NCBI GenBank assembly: GCA_009841615.1
Contig: VXLL01000035.1
Coordinates: 124,001-188,000, forward strand
Direction: 5' to 3'
DNA length: 64,000 bases
Origin: Gammaproteobacteria bacterium
GTDB taxonomy: Bacteria > Pseudomonadota > Gammaproteobacteria > Pseudomonadales > Azotimanducaceae
In this document: piece after piece, positions 1 through 64,000 of the stretch
Position numbering within the stretch: position 1 is the stretch's first letter
Layout of the letters: each line of letters starts with the position of its first letter
Made by a program: the position numbers and the translations under genes
The notes under the pieces: model-generated
What the model was told of the DNA's origin: nothing
The model's input: the letters and a program-made list of their open reading frames with translations, nothing else
The model's database searches: none

Positions 1-442
1 ATGTATTTGCTAGGTCATTACCAAACGCGACAACGGAATCTTGAGTTACTAGTTGTGTCGCTGTTTGTGGTTGGGTGTCCCCAAGATCAAACGACGCGTG
101 CAGATCACTTATCAAATCGATACCAATCAGCGGAATCGCGCGGCCAGCAATCTCCAGATTTCCTTCAATCACCGGTACTACTCCGACTATTTCTGGGAGG
201 TCACCAGCTCGCCATCGTTCCCGAAATGTGAAGTATGAACTTTCGTGATTGTCGGTAAATGGAACAATGTAGTGATACGCAGACTGGGGCTGTCCTTCTG
301 CAAACTCATGCACTAGAGTGTGGTTTGTCACATGTACCACGGTAATTGCGAACAGTGCAAGCACTAGATTGACGAGCAATGCAATCATTACTAAAGGGCG
401 CGAAATTAGATCACGCCACTGGCTACGAACGAGATATTTCAA
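1..442 (-). CDS. ABC transporter permease, N-terminal part (cut by left edge)
   Basis: The frame is open from a TTG at 442 to the left edge, about 147 codons with no stop. The protein begins LKYLVRSQWRDLISRP, followed by one hydrophobic segment at about residues 18-38 and then a soluble extracytoplasmic stretch. This is the usual N-terminus of a MacB/FtsX-like permease. The TTG overlaps the TGA of the ATPase gene as TTGA, so translation is probably coupled and the two proteins form one exporter. No ATG lies near, and the TTG start is my choice from this overlap. The substrate cannot be told. The transporter family is fairly sure from the pairing; the subfamily is inference. Confidence 0.72.
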   Translation of the reverse strand, partial: MKYLVRSQWRDLISRPLVMIALLVNLVLALFAITVVHVTNHTLVHEFAEGQPQSAYHYIVPFTDNHESSYFTFRERWRAGDLPEIVGVVPVIEGNLEIAGRAIPLIGIDLISDLHASFDLGDTQPQTATQLVTQDSVVAFGNDLANT

Positions 443-1101
443 GTTAACTGAATTGTGCGCGCAACGTATGCACTAACGTCATCGCTGTGTGTTGCGACCA
501 CAAGATTTGTACCCAATCTTTCGTGCTCGTCCCAAAGCAATTTAAAGACTTCGGCAGAATTCCCTCCATCTAAGTTTCCTGTGGGTTCGTCGGCAAACAG
601 GAATTGAGGTTCGTGCGCGACTGCTCGAGCGATCGCCGCTCGTTGTTGTTCACCTCCCGAAAGTTGAGCAGGGAAGGCGTTCAAAAGAGCACTCAACCCT
701 AATTGTTGAAGTCGATCTAGTGCCCGTTCGCGTAAGTGTTCTCTTTTCGTTAATGCGAGTGGTAACAATACGTTTTCTTGTACTGTTAGTGTGGGTACGA
801 GATTGAAAAACTGGTACACAAACCCAACGTGGTCTCTTCGAAACCGTAACAGTTCGCCCGCCTTTAGTAGATTCAAAGAAGTTGGCACCGAAGAGTCTTT
901 TAGGTGGACCGTGATTTCACCCTTGTCTGGTCGGATCAGACCCGCAATCAATTTCAGAAGTGTGGTTTTCCCCACTCCACTGGGTCCTCGGATTACAGTG
1001 GCTTGGTGCGGTTCGATCTTGAAAGAGACATCGTCAATTACCCACCGTTCTCCCTTCCCATCGGGAAACTTTTTACCAACGCCCTGGACATGAATTACCA
1101 C
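439..1101 (-). CDS. ABC transporter ATP-binding protein (LolD/MacB-type)
   Basis: This 220-residue protein is the ATPase of an ABC exporter, working at the inner face of the membrane with the permease encoded just downstream. It has Walker A GPSGVGKTT, the Q-loop region FVYQFFNLVP, the signature LSGGEQQR, Walker B FLFADEPT and the switch histidine in ATHS. The frame stays open to a GTG at 1254, but that start would add about 50 unrelated residues lying over the NUDIX gene. I therefore chose the GTG at 1101, which overlaps the NUDIX stop by 7 bases and gives the normal family length. LSGGEQQRAAIARA and the DEPTGNLD form are typical of LolD/MacB/FtsE-type exporters. The cargo is unknown. Confidence 0.9.
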   Translation of the reverse strand: MVIHVQGVGKKFPDGKGERWVIDDVSFKIEPHQATVIRGPSGVGKTTLLKLIAGLIRPDKGEITVHLKDSSVPTSLNLLKAGELLRFRRDHVGFVYQFFNLVPTLTVQENVLLPLALTKREHLRERALDRLQQLGLSALLNAFPAQLSGGEQQRAAIARAVAHEPQFLFADEPTGNLDGGNSAEVFKLLWDEHERLGTNLVVATHSDDVSAYVARTIQLT

Positions 1102-1913
1102 TGATCGAGAAAGGGTTGCATCCCTTGAAGTTGCTTTCCCGGACGGACCGGAATCTTGTGATAGCCCGTTCGAACGTGTTCGATGAGATCTTGCGCATCG
1201 GTATAGTTCGAGATCATGCGTAGTGTCGTCAGAGTCGGCAGGATCATTCGCCACTCTTTGGTTTTAAATTTTTCAAGCGCTGCGTCAGGACGTACCCAAC
1301 ATGCGGAGACTGCTTCAGCTGTGAGAGCGTCAGCTTGTTGTCCTGACGGTAATTTGGCGAGAAAAAATCTCGTATTGAATCTTGCAGGAGCAAGCTCCGG
1401 TGTGATCCAATGGCTGAAGTAGTGAACTTCGTCAGTCGCTAGAGTGAGCTGGTGTTCTTGGAGTATGAATTGGAATTCTCCTGAAGAATTCGATACCCTC
1501 TGAGCCCACTCTCTCAGTCTTAGTCGCTCCTTTTCAGTTTGTACAGTGAGAATCTCATCGTTTTGCCGCGCGAAGATAACTCCGCATTCTTCGAAACATT
1601 CTCGAATCGCGCATACCCAAAAGCGCAATCCATTATCTGTCACGCTCAGTAATTGCGAAGCTCTAGTGTCTGACAACAAGGGACAGCACGGTGCTAATAC
1701 AGAGTCTGAAGGATCGATTTTGCCTCCAGGAAATACATGAAGCTTCGGGAATGCACCTTCCGCAGGACGTTCGATCATGAACACTTCGTATCCCGTGGGT
1801 TGGTCTCTAATTAGTACCATAGTCGCCGCTAGGAGCGGTTCAACGATTGAGTTGTCGGTCGTACGTTCTTCCGTGAGAGAGGTGCGCTTGCTAGTCGGTC
1901 CGTTCGACATCAT
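1095..1913 (-). CDS. NUDIX hydrolase, NUDT19-like
   Basis: The 272-residue protein has a split NUDIX box: FPGGKIDPSD near residue 63, then about 40 inserted residues, then RECFEECGVI near residue 105. The long insertion between the glycine part and the REUXEE part is known from the NUDT19 branch, whose members hydrolyse CoA derivatives and related nucleoside diphosphates. The glutamates that bind the metal are present. It overlaps the end of the exonuclease gene by 23 bases and the ATPase gene by 7, so all belong to one minus-strand transcription unit. Substrate specificity is inferred only from architecture. Confidence 0.8.
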   Translation of the reverse strand: MMSNGPTSKRTSLTEERTTDNSIVEPLLAATMVLIRDQPTGYEVFMIERPAEGAFPKLHVFPGGKIDPSDSVLAPCCPLLSDTRASQLLSVTDNGLRFWVCAIRECFEECGVIFARQNDEILTVQTEKERLRLREWAQRVSNSSGEFQFILQEHQLTLATDEVHYFSHWITPELAPARFNTRFFLAKLPSGQQADALTAEAVSACWVRPDAALEKFKTKEWRMILPTLTTLRMISNYTDAQDLIEHVRTGYHKIPVRPGKQLQGMQPFLDQW

Positions 1914-3375
1914 ATTGGGTCGCTAGCTGCTGAAGGTATTCTTGAAACTCTTGCAATGCTAGAGTCTCCTTTAAACTGGTTTCTTGTTTGATTAATTCCT
2001 TTGTAGACTCTTGCATTTCAAATAGATTTCTATCTGTGCGGACTAGTTGTTGTTGCACAAATCGGTGATAGCCCTCCAATTCTGTTTTGGTAAGCTGCTG
2101 CGGGGCAATCTTGGTTTTCAGGCGGGCGTAGAGTTCGCGTAGCCGAGGATCTTCAAAATGCGCCATCGACCACGCCCTGCCGTTTGTCAACTCCTTCCAA
2201 AAGTTCGCGCACGTTATCCGATCGTTATCTGAAATAAAGTCATCGTAAAGTGCTTCCTCAGCGATTTTTGGTTGGCTGACTTGCTCGCGTGCTCCAAAAA
2301 TCGTTCGTAGTTTCTTTGGAAGATCGGTTGCTGCTAGCACTCGTCTCGAATTTCTTTCAATTCTGTCCAGATCAATGCTGAGCCTTTTAATGTTTTCTGG
2401 TCGCAGGGCTTTGAGTACTACAACCATAGGAGCTTGGTTGATGGCGACTACGTTGACATTGAGTCGCTCTTCTGGTTCGACTTTTTCGTCGGTGTCAGAG
2501 CGTTCGAACAGTAGCCTAGCTAGTTCATCTGCGCTGGAAGAAAACATCAAGTCGATGTTACTTCCTAAATCAACAACGATAACCCGATTAAACATATCGG
2601 GATGTCGCGTAATGGGTAAGACAGGTGCAATGCTGTAACGAGCATTGCCATACTTGGGAGACACGTGCAGGATAGCCTGTCGAGCGTTTGGGTCTAACAA
2701 ATTTTTCGCGGTACCTTGTTTTCGTAGAGTGTAGGCGTATTTCCAGAGTTTTGGTTGTGCAGCTTTAACTCTGCGTGCTAACTCGAGAGTCATTTTCACA
2801 TCGGCTAACGCGTCGTGTGCGTCTTCAATTGGTATACCGTTAGCCGACGCCAGATTCCCTAAAGCAAACGATGGAACGCCATCAATGACTGGCCACTCCA
2901 ATCCTTCGGGGCGTAAAGCACCTGTCAGTCTTACGATGTTGAGAAAATCTAATCGGCTGTTTTCCCGCTTGTGTTCGTGTTCGTACGGTGGTAGAAGATT
3001 CCGATACATCCCAAAACGAACAAAGTTGTCATCAAACGATATGTTGTTATACCCTATGATGCAGGTGTTTGCCCTACTGAGCTCTTGTCTCAATTTACTA
3101 AATAGTTCATACTCGGGAATGCCTTGTTCCGCCAGGGTTGCTGGTCGAATCTTAGTAATCTGAAATGACTCAGCGGTTGGCACGATCTCGGGAGGCAGTT
3201 GGACGTAAGCACTCAGTGGTTCCCCGAGTGGTTTTAGATTTAGATCAGTGCGTTGTCCAGCGAACTGAATGATTCGATCATAACTGCTTCGCAGTCCTGT
3301 GGTCTCAGTATCGTACCAATAAAATGACGGTTTCCTTCGAGTGGAATAGGCTTTACGTATGGTGGTAGATGGCAT
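1891..3375 (-). CDS. sbcB: Exodeoxyribonuclease I
   Basis: This protein degrades single-stranded DNA 3' to 5' in recombination and mismatch repair. The DEDD exonuclease motifs are present: YDTETTG near the N-terminus, YNNISFDD near residue 125 and DAHDALADV near residue 185. The sequence follows E. coli ExoI closely in LRPEG, PSF and KANGI-like stretches, and the C-terminal ExoI region is present. I start at the ATG at 3375, giving 494 residues, close to the family length. A TTG at 3432 is possible but would lie deeper inside the divergent transporter gene. Even the chosen start overlaps that gene's start by 7 bases. Confidence 0.93.
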   Translation of the reverse strand: MPSTTIRKAYSTRRKPSFYWYDTETTGLRSSYDRIIQFAGQRTDLNLKPLGEPLSAYVQLPPEIVPTAESFQITKIRPATLAEQGIPEYELFSKLRQELSRANTCIIGYNNISFDDNFVRFGMYRNLLPPYEHEHKRENSRLDFLNIVRLTGALRPEGLEWPVIDGVPSFALGNLASANGIPIEDAHDALADVKMTLELARRVKAAQPKLWKYAYTLRKQGTAKNLLDPNARQAILHVSPKYGNARYSIAPVLPITRHPDMFNRVIVVDLGSNIDLMFSSSADELARLLFERSDTDEKVEPEERLNVNVVAINQAPMVVVLKALRPENIKRLSIDLDRIERNSRRVLAATDLPKKLRTIFGAREQVSQPKIAEEALYDDFISDNDRITCANFWKELTNGRAWSMAHFEDPRLRELYARLKTKIAPQQLTKTELEGYHRFVQQQLVRTDRNLFEMQESTKELIKQETSLKETLALQEFQEYLQQLATQYDVERTD

Positions 3376-4766
3376 TAGTTGATCAAAGAGTCGGACTGAC
3401 TCTTGGTCCGTTGCTTGCGGTAGTAGTAGCAATTCTAATGTGGTGGGGTGGATTACCGACGGCCGCCTGGATTACTGGAAGTGTCACTACACTTGTAGTG
3501 GTATGGTGGATGCTAGAACCCATTCCCATTCCAGTGACGTCACTTATTCCACTCTTTGCATTCCCACTGTTTGGGGTAATTGAAATCGATGATGTAAGGG
3601 CAGCTTACGGCCATCCCTTGATCTTGTTGTTGCTAGGTGGTTTCATTCTCTCAACCGCAATGGCGAAGAGTGGCCTACATAAAAGACTAGCATTCGTGAT
3701 GTTAAGAATATTTGGTGCTACCAGTGGTCGTCGCTTAGTTCTAGGTTTCATGGCGACGGCTGCAATTTTGTCAATGTGGATGAGTAACACCGCGACCACG
3801 TTGATGCTTCTTCCGGTCGCGCTGGCGATCTTGGATCGAATTAATGAGCCACGGCTAGTTGCACCTTTGTTGTTGGGCACGGCGCATGCAGCTAGTGTCG
3901 GTGGCATCGGAACTCCGATCGGCACGCCGCCGAACGTGGTTTTTCTTGGTGTTTACTCTCAGACAACCGGTACTGAAATAGGGTTCTTTGAGTGGATGAC
4001 GTGGGGAGTTCCTGTGGTCATATTGACCGTACCGTTGTTAGCTCTCTGGTTGACAAGACATGTAAATTACAAGACTCAGATCGAGCTACCAAAAGTCGGC
4101 AAATGGACTCGAGCAGAAATATTAGTTCTGGCAGTATTTACATTAACTGCGTTACTTTGGGTGACTCGTAAACTACCGGAACCGTTCGAAGGTTGGTCGT
4201 TCATATTTGGAGAATTTTTTAGTGGTGCGACAAGCGATTACATGGCCGCGTTTTTTGCTATTGTCCTACTATTTCTGATTCCCGATGGTAAGGGTGGAAA
4301 ATTACTTGACTGGGAAACGGCAACAACGATTCCTTGGGGAATGTTGATTCTCTTCGGTGCAGGACTCAGTATAGCAACAGCCTTCACTAGTTCGGGATTG
4401 AGCAAAGATCTCGCCACAGAGCTCCAAGCACTCGAAGTTCTACCGGTCATCGTGGTTGTAATAATCATATGTATCGGAGTCACTTTTCTTACCGAGGCGA
4501 CGAGTAACACCGCGACTACAACTTTGTTACTTCCCATCCTTGGAGCGACCGCGGTTGCATTGGCCGTAGATCCAAAGTATTTAATGGTCCCAGCGACGAT
4601 GAGTGCAAGTTGTGCATTCATGTTGCCTGTAGCGACGCCTCCGAACGTGGTCGTATTTTCTAGTGGTAGATTCCCCATAGAAAAAATGGCACAAGAAGGG
4701 TTTGTGTTGAACTTGATCGGAGCCGCTGTGATCTCGACGATGTGCTTTTTCTACTTCGGGCTTTGA
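3369..4766 (+). CDS. DASS/SLC13-family anion:sodium symporter
   Basis: This 465-residue integral membrane protein takes up divalent anions such as dicarboxylates, probably coupled to sodium. Both copies of the SNT signature are visible: SNTATTLMLLPVAL near residue 138 and TSNTATTTLLLPIL near residue 379. The substrate-site motifs GGIGTPIGTPPNVVF and VATPPNVVVFSSG follow them. About eleven or more hydrophobic segments span the protein. The ATG at 3369 is preceded by a purine-rich GGTGGTAG and puts the first membrane segment right after the start. The start region overlaps that of the divergent exonuclease gene. Family assignment is firm; whether the substrate is succinate, malate or sulfate cannot be decided. 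Confidence 0.92.
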   Translation: MALVDQRVGLTLGPLLAVVVAILMWWGGLPTAAWITGSVTTLVVVWWMLEPIPIPVTSLIPLFAFPLFGVIEIDDVRAAYGHPLILLLLGGFILSTAMAKSGLHKRLAFVMLRIFGATSGRRLVLGFMATAAILSMWMSNTATTLMLLPVALAILDRINEPRLVAPLLLGTAHAASVGGIGTPIGTPPNVVFLGVYSQTTGTEIGFFEWMTWGVPVVILTVPLLALWLTRHVNYKTQIELPKVGKWTRAEILVLAVFTLTALLWVTRKLPEPFEGWSFIFGEFFSGATSDYMAAFFAIVLLFLIPDGKGGKLLDWETATTIPWGMLILFGAGLSIATAFTSSGLSKDLATELQALEVLPVIVVVIIICIGVTFLTEATSNTATTTLLLPILGATAVALAVDPKYLMVPATMSASCAFMLPVATPPNVVVFSSGRFPIEKMAQEGFVLNLIGAAVISTMCFFYFGL

Positions 4767-4796
4767 TCACCCCCGAGTTCTTGATCGTCATTTAAC

Positions 4797-5642
4797 GTGC
4801 ACGCCCTGCGAGGAGTCGTTAGTTTTGCGATTCTGTTCTGTTATACGCTGGTAGGCTGCGTGACCGTTTATGTCCTAGCTCTCGCTCAGTTCCTCTGTCC
4901 CGTACCTAGCTGGAGAAAGCAAATACGTGGCGCGAACGACGGTGTAGTCACAGCATGGGTTTTTCTCAACGAAAAGATGTGCCAACTGTTGCGTTGGATT
5001 AGAATTGAGTTGACACTACCTGACACTTTACCAACGCGCAAAGAATGGTGGATCATCGCCAGTAACCATCAGAGCTGGGCGGACATCGTGATCTTGGAGA
5101 TCGTGTTCCGGACATTGGCACCACCCATTAAATTCTTCACAAAACGCGAATTAATTTGGGTACCGTTTCTTGGCTTCGGTTTATGGTTGTTGCGATTTCC
5201 CTACGTGCGACGCGGCAAGCGCGAGAAAGGACAGTCGCGACAACAAGCACAACAAAAAAATCGCCAAGAATTAAAACGCGCAGCACAACAGTTTCACGAA
5301 CGACCGATCTCGCTTTTATTGTTCTTGGAGGGTACTAGGTACACCCCAATAAAACACACCCAACAACGTCCCTTGTACCAACACTTATTGCGTCCCAAAC
5401 TGGGAGGCTTGGCATTCAGTTTGGAAGCGCTAGATGGCGAAGTCGACCGAATCGTCAACGTCACCGTCAACTATGAAGGTGCGGTTCCGGGATTTTGGCA
5501 ATTTTTATGCGGACGGTGCAGGCAAGTGACCGTTCGTGTCGAAACTATCCCTCTTACTGCTAGTTTCAATCAGAATTTGAAAAAAGAAGTTTTGAAACTA
5601 TGGGAAAGAAAAGACCGAGTACTGACAACAATGCGTTCGTGA
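4797..5642 (+). CDS. Lysophospholipid acyltransferase family protein (YihG-like)
   Basis: The 281-residue protein belongs to the PlsC-type acyltransferases that move acyl chains onto lysophospholipids at the inner membrane. It starts with one hydrophobic segment (about residues 3-28), followed by the catalytic NHQSWADIVIL block (HX4D) near residue 90, a KRELIWVPFLGFG block near residue 115 and FLEGTR near residue 176. The order and wording match the YihG/YihD-neighbour branch of PlsC homologues. The start is a GTG 30 bases after the transporter stop, with no clear ribosome-binding site. It ends 13 bases from a convergent gene. Confidence 0.85.
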   Translation: MHALRGVVSFAILFCYTLVGCVTVYVLALAQFLCPVPSWRKQIRGANDGVVTAWVFLNEKMCQLLRWIRIELTLPDTLPTRKEWWIIASNHQSWADIVILEIVFRTLAPPIKFFTKRELIWVPFLGFGLWLLRFPYVRRGKREKGQSRQQAQQKNRQELKRAAQQFHERPISLLLFLEGTRYTPIKHTQQRPLYQHLLRPKLGGLAFSLEALDGEVDRIVNVTVNYEGAVPGFWQFLCGRCRQVTVRVETIPLTASFNQNLKKEVLKLWERKDRVLTTMRS

Positions 5643-5645
5643 GTT

Positions 5646-5685
5646 GAATTCAGTGCTACTCTGTTCGAGACTCTGAACTGAATTC
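5646..5685. terminator. Inverted repeat between convergent genes
   Basis: GAATTCAGT at 5646-5654 pairs perfectly with ACTGAATTC at 5677-5685, giving a 9-bp stem and a 22-base loop. It sits where the acyltransferase gene and the facing small gene end, partly inside the latter's last codons. It could end transcription from both sides, but there is no long T-run on either strand. Confidence 0.3.
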
Positions 5686-6048
5686 TTTGTTTATGTGGTA
5701 AGCTCTTCCTTGCAAATTTCTTGTAGCTTGGAAGTGGTTTTTGAGTTCCTGTTCGGTGGGTGTGTCACTACCACAAGCCACAACAAGTTCGTTGAAATCA
5801 CGCTCAATCTTTTCTAAAACAGTTTTCAAAGGCGACTCACGGTCAAGTGAAGTAACCGTGTTGTGGTCGTAAAAGGCGATGTGGTAGTGAGGGACGTTGC
5901 GAAAGCAGTCGAAGCGCGCGAGTTCCTTGGTTTTACCCCGTACGGGACCGAAGAGTCGAATGGTTACTCCTTCATCTCCTGCAAGTTTTCTGTACTTCAC
6001 GTTCCAGTGAAATCTTCCATTGTTAATTTGTTCTTCGGGAGTGTCCAT
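5656..6048 (-). CDS. Conserved-looking hypothetical protein
   Basis: This is a 130-residue soluble protein that I cannot place in a named family with confidence. It contains a compact beta-rich stretch reading RFHWNVKYRK, GVTIRLFGPV and LARFDCFRNVPHYHIAFYDHN, followed by a helical C-terminal half. The histidine cluster PHYH is notable and could bind a metal or act in catalysis, but that is speculation. There is no signal peptide or membrane segment. The ATG at 6048 is 24 bases after the preceding minus-strand gene ends (6073), so the two are probably co-transcribed. Confidence 0.7.
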   Translation of the reverse strand: MDTPEEQINNGRFHWNVKYRKLAGDEGVTIRLFGPVRGKTKELARFDCFRNVPHYHIAFYDHNTVTSLDRESPLKTVLEKIERDFNELVVACGSDTPTEQELKNHFQATRNLQGRAYHINKEFSSESRTE

Positions 6049-6072
6049 ATTCTTCAGTGATTGAGGTTTGGA

Positions 6073-6738
6073 TTAGTTACCAGTTTCTAATTTTTCTAGG
6101 CGTTTTCGAATGTCTAGTATAGAAGAATTCGTTTGCCTTCTAAAGGCATCTATCGAACCGATATCGTCGTCGTGACTATCTACGCTTAGTTTTAGCTGCT
6201 CAAGTAATGCTTTGGTTGTTTGTGCGGTCGTATTGAAATCATCCTTTAAATCACGTTGTTGCCCCACGATCTGCTGCAACGTATTCTCAATATCCGTCAG
6301 CGATCCTTGAATGGTATTAATTCGCACTTCCAATCCATCAATATCTTCCCGCATCTTCGCTATTACCGGTGTGTTTTCGTTAATCCAATCTTGGTGACGC
6401 TGGTACCCGGCCCAGACTTTCCTCGTTTCGCTCTCCCAAAACGAAATTTCCTCGTTCATGGTCTCGTCTGACTGACTAAGAGTTTCAGCACTAGCTGACA
6501 ACTGTGACTCCAGTGTGGCGATACGTTGGGCACTCTCCTGCAAAACCTCCGTGCGTTCATTTAGTACGGAATTTATTGACCAGACAAACCAGCCAAGTAG
6601 GATAAGAGCTGAAATGGTAAAGAGCACGAAAACAACTCGGCCGATACTGAATCCGGTACTTTGAGAACGAGGGTTTCTAGGACGACGCTCAACTCCAGGT
6701 GGCGCGCCCGAACTTGGTACTATGGGAAGGTCATTCAT
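6073..6738 (-). CDS. Single-pass membrane protein with coiled coil
   Basis: The 221-residue protein has a proline- and arginine-rich cytoplasmic N-terminus of about 28 residues and one membrane segment at about residues 31-50 (VVFVLFTISALILLGW). The rest is an almost continuous coiled coil with heptad-like hydrophobic spacing. This layout resembles periplasmic coiled-coil anchors and scaffold proteins, but there is no recognisable domain. It is followed by the small gene at 5656-6048. The function is unknown. Confidence 0.75.
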   Translation of the reverse strand: MNDLPIVPSSGAPPGVERRPRNPRSQSTGFSIGRVVFVLFTISALILLGWFVWSINSVLNERTEVLQESAQRIATLESQLSASAETLSQSDETMNEEISFWESETRKVWAGYQRHQDWINENTPVIAKMREDIDGLEVRINTIQGSLTDIENTLQQIVGQQRDLKDDFNTTAQTTKALLEQLKLSVDSHDDDIGSIDAFRRQTNSSILDIRKRLEKLETGN

Positions 6739-6833
6739 CTAAAGCAGACTAGCTATGATTCAAATTTAAAAATTGTATCCACGGGACTAGTGTCGTAGCC
6801 CCTCGGAACCAGACCAATTCTGAGAATTTAGTG

Positions 6834-7526
6834 TTAGAGAAATATAAGTAGAACAAGTGTCATAGCTGTCAACACGATTCCGGATGCAATCACACCTTGT
6901 ACGCTCTTGATTAAGGGGTTCATTTTCCCAAATATGGCATTTAATTCTATGATCAAAATTATTGCGAGCAAAATGAACATCCCATAGGATTCTGCCGTGA
7001 CCCAGTCGCCGAAACCTCGGCCACCGTTTATGGTTGGAGGTGTGTGAGCGCTTGATACCATTGTCGCCAACATCGGTATAGAAAACAGAGTGTTTGTGCG
7101 GCTTGCGAGTAACGCGGCAGCTGCTGCACTTCCTTGATTAGGGTCCGCGGCACCACCATCTCGCAAACTTTCGTTCGATTTGATCACTATCTTTTGATTG
7201 GGCCAGATTATGAACCAAACGTTCGCAGCCATCAATGTGGCGACAACGACAGCTATTAGCGTGTCTTCAAAAAATCTATCCGTCGTCCAAACACTGTGTA
7301 ACAGATACAAACCTGTCAAGAACGTGAACAATGCGGCCCAACGGAACCACCACAATGCCGACGGGACTAGACCCGTAAATGCGCTGATCTTAGCTTCGTC
7401 TGAAGCCTTTGCTAAGTACCCACCCTGTACGAAATTGAAATAGTACAGTAAACCAATCCACGCAATACCAAATAGAATGTGGGCAAAGCGGGCAAAGTAT
7501 TCAATGACGAGTATGTCAAATTCCAT
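6834..7526 (-). CDS. Urate hydroxylase PuuD-like membrane protein
   Basis: This 230-residue protein has about six or seven hydrophobic segments and starts MEFDILVIEYFARFAHILFG, then IAWIGLLYYFNFVQ. This matches the membrane domain found at the N-terminus of PuuD-type urate hydroxylases. The cytochrome c domain of full PuuD is absent, so this is the membrane part only; many gammaproteobacteria have such stand-alone copies. I chose the ATG at 7526 because GGAG lies 7 bases upstream; a start at 7562 would add 12 polar residues before it. There are no purine-degradation genes next to it, so a role in urate oxidation is not shown. Confidence 0.68.
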   Translation of the reverse strand: MEFDILVIEYFARFAHILFGIAWIGLLYYFNFVQGGYLAKASDEAKISAFTGLVPSALWWFRWAALFTFLTGLYLLHSVWTTDRFFEDTLIAVVVATLMAANVWFIIWPNQKIVIKSNESLRDGGAADPNQGSAAAAALLASRTNTLFSIPMLATMVSSAHTPPTINGGRGFGDWVTAESYGMFILLAIILIIELNAIFGKMNPLIKSVQGVIASGIVLTAMTLVLLIFL

Positions 7527-7936
7527 CGTAATCTCCTCGTATTCTTTGCTGATTCGAGACAATCAATACCGACTGTTGCATTCGATTATGCAATTTAAGC
7601 AAGCAACATATGTCAATTGTAAAAGTTTTGGGTATTGACTCATTTTGTAAACAGGGGCATTACCTAGTTTTGATAGAGTCTTGCTCGCAACACAGATTCT
7701 TCCGAGGCATACATCGGACCGTTTCGAATGATCCTCGCTGATCTTGAACTCGTTAGTGTCTTTTCTCTGAGTTGTCGCATCTGCCCCTAATACTTGGCGA
7801 TAGGTTTAGAATAGTGACGTGTGCCGGTTCCGTACAAAATACCCTTTTTTATTCATACAACTTTATTCATCGAACTCGTACGAACGTCTGGTATGATTCT
7901 TGCTTTAAGAAAATACTCCGATAACCCCAAACTCCA
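7527..7936. promoter_or_regulatory. Divergent intergenic region upstream of the RND-ABC operon
   Basis: These 410 bases separate the PuuD-like gene from the fusion operon and must hold promoters for both. A TATGAT hexamer at 7892-7897 is a candidate -10 box for the fusion gene; I see no good -35 box at the right spacing. No gene, tRNA or strong hairpin was recognised. Confidence 0.35.
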
Positions 7937-10900
7937 GTGACATCCAACTCAGAGCAGGCTCCTGCAAAACCACGTAACCTTTTAAGTCTTCCGGTGTTGG
8001 TACCGGTTGCGGTTTCGATGCTCTTCTTATCGATGGTTATGTTGGGAATCGTTGGCATCTCTCGCATGCCTGTGGAACTGGAGCCTTCCTTTGAAGGGAA
8101 TCAGATATTTGTCAATTTCTCTCGTCCTGGAAGCACCCCCGAAGTAGTCGAACGCGAGATTCTGCTCCCCTTGTTGTCTCGTATCTCGGGGCTTGGTGGA
8201 GTGGTAGACAACAATGCGTCTATTACTGGTTCATCGGGTTACCTCGCATTGAACTTTCATCCAAAGACAAAAATGAAGAATCGCAAGCGTGAGATTGAAG
8301 ACATTGCGAGTGTTTTATTACGTCAGCAAGATCGAGGATCAGCTTATATTGGGGTAAATAGTTATTCGACGAGTGCAGAGAGTCGCTTGATCATGCGGGT
8401 ATTGGTCACCTCAAAGGGACTTCACTCCGACGCGATTTTTGATCTCGCGAGTGATCGAATTGAACCGAGACTAGCTTCGGTGCCAGGAGTCGCACGCGCC
8501 CAACTTGAAGGCGGCGGGGGACGTCAAGTCAATATTTTTGTGGACCCGGACGATGCTGTAGCGTTAGGAATTTCGCTTGGAGACATTCGTGGAGCGATCG
8601 CAAATAGTTTAGGGCAGGTGCAATCGGTCGGTACTCTGGATTCCGGTAATGGTCGGACCAGCGTGATGGTAGATGGGCAAGTCGATTCAATCAACCATAT
8701 CCGGAAGACACGTCTTGATCCAGCGCGCGGAGTTAAGGTCGCGGACATTTCGACGATCGAACTAGGGTACGCTCTAGGTGAAACTCGATTGCGGTACAAC
8801 GGCAACCCCGCAATCGGACTACGCATTTTTCAAGAACCAGGTTCTAACCTGGTGCAGGTGGGTAAAGCCGTTGAGGAGCGAATTAGAGAAGTTAGACGCG
8901 AGATCCAAAATCTGGGCTTAGGCCTCGAGATTATTGAGAACGAAGCAGAGGATCTACATAAAGATATTGCGCGAGTCTATATGCTCGGCTTTATTGGACT
9001 TGCAATTGCACTCCTAGTTCTCTTTTTATTCTTACGTCGTTGGCGCGCAGTGTTGGTCGTGGGAATATCTGTCCCCGTAAGTGTCACGTTTGCCCTAGCG
9101 GGATTGTATTTAATGGGTCAAAGCGTGAATTTGTACACCTTGGCTGGACTTTCGATCGCTATTGGGCTATTGGTAGACAATAGTGTTGTTGTTTACGAAT
9201 CGATTCTGCGTGGTATCGAACGTGGGCTGAGCGCGGTACAGGCGACTCGGGTAGGATTGCGTAAGACAGTGCGCGCGATTGTCGCAGCAAGTGTTACCAC
9301 GACACTAGTGTTTGTACCAGTTTTTATTCTAGGTTTAGAAGATCCCTACTTACAGAAAATGATTGAAACTTTTGCGATTGCTGTAATTCTTCCAGTAATC
9401 GCATCCATGTTGGTCGCAGTGGGTTTGGTGCCATTACTAGCACACAAATTAGCAGCACCAGCTGCGCTTACGCGCATTAAACAGCGACGAGACGTACGAG
9501 AGCTCAGAGGTGGTTTTCGCGCCCCGGACCCGGCAAAAATATTGTTGACGGGTTTCGCTGCGAAGGCAATTCGCCATCCTGCTTCTTGGATTGCTGCGAC
9601 CATAGTTTTAGTTATGGTTACACTGGTGGTAACCCTCGCTTTCAATCTAATCGCACCAGGTGAACTTGTGCGTGAAGCGGATCAAGCCGACCGAACACAG
9701 GTATCCATTCAGGTCCACGACGATAAAAGGGCAGAATTAGATCGGATTGAGGAACATGTTCAAATAATTGAAGAAATTCTATTAGACACCGCGGGAGTCG
9801 ATTCGATTCAGTCCCGCGTGAATGTCGACGAGGTATCTCTGGACATTTCTTTCGTCGATATCAAGGAACGTCCTGATGACTTCCGTGCTAGTGAATTTAG
9901 TGACATGGTAGACCGCATCATCCAAGAGAAAGCAATGACCGACGTTTTTGATATCGTGGATGTCTATAGCGGTTACGGATACGGGTGGGGTGGCGGAAGT
10001 TATTACGGAGGATCTTACTTCCGGGGTATTCCAAAACAAGTCATCGTCTCAGGACCGGATCCTAAGATCCTTTATGATGTAGCGCACGAAATTAGTACTC
10101 GTTTACGCGAACACACTCGCGTTCGACGCACTGATGTTCCTGTAGGACGAAGTTCTCCAGAACTTTGGATAGAACCCAACCGACGTGCCCTAGACGCGTT
10201 CGGTTTAACGTTGCAACAAGCGATGTCATTTGTTGATCTGTCTGGCCGTGCTGTGACATCTACGCAAATTGATTTTCCGCTATCAAATGGTCGCGAAATT
10301 CCTATTCGCATTGAACTTGAAAGCGCGAGAGAACGGAACGTCGCATTAAGAGAGCTGCGGGAAATGCGCGTCCAAACTCCCAACGGTGTCTTACCCGTAA
10401 GTGCCCTGGCGAGCATTAGAAGGGGGACGCCGCCAGCAACCATCACTTATAGAAACGGTCGACGAGAAATGCCAGTGACCTATCAGTTGGACAATGATGT
10501 ACCAGAAAGCGGTCCAGAGCGCGTCGCAATTGAAGAAAGCGTTAAGGAGTTTATTCGTCAGATCCCACTACCGGCAGGCTATATAGTGGATACTCCAAGC
10601 GAAGCGGAACAGTTTAAATTTGCGCAGAAGTTAGTGTTGCCGGTACTGGGATTGTTGTTCTTAGTACTTGCTTTTACATTTGAATCCCTAGCTGTGCCGG
10701 TGTTGATATTTCTTGCGATACCACTAGTAATCGTGGGGTCGATGTGGGGGTTGGTCTTGACCGGTACTCCATTGGGCTTTTTTGCTGTTCTGGGTTTCTT
10801 CGTGCTTGCCGGTTTGAGCATTAATCCCTCCATCTTATTGCTTGATCGGATGCAACAATTTTCACGCGCTGGGTTCACACGCGGGGGAGCAGCATTCGCA

Positions 10901-12754
10901 GCTGTCCTCGAACGCACAAGGCCAGTGTTAATGACCACCGCGACAACGGTTGCAGCCCTGTTTCCACTCGCCATTACAACGGGTCGCGAAAACGAGATGT
11001 GGCCGCCGTTTGCCATCGTAGTTATGGGCGGCTTAGTGTCCAGTGCGATTCTCACTCTCATCATCATTCCGGTGGGCTATGTGTTTCTCAAACGCCTAGA
11101 CGAGACATTCGGTCGGTTAGGTGCTTGGCTCATGATTGGTTGGATGACGCTTACCATCGGAACCATGTTTGTTCTCGTAGAGTTCGCTGGACTTGATAAG
11201 TTTTTCTGGCAGATCGTGTGCTCGGTTTTAATCGCTGGTTTTTATTTAACCCTGATTGTGTTGTTTTTCCGGCGAGTCGAATTGCCTGAACCCGAGACGC
11301 ACGACGGTCCTCCGAAGCTTGTTGTTACTTACCTGCGCAAGATTTATGGTTTACCTGGCGCAATTCGGCGCGCGTTGACTTCTCGCAAGGAGTTTGTCGC
11401 TAAAGTCTTGGAGGCAAAGGGTACTATCTTTACCCGAACGGAAACACTGGAACGAGCGACGGTACTACTTATTTTGGCAGTTGGTTTCGGCGCGATAGGG
11501 TGGATTAACAACGCGGGTGGCTGGAAATTGTTATTTTGGTTGGTCGCTTCGACATTCCTCTCTCTGATTTGTATTGAGATTAGGAAGTTTCGAGGACGAG
11601 TGACTCCAGAAGGCGCTCACATTCGCGGTGGCGTAGAAGGTTTTTTCAAGATTTTGCTTCCTTGGATCGCGGTGTTCAGTTTCTGTTATTTGGAAATAGT
11701 CAATCCCGCATATTTGAACGATGAACCTGCAAGATCCAACTGGTTCTGGCCAATATTGTTCAGTGCGTTGTTGCTATTTGGACAAATGGTGCGTCGTAAT
11801 GCGCTCCAACAATCCAATGGGAAGATTGGGCCGCGTGTCACCAGGGGATTCTTGAAGTATCCCCGTACTTGGTATCGCCGGATGACATTGAAACTTGGAG
11901 GGTTCGATCTTCCGGGTAAAGAAATACATGCCCTGTCATCCGTGTCGTTCACCGCGACTAAAGGGATGATTGGAATCTTAGGACCCAACGGAGCTGGAAA
12001 GACGACTCTGCTCCGCCAGTTGGCAGGCATATTAGATCCTACTCGAGGCAATGTCCGTTATGGTGGCGTATCAATCGGTCCGATAAGACACGTACTTGCG
12101 CGTTGGGTTGGTTACTTGCCGCAAGATGCTGGTCTTCCCCGCAATTTGTCGTCGCGGGAGTACCTCGCGTATTACGCCGCACTCTATGAGATTCCTCCAG
12201 CAGAGCGAGCTGAACGAGTTCGAACACTTCTAAAAGAAGTAGGTCTGGGCGATAAGATCAATGAAAAGATTGGCTCACTGTCGGGCGGTATGCGACAACG
12301 TGTAGCTGTCGCACGGACGTTGCTGAGACTACCGTCCATCATTATCGTAGACGAACCAACCGTAGGGTTGGATCCACGCGAACGAATTCGTTTTCGTAAT
12401 TTGCTCTCGCGCTTAGCCGCTTCACGTATTGTGCTATTTTCGACTCACGTAGTTGAAGATGTCGCGATTTCTTGCGATCGCGTGCTGGTTATCGCGAAGA
12501 GCCGACTAAGATTTGACGGGAGTCCAACCGAGCTTGCACAAAAAGCGATCGACAAGGTTTGGGAGGTGGAACTTGAACCAGGCGCAAGTTTTGAGCTACC
12601 AACCGAAGCCACCCTAGCCGAGGAATCACCCACCCCGTCTGGAGGGAAACTACAACGCATCGTCGCTGCGGTATCACCAAGCGAGAGAGCGAAGTCTATC
12701 GGACCACGACCAGAAGATGGTTATCTTTGGCTCCTTGCACAGGCAGAAGCGTGA
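7937..12754 (+). CDS. RND efflux permease fused to an ABC-transporter ATPase
   Basis: This 1605-residue protein has an RND permease at about residues 20-1060. Membrane segment 1 is near 20-43, a first periplasmic domain follows, and segment 4 has [15 protein letters not shown] with a conserved aspartate. There is a second periplasmic domain with a Gly/Tyr-rich insert near 676-697 and a second membrane bundle ending near 1055. A linker with about six further membrane segments spans roughly 1060-1290. A full ABC ATPase follows from about 1317: Walker [10 protein letters not shown] near 1349, signature LSGGMRQR near 1448, Walker B IIIVDEPT near 1468 and the switch histidine in FSTHVVED near 1500. 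RND pumps normally use only the proton gradient. The start is a GTG. No adaptor protein or TolC gene is adjacent. The ATPase probably serves the ABC-2 permease encoded next. The fusion is seen in one frame; its function is inference. Confidence 0.93.
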
Positions 12755-13485
12755 GAAAATTCTGGTTAAAAGTCTCGCAGTGGCTTGAACTAATACGCCT
12801 TGCAATGGTGGCGATAGCCGGACACTTTTTTTGGATTTGGCCGCTTGTGCTGGTCGTTGGTTGGTTGTCGGTACATACATTCCTCGAACACGATAAGATC
12901 AACATTATCAATTCGATCACCGTTTCGGATGTTCAGAATCGAATGCTGGGAATACCGTTAGCAATATTGGGCGGGATACTTGGACTAAGAATCATCGCCG
13001 GGGAGATAAATGCTCGGACGATTGAGATCATCTACACCGTACCGGGTGGCGCAATTCGCGTTTGGACGATCAAGTTACTTGCCGCAATTGCAATGGTTTT
13101 GATTACCGAAATAGCTTTAGCTTCATACACCTGGTTCTACTTTACCCACTTTCCTATTGAAGCGATGCTGGGTGCATTTCTGGCTTCAATGTTTTTCATG
13201 GTTATTTCCATGGGATTCTCTGCTTTGTTTCGCAGTGAGGTGTCTGGCGCGATTATTGCCGCACTCATATTCGGTGTTAGCATGCTCATGATGCAAGGAG
13301 CAGGTCAAGAAAACATAAAAAAATTCTTGCCGTTCTTCAACCCTTACGCGGCGAACATCGATGAGTCTGTGAACTTACTATCTTTCACGCTTCAAAACCG
13401 CATTGGTTACTTTCTCGTCATAATGGGTCTTATATGTTTAGCCTACATGCGCGGCGAACGACGTGAAAAGTTACTCAGCGTCTAG
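12751..13485 (+). CDS. ABC-2 type transporter permease
   Basis: The 244-residue protein has six hydrophobic segments and no ATPase, in the style of small ABC-2 permeases (NatB/GldF/YhaP-like). A cytoplasmic helix reading [15 protein letters not shown] lies after segment 2, where such permeases contact their ATPase. I chose the GTG at 12751, which overlaps the stop of the fusion gene as GTGA; a TTG-type start at 12727 would overlap further. The tight overlap suggests coupled translation and a fixed complex with the ATPase domain of the fusion protein. The next gene overlaps its last 23 bases. The substrate is unknown. Confidence 0.85.
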
Positions 13486-14110
13486 TGCACGGGAATATGA
13501 TCACCCAGTAGTTGTAGAGTCTGTTAGGCACGCGATTCCGATCATACAAGAAGACGGCATCGTTCGGTATATTCCCGGCTTCTTATCCGCAGCCGCTAGC
13601 GATCATTTGTTAGCTAGGTCGCTTGCTGAAATAGTATGGGCTCAAGATCATGTAAAACTCTTCGGCAAGTCGATGCCTGTTCCGCGCGTGTCGGCTTGGT
13701 TCTCGAGCATCAATGCCTCGTACAAGTATTCAGGTTTAGTACACCGACCACAAGAAATGCCGGATTTCGTTAGCGAACTACTATGTGAAGTCGTAATGAG
13801 GACTGGGATCGACTTTAATTCAATATTGGTGAATCTCTATCGGGATGGTACCCAAAGTATGGGCTGGCATGCTGATGACGAACCTGAACTTGGACCAGAA
13901 GTAACTATCGCGTCGCTGAGTGTCGGAGCTGTGCGCGAACTGCGATTGCGACACCGACATGACAAGAGTCTACGTGTAACAACCTCCCTCGCGCACGGTT
14001 CGTTATTGATGATGTACCCGCCACTGCAAGAGTATTGGTTGCACGAACTGCCGAAACGTAGGAGCATTACCGAGCCGAGGGTAAATTTCTCGTTTCGCGT
14101 ACTTCAATGA
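13463..14110 (+). CDS. alkB: AlkB-family alpha-ketoglutarate-dependent dioxygenase
   Basis: This 215-residue protein belongs to the iron(II)/2-oxoglutarate dioxygenases that reverse alkylation damage on DNA or RNA bases, closest in layout to the ALKBH2/3-type bacterial members. The HXD iron motif is WHADDE near residue 135, the second histidine is in YWLHELPKR near residue 193, and the 2-oxoglutarate arginine is in RVNFSFR near the end. The substrate-flap region with PRVSAWF and YSG is present. The GTG start lies inside the end of the ABC-2 permease gene, so it is part of the transporter operon. Linkage of a repair enzyme to an export system is unusual. Confidence 0.88.
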
Positions 14111-14192
14111 GAGTTACGCACAATCGGGTATGAGCTGTTTTGTAGCTGAAGAGTGAATCACAGAACATGCAACCACAGCGAAGTGATTACTG

Positions 14193-15275
14193 ATGCGAGC
14201 CGCAGTTCTACGTGAAGTAAACGCTCCCCTAACAATCGAAGAAGTTTACGTAAGCGAACCTGCTGCTCGAGAGGTTTTGATCCGAACGGTCGCGACTGGG
14301 ATTTGTCACTCTGATCTACACTTTCAACAAGGGTCGTTTCCCTTTGAGTTACCTACCGTTTTAGGACACGAAGCTGCAGGTGTTGTAGAACGAGTTGGAT
14401 CGGATGTAACGTATGTGCGGCCTGGAGATCACGTAATAACATGTCTAAGCGCGTTTTGTGGTCAGTGTGAGCACTGCTTAACGGGGCACTTAGTACGTTG
14501 TTCGGCATCGACTCTAAATCGAGACAAGGATCAAGAACCTCGTCTATTTCAGAGAGGGAACGAGATTCATCAATTTCTAAATGTCTCGGCGTTTGCCGAG
14601 TACATGCTGGTCCACGAACACGCACTAGTGCAGATTCGGCCGGACATGCCGCTTGATCGCGCCGCATTGATAGGTTGTGCCGTCACTACTGGGGTAGGTG
14701 CTGTCGTGCATACCGCCGCTGTCGAATTCGGCTCTTCTGTGGCAGTGATCGGTTGTGGTGGTGTTGGACTCTCTTGTATCAATGGTGCAGCTTTAATTGG
14801 CGCAGGACAGATTATTGCGATCGATACAGTCGACAGCAAGCTAAGGCTAGCCAAGAAGTTTGGAGCAACAGACACAATCGACGCGTCCAACACTGATCCT
14901 GTAGAAGCAGTTCGTCATCTGACAACCGATGGTGTGCATTACTCATTTGAGGCGATTGGTCTTAAATCCACGACGGAACAAGCTTGGAATATGCTTCGTC
15001 CAGGAGGTTGTGCAACTGTCATCGGCTTGATTCCAGAAGGAATCGTGATCTCAATACATGGAAACGATTTGATTCAAGAGAAAAAACTGCAGGGTTCGCT
15101 GATGGGTTCAAACAGATTTCGAGTCGACATGCCTAGACTAGTGGAGTTTTACCTAAACGGTAAATTGAACCTAGACGATTTGATCTCTGGTCATGTCCAG
15201 CTCGAACACATCAACGACTGTCTCGCGCAGCTACGTTCCCGTACGGTGACCAGAAACGTGATTATGTTTGAGTGA
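14193..15275 (+). CDS. Zinc-dependent alcohol dehydrogenase (class III-like)
   Basis: The 360-residue medium-chain dehydrogenase oxidises alcohols with NAD or a similar cofactor. Catalytic-zinc ligands are in GICHSDLH (Cys38 region) and GHEAAG (about residue 58). The structural-zinc lobe CGQCEHCLTGHLVRC near residues 89-103 has all four cysteines. The nucleotide-binding fold starts near VAVIGCGGVGLSC (about residue 183) with the acidic IDTVD after the second strand, which favours NAD over NADP. It follows the AlkB gene by 82 bases on the same strand and may share its transcript. The physiological alcohol cannot be told. Confidence 0.9.
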   Translation: MRAAVLREVNAPLTIEEVYVSEPAAREVLIRTVATGICHSDLHFQQGSFPFELPTVLGHEAAGVVERVGSDVTYVRPGDHVITCLSAFCGQCEHCLTGHLVRCSASTLNRDKDQEPRLFQRGNEIHQFLNVSAFAEYMLVHEHALVQIRPDMPLDRAALIGCAVTTGVGAVVHTAAVEFGSSVAVIGCGGVGLSCINGAALIGAGQIIAIDTVDSKLRLAKKFGATDTIDASNTDPVEAVRHLTTDGVHYSFEAIGLKSTTEQAWNMLRPGGCATVIGLIPEGIVISIHGNDLIQEKKLQGSLMGSNRFRVDMPRLVEFYLNGKLNLDDLISGHVQLEHINDCLAQLRSRTVTRNVIMFE

Positions 15276-15283
15276 GTATCACT

Positions 15284-15358
15284 TGGAGCGGGTGAAGGGA
15301 GTCGAACCCTCGTCTCCAGCTTGGGAAGCTGGGGTAATAACCGTTATACGACACCCGC
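15284..15358 (-). tRNA. tRNA-Gly (anticodon CCC)
   Basis: Read on the minus strand, the acceptor stem GCGGGTG pairs with CACCCGC, followed by discriminator T and an encoded CCA. The anticodon arm is CCAGC-TTCCCAA-GCTGG, so the anticodon is CCC, and the T-arm contains GGTTCGACTCC. The anticodon loop is the same as I recall for the E. coli glyU product. It lies between the alcohol dehydrogenase and the molybdenum hydroxylase operon, downstream of the latter. Confidence 0.95.
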
Positions 15359-15430
15359 GTCGACTGAGTGTTTGTTTGTAGTTATTTTGAGCAGTTTATC
15401 ACGCAGTTTTCGATACAGTCTCGATCCAAA

Positions 15431-16213
15431 CTAAGCAATCTTAGCAACAGCTCGTTTGGTCATTTCGGTTACGAGATGACCGCGAAACTCCTGCGAGGCG
15501 TGGATGTCGGAATTGAATTTTGAGTGATCCACTGAGACTCCTTCAACTACAGCCGGTCGGAAATCTCGTTGCAATACTTCTTCGATTGCGGTCGCTCGAA
15601 ATACGCACGAACCCGCGCCCGTAACCGCTACTCGGATTCCTGTGTTATGTTCCGCGACGAAGACTCCAACGATAGCATATCGAGAAGCTGGATTGGGAAA
15701 TTTCACGTAGGCAGCTCGTAGTGGTGTCGGGAACGAAACCGCAGTGACAATCTCGCCCGTATGGAGCGCAGTCTCGAATAGGTCCAGGAAGAATTCGTCG
15801 GCTCTAATGTCTCGATTATTGGTATGTACAGTAGCACCGAGGCCAAGTAGCGCTGCTGGATAATCGGCAGCGGGATCGTTGTTTGCAATTGAGCCACCAA
15901 TCGTGCCGCAATTACGTACCTGCAGATCTCCGATACCGCCAGCTAAGTCAGCAAGCGCTTGGATATGTGGGTTGCATGCTACGTCCGCATGGCACGTGCG
16001 ACTACCCACTCTAACAGAACCATTCTCCGTATCGATCCCTTGTAAATCATCAATCGCTCCCAAATCGATTACATCAGTAGGATAGTCTAATCGTTGCTTT
16101 AACGTAGGTATGAGTGTCATACCACCCGAAAGATACACAGCAGATTCGCTGGATTCAAACAACGTGCATGCTTCTTCGGTGGAACTAACACTGTGATATT
16201 TAAAAGAATACAT
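15431..16213 (-). CDS. Molybdenum hydroxylase FAD subunit (CoxM/XdhB-like)
   Basis: This 260-residue protein is the FAD-binding middle subunit of a xanthine dehydrogenase-family enzyme. It passes electrons from the iron-sulfur subunit to an acceptor. The FAD motifs are SGGMTLIPTLK near residue 30 and the block NCGTIGGSIANNDPAADYP near residue 100. The ATG at 16213 has GGGAG 6 bases upstream and follows the Mo-subunit stop by one base; an upstream start would overlap that gene. It is the last gene of the operon before the tRNA. Substrate not identified. Confidence 0.9.
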   Translation of the reverse strand: MYSFKYHSVSSTEEACTLFESSESAVYLSGGMTLIPTLKQRLDYPTDVIDLGAIDDLQGIDTENGSVRVGSRTCHADVACNPHIQALADLAGGIGDLQVRNCGTIGGSIANNDPAADYPAALLGLGATVHTNNRDIRADEFFLDLFETALHTGEIVTAVSFPTPLRAAYVKFPNPASRYAIVGVFVAEHNTGIRVAVTGAGSCVFRATAIEEVLQRDFRPAVVEGVSVDHSKFNSDIHASQEFRGHLVTEMTKRAVAKIA

Positions 16214-16214
16214 C

Positions 16215-18563
16215 TTAATCTCCCGTAATTGCTCGCCACACAGTTTCCGCAGTGGCTGGCATCGCAAGTTCTTTTACGTCTAAGGCATTTGTGATGGCGT
16301 TCATCACTGCAGCGGTTGCACCGATAGCACCGGCCTCACCACAGCCCTTAGCACCTAAAGGGTTATGGGTACAAGGGGTAACTGTAGTGTCAACAATGAA
16401 ATCAGGCACGTCATCGGCGCGTGGCATGGTATAGTCCATATATGATCCCGTTAGTAGTTGCCCATCGGCGTCGTATACGCCATGTTCTAACATAGCTTGT
16501 CCAATACCTTGGGTAATTCCACCATGAACTTGTCCTTCAACGATCATGGGGTTAATAACGGTACCAAAGTCGTCAACCGCGACAAAAGATACAATTTCGG
16601 TAGTCCCAGTACCGGGATCTACTTCTACCTCGCAAATATGCGTACCCGCTGGATAGGTGAAATTCGCAGGATCATAAAACGCTTTTTCAGAGAGTCCCGG
16701 TTCTAATTCCTCAATAGGGAAGTCCCCTGGCACATATGCTGAAAACGCAACTTCTCCAAACGACAGTGACTCGTTAGAGTCTGGGATCTTAAAAATGCCG
16801 TCGTCGAAAGAAACTTGTTCCTCGGTGCTATTCAACATATGGGCGGCTATCTTCTTAGCCTTTGCGATTACTTTGTCGGTTGCAGTTGCGATCGCCGAGC
16901 CCCCAACAACCAGAGATCGTGATCCATACGTACCTAAGCCATAGTCAGATTTACTCGTATCTCCGTGCACAACGGTCACGTTTTCAAAGGGAATACCCAA
17001 TTTGTCAGAGACGACTTGTGCGAACGTCGTCTCATGCCCTTGACCGTGACTGTGAGTACCCGTCATAACCGTTACCGATCCTGTTACATCGACGCGTACT
17101 TCTGCGGACTCAAAGAGACCTACCCCAGCCCCCAACGATAGAGCAACTTGAGATGGAGCTAATCCACAAGCTTCGATGTAGCAAGAGAAACCAATACCAC
17201 GTTTCCTACCATTCGCCTCACTTTCATTTCGTCGCTTAGCAAATTCAGAGTATTTTGCGAGGCTTAACGCTCTCTCTAAGCTGGCTTCGTAGTCGCCTGT
17301 ATCGTAAGTAAGTGCTACTGGGGTTGCATAGGGAAAGTCGCTAGGTTGAATGAAATTCTTACGCCGCAGTTCCGCTGGGTCGACACCGAGTTCTCTTGCG
17401 GCCGTTTCGACGAGCCGCTCCACCACATAAGTAGCCTCGGGTCGTCCTGCGCCGCGATAGGCATCAACAGGGGCAGTATTCGTGAACACTGATTTGACCT
17501 CGACGTGAATGGCTGGTGTCTTGTATTGTCCAGACAGCAAAGTGCCGTAGAGATACGTGGGAACACTGGATGCGAAAGTCGAGAGATAAGCTCCCATGTT
17601 TGCGATGGTCTTCACTCTCAAACCAAGAAATTCGCCGTCTCCCGATAATGCGAGTTCGGCTCGAGTGACATGGTCGCGGCCATGAGCGTCGGCTTGAAAA
17701 GACTCAATGCGTTCAGCTCTCCATTTAATTGGTCGCCCAACCTTTGCAGTTGCCCAAATTACCGCAGTCTCTTCCGCGTATACAAAAATCTTCGAACCAA
17801 ATCCACCGCCCACATCGGGAGAAATGACGTGAAGCTTTGCTTCCGGCGCGACATTTACAAACGCGGCGAGAATCAAGCGTTCAAGATGTGGATTTTGAGA
17901 AGTCGTGTACAGGGTGTACGAGCCGGAAGCAGCGTCATGATTACCAAGTGCCGCTCTAGGTTCGATCGCATTTGGAATCAGTCGATTGTTCACGATGTCT
18001 AGAGAAGTGACATGTACGGCGTTCGCGAATGCCCCATCCGCCGCCGCGCTGTCACCTAACTCCCAGTCATAACACTGATTGTTCGGTACGTTTTCGTGGA
18101 TCTGATCTGCTGTTGTGGCCGTTGCGACATCGACGACCGGCGTAAGAACCTCAAAGTCGGCTTCTACCAATTCCGCGGCGTTCTTCGCCTCTTCAATAGT
18201 CTCTGCAATGACCATCGCATAGATGTCGCCGACATAGTTCACGTGCGTTGTCGCGATTGCCGGATGAGATGGTGCCAACATATCGGATCCGTCTTTCGAC
18301 TTCACCAGCCAACCGCAAGGCAAATCTCCAATCCCGTCTGATCGAAGATCCTCACCGGTAAATATCGCTATCACTCCTCCTGAGCTCTCCGCATCGGTAG
18401 TGTCAATACTTTTGATAATTGCACGCGCATGTGGTGACCGCACGAAAACGCAATAAACCTGACCAGGCAGACTCAAATCATCAGTGTACGCACCCGTACC
18501 AGTAATAAATCGAGCATCCTCTTTGCGCAAGACGGAAGCCCCAATACCAGTCTTTGTAGTCAT
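16215..18563 (-). CDS. Molybdenum hydroxylase large subunit, form II CO-dehydrogenase-like
   Basis: The 782-residue catalytic subunit binds the molybdopterin cytosine dinucleotide cofactor. It starts with the aldehyde oxidase hammerhead domain ([17 protein letters not shown]). The active-site loop reads AYRGAGR near residue 367, which marks the form II (BMS-type) group; true form I CO dehydrogenases have AYXCSFR there. The catalytic glutamate is in [10 protein letters not shown] near residue 740, and GGGFGSK lies near residue 250. It is encoded between the Fe-S and FAD subunits with almost no spacing. CO oxidation is therefore doubtful, and purine, aldehyde or other heterocycle oxidation is equally possible. 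Confidence 0.9.
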
Positions 18564-19037
18564 TTAAACACTCCTGAGTTGTGTTTGAGCAGCAAGAACC
18601 GCCTTTACGATATTCTGATAGCCGGTGCATCGACAGTAGTTTCCTTCCAAACCAGCGCGAATTTGATCGGCACTCAACGGTTCTGTCGCATCTTTAATCA
18701 TTTCAATAGCAGTCATAATCATCCCCGGCGTACAAAAGCCACACTGTAACGCATGGTTATCTCGAAACGCAGCTTGCACGGGGTGTAAATCATTGGGCGT
18801 TCCGAGACCCTCAATGGTAGTAATCGAGCCATTGTTTGCTTGAGCTGCGAGTACAGTACAGGACTTGACCGCACGGCCGTTTAACTCAACCGTGCAACTC
18901 CCACATTGACTGGTGTCGCAGCCGATGTGTGTACCGGTGAGCCTGAGGTTTTCTCTCAATAAGTCCGAGAGCAAAGTATTGTCTGGGACCGACAATGAAT
19001 GGCCTGTCCCATTAACAGTGATTGTGATGTCTACCAA
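18564..19037 (-). CDS. Molybdenum hydroxylase [2Fe-2S] subunit (CoxS-like)
   Basis: The 157-residue subunit carries two [2Fe-2S] clusters that take electrons from the molybdenum site to FAD. The plant-ferredoxin type cluster uses CDTSQCGSC with a further cysteine in VKSC. The helical second domain has CGFCTPGM and CRCTGYQNIV. Length and order are normal for the family. The stop directly abuts the ATG of the large subunit, so the two are translated together. A good AGGAGG-like site (CTAGGAGGAAACATTG) lies ahead of the start region. Confidence 0.93.
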   Translation of the reverse strand: MVDITITVNGTGHSLSVPDNTLLSDLLRENLRLTGTHIGCDTSQCGSCTVELNGRAVKSCTVLAAQANNGSITTIEGLGTPNDLHPVQAAFRDNHALQCGFCTPGMIMTAIEMIKDATEPLSADQIRAGLEGNYCRCTGYQNIVKAVLAAQTQLRSV

Positions 19038-19057
19038 TGTTTCCTCCTAGGTTGTCT

Positions 19058-19510
19058 TTAAGCGGATCGTGTATTGTCCCATCGAGCACAGAATTTGTTG
19101 AAAAACGATGCTGTCATCTTATTTGCTACACTGAGAAACAACCGCGAGCCGAGCTGTGCCAGTTTACCGCTAACGGTACCTGTCACTTCGTAGCTCAGAG
19201 TTGTTCCAGATTCGCTTGGCATTAAGGAAACGTGCGCTTGGCCAATACCGAAGCCTGCGTTACCTCCGCGGGCGTTGACCGCCAATGTATAACTCTCTGG
19301 TGCTACCACATTCAGCATACGAATGATTGAACGAAATTTGGCTCGTACAGGACCAAGCTTGACTCGTACCAGTGCTTCGTATTCGTTTGTGTCCAAAGCA
19401 GTCATTTCCTCACACCCGTCGATACACTCTTGTAAGATCTCTGGACTTCTAAGTGCCACCCACACTTCTTCTCGCGTCGCTGGAATCACGTGTTCACCTG
19501 AAAATTTCAA
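19058..19510 (-). CDS. CoxG-type SRPBCC protein
   Basis: This 150-residue protein is the CoxG/carbon monoxide dehydrogenase subunit G type, a START-like fold found with many molybdenum hydroxylase operons. It starts MKFSGEHVIPATREEVWVALRSPE, with the family's PGC-like loop altered to CIDGCEE, and continues with the GGNAGFGIGQAHVSL and YEVTGTVSGKLAQLGSRL blocks. CoxG is linked in Oligotropha to anchoring CO dehydrogenase at the membrane. The typical hydrophobic C-terminal tail is absent. It is encoded 20 bases before the Fe-S subunit gene. Confidence 0.85.
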   Translation of the reverse strand: MKFSGEHVIPATREEVWVALRSPEILQECIDGCEEMTALDTNEYEALVRVKLGPVRAKFRSIIRMLNVVAPESYTLAVNARGGNAGFGIGQAHVSLMPSESGTTLSYEVTGTVSGKLAQLGSRLFLSVANKMTASFFNKFCARWDNTRSA

Positions 19511-19543
19511 AACGATTTGCGGTTATTCATGCGTGAGATTGAG

Positions 19544-20206
19544 TTAACCGAAAGGTTCACCGTCGAACGAATCTATCGTTGTAAAGTGCGAGACTGGATT
19601 GCGTCGTAATTTTGTAAGTTGTTTCACTGGTTTACCAATAGGCAACACGGCCGCGAGAGCATATTTGTCTGGTACATCGAATAGTTCCCTCATAGCCGGT
19701 TCTTGGACTGCGGCGAAAGTAGTGAGTGTGCCACCGAGTCCCTCGTTGCGAGCGGCTAGCAAAAGGTTCCACGCGAAAGGGTAAATCGACGCGCCCGATA
19801 CCACTCCAACTCGTTGTAGAGCGGAGTCCATTGATGCGACGACTGACAGATCTACGAAGATCAACAGTAACACGGGAGACTTGAGATAAGGGTCAGAGTA
19901 ACCTGCTGGCAGTTCGGTGTTTGAAATATCCACTTCAGTAACTTGAGTGGGCACAACCGTATTAAATGGATTCTCGCCCGCCGCAACTTGAGCACGGTAT
20001 TTTCGAATCACAGGTTCAAGCAACGGAACCAATTGCTCCCTTTTTTCTTGTTCGCGAACTACAATCACTCGCCAGCCTTGACGATTACCACCACTTGGAG
20101 CAAACCTTGCATTGTCTAGTATACGATGAAGCGTTTCGTCAGAAACCTCGTCGGCCGTAAACTGCCGCGCTGCAAAAGTTGTTCGCATCACATCATAAAG
20201 TTCCAT
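19544..20206 (-). CDS. Nitroreductase family flavoprotein
   Basis: The 220-residue protein has the nitroreductase FMN fold: RTTFAARQFTADEVSDETL at the start with the arginine that binds FMN phosphate, APSGGNRQGWRVIVV near residue 40, and the GLGGTLTTF block near residue 160. It is encoded 33 bases ahead of coxG and appears to be the first gene of the molybdenum hydroxylase operon. I use the ATG at 20206, with AAGGAG 12 bases upstream; a TTG at 20266 is less likely. The partner substrate is unknown, though a flavin reductase role beside the hydroxylase is possible. Confidence 0.85.
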   Translation of the reverse strand: MELYDVMRTTFAARQFTADEVSDETLHRILDNARFAPSGGNRQGWRVIVVREQEKREQLVPLLEPVIRKYRAQVAAGENPFNTVVPTQVTEVDISNTELPAGYSDPYLKSPVLLLIFVDLSVVASMDSALQRVGVVSGASIYPFAWNLLLAARNEGLGGTLTTFAAVQEPAMRELFDVPDKYALAAVLPIGKPVKQLTKLRRNPVSHFTTIDSFDGEPFG

Positions 20207-20531
20207 GGCCGAGCGGTACTCCTTGTCTGGGTCGGTATGTCCGAATAAATATAGTCCCGAAACCAACTTCGTAGCGGGAACATGCCATTCTGTTGAACTG
20301 AGCGACCAATTTCCTAAAGCACGAATTGGGTTTCGACCAGATCACAAATACAAACCGCATAAAGTCGACTGTAAAACAGTTGCGGTGTAAGAATCTCAAG
20401 TTGCGTGTTAACGCGTTCACCAAACCAGAAATCCTACAGCTTAACTTAGTATTCACCCGAAAATTTTATTCTTACTAGGCGAGTTAGTTGGTCCAAGATT
20501 TCTAGATACAAACCCGCGTCAATTCAAAGAT
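20207..20531. promoter_or_regulatory. Intergenic region between pntB and the Mo-hydroxylase operon
   Basis: These 325 bases separate the end of pntB from the nitroreductase gene, both minus strand. At 20526-20540 a short perfect inverted repeat (AAAGATT-T-AATCTTT) overlaps the pntB stop. It is AT-only apart from two pairs and lacks a T-run, so it is at best a weak terminator. The promoter of the downstream operon should lie here, but I see no convincing boxes. Confidence 0.3.
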
Positions 20532-21893
20532 TTAATCTTTAAATTCGGTAATCAATGCCGAGATCGATTGTTTAGCGTCTCCAAAGAGCATTCGTGTATT
20601 GGAGTTGAAAAACAATGGGTTGTCAACACCGGAAAAACCAGAGGCTAACGAGCGCTTCAATACGAAAACCGTCTTAGCCGCATCCACATTGATAATCGGC
20701 ATTCCATAGATTGGACTGGCATCGTCTTCCCTCGCAGCTGGATTGACAACATCATTCGCGCCAATAACGACCGCTACATCAATGGCATTCATCTTCGGAT
20801 TTATGTCTTCCATTTCCAGTAACTGATCGTAAGAAACGTTGGCTTCTGCCAGAAGTACATTCATGTGTCCTGGCATCCTACCTGCTACGGGATGGATTGC
20901 ATAAGTCACATCGGTTCCGCGTGTTTCCAACAGCGTACCAAGTTCGTGGACCACGTGTTGTGCTTGAGCGACGGCCATGCCATAACCGGGAACGAAAGCC
21001 ACTGAATTTGCAGCTTCCAAGATGAGGTAAGCGTCCTCTGGAGTGATGGGATTCGCCTGTCCTTCGACTTTGGTTGCGGACTTCTGCGCGCCGAATCCAC
21101 TGAATAGAACGTTCGCGAGTGAGCGATTCATGGCCTTACACATGATATTGGTGAGGATGATGCCAGCGGCTCCTACGAGTGCCCCCGAAACAATTAGGAT
21201 CACATTGTCGATCGCTAGTCCAGCGGCACAGGCGGCGAGTCCCGAGTAACTGTTTAACAACGAGATCACCACCGGCATGTCTGCGCCTCCGATCGGCAGC
21301 ACTGTCAAAATACCGAGCATCAAAGCGATTCCAATGATTGCATATAGATAGTATGAGGTTGGAGCTGGTTCCAATACGAACAATACGGCGCACACGATTA
21401 GCACGACGAATAGCGCGGCGTTTATGAATCTCTGACCGAGGAAGAGTAGGGGCTTGCTTGCTAGAACTGCAGAGAGTTTGCCCCACGCAATACCACTACC
21501 GGCGAACGTGACACCTCCTATGACAATCGACAGAATCACAGCGACAGCCACAAATCGGTCAGCACTCCCAAATAGGGCTACCCAAGCAACCAACATACTC
21601 GCGCCACCACCTAACCCATTGAACACAGCAACCATCTGTGGCATCGCGGTTAGTGCGACGAGGCGTGAGGCTAGTACGCCAATTACGCTGCCAATCGCGA
21701 GACAAACAATGATAGTCGTCCAGTCCACGATCTCCTTGGAGAGTAGCGTTATTGCTATGGCAACGAGCATCCCTAGCGCTGAGAGCAAATTTCCAGTGCG
21801 TGCTGTCTTGGGTTTGCTTAACAGTTTCAACCCAAGAATAAAGAGTATTGCTGCGATCACGTAGACCGCGTTAATGTGAAACTGGCTTAACAC
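20532..21893 (-). CDS. pntB: NAD(P) transhydrogenase subunit beta
   Basis: This 453-residue protein is the beta subunit of the proton-translocating transhydrogenase. About nine membrane helices fill residues 5-270, and the NADP-binding domain III occupies the last 180 residues. Domain III shows FVPGYGMAVAQAQHVV, HPVAGRMPGHMNVLLAEA, GANDVVNPAA and the GFSGVDNPLFF block. The enzyme moves hydride from NADH to NADP using the proton gradient. It starts with GTG 44 bases after the preceding gene and ends the pnt operon. Confidence 0.95.
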   Translation of the reverse strand: MLSQFHINAVYVIAAILFILGLKLLSKPKTARTGNLLSALGMLVAIAITLLSKEIVDWTTIIVCLAIGSVIGVLASRLVALTAMPQMVAVFNGLGGGASMLVAWVALFGSADRFVAVAVILSIVIGGVTFAGSGIAWGKLSAVLASKPLLFLGQRFINAALFVVLIVCAVLFVLEPAPTSYYLYAIIGIALMLGILTVLPIGGADMPVVISLLNSYSGLAACAAGLAIDNVILIVSGALVGAAGIILTNIMCKAMNRSLANVLFSGFGAQKSATKVEGQANPITPEDAYLILEAANSVAFVPGYGMAVAQAQHVVHELGTLLETRGTDVTYAIHPVAGRMPGHMNVLLAEANVSYDQLLEMEDINPKMNAIDVAVVIGANDVVNPAAREDDASPIYGMPIINVDAAKTVFVLKRSLASGFSGVDNPLFFNSNTRMLFGDAKQSISALITEFKD

Positions 21894-21937
21894 TTAATAG
21901 ATTTCTTGGACGCGATTTGAAGTGCTGCTATTGAAAG

Positions 21938-22243
21938 TCACCCGTCATTTTCTGTTGGCTTTGAACGTTGTTTAAATAGGCCAAGCATTCGATCGGTAAC
22001 CAAGTATCCTCCGACAACGTTTATGGTCGCAAACACGACCGCTCCCGCACCTAACCAAGTGGCTAGTTCCTGGGTTTCGCTACCAGAGCCGGCGGCCAAC
22101 AGTGCGCCTACTAGCGTGATCCCAGAAATTGCATTCGCGCCAGACATTAGTGGCGTATGAAGCGTAGCTGGAACCTTTGAGATGAGTTCAAATCCCAAAA
22201 AGATTGCGAGAACGAGAATGAGCGCGAGGAACACGATTTCCAT
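21938..22243 (-). CDS. pntAB: NAD(P) transhydrogenase subunit alpha, membrane part
   Basis: The 101-residue protein holds the membrane helices that in E. coli form the C-terminal part of PntA. Three hydrophobic segments surround TLHTPLMSGANAISGI, the conserved family block. The split into separate alpha-1, alpha-2 and beta genes is the Rhodospirillum-type arrangement. It is encoded 6 bases after the alpha-1 gene and 44 before pntB. Confidence 0.93.
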   Translation of the reverse strand: MEIVFLALILVLAIFLGFELISKVPATLHTPLMSGANAISGITLVGALLAAGSGSETQELATWLGAGAVVFATINVVGGYLVTDRMLGLFKQRSKPTENDG

Positions 22244-22249
22244 GAGTAC

Positions 22250-23374
22250 CTAACCGTTGTGTAGTTCTATCCTGACGTTCCCTTCATGGGTAATTACACT
22301 TGCTTGTGCAATTTCATCATCAAAGTCTAGTTCGAAGTCTTTGGTGTCTTTGTTAAAAAATTCTTCAAAATAGTGAAAGAGATTAGCCGAGTACATTTCA
22401 CTTGCATGTGTAGCTACTTTTGCTGGAAGATTAGCGAATCCAACCAGTTGTACGTCGTCAACTTCGACAATTTGGTTCACTTTAGAGCCTTCGACATTAC
22501 CACCGCTTTCCACTGCCATATCGATAACTACACTTTCCGGGCGCATTTGTTTGATCATATCAAGGGTCACAATTCGAGGAGCAGGTCGTCCGAATACTTG
22601 TGCTGTTGTTATCACGACGTCTGAACGGGCGATAACGTCCGCCATCCCTTGTTGTTGCAGTTTAATTTGTTCAGGAGTGAGTTCTCGGGCATAGCCTTCT
22701 TGAGTTTGACCCGTCGCACCTACGTCGATTTCAACAAATCTTGCACCCAGAGAACGAACTTCTTCGGCGACTACGGGCCGAGTGTCGAACGCTTCGACTC
22801 TAGCACCCAACCGGCGAGCAGTCGCTATCGCTTGTAATCCTGCGACTCCAGCCCCGATAACAAATACCCGTGCAGGTGCTAACGTTCCTGCGGCTGTCAT
22901 CATCATTGGAAATATTCGCGGTAGGTGGTAAGCGGCGACGATAACCGACGCATAACCGGCTAAGTTCGCTTGGGACGAAAGAGCGTCCATTTTCTGGGCT
23001 CGCGTCGTCCGAGGGATCATTTCCAACGAAGTAGCGGTTACCCCGTGGTTTGCTAGTTTTTGAATCAAATCGTTGTTTTGAAACGGGTCAAGAAAACTCA
23101 GGTGCACCGTGCCTCGACGCATAAGAGAGACGCGCTGATCGGATGGTGGCCGGACGCTTAAAACTAGGACCGCGTGTTTTAATATTTCCTCGACGTCATG
23201 ACCGATGTGTGCGTTGACTTCAAGATATTGTTGATCCGTGAACCCCACGGAGTCGCCCAAACCGTGTTGTATCGTCACCGTACAACCGAGAGAAACCAGT
23301 TTTTTAGCAATCGCGGGAACGAGCGCGACTCGATATTCACCTGGCCATTGTTCCCGTAGCGCTACTACATGCAC
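22250..23374 (-). CDS. pntAA: NAD(P) transhydrogenase subunit alpha, NAD-binding part
   Basis: This 374-residue soluble subunit is domain I of the transhydrogenase. It resembles alanine dehydrogenase at its start (REQWPGEYRVALVPAIAKKL) and has the NAD-binding fold at VFVIGAGVAGLQAIATARRLGA near residue 168, with the acidic residue in EAFDTRP. The RQD-like loop (AQKMDALSSQANLAGY) near residue 125 is the conserved domain-I loop. It starts at a GTG with no strong ribosome-binding site. It is first in the operon, and 119 bases separate it from the upstream VOC gene. Confidence 0.94.
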   Translation of the reverse strand: MHVVALREQWPGEYRVALVPAIAKKLVSLGCTVTIQHGLGDSVGFTDQQYLEVNAHIGHDVEEILKHAVLVLSVRPPSDQRVSLMRRGTVHLSFLDPFQNNDLIQKLANHGVTATSLEMIPRTTRAQKMDALSSQANLAGYASVIVAAYHLPRIFPMMMTAAGTLAPARVFVIGAGVAGLQAIATARRLGARVEAFDTRPVVAEEVRSLGARFVEIDVGATGQTQEGYARELTPEQIKLQQQGMADVIARSDVVITTAQVFGRPAPRIVTLDMIKQMRPESVVIDMAVESGGNVEGSKVNQIVEVDDVQLVGFANLPAKVATHASEMYSANLFHYFEEFFNKDTKDFELDFDDEIAQASVITHEGNVRIELHNG

Positions 23375-23493
23375 AACAAGGTAACTCTACCTTTTAAATT
23401 TGGATCGAAACGCACAAATGTTTGTACAGCAAGTAATTTGAGGTATTCTATGAAGTGATATGCCAACGTCGTAATGTGGTTTAGACTTGCTCG

Positions 23494-23943
23494 TTATTCG
23501 TTCTCCCAAAAAGGGACGTTATTAAGCGGCCCCAGATTCTCTCCAAGTTGAATGAGCACTCCATGCGAGCTTTTGGGTGAAATAAACGCATCGACACCGC
23601 CTGTATCCCGATCAAAGTTCTTATCAACCACGCGAACGCCATTTTCTTCCAAGCGACTGCATTGTTGTGGTAGATTTGGAGTTTGCAGAGTGATGTGATG
23701 GACTCCTTCCCCCTTTCTCTCAATGAATTTCGCTAGGAAACCGTCTGGGTTGATGGGCTCTAGTAGTTCAATGCAAAACCCGTCTAGATCAAAGATTCCA
23801 AGTTTGAAGTCCCCGCTGAAATGTACAAACTCACGTAGAAACCTCGCGCCGAGTTGATCTTCATAGAACTTGCGTGCTTGATTGATACTACGAACCGCGA
23901 TTCCTATGTGATCCATTCTTCCTATGGCACTTGAATATTTCAC
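23494..23943 (-). CDS. VOC-superfamily protein, methylmalonyl-CoA epimerase-like
   Basis: The 149-residue protein has the two paired beta-alpha-beta-beta-beta units of the vicinal oxygen chelate fold. Metal-binding positions fit MDHIGIAV (His), CIELLEP (Glu) and VHHITLQT (His). This wording resembles methylmalonyl-CoA epimerase, which converts the D and L forms of methylmalonyl-CoA; glyoxalase I relatives remain possible. Translation starts at a GTG with the strong site AAGGAG about 7 bases upstream. No methylmalonyl-CoA mutase or propionyl-CoA carboxylase gene is in the window. Confidence 0.75.
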   Translation of the reverse strand: MKYSSAIGRMDHIGIAVRSINQARKFYEDQLGARFLREFVHFSGDFKLGIFDLDGFCIELLEPINPDGFLAKFIERKGEGVHHITLQTPNLPQQCSRLEENGVRVVDKNFDRDTGGVDAFISPKSSHGVLIQLGENLGPLNNVPFWENE

Positions 23944-24319
23944 GAACTTTCTCCTTCTAAAACTTTGTTAGAAAACAACAATTGGAACCAATTCTTAAAG
24001 CTTGTTCTGGTGGCTCGGGAGCAAGACTGCGAACTAGCGCATCAACATAGCTTGGGACGCACAAACACGTTCGTGGTGACATTGAATATAACCAGTGGTG
24101 CTCACGCTCCCTAGGGCACTAAGTAAAGCCACCAGTATTTGGTCTCTGTACGATGAGAATTAAAAGAAGTTCGGACAAATTTTAGAAATTTGATCGTTAG
24201 TTTTGTTGTACAATGAACCAATGCTCAGAAGACTGTGTAACACAACCCTAGGGGAACTGATTTCAAACTTAGGAATCAATTGTAACACAGTACGAAACTA
24301 GCCGAATAAGGAAACTCCC
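23944..24319. promoter_or_regulatory. Divergent intergenic region ahead of the exported paralogues
   Basis: These 376 bases lie between the VOC gene (minus) and the first exported protein gene (plus). A TACAAT at 24209-24214 could be a -10 box for the plus-strand gene, but the TTGATC upstream is only 13 bases away. I recognise no gene or RNA here. Confidence 0.3.
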
Positions 24320-25600
24320 ATGACGAAACTCCTTCTATATGGATTGTTAGCCTGCTTAGTTGCGTCCGTGTCAGGGACGGACTGGAACAGAGACGTGCGG
24401 TCTATGTTGGTGCATTATGAGAGATTTGAAGTCAGACCAGAAACAGAGACGTTTCTGGAAGTTTCCGACGAACAAAATGCTTCTTGGGAAGAACTCATTG
24501 AACAGTGTACGCCGATCGACACTAGGGAACCGTTGAGTGAGTCGTGTATGTTGTTAGCGGAGCAGTACTTTTCTAAGGAGCCAGTGTGGCCATATAGCCA
24601 AATGTATTACTACGATGCATGGGACGGCTGGGTGCCTATTTTCATACGTGAGTTGACTTATAAGAATTTCACTACAGCTGACTATGTGGATAAAGACGTT
24701 CCCTATTGGAATGATGTCTTCGATGGTCAAATCGAACAGCGTAAAAAACAATTTTTGAAAGTCGTAGCGGATTCTTCCTGCCTAGATCTCGCTAGTCGAA
24801 ACAAACTTGGAATACACCCAACCAACCACAAATCTTGCGCCGCTCGAGAACTATATAAATATGGAGCTTATCTCAATGCTTGCTCACGTGCTCACCAAAG
24901 ACTATCCTTCCTAAGCCAAGAGATCACTCAGGAAAACCAAACAGGTGAATTGAACTATTATGAGCTCAGCTTTAGTAAACTAGACGAATGGGTATCTGAC
25001 GTTCCGCTGCGATACTCAGCGAAGAGACGACTAGCGAAAGGCTTCCTACATGCATCTTGGGTTGCCGAACAGTGTAAAGTACATGGCTTCGTCCTCGTAC
25101 CTGGACAGTCCCACCTGGGTTTAGAAACAACTGAAGAAAAGATGTCTTGGGAACATGACCTCGAAAAGTATTTCTTGTTCGTCAATCACGCTTACGATCT
25201 AGCGTTGAGAATCGCAGCGAAGACTGGAGATGATTGGGCCATTCGAAGTAGAACAATGGGTCGCTATCTTACCGACGAATTCAACGAGGACTTGTTGAAG
25301 AGGTATCCGCTACAGTTTCATCGAGAAATGGGAAAGGGAGCGGGGTATGACTTTACTCCACAAGAAAAAGCCCGACATCGTGCGAAAGCATATCTCCTGC
25401 TAGTTGAGCAGGCCGGCGAAAAAGTTGCCCAGCTTGAATATGACCCGTCAAAATTGAAACGAGAGATTCGGTACGTAAAGAACGGTGGGAGTTTGAGGTT
25501 TCCTCCGTCTCGAGCAGAGATATTGAAGGAAACGAGAAAATGGTTGCAGGAATATGAAGAGGATGAGATGTTGAAGGAGATGAAGGGCGAGTTGTTTTGA
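24320..25600 (+). CDS. Exported protein of unknown function, paralogue 1
   Basis: The 426-residue protein begins with a clear signal peptide (MTKLLLYGLLACLVASVSG). I do not recognise a domain. Its features include EPVWPYSQMYYYDAWDGW near residue 90, YWNDVFDG near residue 130, an aspartate/tryptophan-rich GDDWAIRS near residue 310 and a charged, helical C-terminus. Six cysteines align with those of the next gene's product (near residues 54, 75, 153, 173, 188 and 252), which suggests disulfides outside the cytoplasm. AAGGAA precedes the ATG. It is followed after 132 bases by its paralogue and then by two TonB-dependent receptors, so a role in capture or processing of an imported compound is possible but unproven. 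Confidence 0.82.
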   Translation: MTKLLLYGLLACLVASVSGTDWNRDVRSMLVHYERFEVRPETETFLEVSDEQNASWEELIEQCTPIDTREPLSESCMLLAEQYFSKEPVWPYSQMYYYDAWDGWVPIFIRELTYKNFTTADYVDKDVPYWNDVFDGQIEQRKKQFLKVVADSSCLDLASRNKLGIHPTNHKSCAARELYKYGAYLNACSRAHQRLSFLSQEITQENQTGELNYYELSFSKLDEWVSDVPLRYSAKRRLAKGFLHASWVAEQCKVHGFVLVPGQSHLGLETTEEKMSWEHDLEKYFLFVNHAYDLALRIAAKTGDDWAIRSRTMGRYLTDEFNEDLLKRYPLQFHREMGKGAGYDFTPQEKARHRAKAYLLLVEQAGEKVAQLEYDPSKLKREIRYVKNGGSLRFPPSRAEILKETRKWLQEYEEDEMLKEMKGELF

Positions 25601-25732
25601 CGAAGCTCTTACGATTGAATGTCTGATTCAATTTTTGATGTTTAAATGGGATTTTTGGTCGATTTTCGAATTCACTTTAGCTCATGTATTCGCAATATCA
25701 ATCCTGATCCATTTGGTGATAGGAGTTAAAGA

Positions 25733-27034
25733 ATGTTAAGGAGAGTTTTATTCGGGTTCTGTGTGGCATTGTTTTTGGTTGCAAACACGATGTCCGGCGC
25801 GACGTTTAATACGTTCTGGAACATGGGGGACTTTACCGTTCCTCCGGATCCTACTGCTCATATCGAGGAATCTGAAGAGCACCAAGATGCGTGGCAACAA
25901 GCACAACAGAAGTGTCTCCCGATCGACAGATTCGAGATTCTAGAAGATGAAGAGTGTCTTGAAGCTCTACAAAAATATTTTCTCAACGAACCAGTGTGGG
26001 CATATAGCATGTTGTATCACTATGACCGTCGGGACGGTTTACAACCACTCCCGGTTAAGCTAGTTAATTCTCGACCCCAAATGTTGCCTTATAGCTATGC
26101 GGACTTTCTTAAGGAAGACATTCCGTATTGGCGGGACATTTTTGATGGAAACCTCCATCGAACCATATCTCGTTTTCAACGTGTCATTACAAATGACGAG
26201 TGTATGGAATTGAGCAAACAGACAAGTATTGGGATTAGTGCGGACTTAGCAAAACAATGTGAGGCTCGAGCAATGTTTAAATATGCGACTTTTCTCGACG
26301 GTTGTAACGTCTCAATGCAACAAATGATGATTCTCATTAATCATCCCGACTTGAGCCAAGTTTTTGATAGTAAGAGTTCCAGTGGTTATGCTGCGGTACT
26401 AGAAGTAATCGAAGAAAAAATCGAAGATAGTTCACAACGCGAGCTTGCCCGGCAACGTTTCGAAAAAGGATTTTTGCACGCTATATGGTTGCGATACGAA
26501 TGTGAGCCATGGGGTTATTCGCTACTACCGGACATTGAGACCACGCCACCTCCTAAGGAATCGACGTCCCTCCTTTGGTCAGCTAATCTAGATCTCGCGT
26601 TTCAGCGGATTAATCGTACACACGACACAATTCTGAAAATTGCAGCGAAGTGTGGAGACTCGTGGGCGATTCAGAGCTATCCTTTGGGAATCTTTACCAG
26701 TCATGAATTCAATGATGATGTAAAAGAACGGCATCCACTACTGATGCACCGACATTTAGGTTCGCACACAGGGTGGTTCCGGAGCGAATTGACGTTCGCA
26801 GAACGTCTGCAACATCAAGCGAAAGCTTTTCTCTTGTTGGAGGATTCTGTTGGCGAGAACAACGCACGCAAAGAGTATGATCCTATCGAGCTAGAGGACG
26901 CGATTGAATACGTTTCAGACGGAGGTCAGTTGAAATACGCCCGTCCGTTGAGTGAAATATTGAGAACGAGAGAAGAGCGTTTCGATGATGAAGAAGACCT
27001 GATTTTGAAAGAGTCCGGTTTTAAGGAGCTCTAG
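25733..27034 (+). CDS. Exported protein of unknown function, paralogue 2
   Basis: The 433-residue protein is a diverged duplicate of the preceding one, alignable over its full length. It has a signal peptide (RRVLFGFCVALFLVANTMSG) and the matching blocks EPVWAYSMLYHYDRRDG, YWRDIFDG, GDSWAIQS and EYDPIELEDAIEYV. The six shared cysteines are kept and one more occurs in AAKCGDSW. A TAGGAG site lies 7 bases before the ATG. The C-terminal tail is acidic in both copies. Function unknown; the conserved aromatic and cysteine positions point to a folded extracytoplasmic domain rather than a filler sequence. Confidence 0.82.
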   Translation: MLRRVLFGFCVALFLVANTMSGATFNTFWNMGDFTVPPDPTAHIEESEEHQDAWQQAQQKCLPIDRFEILEDEECLEALQKYFLNEPVWAYSMLYHYDRRDGLQPLPVKLVNSRPQMLPYSYADFLKEDIPYWRDIFDGNLHRTISRFQRVITNDECMELSKQTSIGISADLAKQCEARAMFKYATFLDGCNVSMQQMMILINHPDLSQVFDSKSSSGYAAVLEVIEEKIEDSSQRELARQRFEKGFLHAIWLRYECEPWGYSLLPDIETTPPPKESTSLLWSANLDLAFQRINRTHDTILKIAAKCGDSWAIQSYPLGIFTSHEFNDDVKERHPLLMHRHLGSHTGWFRSELTFAERLQHQAKAFLLLEDSVGENNARKEYDPIELEDAIEYVSDGGQLKYARPLSEILRTREERFDDEEDLILKESGFKEL

Positions 27035-27708
27035 CATTCTAAGTTCTTGCGCACATCTAAATAGTTTTCAAATGCTTTCAAGCAATGTTGGAATGACCCA
27101 CGACCACCGAGCTTATCTGCAGTTAGAGTCGACAATTTGTGGATAGAACAAGCAGCAGTTTTTAAACGTTATACGCGATACTGGCTAATACGGCAACTGA
27201 CAACCTTGGGTGGTTCACGAGATTGCTCTTTGCAACAGCCTGAGAAATACTGACGCGATTCGAAGAGTAATCCTTTATTAGAAGTTGATTGGGTCTACAA
27301 CGTCGCAATCGGGCGAATGTGTTTCACTCTTAAGAGTTTGGAATACTCGGAGGAACGCGAATGTTCCAACATATCGAATTTTTACTGCTATTCGCGACGG
27401 TTCAACGTAGCTTGCCGCAGTAATTTTTATCTTCAATCTTGTAGTAGCACTGAATCAAGTTGGAACTTTCTTAGCGCGGAGCGTGTCGAAACGGGACCAA
27501 GAAATACTCACTACTGTACAGTGTGAGAAAAGCAACAACAATCCAAGAAAACACCGTTGATTTCGTGCGTTCACGACGAATGAGAGTGGTTAATTGCAAC
27601 GTATAATGGTTACGGAACCATGACATGAAATTTAATTGGATTTGGTGAAATTCTCACAATGACATTAGTGCTCTGAACTAATAGTCCAACCACTGATAGG
27701 AGAAATTG
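27035..27708. promoter_or_regulatory. Long intergenic region upstream of the first receptor gene
   Basis: This 674-base gap separates the second exported protein from the first TonB-dependent receptor. A consensus -10 box TATAAT lies at 27602-27607, about 100 bases before the receptor start, but no good -35 box is visible. A short frame with a strong ribosome-binding site lies at 27361-27423 and is listed separately. The length of the gap suggests regulated expression of the receptor. Confidence 0.4.
27361..27423 (+). CDS. Possible 20-residue leader peptide
   Basis: An ATG at 27361 follows GGAGG (27349-27353) by 7 bases, which is as good as any ribosome-binding site in the window. The frame encodes 20 residues with a hydrophobic middle (FLLLFATV) and stops at TAA. 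It could be a leader peptide or a chance frame. Nothing else supports it. Confidence 0.2.
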   Translation: MFQHIEFLLLFATVQRSLPQ

Positions 27709-30498
27709 ATGTTAGACCAACGTTTACATTCTCGAATACAAACAATTTTGCTAATTCTTGGCGGTATCTTTTTAAGTCTCGGTGTGTTCGCACAGGATGC
27801 GAACGACGATGAAGCATCTGAAGAAATTGAAGAAGTTGTCGTCACTGGGTCGCGCATTGTGCGAACCGATTTGGAAGGCACGAGCCCGGTACAGATCTTT
27901 GAGCGTATGGAAATCGCGAGGTCAGGGCAAACGTCCATCGGTCAGTTGCTGCGAGAAATTCCTTCGGTAGCAGGCGGTGCACAAACCACGCAAATCAACA
28001 ACGGGGGCGACGGAACGAACAGAATCTCATTACGCGGATTGGGTTCGACGCGTACCCTAGTGCTAATGAACGGCCGTCGGCTTCCACCAAGTTCGACAGG
28101 CTTAGCGTCCACGAACCTTAGTAGTGCCGTGGACTTGAACACAATTCCTGTATCTATGGTTGATCGAATTGACGTATTCAAGGACGGCGCTTCAGCAATT
28201 TATGGTTCGGATGCAGTTGCAGGTGTGGTAAACATTATTACACGACGAGATTTCCAAGGGATGGAAATGAACGTGCAGAGCGGGATCACACAGGAAGGTG
28301 ACGGTGCTCGCAATGTTGTTGACTTAACAATTGGCGGCAGTTCCGATAACGGCTCGTTTATGGCGTATGCTGGCTACGTCGACGAAGCGAGTATCTGTGC
28401 TTGTGACAGAGATTGGGCCGCTACGCCGTTAGCTTACTTTGGTGGTGATGTAATTTTCTTAGGGAGTTCAGCGCCTCCCTGGGGACGCTATCGATTTACC
28501 CAAGACGGAACAGATATGGATCTCACGCGTGGTCCCGAATTTGGTGATTTCCGCCCGTTCAGCTTCTTTGGCGGCGATTCGTACAACTTTGCTCCTTCAA
28601 ATCATCAAAGACAACCGAGTATCCGTTGGAGCATGATGTTTCTCGGAGACCAAAATCTCTCTGATTTCCCTGTTCTAGGGGACGTTCGAGTGTTCGTACG
28701 CGCAAGTTATTTAAACCGTGATAGCAATCAAAAACTTGCCGAGACTCCACTCGCGCCACTAGCGTTCTTCTCATATAACGCACCTTACAGTAAGGATAAC
28801 TTCTACAACCCATTTGGTGCTGACATTCCAGATTGGCGCAGACGTATGGTCGAAGACGGTTCGAGAACTGAAGATACCCTCACTGAAACTAAACAAATTG
28901 TTATTGGATTCGATGGAGTGCTCAATTCGTGGCATTGGGATGCATACCATGCTTTCGGCGAAACTGCCTCCGAGGGACATTTCGGTCGAATTTACAACCT
29001 TGAAAAGGTTGCGAACGCCGTCGGACCGTCGTTAAAAGATGCTGATGGTAATTGGGTCTTGGATTCTGATGGCAATCCGATGTGTGCGAATGATACGGCC
29101 AACTGTGTTGTGCTTAACACTTTTGGTGAGAATAGTGTGACTCAGGCAATGGTCGATTACATCACGTTTGTCGATAATCAGTCCAGTCTGCAAGACCAAA
29201 AAATCTACGCTGTGAACTTTGTTAATTCAGCGATTTTGGAACGAGATGCAGGCCCAGTCGGCATGGCGTTTGGTTGGGAATGGCGCGAGGAGCGCGGAGC
29301 AGATGTACCTGACTCTCAAGTCAATGCTTTGGGTAGTGGTGCTACCGGTACGCCTCGAAAACCAACTTCTGGTGGGTATACCGTAAATGAACTCTATGGA
29401 GAACTAAATATTCCCATCATTGCAAACCAAGCGATGTTTGAACTTCTAGAAACGAACGTAGCACTCCGCTATTCTGATTACGACTCATTCGGTACTACCA
29501 CGAACGGGAAATTTGGATTGAAGTATCGGCCGATTGACAACGTACTGCTAAGAACGTCCTTTTCCCAAGCGTTCCGTGCGCCATCGACCTCTAACCTCTT
29601 CGGCGGCAGTGGATTTTCATTCCCAGCGCTTGCGGATCCTTGCTCTCAGAACCCAACGCAGTTCTGTATTGCTGACGGAGTACCTGCAACTGGGTTTCAA
29701 CCAATCTCCACTCAGATTCGTACCACTGTAGGTGGCAATCCTACAGCACAACCAGAAACGGCCGATATCCTAACATATGGAGTTGTTGTTTTTGGACCTA
29801 TAAACGGTCTTTCTGTCACGGTCGATCGCTTTGACGTTTCTCTGACAGATGCTTTGACGACACTGGGTGCAAGCTTCATCTTGTCACAGTGCGCGCAGAC
29901 GGGTAATTTCTGTAATCTTGTTGAGCGTTTCACGAGCGGTCCGAACGCTGGTAATCCGATAAACGTTGTGAACACTATCACCAACGTCGGCGGGGTAGAC
30001 ACTAGTGGTTGGGACATCGGAGTTTATTACGATTGGGGCGAGACTTTCTTAGGCGATGTCTCAATCACCTATGAAGCCTCTCTTTTGAGTGAATATTTAA
30101 TTACCCGTGCGGACAACACAACCGACGACTTAACCGGTCGCTTCTCCGACGATCTTGGTGGATATTTCACAGAATATCGAAGTAGTACTAGTGTGGTAGT
30201 AACACGCGATGCGTTCACCTTCAGCTACCAAATGAGAGTTATCGGTGAAGCGGAAGAAGAATACACGGATTTCGCGACGGGTGCGACTCTAGAGAGAACG
30301 GTCGATAGTCGTATCTATCACGACATTCACGCAAATCTCGACCTACCAGAACATAACATAATTCTTTCGGGTGGCATCGACAATTTGTTGGACGAAGAGC
30401 CTCCTTTGTCTTTGGATGGATTCAATGACAACACGGACGTAAGAACCTTCGATACCGCAGGTCGCTACTTCTACTTCAAGATAAATTATTCAATGTAA
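27709..30498 (+). CDS. TonB-dependent outer-membrane receptor 1
   Basis: The 929-residue receptor takes up a large substrate across the outer membrane using energy from TonB. It has a signal peptide ending near FAQDAN, a TonB box-like EEVVVTGSRI near residue 45, and the plug domain with LREIPSV, NRISLRGLG and SRTLVLMNGRRL-type blocks (residues 60-180). A beta-barrel follows to the end. Cysteines occur in CACDRDW, CSQNPTQFC and CAQTGNFC. The last residues are FKINYSM, so the usual terminal aromatic residue is absent. AGGAG lies 6 bases before the ATG at 27709, chosen over a TTG three bases earlier. It is followed by a terminator and a close paralogue. Confidence 0.94.
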   Translation: MLDQRLHSRIQTILLILGGIFLSLGVFAQDANDDEASEEIEEVVVTGSRIVRTDLEGTSPVQIFERMEIARSGQTSIGQLLREIPSVAGGAQTTQINNGGDGTNRISLRGLGSTRTLVLMNGRRLPPSSTGLASTNLSSAVDLNTIPVSMVDRIDVFKDGASAIYGSDAVAGVVNIITRRDFQGMEMNVQSGITQEGDGARNVVDLTIGGSSDNGSFMAYAGYVDEASICACDRDWAATPLAYFGGDVIFLGSSAPPWGRYRFTQDGTDMDLTRGPEFGDFRPFSFFGGDSYNFAPSNHQRQPSIRWSMMFLGDQNLSDFPVLGDVRVFVRASYLNRDSNQKLAETPLAPLAFFSYNAPYSKDNFYNPFGADIPDWRRRMVEDGSRTEDTLTETKQIVIGFDGVLNSWHWDAYHAFGETASEGHFGRIYNLEKVANAVGPSLKDADGNWVLDSDGNPMCANDTANCVVLNTFGENSVTQAMVDYITFVDNQSSLQDQKIYAVNFVNSAILERDAGPVGMAFGWEWREERGADVPDSQVNALGSGATGTPRKPTSGGYTVNELYGELNIPIIANQAMFELLETNVALRYSDYDSFGTTTNGKFGLKYRPIDNVLLRTSFSQAFRAPSTSNLFGGSGFSFPALADPCSQNPTQFCIADGVPATGFQPISTQIRTTVGGNPTAQPETADILTYGVVVFGPINGLSVTVDRFDVSLTDALTTLGASFILSQCAQTGNFCNLVERFTSGPNAGNPINVVNTITNVGGVDTSGWDIGVYYDWGETFLGDVSITYEASLLSEYLITRADNTTDDLTGRFSDDLGGYFTEYRSSTSVVVTRDAFTFSYQMRVIGEAEEEYTDFATGATLERTVDSRIYHDIHANLDLPEHNIILSGGIDNLLDEEPPLSLDGFNDNTDVRTFDTAGRYFYFKINYSM

Positions 30499-30522
30499 CA
30501 CAACCTAAACCTAGGTTTGGTG

Positions 30523-30554
30523 AAATAGGCACACTCACGTGTGCCTATTTTTTT
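30523..30554 (+). terminator. Rho-independent terminator after receptor 1
   Basis: A perfect 12-bp stem (AAATAGGCACAC with GTGTGCCTATTT) around a 4-base loop is followed by more T residues. It sits 24 bases after the receptor stop. A separate palindrome, AAACCTAGGTTT at 30507-30518, precedes it. Confidence 0.92.
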
Positions 30555-30736
30555 AAAGAAACACGACGTCTGCGTGAGATTTTGATGAGTCGCATCCACG
30601 GGGTGGGTAGTGTTTTGAGGGCTGTTCTAGTGCTTACAGATATGTGTGAACCGAGAGAGTCGTGTATTCAGATTTAGAATAGCAACATCGTCGTCGAAAA
30701 CTAAACAACCTGCCATAAAGGAGACCAGTCCAAATC

Positions 30737-33598
30737 TTGTATTCAACAACTTCGAACTTCTGTGCGAATCCATCGCTGGAAACGTATTTCAATAGAGACT
30801 TTATTTGGGATCGCGCGAGCGCGAGAGTCACTAAACTAGCAAGGTATCTCGCATTATTTGGTCTAGTTTGCATTCCCCTGTCCGTACACACACAAGAGAC
30901 AAAAAACGCGAATCCAACGGATCGTGAACTTGAAGAGCTTGTCGTTACTGGCTCTCGAATTAGCAAGTCAGAGTTAGAGAGCCCCAGTCCAATTCAAGTA
31001 ATTGATCTTGCTTACATTGCGGAGTCAGGTCAAACTTCAGTAGGACAACTGTTACGTGAAATACCGTCAGTAGCTGGTGGAGCTCAGACTACACAGGTCA
31101 ACTACAACGGTGACGGAACAAATCAGATTTCGTTGCGTGGGTTGGGATCGACGCGTACATTGGTCTTAATGAACGGTCGGCGACTACCACCAAGCACTAC
31201 GGGCTTGTCGGCGACGAGTATTAGCAGTGCTGTTGACCTCAATACCGTACCAGTGTCTATCGTCGAACGGATTGAAGTCATTAAGGATGGCGCATCAGCG
31301 ATTTATGGATCCGATGCGGTCGCAGGTGTGGTAAACATCATTACGCGACGAGACTTTCGGGGTTTAGCGGTAAATATACAAACGGGAATCACCCAGGAAG
31401 GTGATGGTGCAAGGAATCTGCTTGATATAACGTTCGGCGACAGAGACGAGCGTAGCGGGTTTACTTTTTTTGCCGGCTACGTTGATGAACAACCAATCTG
31501 TGCTTGCGATCGCGAGTGGGCTGCGGTGCCTATGGCTTACTTCGGTGACGATGTAATTTTTTTAGGTAGCACTGCACCTCCGTGGGGACGCTATGTATTC
31601 ACAGACGGCAGAGAGGAATTCGATCTTACCCGAGGACCAGAGTTTGGCGATTTTCGACCTTTCAGTTTCTTCGGAGGAGATTCTTACAACTTTGCTCCTG
31701 TAAATCACCAGCGACAACCAAGTACTAGGTGGAGCATGATCTTCTTTGGAGATCGCTCCCTGCGAGACTTCTTAGGTATGCGAGAAGTGCGAACTTTTAT
31801 CTCGGCAAGTTACCTCAATCGAGACGGAAACCAGAAAATTGCACCGACACCGCTAGCACCGCTTGCATTCTTCGCCTATGACGCACCCTACAGTAAGGAC
31901 AACTATTACAACCCTTTCGGTGTAGACGTTCCAGATTGGCGTAGACGTATGGTCGAAGGAGGTGCAAGAGTACAAGACATTATCACACAAACAAAACAAG
32001 TGACTATAGGCATGGAAGGATGGACAGGAGAATGGCAATGGGATGCTTATCATGCGTTTGGAGAAACAACTTCAAAGGGTAACTTCGGACGCGTGTACAA
32101 CTTACATAAAGTCGCAAATGCTGTCGGTCCTTCGTTGCGTGACGAGACTGGTGCTTGGGCTCTAGATGCTGACGGCAATCCCCAATGCGCTAACGACACT
32201 GTGAATTGTGTCGTCTTGAACATTTTCAGCGAGAACAGCGTGACGTTAGAAATGCTCAGCTATTTGACATTTATTGATAATCAATCAAGCGTACAAGACC
32301 AAAGAGTCTTGGGCTTTAATATAGTGAATTCAGCTCTGTGGGTTCGAACGGCAGGTCCTGTCGGTATAGCTGCGGGATGGGAATGGCGTGAAGAACGAGG
32401 GGTGGACCAACCAGACTCGCTGGTAAACACTTTGGGAGATGCCGCCACAGGTTTTCCGCGCAAACCGACATCGGGTAGCTATGCTACCAACGAAATCTAC
32501 GTTGAACTCAATATTCCTCTGATTGCGCAGCTAGATTTTGCGGACTTGTTAGAAACAAATTTTGCCTTACGTTATTCCGACTACGATTCTTTCGGCGATA
32601 CTACAAACGGAAAACTTGCTGTGAAGTATCGTCCAGTCCCCAGCTTGACAATTCGAACAACGTATTCGCAAGCTTTCCGAGCACCGTCAATTTCAGATCT
32701 GTTCGGTGGCAATGGCTTTGATTATCCCGCGTTAGTAGATCCATGTTCTCAAAATCCAACCCAGTTTTGTATTGATGACGGTGTGCCATCTACCGGATTC
32801 CAACCGATATCAACACAGATCCGAACTACGATTGGGGGAAATTCCGCGGCTCAACCGGAGACCGCTGAGATTCAAACGTTTGGATTGGTGTATCGTCCAA
32901 TGGGAAGTTTTTCCATCACCATAGATAGATTTGACGTAGCGCTTACTGATGCGTTGTCCACTCTTGGTACAAGTTTCATTCTTGGTCAATGCGCCGCCAC
33001 AGGAAACTTTTGTCATCTAATCGAGCGATTCAGCACTGGCGCTCTAGCAGGAAATCCTGTTAATGTCCAAAACACTGTGACAAATGTCGGAGGAGTCGAC
33101 ACGAACGGGTGGGATATTGCACTAGCTTATGATTGGTCGAACAATTTCCTCGGCGAGATGTCTATTCGATACGAAGCTTCACTGTTGAGTGAATATCTCA
33201 TTACAACCGCTGATATGACCACCAATGATCTTACCGGGAGGTTTGTGGACGATTTAGAAGGGTATTTTGCGAAGTATCGAAGTAGCATAAGAGTCTCAAT
33301 GAAACGCGATAACCTGAAAGTCACTTACCAAGTTCGAACGATAGGTGAAGCTGAAGAGGATTTCACAGACTTTTTGACTGGTAACACTTTGCAACGAACT
33401 GTAGAAGGACGTGTATATCACAATGTTTTAGCAAGCGTGGATCTCACTGATCACGGACTTTCATTGTCCGGAGGTATTAACAATCTATCGAATGAAGACC
33501 CACCGCTTTCTCTCGACGGATTGAACGACAATACCGATGTACGGACGTTTGATACAGCCGGTCGATACTTCTTCTTCAAAATTAACTACTCTATGTAG
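30737..33598 (+). CDS. TonB-dependent outer-membrane receptor 2
   Basis: The 953-residue receptor is a tandem duplicate of the preceding one, similar along its whole length. The plug has ELEELVVTGSRI, LREIPSVAGGAQTTQ and GRRLPPS-type blocks; the barrel keeps CACDREW, CSQNPTQFC and CAATGNFC. It also ends FKINYSM. The only usable start ahead of its signal peptide (LALFGLVCIPLSVHTQ) is a TTG at 30737, about 13 bases after AAGGAGA; the signal peptide then starts unusually late, after about 35 residues. The terminator between the two genes means it probably has its own promoter. Ligand unknown. Confidence 0.92.
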   Translation: MYSTTSNFCANPSLETYFNRDFIWDRASARVTKLARYLALFGLVCIPLSVHTQETKNANPTDRELEELVVTGSRISKSELESPSPIQVIDLAYIAESGQTSVGQLLREIPSVAGGAQTTQVNYNGDGTNQISLRGLGSTRTLVLMNGRRLPPSTTGLSATSISSAVDLNTVPVSIVERIEVIKDGASAIYGSDAVAGVVNIITRRDFRGLAVNIQTGITQEGDGARNLLDITFGDRDERSGFTFFAGYVDEQPICACDREWAAVPMAYFGDDVIFLGSTAPPWGRYVFTDGREEFDLTRGPEFGDFRPFSFFGGDSYNFAPVNHQRQPSTRWSMIFFGDRSLRDFLGMREVRTFISASYLNRDGNQKIAPTPLAPLAFFAYDAPYSKDNYYNPFGVDVPDWRRRMVEGGARVQDIITQTKQVTIGMEGWTGEWQWDAYHAFGETTSKGNFGRVYNLHKVANAVGPSLRDETGAWALDADGNPQCANDTVNCVVLNIFSENSVTLEMLSYLTFIDNQSSVQDQRVLGFNIVNSALWVRTAGPVGIAAGWEWREERGVDQPDSLVNTLGDAATGFPRKPTSGSYATNEIYVELNIPLIAQLDFADLLETNFALRYSDYDSFGDTTNGKLAVKYRPVPSLTIRTTYSQAFRAPSISDLFGGNGFDYPALVDPCSQNPTQFCIDDGVPSTGFQPISTQIRTTIGGNSAAQPETAEIQTFGLVYRPMGSFSITIDRFDVALTDALSTLGTSFILGQCAATGNFCHLIERFSTGALAGNPVNVQNTVTNVGGVDTNGWDIALAYDWSNNFLGEMSIRYEASLLSEYLITTADMTTNDLTGRFVDDLEGYFAKYRSSIRVSMKRDNLKVTYQVRTIGEAEEDFTDFLTGNTLQRTVEGRVYHNVLASVDLTDHGLSLSGGINNLSNEDPPLSLDGLNDNTDVRTFDTAGRYFFFKINYSM

Positions 33599-33706
33599 AG
33601 TTAGCCTAGATATCGCGTCGCCGTATCAAAGAGCAGCCAATGAGGTAATTCCCTACTCACGACATACTGTCTTCAAGCAGCATCGCATGTTCTAACAGTT
33701 AGTCTA

Positions 33707-35002
33707 CTAGCTGCTGACTCGTGGTACCACATATGGTCCCTCGGGGATCACTGCAATTTCGAGTGATTGATTCGCTTGTCGTGCAAGCTCTAAGCCTTGT
33801 TCGATTGAGGATATTCGTTGCGTTCCTGTGAGTTCACTTTGTGCTAGCGTTAAACCCTCGCTATATAGCATGATATGAGCTCGTTGTCGAGCCAATGCTA
33901 GCATTTGGGTACTCCATTCGTCGATATCTGCTTGGGCTTTTTGCTTTATCGACCGTAAGAAGGTTGTAGTTCCATTCAGACACAGTTTCGCTTGTGCTTG
34001 TTGAAACGATTGCGACCCGAGTCCCTCCTTACACTCTGCTGCTAGAATTAGAGTACCGTTAGGCTTGACAATATCAAGAGGAGTCACTATTCCCTTAATC
34101 GCTTGATAGAAAGTTTGGTCTAGAGGGAAGCCCGCGGCCGAAGACAAGACGACGGGGAATTGGCGATCCAAATCGACAACTGACATTCGACGAGAAAAAT
34201 CCATAGCTTTTTGGTGACTCGCTTCAACCTCACCAAAATTCATAAAGACCAGTTGGCGATCAGCATCTATGACGACATTTACGCCATAAATGCTCGAACT
34301 ACTGTATCTGCGCAAGCTCTCGATAATCTCGAGTAACTCTGTGTGTAACGGATTCTCGACCACCTCGCACACGGCGCAATGCGGGTCACTCAAAAATTTA
34401 GAACTGTGTAGAGTTCGAATCGTGTCTTCATGCGCAATCCCTGGCACTATCACTTTTCTACCGCCAGAAAAGCCCGCCATGAAGTGAGGTTCAACAAATC
34501 CAACAACCAGTTTTAATTCTGCTTCTACAAATCTCCGATCTAACTTGATTGGGGTTCGACGACTGGTATAACCCAAATCTACATGCGACTCTGCGGAGCG
34601 AGCAAAGTGGTTTGTAACTGGAATTGAATTCAAGATCGGGTCTTTCCCGAGAATTGTTTGGAGTTCTTCTCCTTCATTGGGACGATGTAGCCCTGTCGCC
34701 ACTAACAACAAAATGTTCTCATGCGCGATTCCTGAATCAAGTAGGGTTTCGATCATCGGTGGAAGTAGCTCTTGATTCGGTACCGGACGTGTGATGTCGC
34801 ATACTAATATGCACGCAGTCCTGCATTGCGCTGCTAGTTGTCTCAGAGAAGGAGAACCGACTCCGGCGTCCAGTGCCGATAGAATGGCGCACGCGGGATT
34901 TCTGAGCACCGGCATAGACGGTTTTTCGATTATCGTCACTCGACTGTCTGGTGGTAAAGGGATCTGTAATCCAAGTTTGCCGTATCGGAGTGGCACTATC
35001 AC
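33707..35002 (-). CDS. larA: LarA-family nickel-pincer racemase/epimerase
   Basis: This 431-residue protein belongs to the LarA family, whose founder racemises lactate with a nickel-pincer nucleotide bound to a lysine. The key residues are all present: His106 in ATGLHRPNEGEE, His173 in EPHFMAGFSGGRK, cofactor lysine 183 and nickel-ligand His199. Their spacing equals that of the Lactobacillus plantarum enzyme (His108, His174, Lys184, His200). The start is a GTG with GGAG 10 bases upstream. The cofactor-making genes larB, larC and larE are not in the window. The family contains racemases for several hydroxy acids, so lactate is not certain. Confidence 0.88.
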   Translation of the reverse strand: MIVPLRYGKLGLQIPLPPDSRVTIIEKPSMPVLRNPACAILSALDAGVGSPSLRQLAAQCRTACILVCDITRPVPNQELLPPMIETLLDSGIAHENILLLVATGLHRPNEGEELQTILGKDPILNSIPVTNHFARSAESHVDLGYTSRRTPIKLDRRFVEAELKLVVGFVEPHFMAGFSGGRKVIVPGIAHEDTIRTLHSSKFLSDPHCAVCEVVENPLHTELLEIIESLRRYSSSSIYGVNVVIDADRQLVFMNFGEVEASHQKAMDFSRRMSVVDLDRQFPVVLSSAAGFPLDQTFYQAIKGIVTPLDIVKPNGTLILAAECKEGLGSQSFQQAQAKLCLNGTTTFLRSIKQKAQADIDEWSTQMLALARQRAHIMLYSEGLTLAQSELTGTQRISSIEQGLELARQANQSLEIAVIPEGPYVVPRVSS

Positions 35003-35112
35003 CTCGGTACTTCTCCTTTGAGTGTTTCCGTGAGCAACGGATTATGAGTAACAGAAGTACTGTCCGTCAACTCGACAGCAGACATATTGCTTTTGGCGGT
35101 AAGATTGGGAGT

Positions 35113-35505
35113 TTAAGTGTAGGAGTAACGACGACGCTTGGGTCGATATCGATTCGCCGCACGTGCATGTTTTGCTTCTAACTCGTCAAGTTCATCAAGT
35201 TGATCTTGGCGATTGTAGTGTACCACCACAGGACTGAAGACAAGCGATATTAGATGCATCATACCATAGCCAAGAGCAAGTCCAACAACGAGAATAAACG
35301 GACCGAGGGCGTCTAAATTGAACCAGCCACCAATCCCACCAAAGATTACGGCGATTGCACAACCCATGAACATTGACACGAAGGTCATCAGTATGGCAAG
35401 GAAGCCCCAACCGACTCCCGCGTAAAACATTCCGAAAGGACCGAAGAAAAAAGCAAGTACAAATGCTAAAAGCACCGACTTCAGGTTGTGATATTGATGT
35501 CTCAT
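35113..35505 (-). CDS. Small membrane protein of unknown function
   Basis: The 130-residue protein has three or four hydrophobic segments between about residues 10 and 90 (VLLAFVLAFFFGPFGMFYAG, FLAILMTFVSMFMGCAIAVIF and a later pair). A charged C-terminal tail rich in Asp, Glu, Arg and Tyr follows (DELDELEAKHARAANRYR). The GPFGMFYAG stretch recalls small TM2-like membrane proteins. GAGG lies ahead of the ATG. It has no obvious partner; the next gene is divergent. Confidence 0.7.
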   Translation of the reverse strand: MRHQYHNLKSVLLAFVLAFFFGPFGMFYAGVGWGFLAILMTFVSMFMGCAIAVIFGGIGGWFNLDALGPFILVVGLALGYGMMHLISLVFSPVVVHYNRQDQLDELDELEAKHARAANRYRPKRRRYSYT

Positions 35506-35677
35506 CGAACGATGACCTCATTAATATGCAAGTAATCGAAGATGAGGTAGTTCTCTATCGATTTGAGACTTCTGAAAATATTTTGAATTCTTACTTCCTG
35601 AGGTTTATCGTAATCGAGAGAATGTTTTACCGCACAAAAGCATTCTATGCAACAGTCATACCACTACAATTCTGAGC

Positions 35678-36229
35678 ATGTTCCGATCGGTGTTGTTGCT
35701 CGGTCTTATCGCTGGATTAATCGTGGCTGCATTGACGCTACTAGTTACCACAGTTGGAAATCCAACACAACCGGCCCTTTTCCTGTTAGTGATTAAATAT
35801 GTCACTATAGCAGTCGTGGTATTTTTGTTTTTTTTTGGAATTAAAAGCCTAAGTGTCCGGATGCGACGTGGAATTATTTATGTGCCGCCGGGCATCGTTG
35901 TCGGATTTGGAATAGTTGCTCTCGCTAGTCTGATTTATTCCATGTCTTGGGAGGTCTATTACTATTCAACTGATTATCAATTTGCTCGAGAAGTATCTCA
36001 AAATCTGGTCCAAAGAGCTCAACTAGAGGGCGCGACTGCGGTAGAAATAGCCACACTGATGGAAAGAAACGCGAAAATTGTTGAAGCCTTTGCCAACCCG
36101 TTTCTACGCATTGCGATGGCATTCTTACAGATGTTTGTTATCGGCGCTGTGGTGAGCATCGTCGGCGCAATGCTTATTCGAAATCCACAATTTTTGGCAA
36201 ATCAACGTAATCACAAAAACGAGTCGTAA
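35678..36229 (+). CDS. DUF4199-like membrane protein
   Basis: This 183-residue protein has four hydrophobic segments, two near the N-terminus, one near residue 70 and one near the C-terminus (FLQMFVIGAVVSIVGAMLI). A soluble helical stretch with NAKIVEAFANP lies between the third and fourth. The layout and the SMSWEVYYY block match the DUF4199 family of unknown function. It is a single gene flanked by genes of the opposite strand. Confidence 0.75.
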   Translation: MFRSVLLLGLIAGLIVAALTLLVTTVGNPTQPALFLLVIKYVTIAVVVFLFFFGIKSLSVRMRRGIIYVPPGIVVGFGIVALASLIYSMSWEVYYYSTDYQFAREVSQNLVQRAQLEGATAVEIATLMERNAKIVEAFANPFLRIAMAFLQMFVIGAVVSIVGAMLIRNPQFLANQRNHKNES

Positions 36230-36367
36230 TGCTAATCTTGTATATCGAATAGACGAGAAGTCCAACCTCTTCATAGCGAGTCGATAATACAACAACCAGA
36301 TAGCCGAACCGCTACGAGTCCATTCTTTAAGCTTCTTCAACCGGCGTAGTTGAAACTGTGCGAGAGT

Positions 36368-36997
36368 TTACTCGTCTCGAGTGTAAACTGTCAGCGCAGT
36401 CTCAATTTGTTGTGCGAAGAAGTCTCCGTTTTTTTCGTCTGCTTGCCGGAGTTCAGCAACTGCATCCTCTAGACTCGCCTGTTTCTTCTGGGTTGCATCG
36501 TCTAGAAACTTGGTCAATGCGATCCAACCCGAAGCCATTTTCTTCCCACTCAATTCGTCGGCTTTATCCCTTGCCTGCTCGAAGAACTCAATCGCACTAT
36601 CAAAGTTTTTGGCGTTCAACTCGTGCGCGCCGTTGATCCACAGTGCATTAAATGTGATATCTTCAGTTTGAGTCGCGAAGTTTAGCGCGACGCGTGCGGC
36701 CGACAACCCCAGCTCCTGATCTTTACTCGCGATCGGTCCCATATCGTCCCAACCTGGCCAAGTGAATGCGGCTATGTTATAGGCGACGCCTCTGGCAAAT
36801 TTCCGCAGTCTGTTCAGTTCATTTTCATCGTTCTTGTCGGTTCGCTTGATTTGATTCAGAGCGTAATGGAGCTGCAAGCGGGCGACGGGAACGAAAAGAT
36901 CGTCGCGTTGAATTTTTCGGAGTTCACCCATGAGTTCCGACATGTTCTTCCACTCCACTTCCGTTATCGGAGCAACAGCAAGTTCGTCTGCAACCAC
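36368..36997 (-). CDS. Probable exported helical protein, start uncertain
   Basis: From the GTG at 36997 the product is 209 residues, mainly helical, with a repeat-like AINGAHELNAKNFDSAIEFFEQA-style region recalling TPR units. The open frame continues upstream for 31 codons to a stop at 37091-37093 and there encodes a typical signal-peptide core (ASVLLAVVLLLIGSSPVVA), yet holds no ATG, GTG or TTG. A CTG at 37048 would give a short normal signal peptide. So either a non-standard start is used or a base change has removed the start. Function unknown. Confidence 0.65.
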   Translation of the reverse strand: MVADELAVAPITEVEWKNMSELMGELRKIQRDDLFVPVARLQLHYALNQIKRTDKNDENELNRLRKFARGVAYNIAAFTWPGWDDMGPIASKDQELGLSAARVALNFATQTEDITFNALWINGAHELNAKNFDSAIEFFEQARDKADELSGKKMASGWIALTKFLDDATQKKQASLEDAVAELRQADEKNGDFFAQQIETALTVYTRDE

Positions 36998-37108
36998 GGG
37001 TGAAGATCCTATTAGTAGTAAGACAACCGCAAGTAGTACCGACGCCAGGACACTTGCGCGCGCTTTAGTGGCTGAGCTGAAGCGATGCTGTTAGAGAGTC
37101 TGGGAACT

Positions 37109-37804
37109 TTAGAAGCTCTTCCCGATGGACAGTATAAAGCGAAATTCAGCGCTGGGGTCGTCTAACGTCGAACCAACCAACGAACCAGTAACATCTAACT
37201 CTGCGATCGGTACCGTAATGCTGAGGCTCGCATCCATGTAACTATCTTCACCAGGACCGAAAAAGTTCTCGGAGTCAGCACTACTCCAACCGATGTGAGC
37301 GGCGACGGAAAACTGATCGTCTTGCTCCCAACTTACGCCGACAAAGGGATAGAAAAATGACGGTCCATCCGCGCCGAAGTACTCATTGGAAAAGTTCAAG
37401 CCGAACGAAGCATTCCAGAAGTTGACTCCGATGGAATACTCCATATAGTCCAAAATATCTCCTTCTGTCGGATATTCGAATCGAATAATGCTCGCACTGA
37501 CGGTAAATAATTCGCCAATGGTGTCAGATTCCCAGGACGCATAAAGATCTAATTCCATTGACGTCGCAGAATTAAAGTTCACGTTTGATGCCCATGTCCC
37601 GATGGAGAAGCCACTGTCTAGAGAGATGTCAAATCCACCTTGGATCGCGGGATCCAATCCAGTTTGGGATACGCCACGGAATGAATAGTCTGAACTCAAT
37701 GCCACATTTGCTTCTGCTTCCACCCCATTTACACTTTGGGAGAATACAAAAAAAGCGAACACGGCAGTCAGGTAAAGTCGTACTAACTTTGGTAGTGTGT
37801 TCAT
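37109..37804 (-). CDS. TorF-family putative porin (Gcw_chp)
   Basis: The 231-residue protein has a signal peptide (FAFFVFSQSVNGVEA) followed by the family opening EANVALSSDYSFRGVSQTGLDPAIQGG. Alternating beta strands run to the end, finishing FILSIGKSF with a terminal phenylalanine as expected for an outer-membrane barrel. The Gcw_chp/TorF family is known from many gammaproteobacteria, with no firm function. A strong AGGAGG site lies 7 bases upstream of the ATG. It is downstream of the cytochrome gene on the same strand. Confidence 0.88.
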   Translation of the reverse strand: MNTLPKLVRLYLTAVFAFFVFSQSVNGVEAEANVALSSDYSFRGVSQTGLDPAIQGGFDISLDSGFSIGTWASNVNFNSATSMELDLYASWESDTIGELFTVSASIIRFEYPTEGDILDYMEYSIGVNFWNASFGLNFSNEYFGADGPSFFYPFVGVSWEQDDQFSVAAHIGWSSADSENFFGPGEDSYMDASLSITVPIAELDVTGSLVGSTLDDPSAEFRFILSIGKSF

Positions 37805-37904
37805 CAGGGTCCTCCTTTATCGAACCAAGTGATCTACAGTCTCAATTTGAAACTTACCAGTACCTAGCTTGAGCGCTCGCGCCAGCAGCCAGAGCAAAGG
37901 TCGT

Positions 37905-38426
37905 TTACGATTCTTCCTCTTCTTCGGACTCTTCTTCCGTTTCCGATTCTTCTTTGCCAGTGATTAAGTATCGAATCGCGGCCTCTAACTCAGAGTCTGT
38001 GCAATCGAAGCAATTCCCCTTAGCAGGCATTTCTTCGCCGTAACCATCCTTTGTGTGTTGCAATAGAACGTCATAGCCTTGAGCAACCCTTGGAGCCCAC
38101 ATTTCCTCATTCGCAACGAGCGGAGCATCGGCTACACCTTCGGCATGACAAACAAGACAATATTTGTCGTAAACACCCTTACCCGAAAGTCCGGTACCGC
38201 GCGGCATGTCCGGATCGTATACGAATGACCCGACTGAACCACAGTCTTCTCCAACTAAACAAAGTTTGCCGAAAGGTTTGAGATTAGCTGCAATAGCTTC
38301 ACGTCGTTTCCATTCTTCTTCGTCTTCGCCAATCGCAGTGAGAACGATCAATCCAAGCAACGCACAACTTGCAATCAACGCGCAACGGCGTATCAATGGT
38401 ACTATCGTGTTAGACCACAAAATCAT
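37905..38426 (-). CDS. Cytochrome c5-type protein with acidic tail
   Basis: The 173-residue protein has an N-terminal membrane anchor or signal (ALIASCALLGLIVLTAIG) and one haem-binding site CLVCH near residue 91. The region MPAKGNCFDCTDSELEAAIRYL supplies the methionine ligand and the extra cysteine pair of c5-type cytochromes. It ends in a highly acidic tail (ETEEESEEEEES), which is unusual and may bind metal or a basic partner. About 60 residues before the haem domain, with two further cysteines, have no assigned role. It is encoded 21 bases after the indolepyruvate oxidoreductase gene. Confidence 0.88.
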   Translation of the reverse strand: MILWSNTIVPLIRRCALIASCALLGLIVLTAIGEDEEEWKRREAIAANLKPFGKLCLVGEDCGSVGSFVYDPDMPRGTGLSGKGVYDKYCLVCHAEGVADAPLVANEEMWAPRVAQGYDVLLQHTKDGYGEEMPAKGNCFDCTDSELEAAIRYLITGKEESETEEESEEEEES

Positions 38427-38447
38427 CGCAAAAAATTATAAGTAGAC

Positions 38448-41400
38448 CTATGCTTCCACAGAGTCTGTCTGAGTAGCTTTCTCCGGTGCTGTAATGATCG
38501 AGTTTTTCAGTGCTTTCACACGTTCGGCTACTCGATCCCAAGACGCTTGCTTCACATGACCGTAGCCACGCACTTCACTGTAACATCGTATGAGTTCGAT
38601 TGCGCTGGAGAAGTTCTCTTCTTTCAAATTAGTAATCAATGAATTCATCATTTCATCGAAGTCGCGTAGGAGCTTTCGTTCAAATTTGCGTTCTTCGATG
38701 TGTTTGAATGGATCTAGGATTGTTCCTCTTAACACTTTGAACTTTGCCAGTAGTCTCAAAAACACTCGTACCCAACTGTCCACGCGAACTTTTGATTTTT
38801 GAGCCCGCGGTAGCCAGGTCGGCGCAAACGCGAATTGAAAACTATGGACGTTGGTGAATTGACTATCCATGAACCGTTGAAAGTTTGGATGCGTAAGTAA
38901 CCGTGCGACTTCATACTCATCTTTAGTAGCTAGAAGTTTGAAGTAAGTCTCTACAGCTAGTCTTGAAAGTTCCTCTGAGTCTCCAGCTACCTGTTTTTCT
39001 ACATTTTGAATCTTGTCTGCGAAAGTCTGTAAGCGAGCAGCGTACTTCGCATCTTGGTACTCTGTTAAAAACGCTATTCGATCGTCAATGAGTTCCGGCA
39101 GCGTTCGTTCAACTTTTGGAAACATCGCTTGTTCAGGTTGACCTGAGATGTCAAGAAAGTTGGAGTCAAGTGCAAACTTGCGTCCCGCGCGAAACGCTAA
39201 GATGTTTTTCTTGACAAGGGTGGCATTGATAGTCAAGGCTTGTTCGATACTAGCTGCCTTCAACGGGATCAGCCCCAATTGCCACGCATAGCCAAGCAAC
39301 GTCATGTTCGCGGTAGTGCTCGCTCCACTGACTCGTACCGAGAGTCTGTCGGCATCGATGGTTTTCAGCGTCTGACCAAAAGCCGCTAGCTGATTGACTA
39401 GTTCTGAATTTTCAATATCCGCTTGGCGTTGAAGAACAAACTTGGATGTTGGGACGAGATGTGTATTCACCACGATGTTGGTTCGGGTGTTGTCGAGTGT
39501 GGTCACTGATTCTTGGGAAAGCGAGGTTACGAGATCGGACCCAAGGAGCACATCAGTTTCACGTTCGGAAATTTGGGTCCGAAGAACCTCATTGTCGCTG
39601 ATTCGGACATTAGCAAAAACGGCACCACCCTTTTGAGCGAGTCCAGTCATATCGAGATTCGAAGCATGTTTACCCTCAATAGTGGCGGCCATGCCTAGAA
39701 CTTGACTCAAAGTCACTACACCTGTACCACCAACACCCGCGACCAAAATATTTGCACTTGTAGGTAGTGCTACAGTAGGATTCGGAAGTGAACTCAAATC
39801 AATTTGCACAGTCTCGGGCTCGACTAGCTCAGCTTCGATTTCGATCATCGCAGGACAATAACCTTGCATGCAACTCAGATCTTGATTACAAGCTGTCTGA
39901 TTAATCTTGCGTTTCACACCGAGATCAGTAATTATGGGTTCGATCGCGCTACACATCGAAGCCCTCGTGCAATCGCCGCATCCTTCGCAAACGGCGTCGT
40001 TGATTACGACGCGTTTCATCTTCTTCGGTATTAAGCCACGCTTTCGACGTCGCCGCAATTCGTTGGCGCAGACTTGATCGTAGATCAAAATGGTGCACCC
40101 TTTAACTTGTCGCAACTGTTCTTGTACTCTATTTAAATCGTCGCGATGGCTGACTTCGTAGCTACGTTCTTCATAGCGCCGAGGATCATCGGTTACGATG
40201 TGCACTGCCGAAACATTTTCTGCAAGTACCTGCCGCACAATGTCGTCTACCGTGAGATCGCCTTCAACCGCTTGTCCGCCAGTCATTGCCACAGCATCGT
40301 TGTACAGAATTTTGTAAGTAACATTCACACCCGCGGCGACACAGGCGCGAATCGCCATAAGACCAGAATGGAAGTAGGTACCATCTCCTAGATTCACAAA
40401 GATGTGTTGATCATCTACAAAAGGTGCTTGCCCAATCCAGTTTGCTCCTTCACCCCCCATATGAGTAAAGGTGTGCGTGTTTCGGTCCATCCATTGCACC
40501 ATGTAGTGACAACCAATACCTGCAAGTGCCCGACTGTCTTCTGGAATTTTTGTTGAAACGCTGTGAGGGCATCCCGGACAGTACAACGGTAATCTTGATG
40601 CGTTAGCGGGTGTGTGCGTACTGCCCCAAGTTTCGCCGAGCGCTAAATCCGATCTCGGAATAGAAATACCGTGATCTCGAAACACATCGATGAGCGCGCG
40701 CACGATCATGTCACAGCTAATTTCTCCCACAGTTGGAAAGAGTTCTTTGCCGTGTCGTGTCCTACGTCCTTCAATTTCCGGCGCATCTTTACCGTACAAA
40801 ATGCTCTTGAGTGAATCTTCCAAGTAGGGATACTTGCCTTCGACCACTAAGACCGCTGGAACGTCTTTCAGTAACTCCTTCACATGTGTGGTTTCTAGCG
40901 GCCAAACTTGTCCGATCTTCACGATCCGAACACCAATAGCAGCCAACGTTTGTTCATCGGCGAACCCTATCAATCGAAGTGCTTGCCGAACGTCAGTGTA
41001 GGCTTTCCCGACACCTAAGATTGCTAGTTTCGGCCTGTCGCTATCCACGGTAATATGATTCAGGTTGTTGACTGCGCCGAAACGAGCCGCTAGTGCAATT
41101 TTGGACGCGATTCGCAGTTCTTGTTCTTGAGGGGTATCGATCAGACGGATGTGTGGGTCTAGTTCTGTTTCAGGGCACTCAAACGAGAAATTCAGTTTTT
41201 CGGTTCTAAGTGTGGTTGCACTGTCCATGATTGCGGTAATCGCCGTAAGTGCCACCCAACATCCCGAGTATCGCGAGAGCGCCCACGCGGCGAGACCAAG
41301 ATTGATGAGATCCTCAATATCGGTCGGTGTGAGGACCGGGATTTGAAACTCTCGAAGCGCGCCGATGCTATTTGAGGGTAGAGTTGAAGATTTACACGCT

Positions 41401-41855
41401 GGGTCATCGCCTACTAGAGCAACAACGCCGCCATATTTTGAACTGCCTGCCCGGTTCGCGTGCCGGAACACGTCTCCAGAACGATCTACGCCAGGGGCTT
41501 TTCCGTACCATAAACCAAACACGCCATCATAGCTCGCAGTCGGGTAGATATTCGCCTGTTGGGTGCCCCAAACAGACGTAGCGGCTAAATCTTCATTTAC
41601 TCCTGGTTCGAACTTGATCCTATGGTCTTTGAGAAGCTTGGCTTCTTGCATTAAAGCTTGATCGACGCCACCCAATGGGGACCCACGGTAACCGCTCACA
41701 AATCCTGCAGTCTTTAAACCGTTTCTTGTGTCAAGACGGCTCTGCTCCAAAAGCAGGCGAGTGATTACTTGCGTTCCGTTAATCCAAATCGGCCCCTCCG
41801 TCATCGTATACTTGTCAGAAAGTTGAGTTTCGAAAAGATCGGCGCGACGCTTCAT
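38448..41855 (-). CDS. Indolepyruvate ferredoxin oxidoreductase, alpha-gamma fused
   Basis: The 1135-residue enzyme decarboxylates aryl- or branched-chain pyruvates to acyl-CoA with thiamine diphosphate and passes electrons to ferredoxin. The N-terminal pyrimidine-binding domain shows GYRGSPLGGVDQAL. The thiamine-binding domain has IGCHYMVQW and the GDGTYFHSG stretch near residue 490. A ferredoxin-type region follows with CEGCGDC and CNQDLSCMQGYCP. The gamma domain is at GVGGTGVVTLSQVLG near residue 712. The fused single-gene form is known from proteobacteria. A divergent Lrp-family regulator lies 138 bases away, as expected for amino acid catabolism. Confidence 0.92.
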   Translation of the reverse strand: MKRRADLFETQLSDKYTMTEGPIWINGTQVITRLLLEQSRLDTRNGLKTAGFVSGYRGSPLGGVDQALMQEAKLLKDHRIKFEPGVNEDLAATSVWGTQQANIYPTASYDGVFGLWYGKAPGVDRSGDVFRHANRAGSSKYGGVVALVGDDPACKSSTLPSNSIGALREFQIPVLTPTDIEDLINLGLAAWALSRYSGCWVALTAITAIMDSATTLRTEKLNFSFECPETELDPHIRLIDTPQEQELRIASKIALAARFGAVNNLNHITVDSDRPKLAILGVGKAYTDVRQALRLIGFADEQTLAAIGVRIVKIGQVWPLETTHVKELLKDVPAVLVVEGKYPYLEDSLKSILYGKDAPEIEGRRTRHGKELFPTVGEISCDMIVRALIDVFRDHGISIPRSDLALGETWGSTHTPANASRLPLYCPGCPHSVSTKIPEDSRALAGIGCHYMVQWMDRNTHTFTHMGGEGANWIGQAPFVDDQHIFVNLGDGTYFHSGLMAIRACVAAGVNVTYKILYNDAVAMTGGQAVEGDLTVDDIVRQVLAENVSAVHIVTDDPRRYEERSYEVSHRDDLNRVQEQLRQVKGCTILIYDQVCANELRRRRKRGLIPKKMKRVVINDAVCEGCGDCTRASMCSAIEPIITDLGVKRKINQTACNQDLSCMQGYCPAMIEIEAELVEPETVQIDLSSLPNPTVALPTSANILVAGVGGTGVVTLSQVLGMAATIEGKHASNLDMTGLAQKGGAVFANVRISDNEVLRTQISERETDVLLGSDLVTSLSQESVTTLDNTRTNIVVNTHLVPTSKFVLQRQADIENSELVNQLAAFGQTLKTIDADRLSVRVSGASTTANMTLLGYAWQLGLIPLKAASIEQALTINATLVKKNILAFRAGRKFALDSNFLDISGQPEQAMFPKVERTLPELIDDRIAFLTEYQDAKYAARLQTFADKIQNVEKQVAGDSEELSRLAVETYFKLLATKDEYEVARLLTHPNFQRFMDSQFTNVHSFQFAFAPTWLPRAQKSKVRVDSWVRVFLRLLAKFKVLRGTILDPFKHIEERKFERKLLRDFDEMMNSLITNLKEENFSSAIELIRCYSEVRGYGHVKQASWDRVAERVKALKNSIITAPEKATQTDSVEA

Positions 41856-41993
41856 TTAAGGAACATTAGTGTAATCATAGGGGACATATTATGTTATGCA
41901 AAACGTTTAAAATATGTGCACCAATACTTTCTCTTTATTGTTAAATGTTAAAATATAATTTCAATATTGTTAGATTATTTAGTATGAAATACA
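41856..41993. promoter_or_regulatory. AT-rich divergent control region (oxidoreductase / Lrp)
   Basis: The 138 bases between the two divergent genes are very AT-rich. They include TATAAT at 41954-41959 and several near-repeats of ATTGTTA and TTAAAAT. AT-rich, repeat-containing DNA is the normal target of Lrp/AsnC regulators, so the regulator may bind here and control both genes. Confidence 0.45.
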
Positions 41994-42473
41994 ATGCAAT
42001 TGGATAGACTAGATATTTCCATTCTCCGCGAGCTTCAGGAGAATGCATCTGTTTCCATCCAGGAACTGGGGGCCAGAGTAGGGTTGTCAGCTACACCTTG
42101 TTGGCGAAGAGTCAAGCGACTCCAGAATGAAGGCTTGATTCGTAAGCAGGTCGCGCTGTTGGATGCCCAGTTACTGGAACTAAAGGTTAATGTATTCGTC
42201 CACGTGAAATTGAAAGCGCACAGCGATGAAATGCTGAAAGAGTTTGAAGAGTCGGTCGCGACAATTCCTGAGGTAGTGGAGTGCTACAGCGTCTCGGGGG
42301 ACACTGACTTCTTGTTACGAATTGTCGTCGCTGACGTAGCAACGTACGAGACGCTTCTCTATAAGAAGCTTATTCGACTACGAGAAGTTGGGACTCTAAA
42401 TTCGATGTTTGCATTGCGCCAGGTGAAGTACACCACGGAGCTTCCCATTACCTCCAGCTCCCCGCCTCGCTAA
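41994..42473 (+). CDS. Lrp/AsnC family transcriptional regulator
   Basis: The 159-residue protein has the AsnC-type helix-turn-helix at the start (LDRLDISILRELQENASVSIQELGARVGLSATPCWRRVKRL) and the RAM effector domain in its second half (VVECYSVSGDTDFLLRIVV). The SGDTDF block is the family's ligand-sensing and multimer-forming part. Such regulators respond to amino acids. It is divergent from the indolepyruvate oxidoreductase gene, which it probably controls. It ends one base from the stop of the facing carboxyltransferase gene. Confidence 0.92.
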   Translation: MQLDRLDISILRELQENASVSIQELGARVGLSATPCWRRVKRLQNEGLIRKQVALLDAQLLELKVNVFVHVKLKAHSDEMLKEFEESVATIPEVVECYSVSGDTDFLLRIVVADVATYETLLYKKLIRLREVGTLNSMFALRQVKYTTELPITSSSPPR

Positions 42474-42474
42474 G

Positions 42475-44085
42475 CTACATACGGAAAATACCAAACTTGG
42501 ATGTGTTTGCGTCGAATTCGCGTGTCGCACACTGCAATGCTAAACCAAGATTGCTGCGAGTGTCTACAGGATCGATGACACCGTCGTCCCACAAGCGCGC
42601 ACTCGCGTAATATGGATGTCCTTCCAGTTCGTACTGCTCGCGGATTTCCGCGACAAATTCTGCTTCGTCAGCATCCGTCCAAGTCTTCGACTTTGTGGTA
42701 AGACTATCTCTCTTCACCGTGGCGAGTACGTTCGCGGCTTGTTCTCCCCCCATCACTGAGATTCTGGAGTTCGGCCAAGTCCACAACATTCGAGCGTCAT
42801 ATGCACGACCACACATAGCGTAGTTTCCTGCACCAAACGAACCACCAATGATCACTGTAAATTTCGGAACGGAAGTGCAGGCAACCGCAGTCACCATCTT
42901 AGCGCCTTCTTTCGCAATTCCCGAATTTTCATATTTCTTGCCAACCATGAAGCCGGTGATGTTTTGGAAAAACACCAAAGGGATTCCCCGTCTATCCGCG
43001 AGCTGAATGAAGTGCGCACCCTTCAATGCAGACTCGCCAAACAACACGCCGTTGTTTGCCAAGATTGCTACGGGGTAGCCAAAGATGCGGGCAAAACCAC
43101 AGACCAAAGTCTCGCCGTACAGTGGTTTGAATTCCTGTAACCGCGATCCATCCAATATTCGCGCGAGTAATTCTCTAACATCGTAAGGAGTTCTAGTATC
43201 GGGAGGAATGATCCCGTAGATCTCCTTGGGATCGTAGAGTGGTTCTTCCGGAGACTCAACGACGACACTACTTCGGTAGTTTAAGTTGCTATCACTGACT
43301 ATGTCGCGAGCGATAGTCAAAGCGTGCGCGTCATTTTCTGCCAAGTGATCAGCCACTCCGGAAACTCGCGCGTGCACGTCGCCACCCCCAAGCTCTTCCG
43401 CGCCTACGACTTCGCCAGTTGCAGCTTTGACAAGGGGCGGACCGCCTAAGAAAATGGTACCTTGTTCCTTGACGATGACCGTCTGATCGCTCATTGCAGG
43501 TACATAAGCGCCACCGGCAGTGCAAGATCCCATCACAATCGAAATCTGTGGTAAGCCTTGGGCTGACATATTTGCTTGGTTGTAAAAAATCCGACCGAAA
43601 TGTTCGCGATCAGGAAACACTTCTGCTTGCGACGGAAGAAATGCACCTCCAGAATCGACCAAATAAATACAAGGAAGGTTGTTCTCAAGGGCGATGGTTT
43701 GAGCACGCAAGTGTTTTCTTACGGTGATCGGATAATAAGTACCACCTTTGACAGTTGCGTCGTTCGCGACGATGACACATGGTGTTCCATGGATTCTGCC
43801 AATGCCGGTGATAATGCCACCACACGGTACAACGTCGTCATAAAGTTGGTAGCCTGCGAGTGCTGAAAATTCTAAAAACATCGAGTCTCGATCAAGCAGT
43901 GTCGAGATGCGTTGTCGCGGTAAGAGTTTACCGCGTTTCAAGTGGAGGTTTCGAGCTTTTTCAGTACCGCCTTGTGCGATTTCCTCAAGTAAGGAACTTA
44001 GTTTCGACGCGAGTAATTGATTTTCTTGTTGATTCTGTTGGAACGTCTTGTCTCGAGAGTTCACTTTGGATTGAAAATTGTTCAT
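42475..44085 (-). CDS. Acyl-CoA carboxyltransferase subunit (methylcrotonyl-CoA carboxylase beta-like)
   Basis: The 536-residue protein is a biotin-dependent carboxyltransferase. It shows [38 protein letters not shown] near residue 115, [16 protein letters not shown] near residue 185, and [26 protein letters not shown] near residue 375. These follow methylcrotonyl-CoA carboxylase beta closely (leucine degradation). The biotin-carrying alpha subunit and the dehydrogenase and hydratase normally encoded beside it are absent. It follows the alanine racemase gene by 19 bases. The exact substrate is inferred. Confidence 0.88.
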
Positions 44086-44104
44086 GTTTGGTCCCTTTTT
44101 CTGT

Positions 44105-45139
44105 TCAATCCCTCACCGTCGCGTTTCCAACATGAGTGAGTACCTCATATGCGATCGTATTCGTTCTTGTCGCAACTTCATCGACCGAGATTGTAGGACC
44201 AAAGAGCTCAACAAAATCATTTTCTTTTAGATCTGACACCTGTGTACAGTCTACATGAATTGCATCCATAGTGACCTTTCCTATTATGGGCATGCGATGT
44301 CCTCGGAAGGCCACCTCCCCGTTATTGGACAGTGCGCGCGACAAGCCATCAGCATAACCGATGCCTACAACAGCTACGCGAGTTGGCATAGAAGAAACAA
44401 AGGAAGCACCGTATCCTACGGGTACGTTCGGTCGTACTTCTCGAATCTGTAGGACTCGTCCTTCAAGAGTGCATACCGGCTCAACGGGACTCTCTTGATT
44501 CACAAATGGGTTACCGCCATAGAGTCCTATACCAGGACGTACCACATCCCCTTGGAACGGTTCGCCCATGAGAATACCCGCCGAGTTCCCAATACTCGTC
44601 GGTGTATTTGGAAAATAAATTTTCACTTTTTCAAACTGTTCAAGTTGGATCTCGTTCTGCGGGTGATCGGGTTGGTCTGCACAGGCCAAATGGGTCATTA
44701 AAAGACAAACTTGTAACGCAGAAACGTCTAGTCCTTCCAAACTGTTGGAATCCAATCCAAGACGTTGCATCCCGGTATCGACGTGAATCACGCAAGGATG
44801 TTCTCGATAGGGCTCCCAAAGTTTTAGCTGATCGGGGGTGTTCAACACTGGGATCAACGCGTGCTGCGAAATCTGTTGCGCAGCCGAGTTGTTCATCGGC
44901 CCGGATAGCACATAGACACTCTTGGTCGTCAGATCGCGAATTGCGATGCCTTCACTTGGTGTGGCAACGAAAAAGTGTTGGCAACCTACCTGTTGTAATA
45001 GGTTTACGACTCGACGAGCACCGGTTCCGTAAGCATTTGCCTTTACTACAGCACCGCAAGCACCTAGCGAGCGCGTTTTGAACAGTGCGTAGTTTGCTAG
45101 GAAAGTCTGTTCGTTAAAAGTAAAACGCTTATAAGCCAT
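44105..45139 (-). CDS. alr: Alanine racemase
   Basis: This 344-residue PLP enzyme makes D-alanine for peptidoglycan. The PLP lysine is Lys33 in [12 protein letters not shown]; the usual histidine of AYGHG is threonine here. The catalytic tyrosine is in VGYGASFVS near residue 239, followed by [13 protein letters not shown]-phosphate contacts appear in SIGNSAG and RPGIGLYGG. Length and order fit the family. It lies between the second molybdenum hydroxylase and the carboxyltransferase gene; this grouping has no evident metabolic logic. Confidence 0.9.
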
Positions 45140-45228
45140 TACGAGCTAGCATACGCGTACGCGCCTGTGTTCAAACCACAACCGGGTATGTGGTTTACAA
45201 GCCTTACTGTGATTACAAATCTCGTGCT

Positions 45229-47526
45229 TTAACCTAGGTAAAATCCTTCCTCGCTTATCGGAAGCGTTCGTACTCGGTGCCCACATGCCGTAAAAATTGC
45301 GTTTCCTACGGCTGGTGCGAGAGGGGGAAATACGGGCTCACCAAGACCTGTAGGAGAGTGTTCACCGGTATCGATGAAGTGCGAATCGACGGCTGGTGAG
45401 ACTGAAGCGCGCATGATTCGATATTTATCGAAATTGGTTTGTTCGGCCCGACCATTTTCAAACGTTATTGATAAGTCCATCATCGTCGATAGTGCGTCAA
45501 TCACACTACCTTCCACTTGATTTTCGGCACCGCTCAAATTTATGATGGGTCCCACATCAGAGGCCACGGTGACTCTATGAACCTTCAGTTTGCGCCGTAC
45601 GACATTCTCACCGCTACGATTTGTAACTGTGTCTTCTTCGCCCCCAACGCTTACTTCAGCAACTATAGCGATGTGACCTGCGTGACTATAGTAGAAAGCT
45701 ACACCCATGCCAGAATTTTTAGAAAGTTCTTTCCCCCATCCAGCTTTTTCAGTAGCAAGTTTTACGACATTTGCCGCTCGACCCCTGTGCACACCTCTCC
45801 CTCGCCTGCCACCTCTGATGGACTCAGGTTCACCAAGGACTTCGAGCAATACTTCGAGAGAATCTCGTTGTGCAGCATGAGCCAGTTCATCAAGAAAGCT
45901 CTGTACTACGAAAGCGAACACATTGGCATTGGGCGCGCGCCACGCAGAACATCGGTGCGCCCAATTTAGTGCGGTTTGTTCAACTCGTAAGTTATCTACC
46001 ATTCCGCCAGGGAAGATACCACCACTCATGCTACTAGCGGGTCGGTTTCCTGGTGCAAAGGTGATAAATCGGTTACGCCATCCAGTTACTTTACCTTTGT
46101 CATCAACACATCCGTCCATTTGGTGAAAACCACCCGCTCGAAACAAGTCGTATCGTACATCATCTTCTCGAGTCCACTGTAGTTTTATAGGGGTTTTGGA
46201 TCGACGAGCGATTGCCGCTGCTTCAAAGAGAAAGTCGTTGTACAACCTCCGTCCAAATCCACCACCACAACGCATTTGATGCAATTTGACTTGAGAGGCC
46301 TCCAAACCAGTCAATCTCGCCGCGGTAGGAATAGCCCAGGCGGGAGTCTGAGTCGGTGCCCAGAGTTCTAAGGAGTCGCCTTTATAGTGTGCAGTACAGT
46401 TTTGTGGCTCTAGTGGAGCGTGCGATACAAAGTGATATTGGTAAAAACCGCTTGAAGTCGCAGTACTGGTGGACATGGCCGCATCAAAATCACCAATGTT
46501 AGCTATCTGAGTAGCAGGTTCTTGAGCTAGTCTAGCCGCCTCTTTCCTCGCGGCACTCCAGCTGTCTTTAGAGGCATTAGTTTCATCCCACTCAACCTTG
46601 AGCGCACGTTTTGCATGGAATGCTTCCCAAGTGCTATTCGCGATAATTGCTACACCAGGAAGTAGGTCGTTGCCGTTACCGGTCCCTTCTAAAGCGAAGG
46701 CATCAACCACACCAGGCATTTTTTTGATTTCTTCAATGTTTGCCGATAGGACAGTACCGCCAATCGCGGGACACTTTTGATAGATCGCATATTTCATATC
46801 GGGTAAAGAAACATCGATACCAAACAAAGGTTCGCCGCGTACCAAAGCTTCGTTGTCGACGCCGGTAATGCGAGTTCCAAGCAATCTAAATTGTTTTGGA
46901 TCTTTCAGTTTCACACTCTCTGGGGAGGGTACCGGTAGTGTTGCTGCAGCACTCGCAAGTTCCTGATAAGAAAACTTTTCACTAGTACCCGCGCGTGAAA
47001 CATGACTCAATTCGGTGGATAGGGTATTGGGAGATACACTCCATTGCTCGGCCGCGGCTTGGACTAGCATGGCGCGCGCGGTAGCACCGGCTTGCCGTAG
47101 TCGTGTGTAATTCTCCGGAATAGAAGATGAACCTCCTGCGAACTGCCGCCCGTATACCGCTGTATTAATTTCAGATTGGACTACTCGGATTTCAGTCCAA
47201 TCTAAATCTAGTTCCTCCGCGACAATCATCGGCAAAGAAGTTTTGACTCCTTGGCCAATTTCTGGATTGGGTGCATATAACGTTATACCGTCTTGGTCGA
47301 TTTTGATGTAGCCGTTGGGTTGAAACACGGAATCGGTAGTTTCTGCACGAGTCTTCTGAAAAGCGAATCCCAACATTAACCCACCTCCAACCATTCCGGT
47401 CAGTTTTAGAAACTGACGTCGGTCTAACTTGAAGATGTGTGTGTTTTGTGTTGCTTCGTCCGGATGAGCTTCCCTTGTGAAGAATTCAGTGATCTCATTT
47501 ACGCTGTCGTAGTTCAAAGTACTCAT
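45229..47526 (-). CDS. Tat-exported molybdenum hydroxylase large subunit (isoquinoline 1-oxidoreductase beta-like)
   Basis: The 765-residue protein is the molybdenum subunit of the IorB type, exported in folded form. After 40 residues it has a Tat-type signal (LDRRQFLKLTG, then MVGGGLMLGF). Mo-cofactor residues are in CGGGFGRRLYNDF near residue 370, and the catalytic glutamate is in PTGLGEPVFPP near the end. The ATG at 47526 has GGAGG 7 bases upstream; the frame continues further, but that would overlap the small-subunit gene. That gene ends 3 bases before this start. Unlike the operon at 15-20 kb there is no FAD subunit, so electrons probably go to a cytochrome. Substrate unknown. Confidence 0.9.
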   Translation of the reverse strand: MSTLNYDSVNEITEFFTREAHPDEATQNTHIFKLDRRQFLKLTGMVGGGLMLGFAFQKTRAETTDSVFQPNGYIKIDQDGITLYAPNPEIGQGVKTSLPMIVAEELDLDWTEIRVVQSEINTAVYGRQFAGGSSSIPENYTRLRQAGATARAMLVQAAAEQWSVSPNTLSTELSHVSRAGTSEKFSYQELASAAATLPVPSPESVKLKDPKQFRLLGTRITGVDNEALVRGEPLFGIDVSLPDMKYAIYQKCPAIGGTVLSANIEEIKKMPGVVDAFALEGTGNGNDLLPGVAIIANSTWEAFHAKRALKVEWDETNASKDSWSAARKEAARLAQEPATQIANIGDFDAAMSTSTATSSGFYQYHFVSHAPLEPQNCTAHYKGDSLELWAPTQTPAWAIPTAARLTGLEASQVKLHQMRCGGGFGRRLYNDFLFEAAAIARRSKTPIKLQWTREDDVRYDLFRAGGFHQMDGCVDDKGKVTGWRNRFITFAPGNRPASSMSGGIFPGGMVDNLRVEQTALNWAHRCSAWRAPNANVFAFVVQSFLDELAHAAQRDSLEVLLEVLGEPESIRGGRRGRGVHRGRAANVVKLATEKAGWGKELSKNSGMGVAFYYSHAGHIAIVAEVSVGGEEDTVTNRSGENVVRRKLKVHRVTVASDVGPIINLSGAENQVEGSVIDALSTMMDLSITFENGRAEQTNFDKYRIMRASVSPAVDSHFIDTGEHSPTGLGEPVFPPLAPAVGNAIFTACGHRVRTLPISEEGFYLG

Positions 47527-47528
47527 CG

Positions 47529-48008
47529 TTAGCCTCCGTTTTGCCCAGACTTGTTTGAGTCTGCCACTCGTTTGATCGCGTTGTGGATTCGGATGTACGT
47601 GCCACATCGACAAAGATTAGGATCCATAGCTGCGTAAATTTCATCGTCGGTCGGCGTTGGGTTCTTTCGCATCAAAGCTTCAGCCGAAATAATTTGACCG
47701 GCTTGGCAGTACCCGCATTGAGCGACATCTAGATCGATCCAGGCTTGTTGTAATGGTGTAAGCGTACCATCTTCCGCGGCGACTCCTTCGATAGTGGTGA
47801 CTGGTGCATCTCCCACAGCTGACACTGGATAGAGACAAGATTTCGTCGCATTACCGTCCAGCATTACGGTACAAGCGCCGCATTGATTAATTCCACATCC
47901 ATATTTAGTACCAAAGAGAGAAAGATGATCGCGCAATACCCAGAGGAGAGGAGTTTGGGGGTTGATTTCACCGAGGTCGTGTGTGGTGCCATTCACGTTG
48001 ATCTTCAT
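47529..48008 (-). CDS. Molybdenum hydroxylase [2Fe-2S] subunit (IorA-like)
   Basis: The 159-residue protein has the two cluster-binding regions CGINQCGACTVM plus a cysteine in TKSC, and CGYCQAGQIISA plus CRCGTYIRIHNAI. It pairs with the Tat-exported large subunit encoded just downstream and is probably carried to the periplasm with it, as it has no signal of its own. The wording CGYCQAGQ is that of the isoquinoline oxidoreductase group, in contrast to CGFCTPGM in the other operon. 268 bases without a gene precede it. Confidence 0.92.
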   Translation of the reverse strand: MKINVNGTTHDLGEINPQTPLLWVLRDHLSLFGTKYGCGINQCGACTVMLDGNATKSCLYPVSAVGDAPVTTIEGVAAEDGTLTPLQQAWIDLDVAQCGYCQAGQIISAEALMRKNPTPTDDEIYAAMDPNLCRCGTYIRIHNAIKRVADSNKSGQNGG

Positions 48009-48276
48009 TGAGAAAATTCTCCGGTGCGTTTAGCTCAAAAAGAGTATGTTATTGAATTGTGCACATCTCCAGCGACTTTGTGAAACGCACATATGCTGAG
48101 AAAAATCCTTATCGCAACACGGATTCAATCTCAGCTATTCAAGAGATAAAAAATTCCTCTCACGCTGCATGTTGATTAGCAGGTTTTTATTTACACATCG
48201 GTATTCACGCGTCAAAAACTTCGACGCATACAGACCAACCTGCGTAGTTGAGTCAGAATTCAAATGTCAAGAACTC
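48009..48276. other. Intergenic spacer ahead of the IorA-like gene
   Basis: These 268 bases lie between the nuclease-like gene stop and the start of the second molybdenum hydroxylase operon on the minus strand. I see no gene, strong hairpin or convincing promoter boxes. Confidence 0.3.
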
Positions 48277-48897
48277 TTACTCTGATTCAGTGGAATCGGC
48301 ATCCATAGTTCGATCCGACTCGAGCTTGTCCGAGTGCATTTTCAGCCAGTCCCACGGTGCTACAGGTTCAACTTCGCGCCACAACCCTAACTTTCGTTTT
48401 TGTGCAAATTTTTCTGCCTCACGATAAGAAACTACGTCAGTAACGTCGTCTTCGTCCGTCGTCGTGGTCCAACCATGTCCTTCCATTAGAAGATGTACGT
48501 TGAAGTTTGAATTCGGATGATTGACTATAAGTACTTTGACCATCGGTTTTCCTGCAGCATCCGTATCCATTTGTTCCAAAACCACAGTTTCTTTAAGTAG
48601 CTCATCCACGAGATATTGACTAGCTTTTTTTGAAAAAAACTGCTCTTCGGGTATTAGTTCTGGGGCGTCTACACCCCATAGATCGACTTCCACCCACTCA
48701 TCTTCCGAGCACGGGTCGTCCTTGGTCGGACAGTATTTAAAAGTGTCCCCATCTATGATTTCTGTTACCACACCAGAGGTAACAACAATATCCGAATCGG
48801 TTTCTTCGGTGATTCCGTCGGTAGTCTCATCGGCTATGCAGACTACTCCAAGGCCGACGATGAACTTCATTATCAGAATTTTCAGAGTCACTTGCAT
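48277..48897 (-). CDS. Exported staphylococcal nuclease-like protein, probably altered active site
   Basis: The 206-residue protein has a short hydrophobic N-terminus (KILIMKFIVGLGVVCIA), an acidic linker and one SNase-like fold: VVTEIIDGDTF, DLWGVDAPE, HLLMEGHGW and EAEKFAQKRKLGLW. The metal-binding aspartate of DGDT and the glutamate of DAPE are kept. The position of catalytic Arg35 is aspartate (VDLWGVDAPE) and that of Arg87 is lysine (DAAGKPMV). This suggests weak or lost nuclease activity. The start overlaps the ankyrin gene's end by 10 bases. A later start at 48870 is possible. Confidence 0.82.
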   Translation of the reverse strand: MQVTLKILIMKFIVGLGVVCIADETTDGITEETDSDIVVTSGVVTEIIDGDTFKYCPTKDDPCSEDEWVEVDLWGVDAPELIPEEQFFSKKASQYLVDELLKETVVLEQMDTDAAGKPMVKVLIVNHPNSNFNVHLLMEGHGWTTTTDEDDVTDVVSYREAEKFAQKRKLGLWREVEPVAPWDWLKMHSDKLESDRTMDADSTESE

Positions 48898-49358
48898 GTG
48901 AGGTCTCTTGACAAGTTTCCACCTGTATATGCGTATATAAGATCTTGTAATTTGGTGGTAAAGACTGACTCGTTACCTTTTTCTTTACACAATTCTATTG
49001 CGTAGTCTAGAACCGTTCCTTTGGTTGGGTGTGCTTGTATACGTAGATTGGCACCAAATTCTAGCAGTGTTTGCACTACATCAAGTCGTTCAGAGCGGAT
49101 TGCGCTCAATATCGGAACCGCACTCTGTCGGTTTCTTTGAGCATTGACTTGCGATCCTGCTACGAGCAGAACGCGAGCCAAATTTGCCTTGAATTGGATA
49201 CCGTTCGGAAATTCAAACAACTTTAACAGTAGGGTGGAATTTGTTTCATCGCGCCGCCTAACAAGAGCTGGATATTGAATTAAAAGCACTCGTAGCGCGT
49301 GGTGATCTCCTACTTTCATTATTTCCACCGCTTTTTCGAATGCCTGTTCCTCGCTCAC
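48888..49358 (-). CDS. Ankyrin-repeat protein
   Basis: The 156-residue protein contains about three ankyrin units: GDHHALRVLLIQYPALVRRRDE, ANLARVLLVAGSQVNAQRN and SERLDVVQTLLEFGANLRIQ, with typical LL and GAN positions. Ankyrin repeats bind other proteins. There is no signal peptide, so it should stay in the cytoplasm. It lies between a nucleoside hydrolase gene (3 bases away) and the nuclease-like gene (overlap), so the three probably form one transcript. Confidence 0.82.
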   Translation of the reverse strand: MSEEQAFEKAVEIMKVGDHHALRVLLIQYPALVRRRDETNSTLLLKLFEFPNGIQFKANLARVLLVAGSQVNAQRNRQSAVPILSAIRSERLDVVQTLLEFGANLRIQAHPTKGTVLDYAIELCKEKGNESVFTTKLQDLIYAYTGGNLSRDLTCK

Positions 49359-49361
49359 TTA

Positions 49362-50270
49362 CTATGTCTCCAAGGAGTCGACTAGCACATCTACCGCTCT
49401 GGTGGTGTCAATTTTTGTCGCTACAAGAGTGTTCGGTATTAGTCGTGGTCGCGTCGTTCTTTGATCGATCACCGTCATTCCGCTGGTTAAGGTACCTTGA
49501 GTTTCAATCGTAACGGAGCACGCTTCAAACTCAAACAACTTTGGATGAGTAACTGCTAGAACAGCACAGGGATCGTGAAGTGGTGCCCATCGAGATCCTA
49601 CTATTTTCTCCGCTCGGTTCAATAGGAACTCTAGTAGGTTCGCTACGAAAGTACTCTTCGCTGTAGCAAGTTCACTTACCAAGGTCACCGTTTCATCCAA
49701 CACCTGGAATTGATGAGTTAGATTGAGCCCACACATTTTGAGTTTTGCACCTGAGGTATAAACCTTGGCGGCAGCATGAGGATCAGCGAATACGTTAAAT
49801 TCGGCAACGGGAGTGATGTTGCCGATGGATGTGCTTCCACCCATGATTGATATGCCACCGATGCGTTTACCCCACTCGGAATCTCGCGCTAATGCTTCCG
49901 CAAGATTTGTCAGAGGACCTAGAGCGATTACCCAATCGTCCTTGGTGACACATTCTAAAAGGAAGTCGCAAGCAGATACAGATTCATTCGAGCGACTGTG
50001 GGAAAGTCTTGTGATACCACCCAACCCGTCATTACCGTGGCTAACGTTGTTGAGTATCCGGGTTCCATTGAAAGACTGACTCGCGCCCTGATAAACTGGT
50101 GTGTCGGTATTTGCGATAGCTACAGTCATCAATGCATTTTCGGTGGCCTGAGAGACTGGTACATTTCCACTAACAGTGGTAATCCCCTTGACATTCGCAT
50201 TTCGTAGTGCCAACAAGATTGCGATCGCATCGTCGCAACCCGGGTCACAATCGATAATTAAAGACCTCAT
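49362..50270 (-). CDS. Inosine/uridine-preferring nucleoside hydrolase
   Basis: The 302-residue enzyme splits ribonucleosides to base and ribose. The calcium- and ribose-binding aspartate cluster is at the start, DCDPGCDDAIAILLAL (residues 7-22). The block GPLTNLAEAL is near residue 118, the NVFADPHAAA block near residue 160, and the LHDPCAVLAV stretch with its conserved aspartate near residue 235. Length fits the family. Its start is 67 bases from the divergent methyltransferase gene. Confidence 0.92.
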   Translation of the reverse strand: MRSLIIDCDPGCDDAIAILLALRNANVKGITTVSGNVPVSQATENALMTVAIANTDTPVYQGASQSFNGTRILNNVSHGNDGLGGITRLSHSRSNESVSACDFLLECVTKDDWVIALGPLTNLAEALARDSEWGKRIGGISIMGGSTSIGNITPVAEFNVFADPHAAAKVYTSGAKLKMCGLNLTHQFQVLDETVTLVSELATAKSTFVANLLEFLLNRAEKIVGSRWAPLHDPCAVLAVTHPKLFEFEACSVTIETQGTLTSGMTVIDQRTTRPRLIPNTLVATKIDTTRAVDVLVDSLET

Positions 50271-50337
50271 GATTTTGTATCGGTATTATTCCACGCACTT
50301 CTAAACAAATTTTTACACAGAAATAAGGAATACAACG

Positions 50338-51003
50338 ATGTCGAGTAGGACTCTCAATCTTGATGAATCAGTCTACGCTTACTTACTGAGCAACATACAT
50401 CCAGAAACTCCAGAGCAACGAGAGCTTCGGGAAACTACCCGTGAAACATTGAGCATGTACGCGATGCAAATTTCTCAGGAACAAGGAGCATTTATGGCGT
50501 TGTTGTGTCGTGTCCTTAATGTTCGCCTAGCACTCGAGGTTGGAACGTTCACCGGTTACAGTGCACTAGCTGTCGCGCAAGTTCTACCAAGAGATGGCAA
50601 GTTAATAACTTGTGATGTATCGAAGGAATGGACCGATGTTGGGCGGGAGTATTGGGCAAAAGCTGGTGTTGTTAATAAGATTGATTTGCGACTTGCGCCT
50701 GCGACCGAGACTCTCTCCCAGTTACTTGAAGAGCTCGGAACAGGAACTTTCGACTTTGCTTTCATTGACGCGGATAAAACTAACTATGACGATTACTACG
50801 AACTATGCTTACAGTTGATCAGAGTAGGAGGACTGATAGCCATCGACAACGTTCTTTGGGGAGGCCGCACGTCAGACCCAACTGTGAATGACAATGCGAC
50901 GGTTGCGTTGCGCAATCTCAATTCGAAGGTACGACAAGATGATCGCGTTTTCGCAACAATGCTACCAATCGGCGATGGTCTGACTTTGGTTCAGAAACTT
51001 TGA
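50338..51003 (+). CDS. SAM-dependent O-methyltransferase
   Basis: The 221-residue protein belongs to the caffeoyl-CoA/catechol O-methyltransferase family. SAM binding is at LEVGTFTGYSALAVA near residue 66. The metal-binding catalytic block FIDADKTNYDDYYELCLQL lies near residue 141, followed by GGLIAIDNVLWGGR. The start follows AAGGAA with good spacing. It is a single gene between opposite-strand genes. The substrate, probably a diphenol or hydroxamate-like compound, is not known. Confidence 0.9.
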   Translation: MSSRTLNLDESVYAYLLSNIHPETPEQRELRETTRETLSMYAMQISQEQGAFMALLCRVLNVRLALEVGTFTGYSALAVAQVLPRDGKLITCDVSKEWTDVGREYWAKAGVVNKIDLRLAPATETLSQLLEELGTGTFDFAFIDADKTNYDDYYELCLQLIRVGGLIAIDNVLWGGRTSDPTVNDNATVALRNLNSKVRQDDRVFATMLPIGDGLTLVQKL

Positions 51004-51037
51004 TAAATGACGGACCAGAAAGCTCTTACCGTGACGT

Positions 51038-52489
51038 TCATCCTAGCCAAGGTCCTTCGATCGCAAAAGTAATGCCCGGCGATTGTATGTTCACGTAAAG
51101 AACTTTACCATCAAGAGAAAAGGTCGCGCCAGCCCATTCACTAGATCGGTAATTGTCGACTTGAATTGTCTCTTTTTGTTCCAGTGTCTTGTCAATTCGC
51201 ACGTTGTTCTCAGCAATGACTCTAGCGGTGTTATCAGAACCGAGAACCAATAATCGAGCACCCATCACAAGTTCGTTGTCTGCGTTGCTAATTCCCCCGC
51301 CGTCTTCACACACAACAATCTTCCCGTTAATCGGATTAACGGTGATGTTGTCAATGGCGTCGGCCATTAGTTCACTCGATGAGGCGAAGCAATTCGTGAG
51401 TTTTTCATTTTTGGGATCGTATGCCCACACACTGCCATTTCGGGTTGGGCCACCCGCAGTGTCGATGAAGTAAACTAGACCGCCGTGGTACCAACAGCCC
51501 TCACCACGACAAAATCTCGCTGCCTGTTGTGCCGCGCCTTGGAGAAACGGTCCTGACATACCTTCTCCTACGGCTTTAGGTCCACCGTCAAAGGCGGGGG
51601 TTAGCGTTTGCGGGTCGGCATCCGGATCTTGGATTTCAACCCAATTGACATCGTACTCGCTCTTGAAAGGAGCTTCAATCAAATTTGTCAGTTTCCCCTC
51701 GTTAACCTGAAGCATATCGAGTCTACCATCTCGATCTAATGAACCCGGTTTTTGTGAGTCATCGTTAGGGATGAATCGGTAAAAACCGGACAAATCGTTA
51801 TTGTCTTCCGTGAGATATACATACCCTGTTTCAGGATCGACCGCTGTGGCTTCGTGGCGCATAAAACCCATACCTTTTATTGGTTTGTGCGAAGATTTCC
51901 CAAGATGTGCAGGTATAGCTTCAAATACATAGCCGTGATCTTTTGGTTCGTGGTCATTCGTCGACTTTTCTAGCGAGCGGCGATATACGATTTCTTCACA
52001 GCTGAGCCAAGTACCCCACGGCGTCGGACCGCCAGCACAGTTCACCATCGTACCTGCTAAAATCGGCGTCGTCGTGGAGTAGTCGCCATTCTTGAGAGTC
52101 ACGGCTGTGACACCACCACCCGGCACATCTGGAGTTTCGGTTCCGTAGTCTACCGCTGCTTTATCGTACGCATCACCAGCCCAATTGGTAAAGCCTGGAC
52201 CAACGTAGCGTTCGTGATTTCGTAGTAGTAAGAGTTCGTTCGCGTCGTTTCCGGGTACTACAGCCATACCGTCGTGTCGATCAGGAGTCAGGTGTCCAGT
52301 ACTCATTTTGTCTCCTGTCCAACCGAAGGATCGGTAGGTAAACCCTGGAGCAAGTTTTAGCAAATCAAGTCCCGTGGTCGGGTCATTGAGTGGTTTCAAC
52401 AACGGTTTGGTTTCAGTCGCTTTCAGTCCAAGCAAGGGTAGCACGAAAGGAAATGAAGCACCGAACTTAAGCAGCAAACGTCGATTCAT
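51038..52489 (-). CDS. PhoX-family (DUF839) exported protein
   Basis: The 483-residue protein begins with a Tat-like signal (MNRRLLLKFGASFPFVLPLLG). It shows the PhoX/DUF839 propeller wording: LLLRNHERYV, NCAGGPTPWGTWLSCEE near residue 155, MGFMRHEATAVDPETGYVYLTEDNND near residue 215 and EGCWYHGGLVYFIDTAGG near residue 335. PhoX enzymes are calcium- and iron-dependent alkaline phosphatases, but many DUF839 proteins are untested. It has no phosphate-uptake genes beside it. Confidence 0.85.
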   Translation of the reverse strand: MNRRLLLKFGASFPFVLPLLGLKATETKPLLKPLNDPTTGLDLLKLAPGFTYRSFGWTGDKMSTGHLTPDRHDGMAVVPGNDANELLLLRNHERYVGPGFTNWAGDAYDKAAVDYGTETPDVPGGGVTAVTLKNGDYSTTTPILAGTMVNCAGGPTPWGTWLSCEEIVYRRSLEKSTNDHEPKDHGYVFEAIPAHLGKSSHKPIKGMGFMRHEATAVDPETGYVYLTEDNNDLSGFYRFIPNDDSQKPGSLDRDGRLDMLQVNEGKLTNLIEAPFKSEYDVNWVEIQDPDADPQTLTPAFDGGPKAVGEGMSGPFLQGAAQQAARFCRGEGCWYHGGLVYFIDTAGGPTRNGSVWAYDPKNEKLTNCFASSSELMADAIDNITVNPINGKIVVCEDGGGISNADNELVMGARLLVLGSDNTARVIAENNVRIDKTLEQKETIQVDNYRSSEWAGATFSLDGKVLYVNIQSPGITFAIEGPWLG

Positions 52490-52577
52490 AGATTAGCCTC
52501 GATGGGAAACACTTACAACTCTACAATTATGGCGAATCGCATTAACCAATTGTTACATTCACTAGAAAAGACGGAGA

Positions 52578-53591
52578 ATGGAAGAAACGCAGCCAACTGA
52601 GCCCGTGAATTCGCAACATTCGCCGCCACCATTGAAACTGCTAGTTTGCGTTAGCATTTGTGTTGCATTTGTAGTCGTTGTGCTCGGAGCATACACTAGA
52701 TTAGTGGATGCCGGGCTGGGATGTCCGGATTGGCCCGGATGTTACGGGCAGTTGGTGGTACCAAGTACCGCAGAGGAAATCGCGGCCGCAGAAGCTCTAT
52801 TTCCCGAAACACCGGTGGATCAAGCTAAAGCCTGGACCGAAATGGTCCACCGCTACTTCGCGACGGGTCTAGGTATTCTTGTAATTGGAATTGTGGTACT
52901 CGCATGGTATTACAAAGCGTCATTACGCTTTCCTTTAGTCCTTCTAGCGCTCGTGATTCTGCAAGGTGCGTTTGGAGCTTGGACAGTAACTCTAAAACTG
53001 TGGCCTCAAGTGGTAGTCGCGCACTTGTTGGGTGGATTTGCTACGCTCTTGTTACTCTGGTGGTACATGCTCACCCTCAGGTCCTTCAAAATTCCTCAGA
53101 TAGCTACGAAGTTTCGTGCTCAGATGTATGTATTTAGCGCGTTGCTAGTCGTACAAATTTCCTTTGGAGGATGGGTCAGTGCAAATTACGCGGCACTCAT
53201 TTGCCCTGATTTTCCTCTGTGTCATGGCACTTTATTACCGGAAATGGATTTCGTTGCAGGACTAAATATTTTCCAAACGATTGGTCCGGACTACACTGGT
53301 GGTGAAATGTCGCATGAGGGTCGGGTCGCGATTCAGAACTTACATCGGTGGGGCGCGTACGTGGTGTTTGTTTTTGGTCTAATTCTGGCTTGGCGAATCC
53401 GTGAAATGCCCGGTATGGTTCTTGGATTAGTGGTTTGTGCCCAAGTGGCGTTGGGTATCTCGAACGTTCTTTTCGTGTTACCACTGCCGATCGCGGTATT
53501 GCACAATGCTGGTGCTGCAATCCTCTTGTTAGTGGCGGTTACACTAGCTCTTCAATCTCGACCGAAACACGTTACAGACGCTCAGTCCTAG
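52578..53591 (+). CDS. ctaA: Haem A synthase (COX15/CtaA)
   Basis: The 337-residue membrane protein oxidises haem O to haem A for cytochrome c oxidase. It has eight hydrophobic segments and conserved histidines in MVHRYFATGLG, VVAHLLGGFATL, NLHRWGAYVVF and VLHNAGAAILL. The loop GLGCPDWPGCYGQLV carries the paired cysteines, repeated in LICPDFPLCHG. A GGAG lies too close to the ATG (1 base), so the start is not sure, although no other start is near. No oxidase or haem O synthase gene is in the window. Confidence 0.93.
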   Translation: MEETQPTEPVNSQHSPPPLKLLVCVSICVAFVVVVLGAYTRLVDAGLGCPDWPGCYGQLVVPSTAEEIAAAEALFPETPVDQAKAWTEMVHRYFATGLGILVIGIVVLAWYYKASLRFPLVLLALVILQGAFGAWTVTLKLWPQVVVAHLLGGFATLLLLWWYMLTLRSFKIPQIATKFRAQMYVFSALLVVQISFGGWVSANYAALICPDFPLCHGTLLPEMDFVAGLNIFQTIGPDYTGGEMSHEGRVAIQNLHRWGAYVVFVFGLILAWRIREMPGMVLGLVVCAQVALGISNVLFVLPLPIAVLHNAGAAILLLVAVTLALQSRPKHVTDAQS

Positions 53592-53597
53592 GTCGTT

Positions 53598-55478
53598 CTA
53601 TGGGTCCTTCGTTGGAGCTAAGGGACCCAGAGTTTCACGATCTATTTCGGTGAGATATTGATCAAGGCTCTCGACCTTTTTTTGGGGAATAGAGTCGTTT
53701 CCATCGTAGAGTACAAACAGTGCATAGGCTGCTTTCGAACGTGCTTCCGCGTTCGGAAGATCTGGTAGCATTGCGTACAGTTTATCTGGGTCCATATTCA
53801 CCCAAATGTAGGAAATGTACTGATAGTAGCTGCTGTGATAGGATTCATCTAATTGAGTACCGAGATTAGCAGCTTTCTTGAACTCTCCACTTCTAACAAG
53901 CGCATCGCCGACCTGTTCATATGCAAAACCCTTAGACTTACCATTGCGAACTTTGGGCAGCAGAGTGAGCGCTAATTCGACATCTTCAGTCGCGATTTGC
54001 GAAACGATTTCTGCTTCAAAACCGACTCCTCCGTTCGCTAACCGTAATGTCAAGGCTAGCTCAAATGCACCAGAAGGGTCGGTCGAAACCATCGAAATCG
54101 CTAAAGTTTGATATAAGAAATGGCGAAATTCGGCGATCGCAGACTCACTTTGTACCCAATTAAGTGCAGCATTTAGGTCGTGTTGACTCCAAACCGAAAC
54201 CAACGCGCGAGCAGCATCGAATTGGTCGATGTCGTCTTCTAATTGCAATACCCAACTAACTGCCACGTCTGGAGATTCAGAGGTCAGGGATTCAATCGCT
54301 GACGTCACGGCATGTGTTCTTGTCTCTTGATGAAAATTTGACAGATTTTGTAATACGTACTCCGGGTGCTTCAAAGCCCAAGTTTCAATAACTGTTTTTC
54401 GCAAAAATTCTCGTAGCGCGATAGGATCTATGTTGCTGACTGCATCATGAGCAGTGCTGGGATCCTGAGTTGCCCATTCGCTTATTACATGAGGCGCGGT
54501 ATCCCATCGCAATCCTAGTTCAAGCTGAGTAGCTATATAGTCGAACGCACGAGCAGGTTCTGACTTTGTGATGTATCTCAACAGGTTGGAAAAGAGCGTT
54601 ACCTTCATTTCATAGTGACTCACCGAAGTCCTTATGCCTTCGAGTACGTCAAAGCCACTGCTCAGGTACCACTGTTTTGCTAATCCCTCCAACTGCGGAG
54701 CAAAGGAAAGGTCTTGCTCGACTATATCGATAACGGCAAACCACACTAAGTCAGGATCTGTAAGATTTTCGAAATCCAGGACATCGAGTAGTGATTTAAC
54801 AAAGTGCTTGTCGAGGTTGAAATCATTGGAAATTTGAGGGTGATGTTCATTCGTTTCTTGAGTATAAGCTTGCAAAATTCCCTCGAACGCGATTTTTCGA
54901 ATTGCCGTCGGTAGTTTCTTAGCGTTTTCGACTGCGGCAGCTAAATTAGAGTTAGCCCAATCTTTGAAGAGCCAAAACAGCATCGCTCCAATACCCGAAC
55001 CGTCCTGACTGTGGTCAAGAACATACTGTATTGCATCTATTGGTTTTGAACTAGAGAGTCTTTCTAGTAAGACTCTTTGAAGATCAGCACGAATTTTCGA
55101 TGATAAATTCCATTGTTGGTCCTCAGATCGGGTTAACAATTCGGCGATGCTTTCATCACTGAGTGGTGCGACAAGTGTATAAAGTGTAGCTCTTCGCTCA
55201 AAGTGATTTTGAAGTTGTTCCAATGCATCAATTTGACGAACAGCACTTTTTATTTGATCGGTACTATTGGTGTTGACTTTGCTAACCAGTGTGTCGTCAC
55301 TGTGTGGTGGAATTGACGGTGAGCTTTCGTTGTAGTTATCGCTTTGGTGTTGAACGGGATTAGAGCTACTAAGATTTGCTAGTATCCATACGGTTAGCGT
55401 AGCGACGACACCGACAATCACTCCTGTAATGATTAGTACTAGTGCTTTAGTCGAGGGAAGAATCTTGATTCTGATCAT
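53598..55478 (-). CDS. Tandem-array helical-repeat protein A (membrane-anchored)
   Basis: The 626-residue protein is the last member, in transcription order, of a six-gene paralogous array. An N-terminal membrane anchor (ALVLIITGVIVGVVATLTVWI, split near residue 30) is followed by a polar linker and then about 530 residues of helical repeats. Repeats show a tryptophan, then D/N-x-A-L: for example WATQDPSTAHDAV and WSQHDLNAALNWV. The C-terminal module has LPKVRNG, a RSKAAYAL stretch and LDQYLTEIDRE, shared by all six. The pattern suggests an alpha-solenoid that faces the periplasm. I cannot name the family or function. The nearest sibling in sequence is the next gene. Confidence 0.85.
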   Translation of the reverse strand: MIRIKILPSTKALVLIITGVIVGVVATLTVWILANLSSSNPVQHQSDNYNESSPSIPPHSDDTLVSKVNTNSTDQIKSAVRQIDALEQLQNHFERRATLYTLVAPLSDESIAELLTRSEDQQWNLSSKIRADLQRVLLERLSSSKPIDAIQYVLDHSQDGSGIGAMLFWLFKDWANSNLAAAVENAKKLPTAIRKIAFEGILQAYTQETNEHHPQISNDFNLDKHFVKSLLDVLDFENLTDPDLVWFAVIDIVEQDLSFAPQLEGLAKQWYLSSGFDVLEGIRTSVSHYEMKVTLFSNLLRYITKSEPARAFDYIATQLELGLRWDTAPHVISEWATQDPSTAHDAVSNIDPIALREFLRKTVIETWALKHPEYVLQNLSNFHQETRTHAVTSAIESLTSESPDVAVSWVLQLEDDIDQFDAARALVSVWSQHDLNAALNWVQSESAIAEFRHFLYQTLAISMVSTDPSGAFELALTLRLANGGVGFEAEIVSQIATEDVELALTLLPKVRNGKSKGFAYEQVGDALVRSGEFKKAANLGTQLDESYHSSYYQYISYIWVNMDPDKLYAMLPDLPNAEARSKAAYALFVLYDGNDSIPQKKVESLDQYLTEIDRETLGPLAPTKDP

Positions 55479-55634
55479 GATTCCGGTCTAATGTTTTTTC
55501 TCTTAATTCCTTTCGTCGTCGATTCGATATGCTCTAGCATCGAGACCAGTTCATTTGGTAAACGAGCACCGACTTTTTACTTTGTTTCTCTAGCTTCTAC
55601 AGCTACACACATCCTAGCTCGAACTAAAGATCCG

Positions 55635-57524
55635 CTAAGGATCTCCGAATGGAACAAGGGTTCCTAGATCTTCACGATCTTTTTCGCTGAGATATTGATC
55701 GAGACTTTCGATCTGTTTCTTTGTTAAAACGTCAGTGTGGACACTAAGTAGACTGAGTGCATATGCCGCTTTAGAACGCGCTACTTGGTTCGGAAGACTG
55801 GGGAGCACTTCAAATAGCCTTTCAGCGTCCACATTGATCCAAGCAAGAGAAATGCTTTCAAAGTAAGTACTATGATCGGACTCGTCTAACCGAAGACCGA
55901 GATCAATGGCTTTTTGAAAGTCGCTGTTTTCCACATGAGCGTTCCCTACTGAACCAAAAGCAATCGCTTTAGTTAGCCCATCGCGCACACTCGGCAGCAG
56001 ACTCAGGGCTAGCTCGACATCTTGACTAGCAATTTTTTCAAGGATGATAGCTTCCAGTCCGACTTGACCCTCGGCTGAAGTATGTTTGAGAGAGAGCTCA
56101 AAAGCTCCTGAGGGGTCGGTTGCGACCATCGCATACGCTAGTGGTTCAATCAAGTGTTCGCGAATGCTGTTGATCGCAGGTTCTTCCAGTACCCACTCTT
56201 GTGCTTGTTCCAATTCATTACGACTCCAAATAGAAACCAAGACTTGTGCGGCTTCAAGTTGTATATTCGCATCGTCTAAACGCAAAACCTGAGAAACCGC
56301 TTGATCGGGTGATTCGGAAGCGAGCTTTGTAATCGCACTAGCCACTGCAGCCGATTGTGTGTGACGAGGAAACTCTGATAAGTGATTTAGAACATAATCG
56401 GCGTCTTGATTGGCCCAGCTTTGCACAACAAGGTGTTGCAAATTTTGTTTCAAAGCATTCGCGTTCAACCCGCTTATTGACTCTAGCGCAGCCCTCGGAT
56501 CTTGGATGGCCCACTCTTGAATTACCGATTCAGTTGCTTCCCATCCCCAACCCACATCGAGTTGTGTGAGTTGCGTGACGCTATAGTCTAACGCGCGAGC
56601 AGGTTCTGATTCGGCCACGAACCGCAGCACGTTTGCTATTAGCGTACTTTTCATGTCCATGTCATTCATCGTACTCAGTATCTGGTCGAATGCGTTGAAG
56701 CCACTCTTTGCATACCACTGTTTCGCCAATTCACTTAGTTGTGTCACGAAAAAATAGTCTTTCTCCGCTACGTCAATCACGGCTGTCCACGCAAGTTCAG
56801 GTTCCTCGAGACTTTCAAAATCTGTGGAGTTCAGGAAAAAGTTAACAAAGTATGCGGTTAGATTTAACTGATCGGCAAGTTCGCGGTGATGAGAGATCGG
56901 ATGGACGAAGTAGGCTTGCAAAATACCTTGGAGCGCAATCTTTCGGGTTTCCACTGGTAGAGTATTGGCTTTCGCAATTGCGCTTTCTACATCAGCATTC
57001 GACCAGTCGGCAAAAATAGAAATGAGAGTGGGACGAAGAGTATGCATACTTCGTTTTTGGTTAAAAACAAACTCTATCGCTTCTGCCGGACTTGTCATGG
57101 AAAGCCGCTCGAGTAACACGTCTTGCAGTTCCAAACGAATTTTTGGTGGAATATCCCATTGCGAGTCAACAGATCGGTTCAGTAGATCTTCAGATTTTTG
57201 AGTATTGAGCAGTGAAATGAGCGCATATAGCGTTGCAAATCTATCAATACTCTGTCCCTGGTCTGCTAAAGCTTCAACTTCAGCAAGCACATTGTTCAAA
57301 GTACCCTGAGTGTAGTTAAACAAATTGTTATCGAAGCTGATTTCACCGTCGGTTTGTCTCGGTTTTAGCGAGTCGTCCGGCGCATTGCTTAGTTGTTGTT
57401 CAGAAGAATGAGTATTGAGCTTTACGAGCATACCAACGACGAGGGTCGCACCGACACCAAGTATCAGGCCCGCAGCTAAGACTAGAACTGGTTTTAAAAA
57501 GGAATTTAGTTGCAAGCTCTTCAT
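55635..57524 (-). CDS. Tandem-array helical-repeat protein B (membrane-anchored)
   Basis: The 629-residue paralogue has the anchor LVLAAGLILGVGATLVVGML at about residues 13-32. It aligns with protein A over its whole length, for example in WAIQDPRAALESI, WSRNELEQAQEWV, LPSVRDG and LDQYLSEKDRED. It is separated from gene A by 156 non-coding bases, unlike the tight 4-base joint to gene C. A and B look like the most recent duplication. There is no enzymatic motif. Function unknown. Confidence 0.85.
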   Translation of the reverse strand: MKSLQLNSFLKPVLVLAAGLILGVGATLVVGMLVKLNTHSSEQQLSNAPDDSLKPRQTDGEISFDNNLFNYTQGTLNNVLAEVEALADQGQSIDRFATLYALISLLNTQKSEDLLNRSVDSQWDIPPKIRLELQDVLLERLSMTSPAEAIEFVFNQKRSMHTLRPTLISIFADWSNADVESAIAKANTLPVETRKIALQGILQAYFVHPISHHRELADQLNLTAYFVNFFLNSTDFESLEEPELAWTAVIDVAEKDYFFVTQLSELAKQWYAKSGFNAFDQILSTMNDMDMKSTLIANVLRFVAESEPARALDYSVTQLTQLDVGWGWEATESVIQEWAIQDPRAALESISGLNANALKQNLQHLVVQSWANQDADYVLNHLSEFPRHTQSAAVASAITKLASESPDQAVSQVLRLDDANIQLEAAQVLVSIWSRNELEQAQEWVLEEPAINSIREHLIEPLAYAMVATDPSGAFELSLKHTSAEGQVGLEAIILEKIASQDVELALSLLPSVRDGLTKAIAFGSVGNAHVENSDFQKAIDLGLRLDESDHSTYFESISLAWINVDAERLFEVLPSLPNQVARSKAAYALSLLSVHTDVLTKKQIESLDQYLSEKDREDLGTLVPFGDP

Positions 57525-57528
57525 AGTG

Positions 57529-59361
57529 CTAGTTTTCTGTTTTCTTCAGCAACTTACGATCTTCTTCGATGAGATAGTCTTCTAAGGAAGCTATTTGTTC
57601 GTCCGTCAAACTAGCAACTCGGCTTTGTTGTTGAATGAGGTACAACGCTGCCTTTGAACGTGCCTCTCCTGTTGGGAAGTTCTCGATTTCTCGTAGTAAG
57701 GTTTCAGGGTCGTCGTACGCCAATACACTTGCGAGAACATCATAAAATTGAGTACTGTCCTCGATTGGTAAATTCTGACCGAGAGATAGAGCTTTCGCGA
57801 TTTCCCCGTGCTGGAGGTACGTGTACGCGACAACTGAATGTGCCTGAACTTTAGGTTGACCCGTTCGAACATGTGGCAACAATTCGGTTGCAGCTTCGAG
57901 GTCCGTCTCGGTTAGCATATAAATTAACTCGACCTCCCATGCTTGTCCATCAGCAGTGAGTGGTTGTTGTGAGGCGATTTGAACTGCGCGCGTTGGGTCC
58001 GTAAAAGACAAATGAAGGACAAATTCATACAACACCTGCGTACGAAACGAATCCAAGCTCGGTTCACCTTCAATCCAATTCAATGCAGCATCGACATCTT
58101 GAAGTGACCAATGTGCGACGAGCAAGCCAGCGGCAGTTTGCCGTGCTTCTTCGTCTTCCAAACTCGATACGATTTCGGCAGCATCTTCCGGTGCAGACTC
58201 CGCCATGGCGTAGATCGCTAGTTGTACAGCATTTGGTCTTATAGCAGGGTCAAGAGAATCTTGGTGCGTGAGAAGGTCCTGGGGCGAGATTTGTGTCCAA
58301 GCCCGTACGATGGTGAACTGTAATTGGTTTCGAAATGGACTAGGCTCTAATGTGTTAACAGCGTTAAGCGCGGCCTTGTGATCGGTTGTTACCCACACAT
58401 CGATTACAAGCTCTAATAGTGAGTTTCGATACTCGAAGTCTACGTTACGGACGTATGCAAAGGCCGCTGCTGGGGTTATGGGTGCGAGTTGGGAAACAAC
58501 GCTAAATAGTGTGTCGCGCTCCCAATCTACGTACGGCAGCGACTCTCGGACGGTTTTCATCACCGAAAAGCCATCTCGCGAGACCCACGTTAGAGCTACG
58601 TGCACAAGGGTCTCGAAATGTGCGTCAACAGGTTCGACTAGGCCGACGGCTTCGTTCCAGATTTCTTCTAGATCCGCAGTAAAGTCGTTACATCGAATTT
58701 CTAGGTAAATACTTGTTGCAAGGGGTTCGAGTTGTAATTCTTGACCATATTTTTGGCTCGTCGTGCGAGAAAGATTAGTTTCAGATGCTAGAAGCCCTCT
58801 GAGTGCACTTGGCTTATCTGTACGGTCGAGGTTGCTAGCATGTGCAATCGCTTCACTAAAGGTCGACTCGTCCCAGTGCGTGAATACCGCGGTCATGAAT
58901 GAAGACCGGTTTGGTCCTGCGGTCCGCAGGGCAAATTGCAATGCTTGATTTGGACTCTGGGCGGCCAGGAAAGAGAGTAAGACAAGCTGAATTTCAGAGT
59001 GTGTCTGGCGGTCTCGACCCCAAATTGCGTTTGCTGATTGCGAAAGCAGAAATTGAATTTGGTCTTCATTTAAGTTCGAAAGTAATGCGTATAGAGCTGC
59101 ATTGCGTTCAAACTTGTGCTGGAGAGCCGATGTTTGCTCAAGCCTAGTGAGTAATTCTTGCGCATTGTCAATTTGAACAGTGTCATTAACTCTTCGATCA
59201 ATACTGCTTAGGTTCTCTGTTCTCGCACTTCCTCCGGAAGTACTCACTGGTGTCTGTGAGTCACGGTCGTTGATGGTGAACTGCACGAAAAGTGTCGCGC
59301 CGACACCGAAAAAAATTCCGATCACGAAAAGTGTTACTAAGTTTCTAGAAACTCTTTTCAC
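57529..59361 (-). CDS. Tandem-array helical-repeat protein C (membrane-anchored)
   Basis: The 610-residue paralogue starts at a GTG and has the anchor LVTLFVIGIFFGVGATLFVQF at about residues 8-28. The GVGATL wording is shared with protein B. Repeats include WVTTDHKAALNAV and WSLQDVDAALNWI; the end module reads LPHVRTG, ARSKAALYL and LEDYLIEEDRKLL. Few cysteines are present. It is 4 bases upstream of gene B, so those two are surely co-transcribed. 161 bases separate it from gene D. Confidence 0.85.
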   Translation of the reverse strand: MKRVSRNLVTLFVIGIFFGVGATLFVQFTINDRDSQTPVSTSGGSARTENLSSIDRRVNDTVQIDNAQELLTRLEQTSALQHKFERNAALYALLSNLNEDQIQFLLSQSANAIWGRDRQTHSEIQLVLLSFLAAQSPNQALQFALRTAGPNRSSFMTAVFTHWDESTFSEAIAHASNLDRTDKPSALRGLLASETNLSRTTSQKYGQELQLEPLATSIYLEIRCNDFTADLEEIWNEAVGLVEPVDAHFETLVHVALTWVSRDGFSVMKTVRESLPYVDWERDTLFSVVSQLAPITPAAAFAYVRNVDFEYRNSLLELVIDVWVTTDHKAALNAVNTLEPSPFRNQLQFTIVRAWTQISPQDLLTHQDSLDPAIRPNAVQLAIYAMAESAPEDAAEIVSSLEDEEARQTAAGLLVAHWSLQDVDAALNWIEGEPSLDSFRTQVLYEFVLHLSFTDPTRAVQIASQQPLTADGQAWEVELIYMLTETDLEAATELLPHVRTGQPKVQAHSVVAYTYLQHGEIAKALSLGQNLPIEDSTQFYDVLASVLAYDDPETLLREIENFPTGEARSKAALYLIQQQSRVASLTDEQIASLEDYLIEEDRKLLKKTEN

Positions 59362-59522
59362 CTAATCGACACCCTCTCTCTTCATGAAATTTGCTGGTAG
59401 GTGCATTTCAGAAAGTTTCAAGTACAGACTTTCGATTGCGTTCGAAACTTCCAGTCCTGTAGCAAGTACCGCTGATTCAATGCACTCACCGTACAACCTT
59501 GCGTGCAACACTTCGAGGGTTT

Positions 59523-61244
59523 TCACCATTGAAAATATAGTTGATCAACGTCATCTTCCGTTAAGTGCTTCTGTAAAGTTTCAATCTGCTTATCGGTGAG
59601 TTTGTCATATCGTCTATTCCAACGCAGCAATAGCTGTGCTGCGGTAGACCTAGTTTCAGTCGTTGGAAGTGTAGAAATTTCATCAGCGAAGCCGATAGGG
59701 TCTCCGTCGATCCAATCATAAGTGACTAAGTCGAAATACCAGCCTCGATCAGTTTCAGTCAAATCCTGAGCGAGATCCATTGCTTCTCGTATGTCGCCTT
59801 GATACCGCATCGCACGTCCAACGTGGAGCATGGCGACTCTCTTTGTGATACCGTCTCGTACATCTGCTAGTAGTTCTCTTGCCAGATTTAAATCTTTTCT
59901 CGATATGTTGTACAAAATTTGCGCCTCCAATCCGATACCAGAAGTACCTGACGAATTCATTATTTGCTGTTCGCGCGCGAATTGAAAAGCACGCACCGGA
60001 TCTGAATCTAATGTGTGATAAACCAACTGTTCTCGTATTTTTTCGATCAAGCCTGTACTAGAAGGGTTTTTGAGAAACCAGTCAAGCAGAGTGTGCGGTT
60101 CTTCTTTCGACCAAATAGGTAATAGCCACTGTACCGCTATAGTTCGTAAAGACGAATCTTCAATCTGCAGTGCAAAGTCTCCGGCTTCTTGCAATGAAGA
60201 TTCTGCGATCGTTGCGACTCCCACTCTTGCCGCAACATATCTTGCCCTTTCTGGAATAACGTCGAGATTTTGAAGGATATAGCGAGGTTCCTTTGCTGCC
60301 CAAACTGTAGCAATCTCTCGTTGCCAGTTCTCTCTTGTATCCGCAGACCCAATATCAGCCACAGCTTCAGTTGCCGCATGGACATCAGTTTCAGCCCACC
60401 TTCGAATCACTAATTCCTCTAAGCTGTAATCTCGTTCGGGAAGACTAGTTACGTATTCGAACGCGGTGCGAGGTGACCTTTGTGCAAGAAAATCCAATAC
60501 AGCACTTAAAGAAACACCGGTGCGGTAGGTGTCCTCGGGTGCGTCGTGAATTTGGTCTAAAACCGCGACCCCATCTTGCTTAAACCATTGAATAGCTAAG
60601 CGTGACAATATTTCGTTGTAGTCACTAGACCAACTAAAGTTGTCCTGTTTCGACATTTTTGCTATTCCATACCAAGCAGTTTTTGGATCGTCAACCAGCT
60701 CCACATTGACTATGAGTTGATAGTACTCTACTGCCTGTTTTTTGTCTAGATTTAGTCTTACCGAGATGTCACGTAGACTGTCTAAAGGCATTTCTAAATT
60801 TGCTCTAACGATGCTTTTCATGGCCTGAGTTCTATCACTCCAATTTAAATCTTTGGCGTGGGTGATTACCGCTTCCAAATCCACCATCGACCAAGAATCG
60901 AATACGGTTTTAACAAATTTTTTTCGATTCTCGTCAGCACTATCTAACGCGAACTCGAGAGCAACTGTCGGTTTTTCTTTCGTCAGTCGCTGCAACAATG
61001 CTATCTGAAGTTCATCTTTCACTCGAGAGGACATTCTTTGCCGTGTGTTCTTCGTGAGCTCTTCGAGCCTGCTTTCAACAGCCTTACTCGGTAGATCACC
61101 TACATGAGAATAAACTGCGACAAATCTCTCTACCGAGTCTTCGTGTAGTCTCTTGTCCGTCAACGGATTCGCACAGAGATCTCCATTATTCGACAAGATC
61201 CCCACGGCAACTACGAACAATCCACATGTGAAAAGTGGTTTCAC
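59523..61244 (-). CDS. Tandem-array helical-repeat protein D (signal peptide)
   Basis: At 573 residues this is the shortest member. Its N-terminus (MKPLFTCGLFVVAVGILSNNG) looks more like a signal peptide than the GVGATL anchors of B and C, and the polar linker is missing. It may therefore be released into the periplasm. Repeats include WAETDVHAATEAV and WSKEEPHTLLDWF; the end module is LADVRDG, TRSTAAQLLL and LQKHLTEDDVDQL. The start is a GTG. It is the most diverged from A and B at several motif positions. Confidence 0.83.
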   Translation of the reverse strand: MKPLFTCGLFVVAVGILSNNGDLCANPLTDKRLHEDSVERFVAVYSHVGDLPSKAVESRLEELTKNTRQRMSSRVKDELQIALLQRLTKEKPTVALEFALDSADENRKKFVKTVFDSWSMVDLEAVITHAKDLNWSDRTQAMKSIVRANLEMPLDSLRDISVRLNLDKKQAVEYYQLIVNVELVDDPKTAWYGIAKMSKQDNFSWSSDYNEILSRLAIQWFKQDGVAVLDQIHDAPEDTYRTGVSLSAVLDFLAQRSPRTAFEYVTSLPERDYSLEELVIRRWAETDVHAATEAVADIGSADTRENWQREIATVWAAKEPRYILQNLDVIPERARYVAARVGVATIAESSLQEAGDFALQIEDSSLRTIAVQWLLPIWSKEEPHTLLDWFLKNPSSTGLIEKIREQLVYHTLDSDPVRAFQFAREQQIMNSSGTSGIGLEAQILYNISRKDLNLARELLADVRDGITKRVAMLHVGRAMRYQGDIREAMDLAQDLTETDRGWYFDLVTYDWIDGDPIGFADEISTLPTTETRSTAAQLLLRWNRRYDKLTDKQIETLQKHLTEDDVDQLYFQW

Positions 61245-61265
61245 TACGAAATGTCCCTGATCGAA

Positions 61266-63125
61266 TCAACGATTTTCATCAAGAAAAATCTTGTCTCCCT
61301 CATTCAAGTATGTCTCCAGCGTTTGTAACTGGCTGTCCGTGAAATAATTCGTCGAATGATTCCAAAAAATCTGTTGCCGTGCAACGTAGGAACGAACCCT
61401 TGCCCCTGGAAATTTTTGGATCGCATTGAGTAACCCCGCAGGATTGGAGCTTGCCCATGGCCAGGATAAACGTAAGTAATAGGAATAACGGTCGTTTGAC
61501 TTTAAGTCGGTACCAAGATCAATCGCTTCGTCCGTTTTTCCCCGATTGAACAATTCTTCTGCAACACTCACATAAGCGTTCATCTGGGTCTTTCCTTCTC
61601 GAACATCGGGTAGCAGTTCAAGTGCCAGAGACAAATCATCTGAAGCGATATCGCGCATCAGGTCTCCTTCCAAACCAAAGCCGTGATAAGGAATTGTTTG
61701 TCTGAGCCCGACTTGGAAAGCGAGCTCTCGTTCGCCTTTATCTATCAATTTCCATGCTAGTGTATGGAAGAGTTTGTTTCGTAGGTCTTTGCTGTCTGGA
61801 CTTGACAGAACCCATTCGACGCAAGCGTTCAAGTCTCGACTTGCCCATTCTTCAACGAGTGCTCTTGCCGCACTCAATTGCAAATCCTCGTTGAGTTGGA
61901 AAACCATTTCAACCGCTTGAGCAGGTGAGTTAGTCCTGACTAGTCTTTCGATTGCTTGGACACTGACTGCTTCGTGTAGTGAAGCAGGGAGTTGGTGTAG
62001 GTTATCTAACAGTTTCATGGGTTCAGACCGCGACGAGGCAAAAGGATATTTCCAATCGATACCCATCCAGACCATTGTGCCTCGGCTCTCTAACTCTCTC
62101 CGCAGTTGACTGTAAGGTAGTCCATGCACTTTTCTTAGTGCTTCGATGGCATCTCCATATTTAGCCCACGTTCGAACAATTTCGTGCAATGTAAGTTCTT
62201 TATCTGCAACGTCATGTTTCAACGCGTAGTCGAACGCTTGTTCTGGTTGAGACTGAGCTAACCAATTCAGTGCTTCAGTGAGAACTTTCTTTCTATGCCC
62301 ATAGTTTGCAATAGAGTCGTTGATTTCATCAAGTACACTAATACCAGATTCGTCAATCCAAACTTGGACTATAGGGATTAAGTCATCGTAGGCTTGGGGC
62401 TGTGTTTGAGCAAGTTTTAATGTTTTATGCCACTCTTCTTTGGGTTCTTCCACTCTGTCACGTTTTTCTGAATCTAAAGCGTGATCCGGAAGGTTTTCTT
62501 CGAAGCGAAAATCATTTATGATTTGCCTTTTATCGTCGTCGTTGAGTTCATCATTGTCTGCAACGATGGTTCTTAGTAGGTCCAATCGTTCATAAGCCCA
62601 AACGTCCAAACTCTTTATCTGTTCGATTGCGGTAGATAAATCTCTAGTTCCCCATTCGGAAAAAACAGTATTCAGCAATTGTTTGCGTATCGGGTCTACA
62701 CGTGCGAGTGCAAACGCCAAGGCCTGTTCGGGGTTGTTCGTTGCGAGACGTTGGACCAATAACGTTTGGATTCGGTCTCTTGTACTTTGTGACACTTCCC
62801 AAGAAGCTTCAGTAGACTGGGAGAGCCAGTCGGCCAACTTCTTTTCGTCAAGTTCCAAAATCCAAGAGGCAATTGCGACATTGCGCGCGAAGGGTTCATC
62901 CGGAATCTCCAGATCTTCGATACGAAGAGGTAGTGCTGACTCGCGTGAAGCAACTTTCTTGAATTGACTTGAACGCGTGGTATTCTCACCCCCGGTATCC
63001 AACTTCGACTGTACGACGCTTTCCTCGTCAAGAGGTATTACAACGGCAAGCGTTGCGATCACCACGAGAACGTTTCGCAAACTGTATAACGCAGATTTCA
63101 ACGGTGCAACTTGAAACTGAAGCAC
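61266..63125 (-). CDS. Tandem-array helical-repeat protein E
   Basis: The 619-residue paralogue has a weak hydrophobic N-terminus (LRNVLVVIATLAVVIPL, about residues 17-33). Repeats include WAKYGDAIEALRKV and WASRDLNACVEWV. The end module reads LPDVREG, VRSYVARQQ and LETYLNEGDKIFL. A charged insert (EEPKEEWHKTLK) near residue 225 is not in the other copies. The start is a GTG, 13 bases after gene F ends, and the stop is 21 bases before gene D, so D, E and F form one transcript block. Confidence 0.83.
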   Translation of the reverse strand: MLQFQVAPLKSALYSLRNVLVVIATLAVVIPLDEESVVQSKLDTGGENTTRSSQFKKVASRESALPLRIEDLEIPDEPFARNVAIASWILELDEKKLADWLSQSTEASWEVSQSTRDRIQTLLVQRLATNNPEQALAFALARVDPIRKQLLNTVFSEWGTRDLSTAIEQIKSLDVWAYERLDLLRTIVADNDELNDDDKRQIINDFRFEENLPDHALDSEKRDRVEEPKEEWHKTLKLAQTQPQAYDDLIPIVQVWIDESGISVLDEINDSIANYGHRKKVLTEALNWLAQSQPEQAFDYALKHDVADKELTLHEIVRTWAKYGDAIEALRKVHGLPYSQLRRELESRGTMVWMGIDWKYPFASSRSEPMKLLDNLHQLPASLHEAVSVQAIERLVRTNSPAQAVEMVFQLNEDLQLSAARALVEEWASRDLNACVEWVLSSPDSKDLRNKLFHTLAWKLIDKGERELAFQVGLRQTIPYHGFGLEGDLMRDIASDDLSLALELLPDVREGKTQMNAYVSVAEELFNRGKTDEAIDLGTDLKSNDRYSYYLRLSWPWASSNPAGLLNAIQKFPGARVRSYVARQQIFWNHSTNYFTDSQLQTLETYLNEGDKIFLDENR

Positions 63126-63138
63126 ATGTATTCCCGCA

Positions 63139-64000
63139 TTACTCTTCTCGTGTCTGACGTTCTTCTTCTATTATGTACTGATTTAGTGTTTCGAGCTGGC
63201 TATCAGAGAAGTTTTGAACATGCATTCGAGACAACTCGCTCGCAACATTTGAGCGAAGCTCCGCCGTTGGAAAGTCTTTTAGCGCAGCTAATACTGCGGT
63301 CGGATCGAATTTCGCCCATTCATAGGAGATGCTGCGGTAGAAACTGTCTCTCGCATCGTCCGGTAGTTGCTGCACTAGACTTAGTGCTCTTTCTGGTTCT
63401 CCGTTTGCTACAAGACTGACTCCAATGGATCGGGTGACCGCGGTTGTAGTCTCTCCATCTCTAGCTTCTGGTAGTAACTCTATAGCAGTATCGACGTCCC
63501 TAAATGCGAGTGCTGACAGTAATTGGGCTTCAAGTCCAATATTTCGTCCTTCCTGGATGGGTTGCTGGGCGGCAATCTGGATTGCACGTTTTGGGTCTGA
63601 ATCGACCATCATGGACAGGACACTCTCAAGTAGCCGCCCTCTGTTTGGTTCGGTTTCGGGATATTCCAACACCCAATCCAATGTGGCGTTTACATTGTCT
63701 TGAGCCCATTGATAAACCAACGATTCAGCTGCTCGTGACCGCATCTCCGCATCTTCCAGTTGCAGAACTAATTCACTCGCTTCGTTTGGCGAAGACTGTG
63801 CGAGGCTAGAAAACGATCGGCTCACAGCAGACATTTGGGTAGACTTGGGTATAGTTTCTAAATTCGCTAATAGCTCTCGGGGATTGGCACTCGCCCAAGA
63901 GTTTACTGCCGTGTTTTGCAATCTTTCGCGCATTCCGCTCGGTTCTACGACTTTAACTGCCTCAAGCGCGGCGCGTGGGTCCATTTCCGCCCATACGAAC
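63139..64000 (-). CDS. Tandem-array helical-repeat protein F (cut by right edge)
   Basis: The frame is open to the right edge; the first visible residues read FVWAEMDPRAALEAV, which is the repeat motif, so the methionine at 63984 is internal. The visible 287 residues align with the C-terminal halves of the other five: WAQDNVNATLDWV, LPEARDG, LRSNVASEL and LNQYIIEEERQ. It ends 13 bases before gene E. Roughly half of the protein and possibly more array members lie beyond the window. Confidence 0.85.
   Translation of the reverse strand, partial: FVWAEMDPRAALEAVKVVEPSGMRERLQNTAVNSWASANPRELLANLETIPKSTQMSAVSRSFSSLAQSSPNEASELVLQLEDAEMRSRAAESLVYQWAQDNVNATLDWVLEYPETEPNRGRLLESVLSMMVDSDPKRAIQIAAQQPIQEGRNIGLEAQLLSALAFRDVDTAIELLPEARDGETTTAVTRSIGVSLVANGEPERALSLVQQLPDDARDSFYRSISYEWAKFDPTAVLAALKDFPTAELRSNVASELSRMHVQNFSDSQLETLNQYIIEEERQTREE

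Follow-up and report, generated by a model that had tools for sequence, protein, structure and literature searches.

The array of helical-repeat paralogues at the end of the window (the whole 64,000-nucleotide stretch analysed here) contains only a few members of a single unnamed protein family that has expanded across the genome. Many genes of this family are organised as two-gene cassettes whose mates co-diverge. After removal of nested and duplicate ORFs, the family counts 114 ORFs in the genome (G000), of which 106 are near full length, and together they amount to 205 kb, or about 7.7% of the 2.657 Mb assembly; the ORFs of the tree run from stop to stop, so this total is slightly high. There is in our judgement an even chance that the family encodes heteromeric pairs of membrane-anchored periplasmic scaffolds whose partners have diversified, and that these scaffolds are non-enzymatic, each pair serving one or more envelope partners of its own.

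The sequence-only reading had described the segment 53598-64000 as a tandem array of one strongly diverged family, with no other gene in between and continuing past the window edge. This description was borne out on every point. The array comprises five complete minus-strand ORFs of 573-629 aa and a sixth that is truncated by the edge (Table 1), and the remaining ORFs listed in the segment are short and overlap the members in other frames. The members align end to end, with 27-44% identity to the first. Outside the window, the array reaches C17:203490 as a single run of 13 near-full genes, which the tree resolves into five A-B pairs (A being the upstream and B the downstream gene of a cassette) and three other genes.

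Table 1 Members of the family in the window array and location of the expanded redoxin family (window positions unless a contig or locus is named)
Feature	Location	Strand	Description
Family member, 626 aa	53598..55478	minus	Terminal array gene, B-type in tree; tandem sister of the 55635..57524 gene
Family member, 629 aa	55635..57524	minus	B-type in tree
Family member, 610 aa	57529..59361	minus	In neither the A nor the B clade of its type
Family member, 573 aa	59523..61244	minus	Downstream (B) gene of the cassette, mate of 61266..63125
Family member, 619 aa	61266..63125	minus	Upstream (A) gene of the cassette, mate of 59523..61244
Family member, C-terminal portion	63139..64000	minus	B gene of the next cassette, truncated by the window edge (whole gene C17:187142-189022)
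Expanded redoxin family	C1:37558-39360 (L036:17558-19360), C2:20132-29262, C25, C32, elsewhere		Same genome

The count of copies past the right edge, also proposed from the sequence, revealed a family far larger than the part of it seen in the window. To make the catalogue, the window members were turned into an HMM, which was then run iteratively against the window itself and the 33 stretches surrounding family matches. Five of the 114 ORFs are shorter than 400 aa, and two of these are truncated at contig ends (C10:110358-110702 and C28:1-345). Both contig ends carry the 3' end of a family gene and are near-identical over the 29 residues compared, so that one copy may have been counted twice; they probably reflect a recent duplication at which the assembly broke.

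Profile searches of Pfam, NCBIfam and PHROG gave no convincing fit, and the family remains unnamed, as it had been in the sequence-only reading. None of the six window members had a Pfam or NCBIfam match that reached the cut-off of its model; every Pfam match was sub-threshold and none of the Pfam repeat families TPR, HEAT, PPR and Sel1 exceeded its curated cut-off. Among 57 diverse members searched at E = 0.01, where cut-offs were not displayed, no Pfam family was matched by more than one member. PE and PPE models are absent from the Pfam matches of both the six and the 57 members. The best match of one member compared to the PDB with phmmer had an E-value of 0.16. A profile of the 57 members matched designer PPR repeats (best E = 1.8e-11, around columns 481-536) and, weakly, LapB (E = 0.03); we read both matches as a likeness of repeat type. 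In the literature, judged by titles and abstract openings, we found no description of such a family.

The repeats themselves differ from the form first proposed, W-x4-D/N-x3-A-L, since W-x4 is not enriched (10 occurrences vs 12.7 in shuffles). The signature is W-x3-[DN]-x3-A, which occurs 228 times in 109 proteins, compared to 12.3 times in shuffled sequences. The claim of a fixed C-terminal module stands only in part: the C-terminal half is mostly better conserved, with a block mean entropy that goes from a maximum of 3.18 bits in columns 1-50 to a minimum of 2.49 in columns 451-500, but the structural models contain no separate C-terminal domain. Catalysis is unlikely, as W, P, A, L and G predominate in the best-conserved columns. 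AlphaFold2 models of two members, for each of which 36 proteins encoded in the window and in the stretches L066-L069 were used, are all-helical solenoids and not unrelated folds. Both the A gene (window positions 61269-63125; pLDDT 82.6, pTM 0.57) and the B gene (59526-61244; pLDDT 87.4, pTM 0.71) are modelled as helical hairpins throughout, preceded by a low-confidence N-terminus. Foldseek retrieved only generic HEAT/ARM/TPR solenoids for both models, with a best E-value of 4.6e-4 and TM-scores of at most 0.32 among the 50 matches listed per model.

The N-terminal anchor or signal noted in the window is a feature of the whole family: a hydrophobic segment was detected in 108 of the 109 proteins of at least 400 aa, and that of the last one scores 1.58 for a threshold of 1.6. 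The flank preceding this segment is more positive than the following one in all 108 proteins (means of +2.1 vs -2.8, the first of which may include untranslated codons). The predicted topology is therefore N-in, with the solenoid in the periplasm; like the fold, it is a prediction. GxxxG motifs are present in 67 of the 108 hydrophobic segments, compared to 28.5 expected from shuffles, although counts among relatives are not independent. Cysteine represents 0.2% of residues. By eye, a minority of members, for instance the type II downstream genes, have short N-terminal segments that may be cleaved signals. The sequence-only reading had seen here a diversified set of periplasmic scaffold or binding proteins. 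The analysis supports a diversified, anchored and probably periplasmic set of helical-repeat proteins, and their binding or scaffold role is something that we infer.

The organisation of the family was studied in this genome and in a distant high-copy species (G007). The 109 longer genes of the former are distributed in 40 co-directional runs: 22 of two genes, four of four, two of three, nine single genes and three arrays of 10, 11 and 13 genes. The upstream and downstream genes of many pairs make up separate, mirrored clades in the family tree, which, like the tree with G007, that of the low-copy members of the genus and the RpoB tree below, was reconstructed with FastTree and has weak deep nodes. 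In this tree, the ten-gene array of C10 corresponds to five alternating pairs and the 11-gene array of C1 to a single type. G007 has 80 family ORFs, and its 60 near-full genes are found in 37 runs (17 two-gene, two four-gene and 18 single). Several cassettes have orthologous A and B genes in both species: the G007 genes C3:51742/49895 are orthologous to C1:88658/90596 of the present genome, and C6:31560/33558 to its C10:44073 type. Considering both genomes, the nearest relatives of two mates are themselves mates in 20 of the 39 two-gene runs; in 500 shuffles, which take no account of block duplication, the mean was 0.7 and the maximum 4. Nevertheless, pairing is not general, since nine of the 40 runs of the first genome and 18 of the 37 runs of G007 are single genes and the C1 array is of one type. 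Thirty-two of the 39 two-gene runs are heterotypic and seven homotypic. A swapped gene order in two G007 pairs was hinted at by the tree and received no support from BLAST scores.

The split between partners probably occurred more than once, unless an early whole-gene conversion in each type erased an older split. This was evaluated on a 42-row tree made up of 21 pairs from the own genome, which were chosen after seeing the tree, so the p-values are not those of a group named in advance. The A/B label requires seven changes on this tree, at least five of which are forced by the starred branches. A single ancient split can be rejected: constraining all the A genes to a single clade lowers the log-likelihood by 230 units (p-AU = 3.85e-08). 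The single A clade is also rejected by the N-terminal half (p-AU = 2e-4) and by the C-terminal half (p-AU = 6e-11) of the alignment, and this agreement dismisses partial gene conversion as the source of the A/B clustering within types. Both halves recover types I, V and VI as single groups; for types II and III only one half does so, and for type IV neither. Since mates tend to be sister lineages within their type, a repeated A/B split is the probable interpretation.

Heteromeric pairs would explain this organisation as follows. The N-terminal helix would anchor each protein in the inner membrane and leave its long helical solenoid in the periplasm, where the two products of a cassette would most likely assemble with each other through both the membrane helix and the solenoids. 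The cassettes would duplicate as units and scatter through the genome while their mates diverge together, which would result in some 40 different pairs per cell, besides the solitary and single-type copies. Whole-cassette duplication would keep the pairs matched and divergence would yield new specificities, each pair being a non-enzymatic scaffold that holds or recognises its own periplasmic or envelope partner or partners. The physical heteromers, the binding function and the distinct ligands of each pair are what we infer. Yet, block duplication alone could produce mirrored trees. In that case, the duplication unit would contain two genes by chance and the proteins would act alone or as homomers, in agreement with the existence of solitary genes, of single-type arrays and of the homotypic two-gene runs. 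Nevertheless, the pairs persist at scattered sites amid unrelated neighbours, and the orthologous cassettes retain both genes across a distant species pair, although genes free from each other should often lose their neighbour. We consider block duplication without heteromers rather unlikely.

The comparison of copy number among relatives places the expansion in one clade of the genus. Among 18 genomes of the genus, ten (including the own genome) have at least 39-79 match rows and eight have 0-7, with up to 72 candidates scored per genome and the possibility that one gene splits into several rows. An RpoB tree was built for 24 genomes, of which 17 belong to the genus (G003, G012 and G016 being partial rows and G017 missing). 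In it, all ten high-copy genomes form one clade (support = 1.0) and the seven of the eight low-copy genomes that are present branch outside it. Thus, the expansion belongs to one clade. The RpoB frames measure 1472-1473 aa in several low-copy species vs 1364-1390 in the full-length high-copy ones, and that of G004 (C17:36796-42603; L136, L139) reaches about 1.9 kaa, with an in-frame match gap of about 1.4 kb near profile position 180. The low-copy members of the genus have few family genes, mostly in tandem and in clades of their own. Wider draws (E = 0.001, own genome included, at most three candidates scored per genome) covered 369 genomes of the class, 9 of which had a match, and 398 of the phylum, of which 6 did. 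The best outside matches (G204 and G377) are anchored proteins of about 700 aa, for which no Pfam or NCBIfam model exceeded its cut-off.

A check for positive selection had been proposed, and such selection is not pervasive in gene-wide averages. For four array genes, clear orthologues are present in L066-L069 and give dN/dS values of 0.17-0.36, which indicate that these genes are kept by selection, vs 0.03-0.20 in four flanking genes, for some of which dS is saturated. The gene at 57529-59361 has a best match of only 29-32% identity in the same stretches, yet G011 contains a strong match to the window profile, a pattern of gene birth and loss. Family fragments or broken copies in G007 (C5:488326-488875, C12:118170-120018 and C11:168833-170479) are also signs of gene birth and loss.

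The neighbours of the family loci were surveyed in 90 of 92 ORFs, the other two being in-frame shorter forms of others. Many of them are housekeeping genes. A constant partner gene can be discarded, as only thioredoxin-fold families recur in more than two of the 90; AhpC-TSA domains are present in nine. The secreted AhpC-TSA/TlpA-like redoxin encoded at C1:37558 gives 59 match rows in the own genome at E = 0.01. At E = 1e-10, each of the ten high-copy species gives 18-58 rows and each of the eight others 0-3, one gene possibly being split into several rows. The expansions of the family and of the redoxins may be one shared event and their counts track each other only loosely within the ten species, so a functional link between them is only a lead. 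Other observations concern the window itself. The ORFs 24320-25600 and 25733-27034 are tandem paralogues of about 430 aa with signal-like N-termini and seven match rows in the own genome; one of these rows, at C1:122495, adjoins the single-type solenoid array. By eye, a 1605-aa ORF (7937-12754) resembles a fusion of an RND transporter with an ABC-type ATPase, and 27706-30498 and 30737-33598 are closely similar tandem ORFs resembling TonB-dependent receptors.

A broader scenario, which we put forward as speculation and regard as unlikely, would make the repertoire of the clade a set of dozens of co-evolved heteromeric scaffold pairs. These would descend from one ancestral self-associating protein, having passed from homomers to heteromers on several independent occasions. 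Deployed in the envelope together with the secreted redoxins, which are equally expanded, they would serve a life with an animal host as a variable system for recognition or for the handling of clients. The related MAGs have isolate codes that we take to be those of reef sponge and coral sets, and a reef-animal habitat is a lead for these relatives; four related loci come from MAGs labelled Gammaproteobacteria, Pseudomonadales or OMG group. Of these codes, SB0677 appears in print as the name of a Nitrospira in a sponge study (PMC12203066). The proteins could also act on the animal host directly, as unrecognised proteins of the same kind as the eukaryotic-like repeat proteins known from sponge symbionts. 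The isolate codes and the restriction of the expansion to one clade would be congruent with this, as would the enrichment of eukaryotic-like helical repeat proteins of other families, including TPR and HEAT, that another study reports in sponge MAGs (PMC8163846). However, the predicted inner-membrane anchor would put the solenoid in the periplasm, beyond the reach of the host, and no recurrent secretion gene was found among the 90 neighbours; such a role seems distinctly improbable. Finally, a diversified store of periplasmic proteins for immunity or protection against phages could account for fast-diverging paralogue arrays, some members of which lack a close match in relatives, and for matches to the PADLOC OloA model in 4 of the 57 members (best E = 3.5e-8), but it is very improbable. 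The OloA match inspected, which comes from a set of 10 of the 57 and is not the best-scoring one, covers 190 of the 596 profile positions (69-258), over the repeats and with E = 0.002. The PHROG matches of the 57 members are two weak ones to two families, by one member each. Except for DNA methylase domains, present in two of the 90 neighbours, no toxin or defence family recurs among them.

If they do form heteromeric scaffolds, dozens of close paralogue pairs in one cell raise the question of how cross-talk is avoided, and partner genes that split more than once would make up a natural series for asking how homomers turn into specific heteromers. The share of its 2.66 Mb genome that an uncultured marine bacterium devotes to one unnamed family is relevant by itself. 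If the family were host-linked, a large class of symbiosis proteins would have been missed by annotation with known repeat models.

Among known proteins, the G204 and G377 proteins of other Gammaproteobacteria are homologous to the family and share its N-terminal hydrophobic segment and full-length repeats, but they are longer and have one copy in the stretch fetched. The models resemble HEAT, ARM, TPR and PPR solenoids in their predicted superhelix of helical hairpins, a likeness to which the designer PPR match adds, and depart from them in the low Foldseek scores given above. LapB-like and flagellar periplasmic scaffolds are also helical-repeat scaffolds located at the inner membrane or in the periplasm. 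The similarity to them is weak and local (9hmf_K is among the Foldseek matches listed for the second model, 59526-61244), and we know of no duplication of these proteins on such a scale. The eukaryotic-like repeat proteins of sponge symbionts have in common with the family their helical repeats and their expansion in bacteria that we take to be reef-animal associates; unlike them, the present family has no accepted repeat model, is predicted to be membrane-anchored in the periplasm and has paired genes. The PE/PPE proteins of mycobacteria are a large lineage-specific expansion that takes up several percent of the genome; they are all-helical and encoded by adjacent gene pairs whose products pair. 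The size of the expansion, the adjacent gene pairs and the all-helical structure, here modelled, are similar, which does not imply homology, and the pairing of the products is here putative. Contrary to PE and PPE, of which the Pfam searches gave no match, the two mates of the present gammaproteobacterial pairs belong to one and the same family as paralogues, and a membrane helix anchors them.
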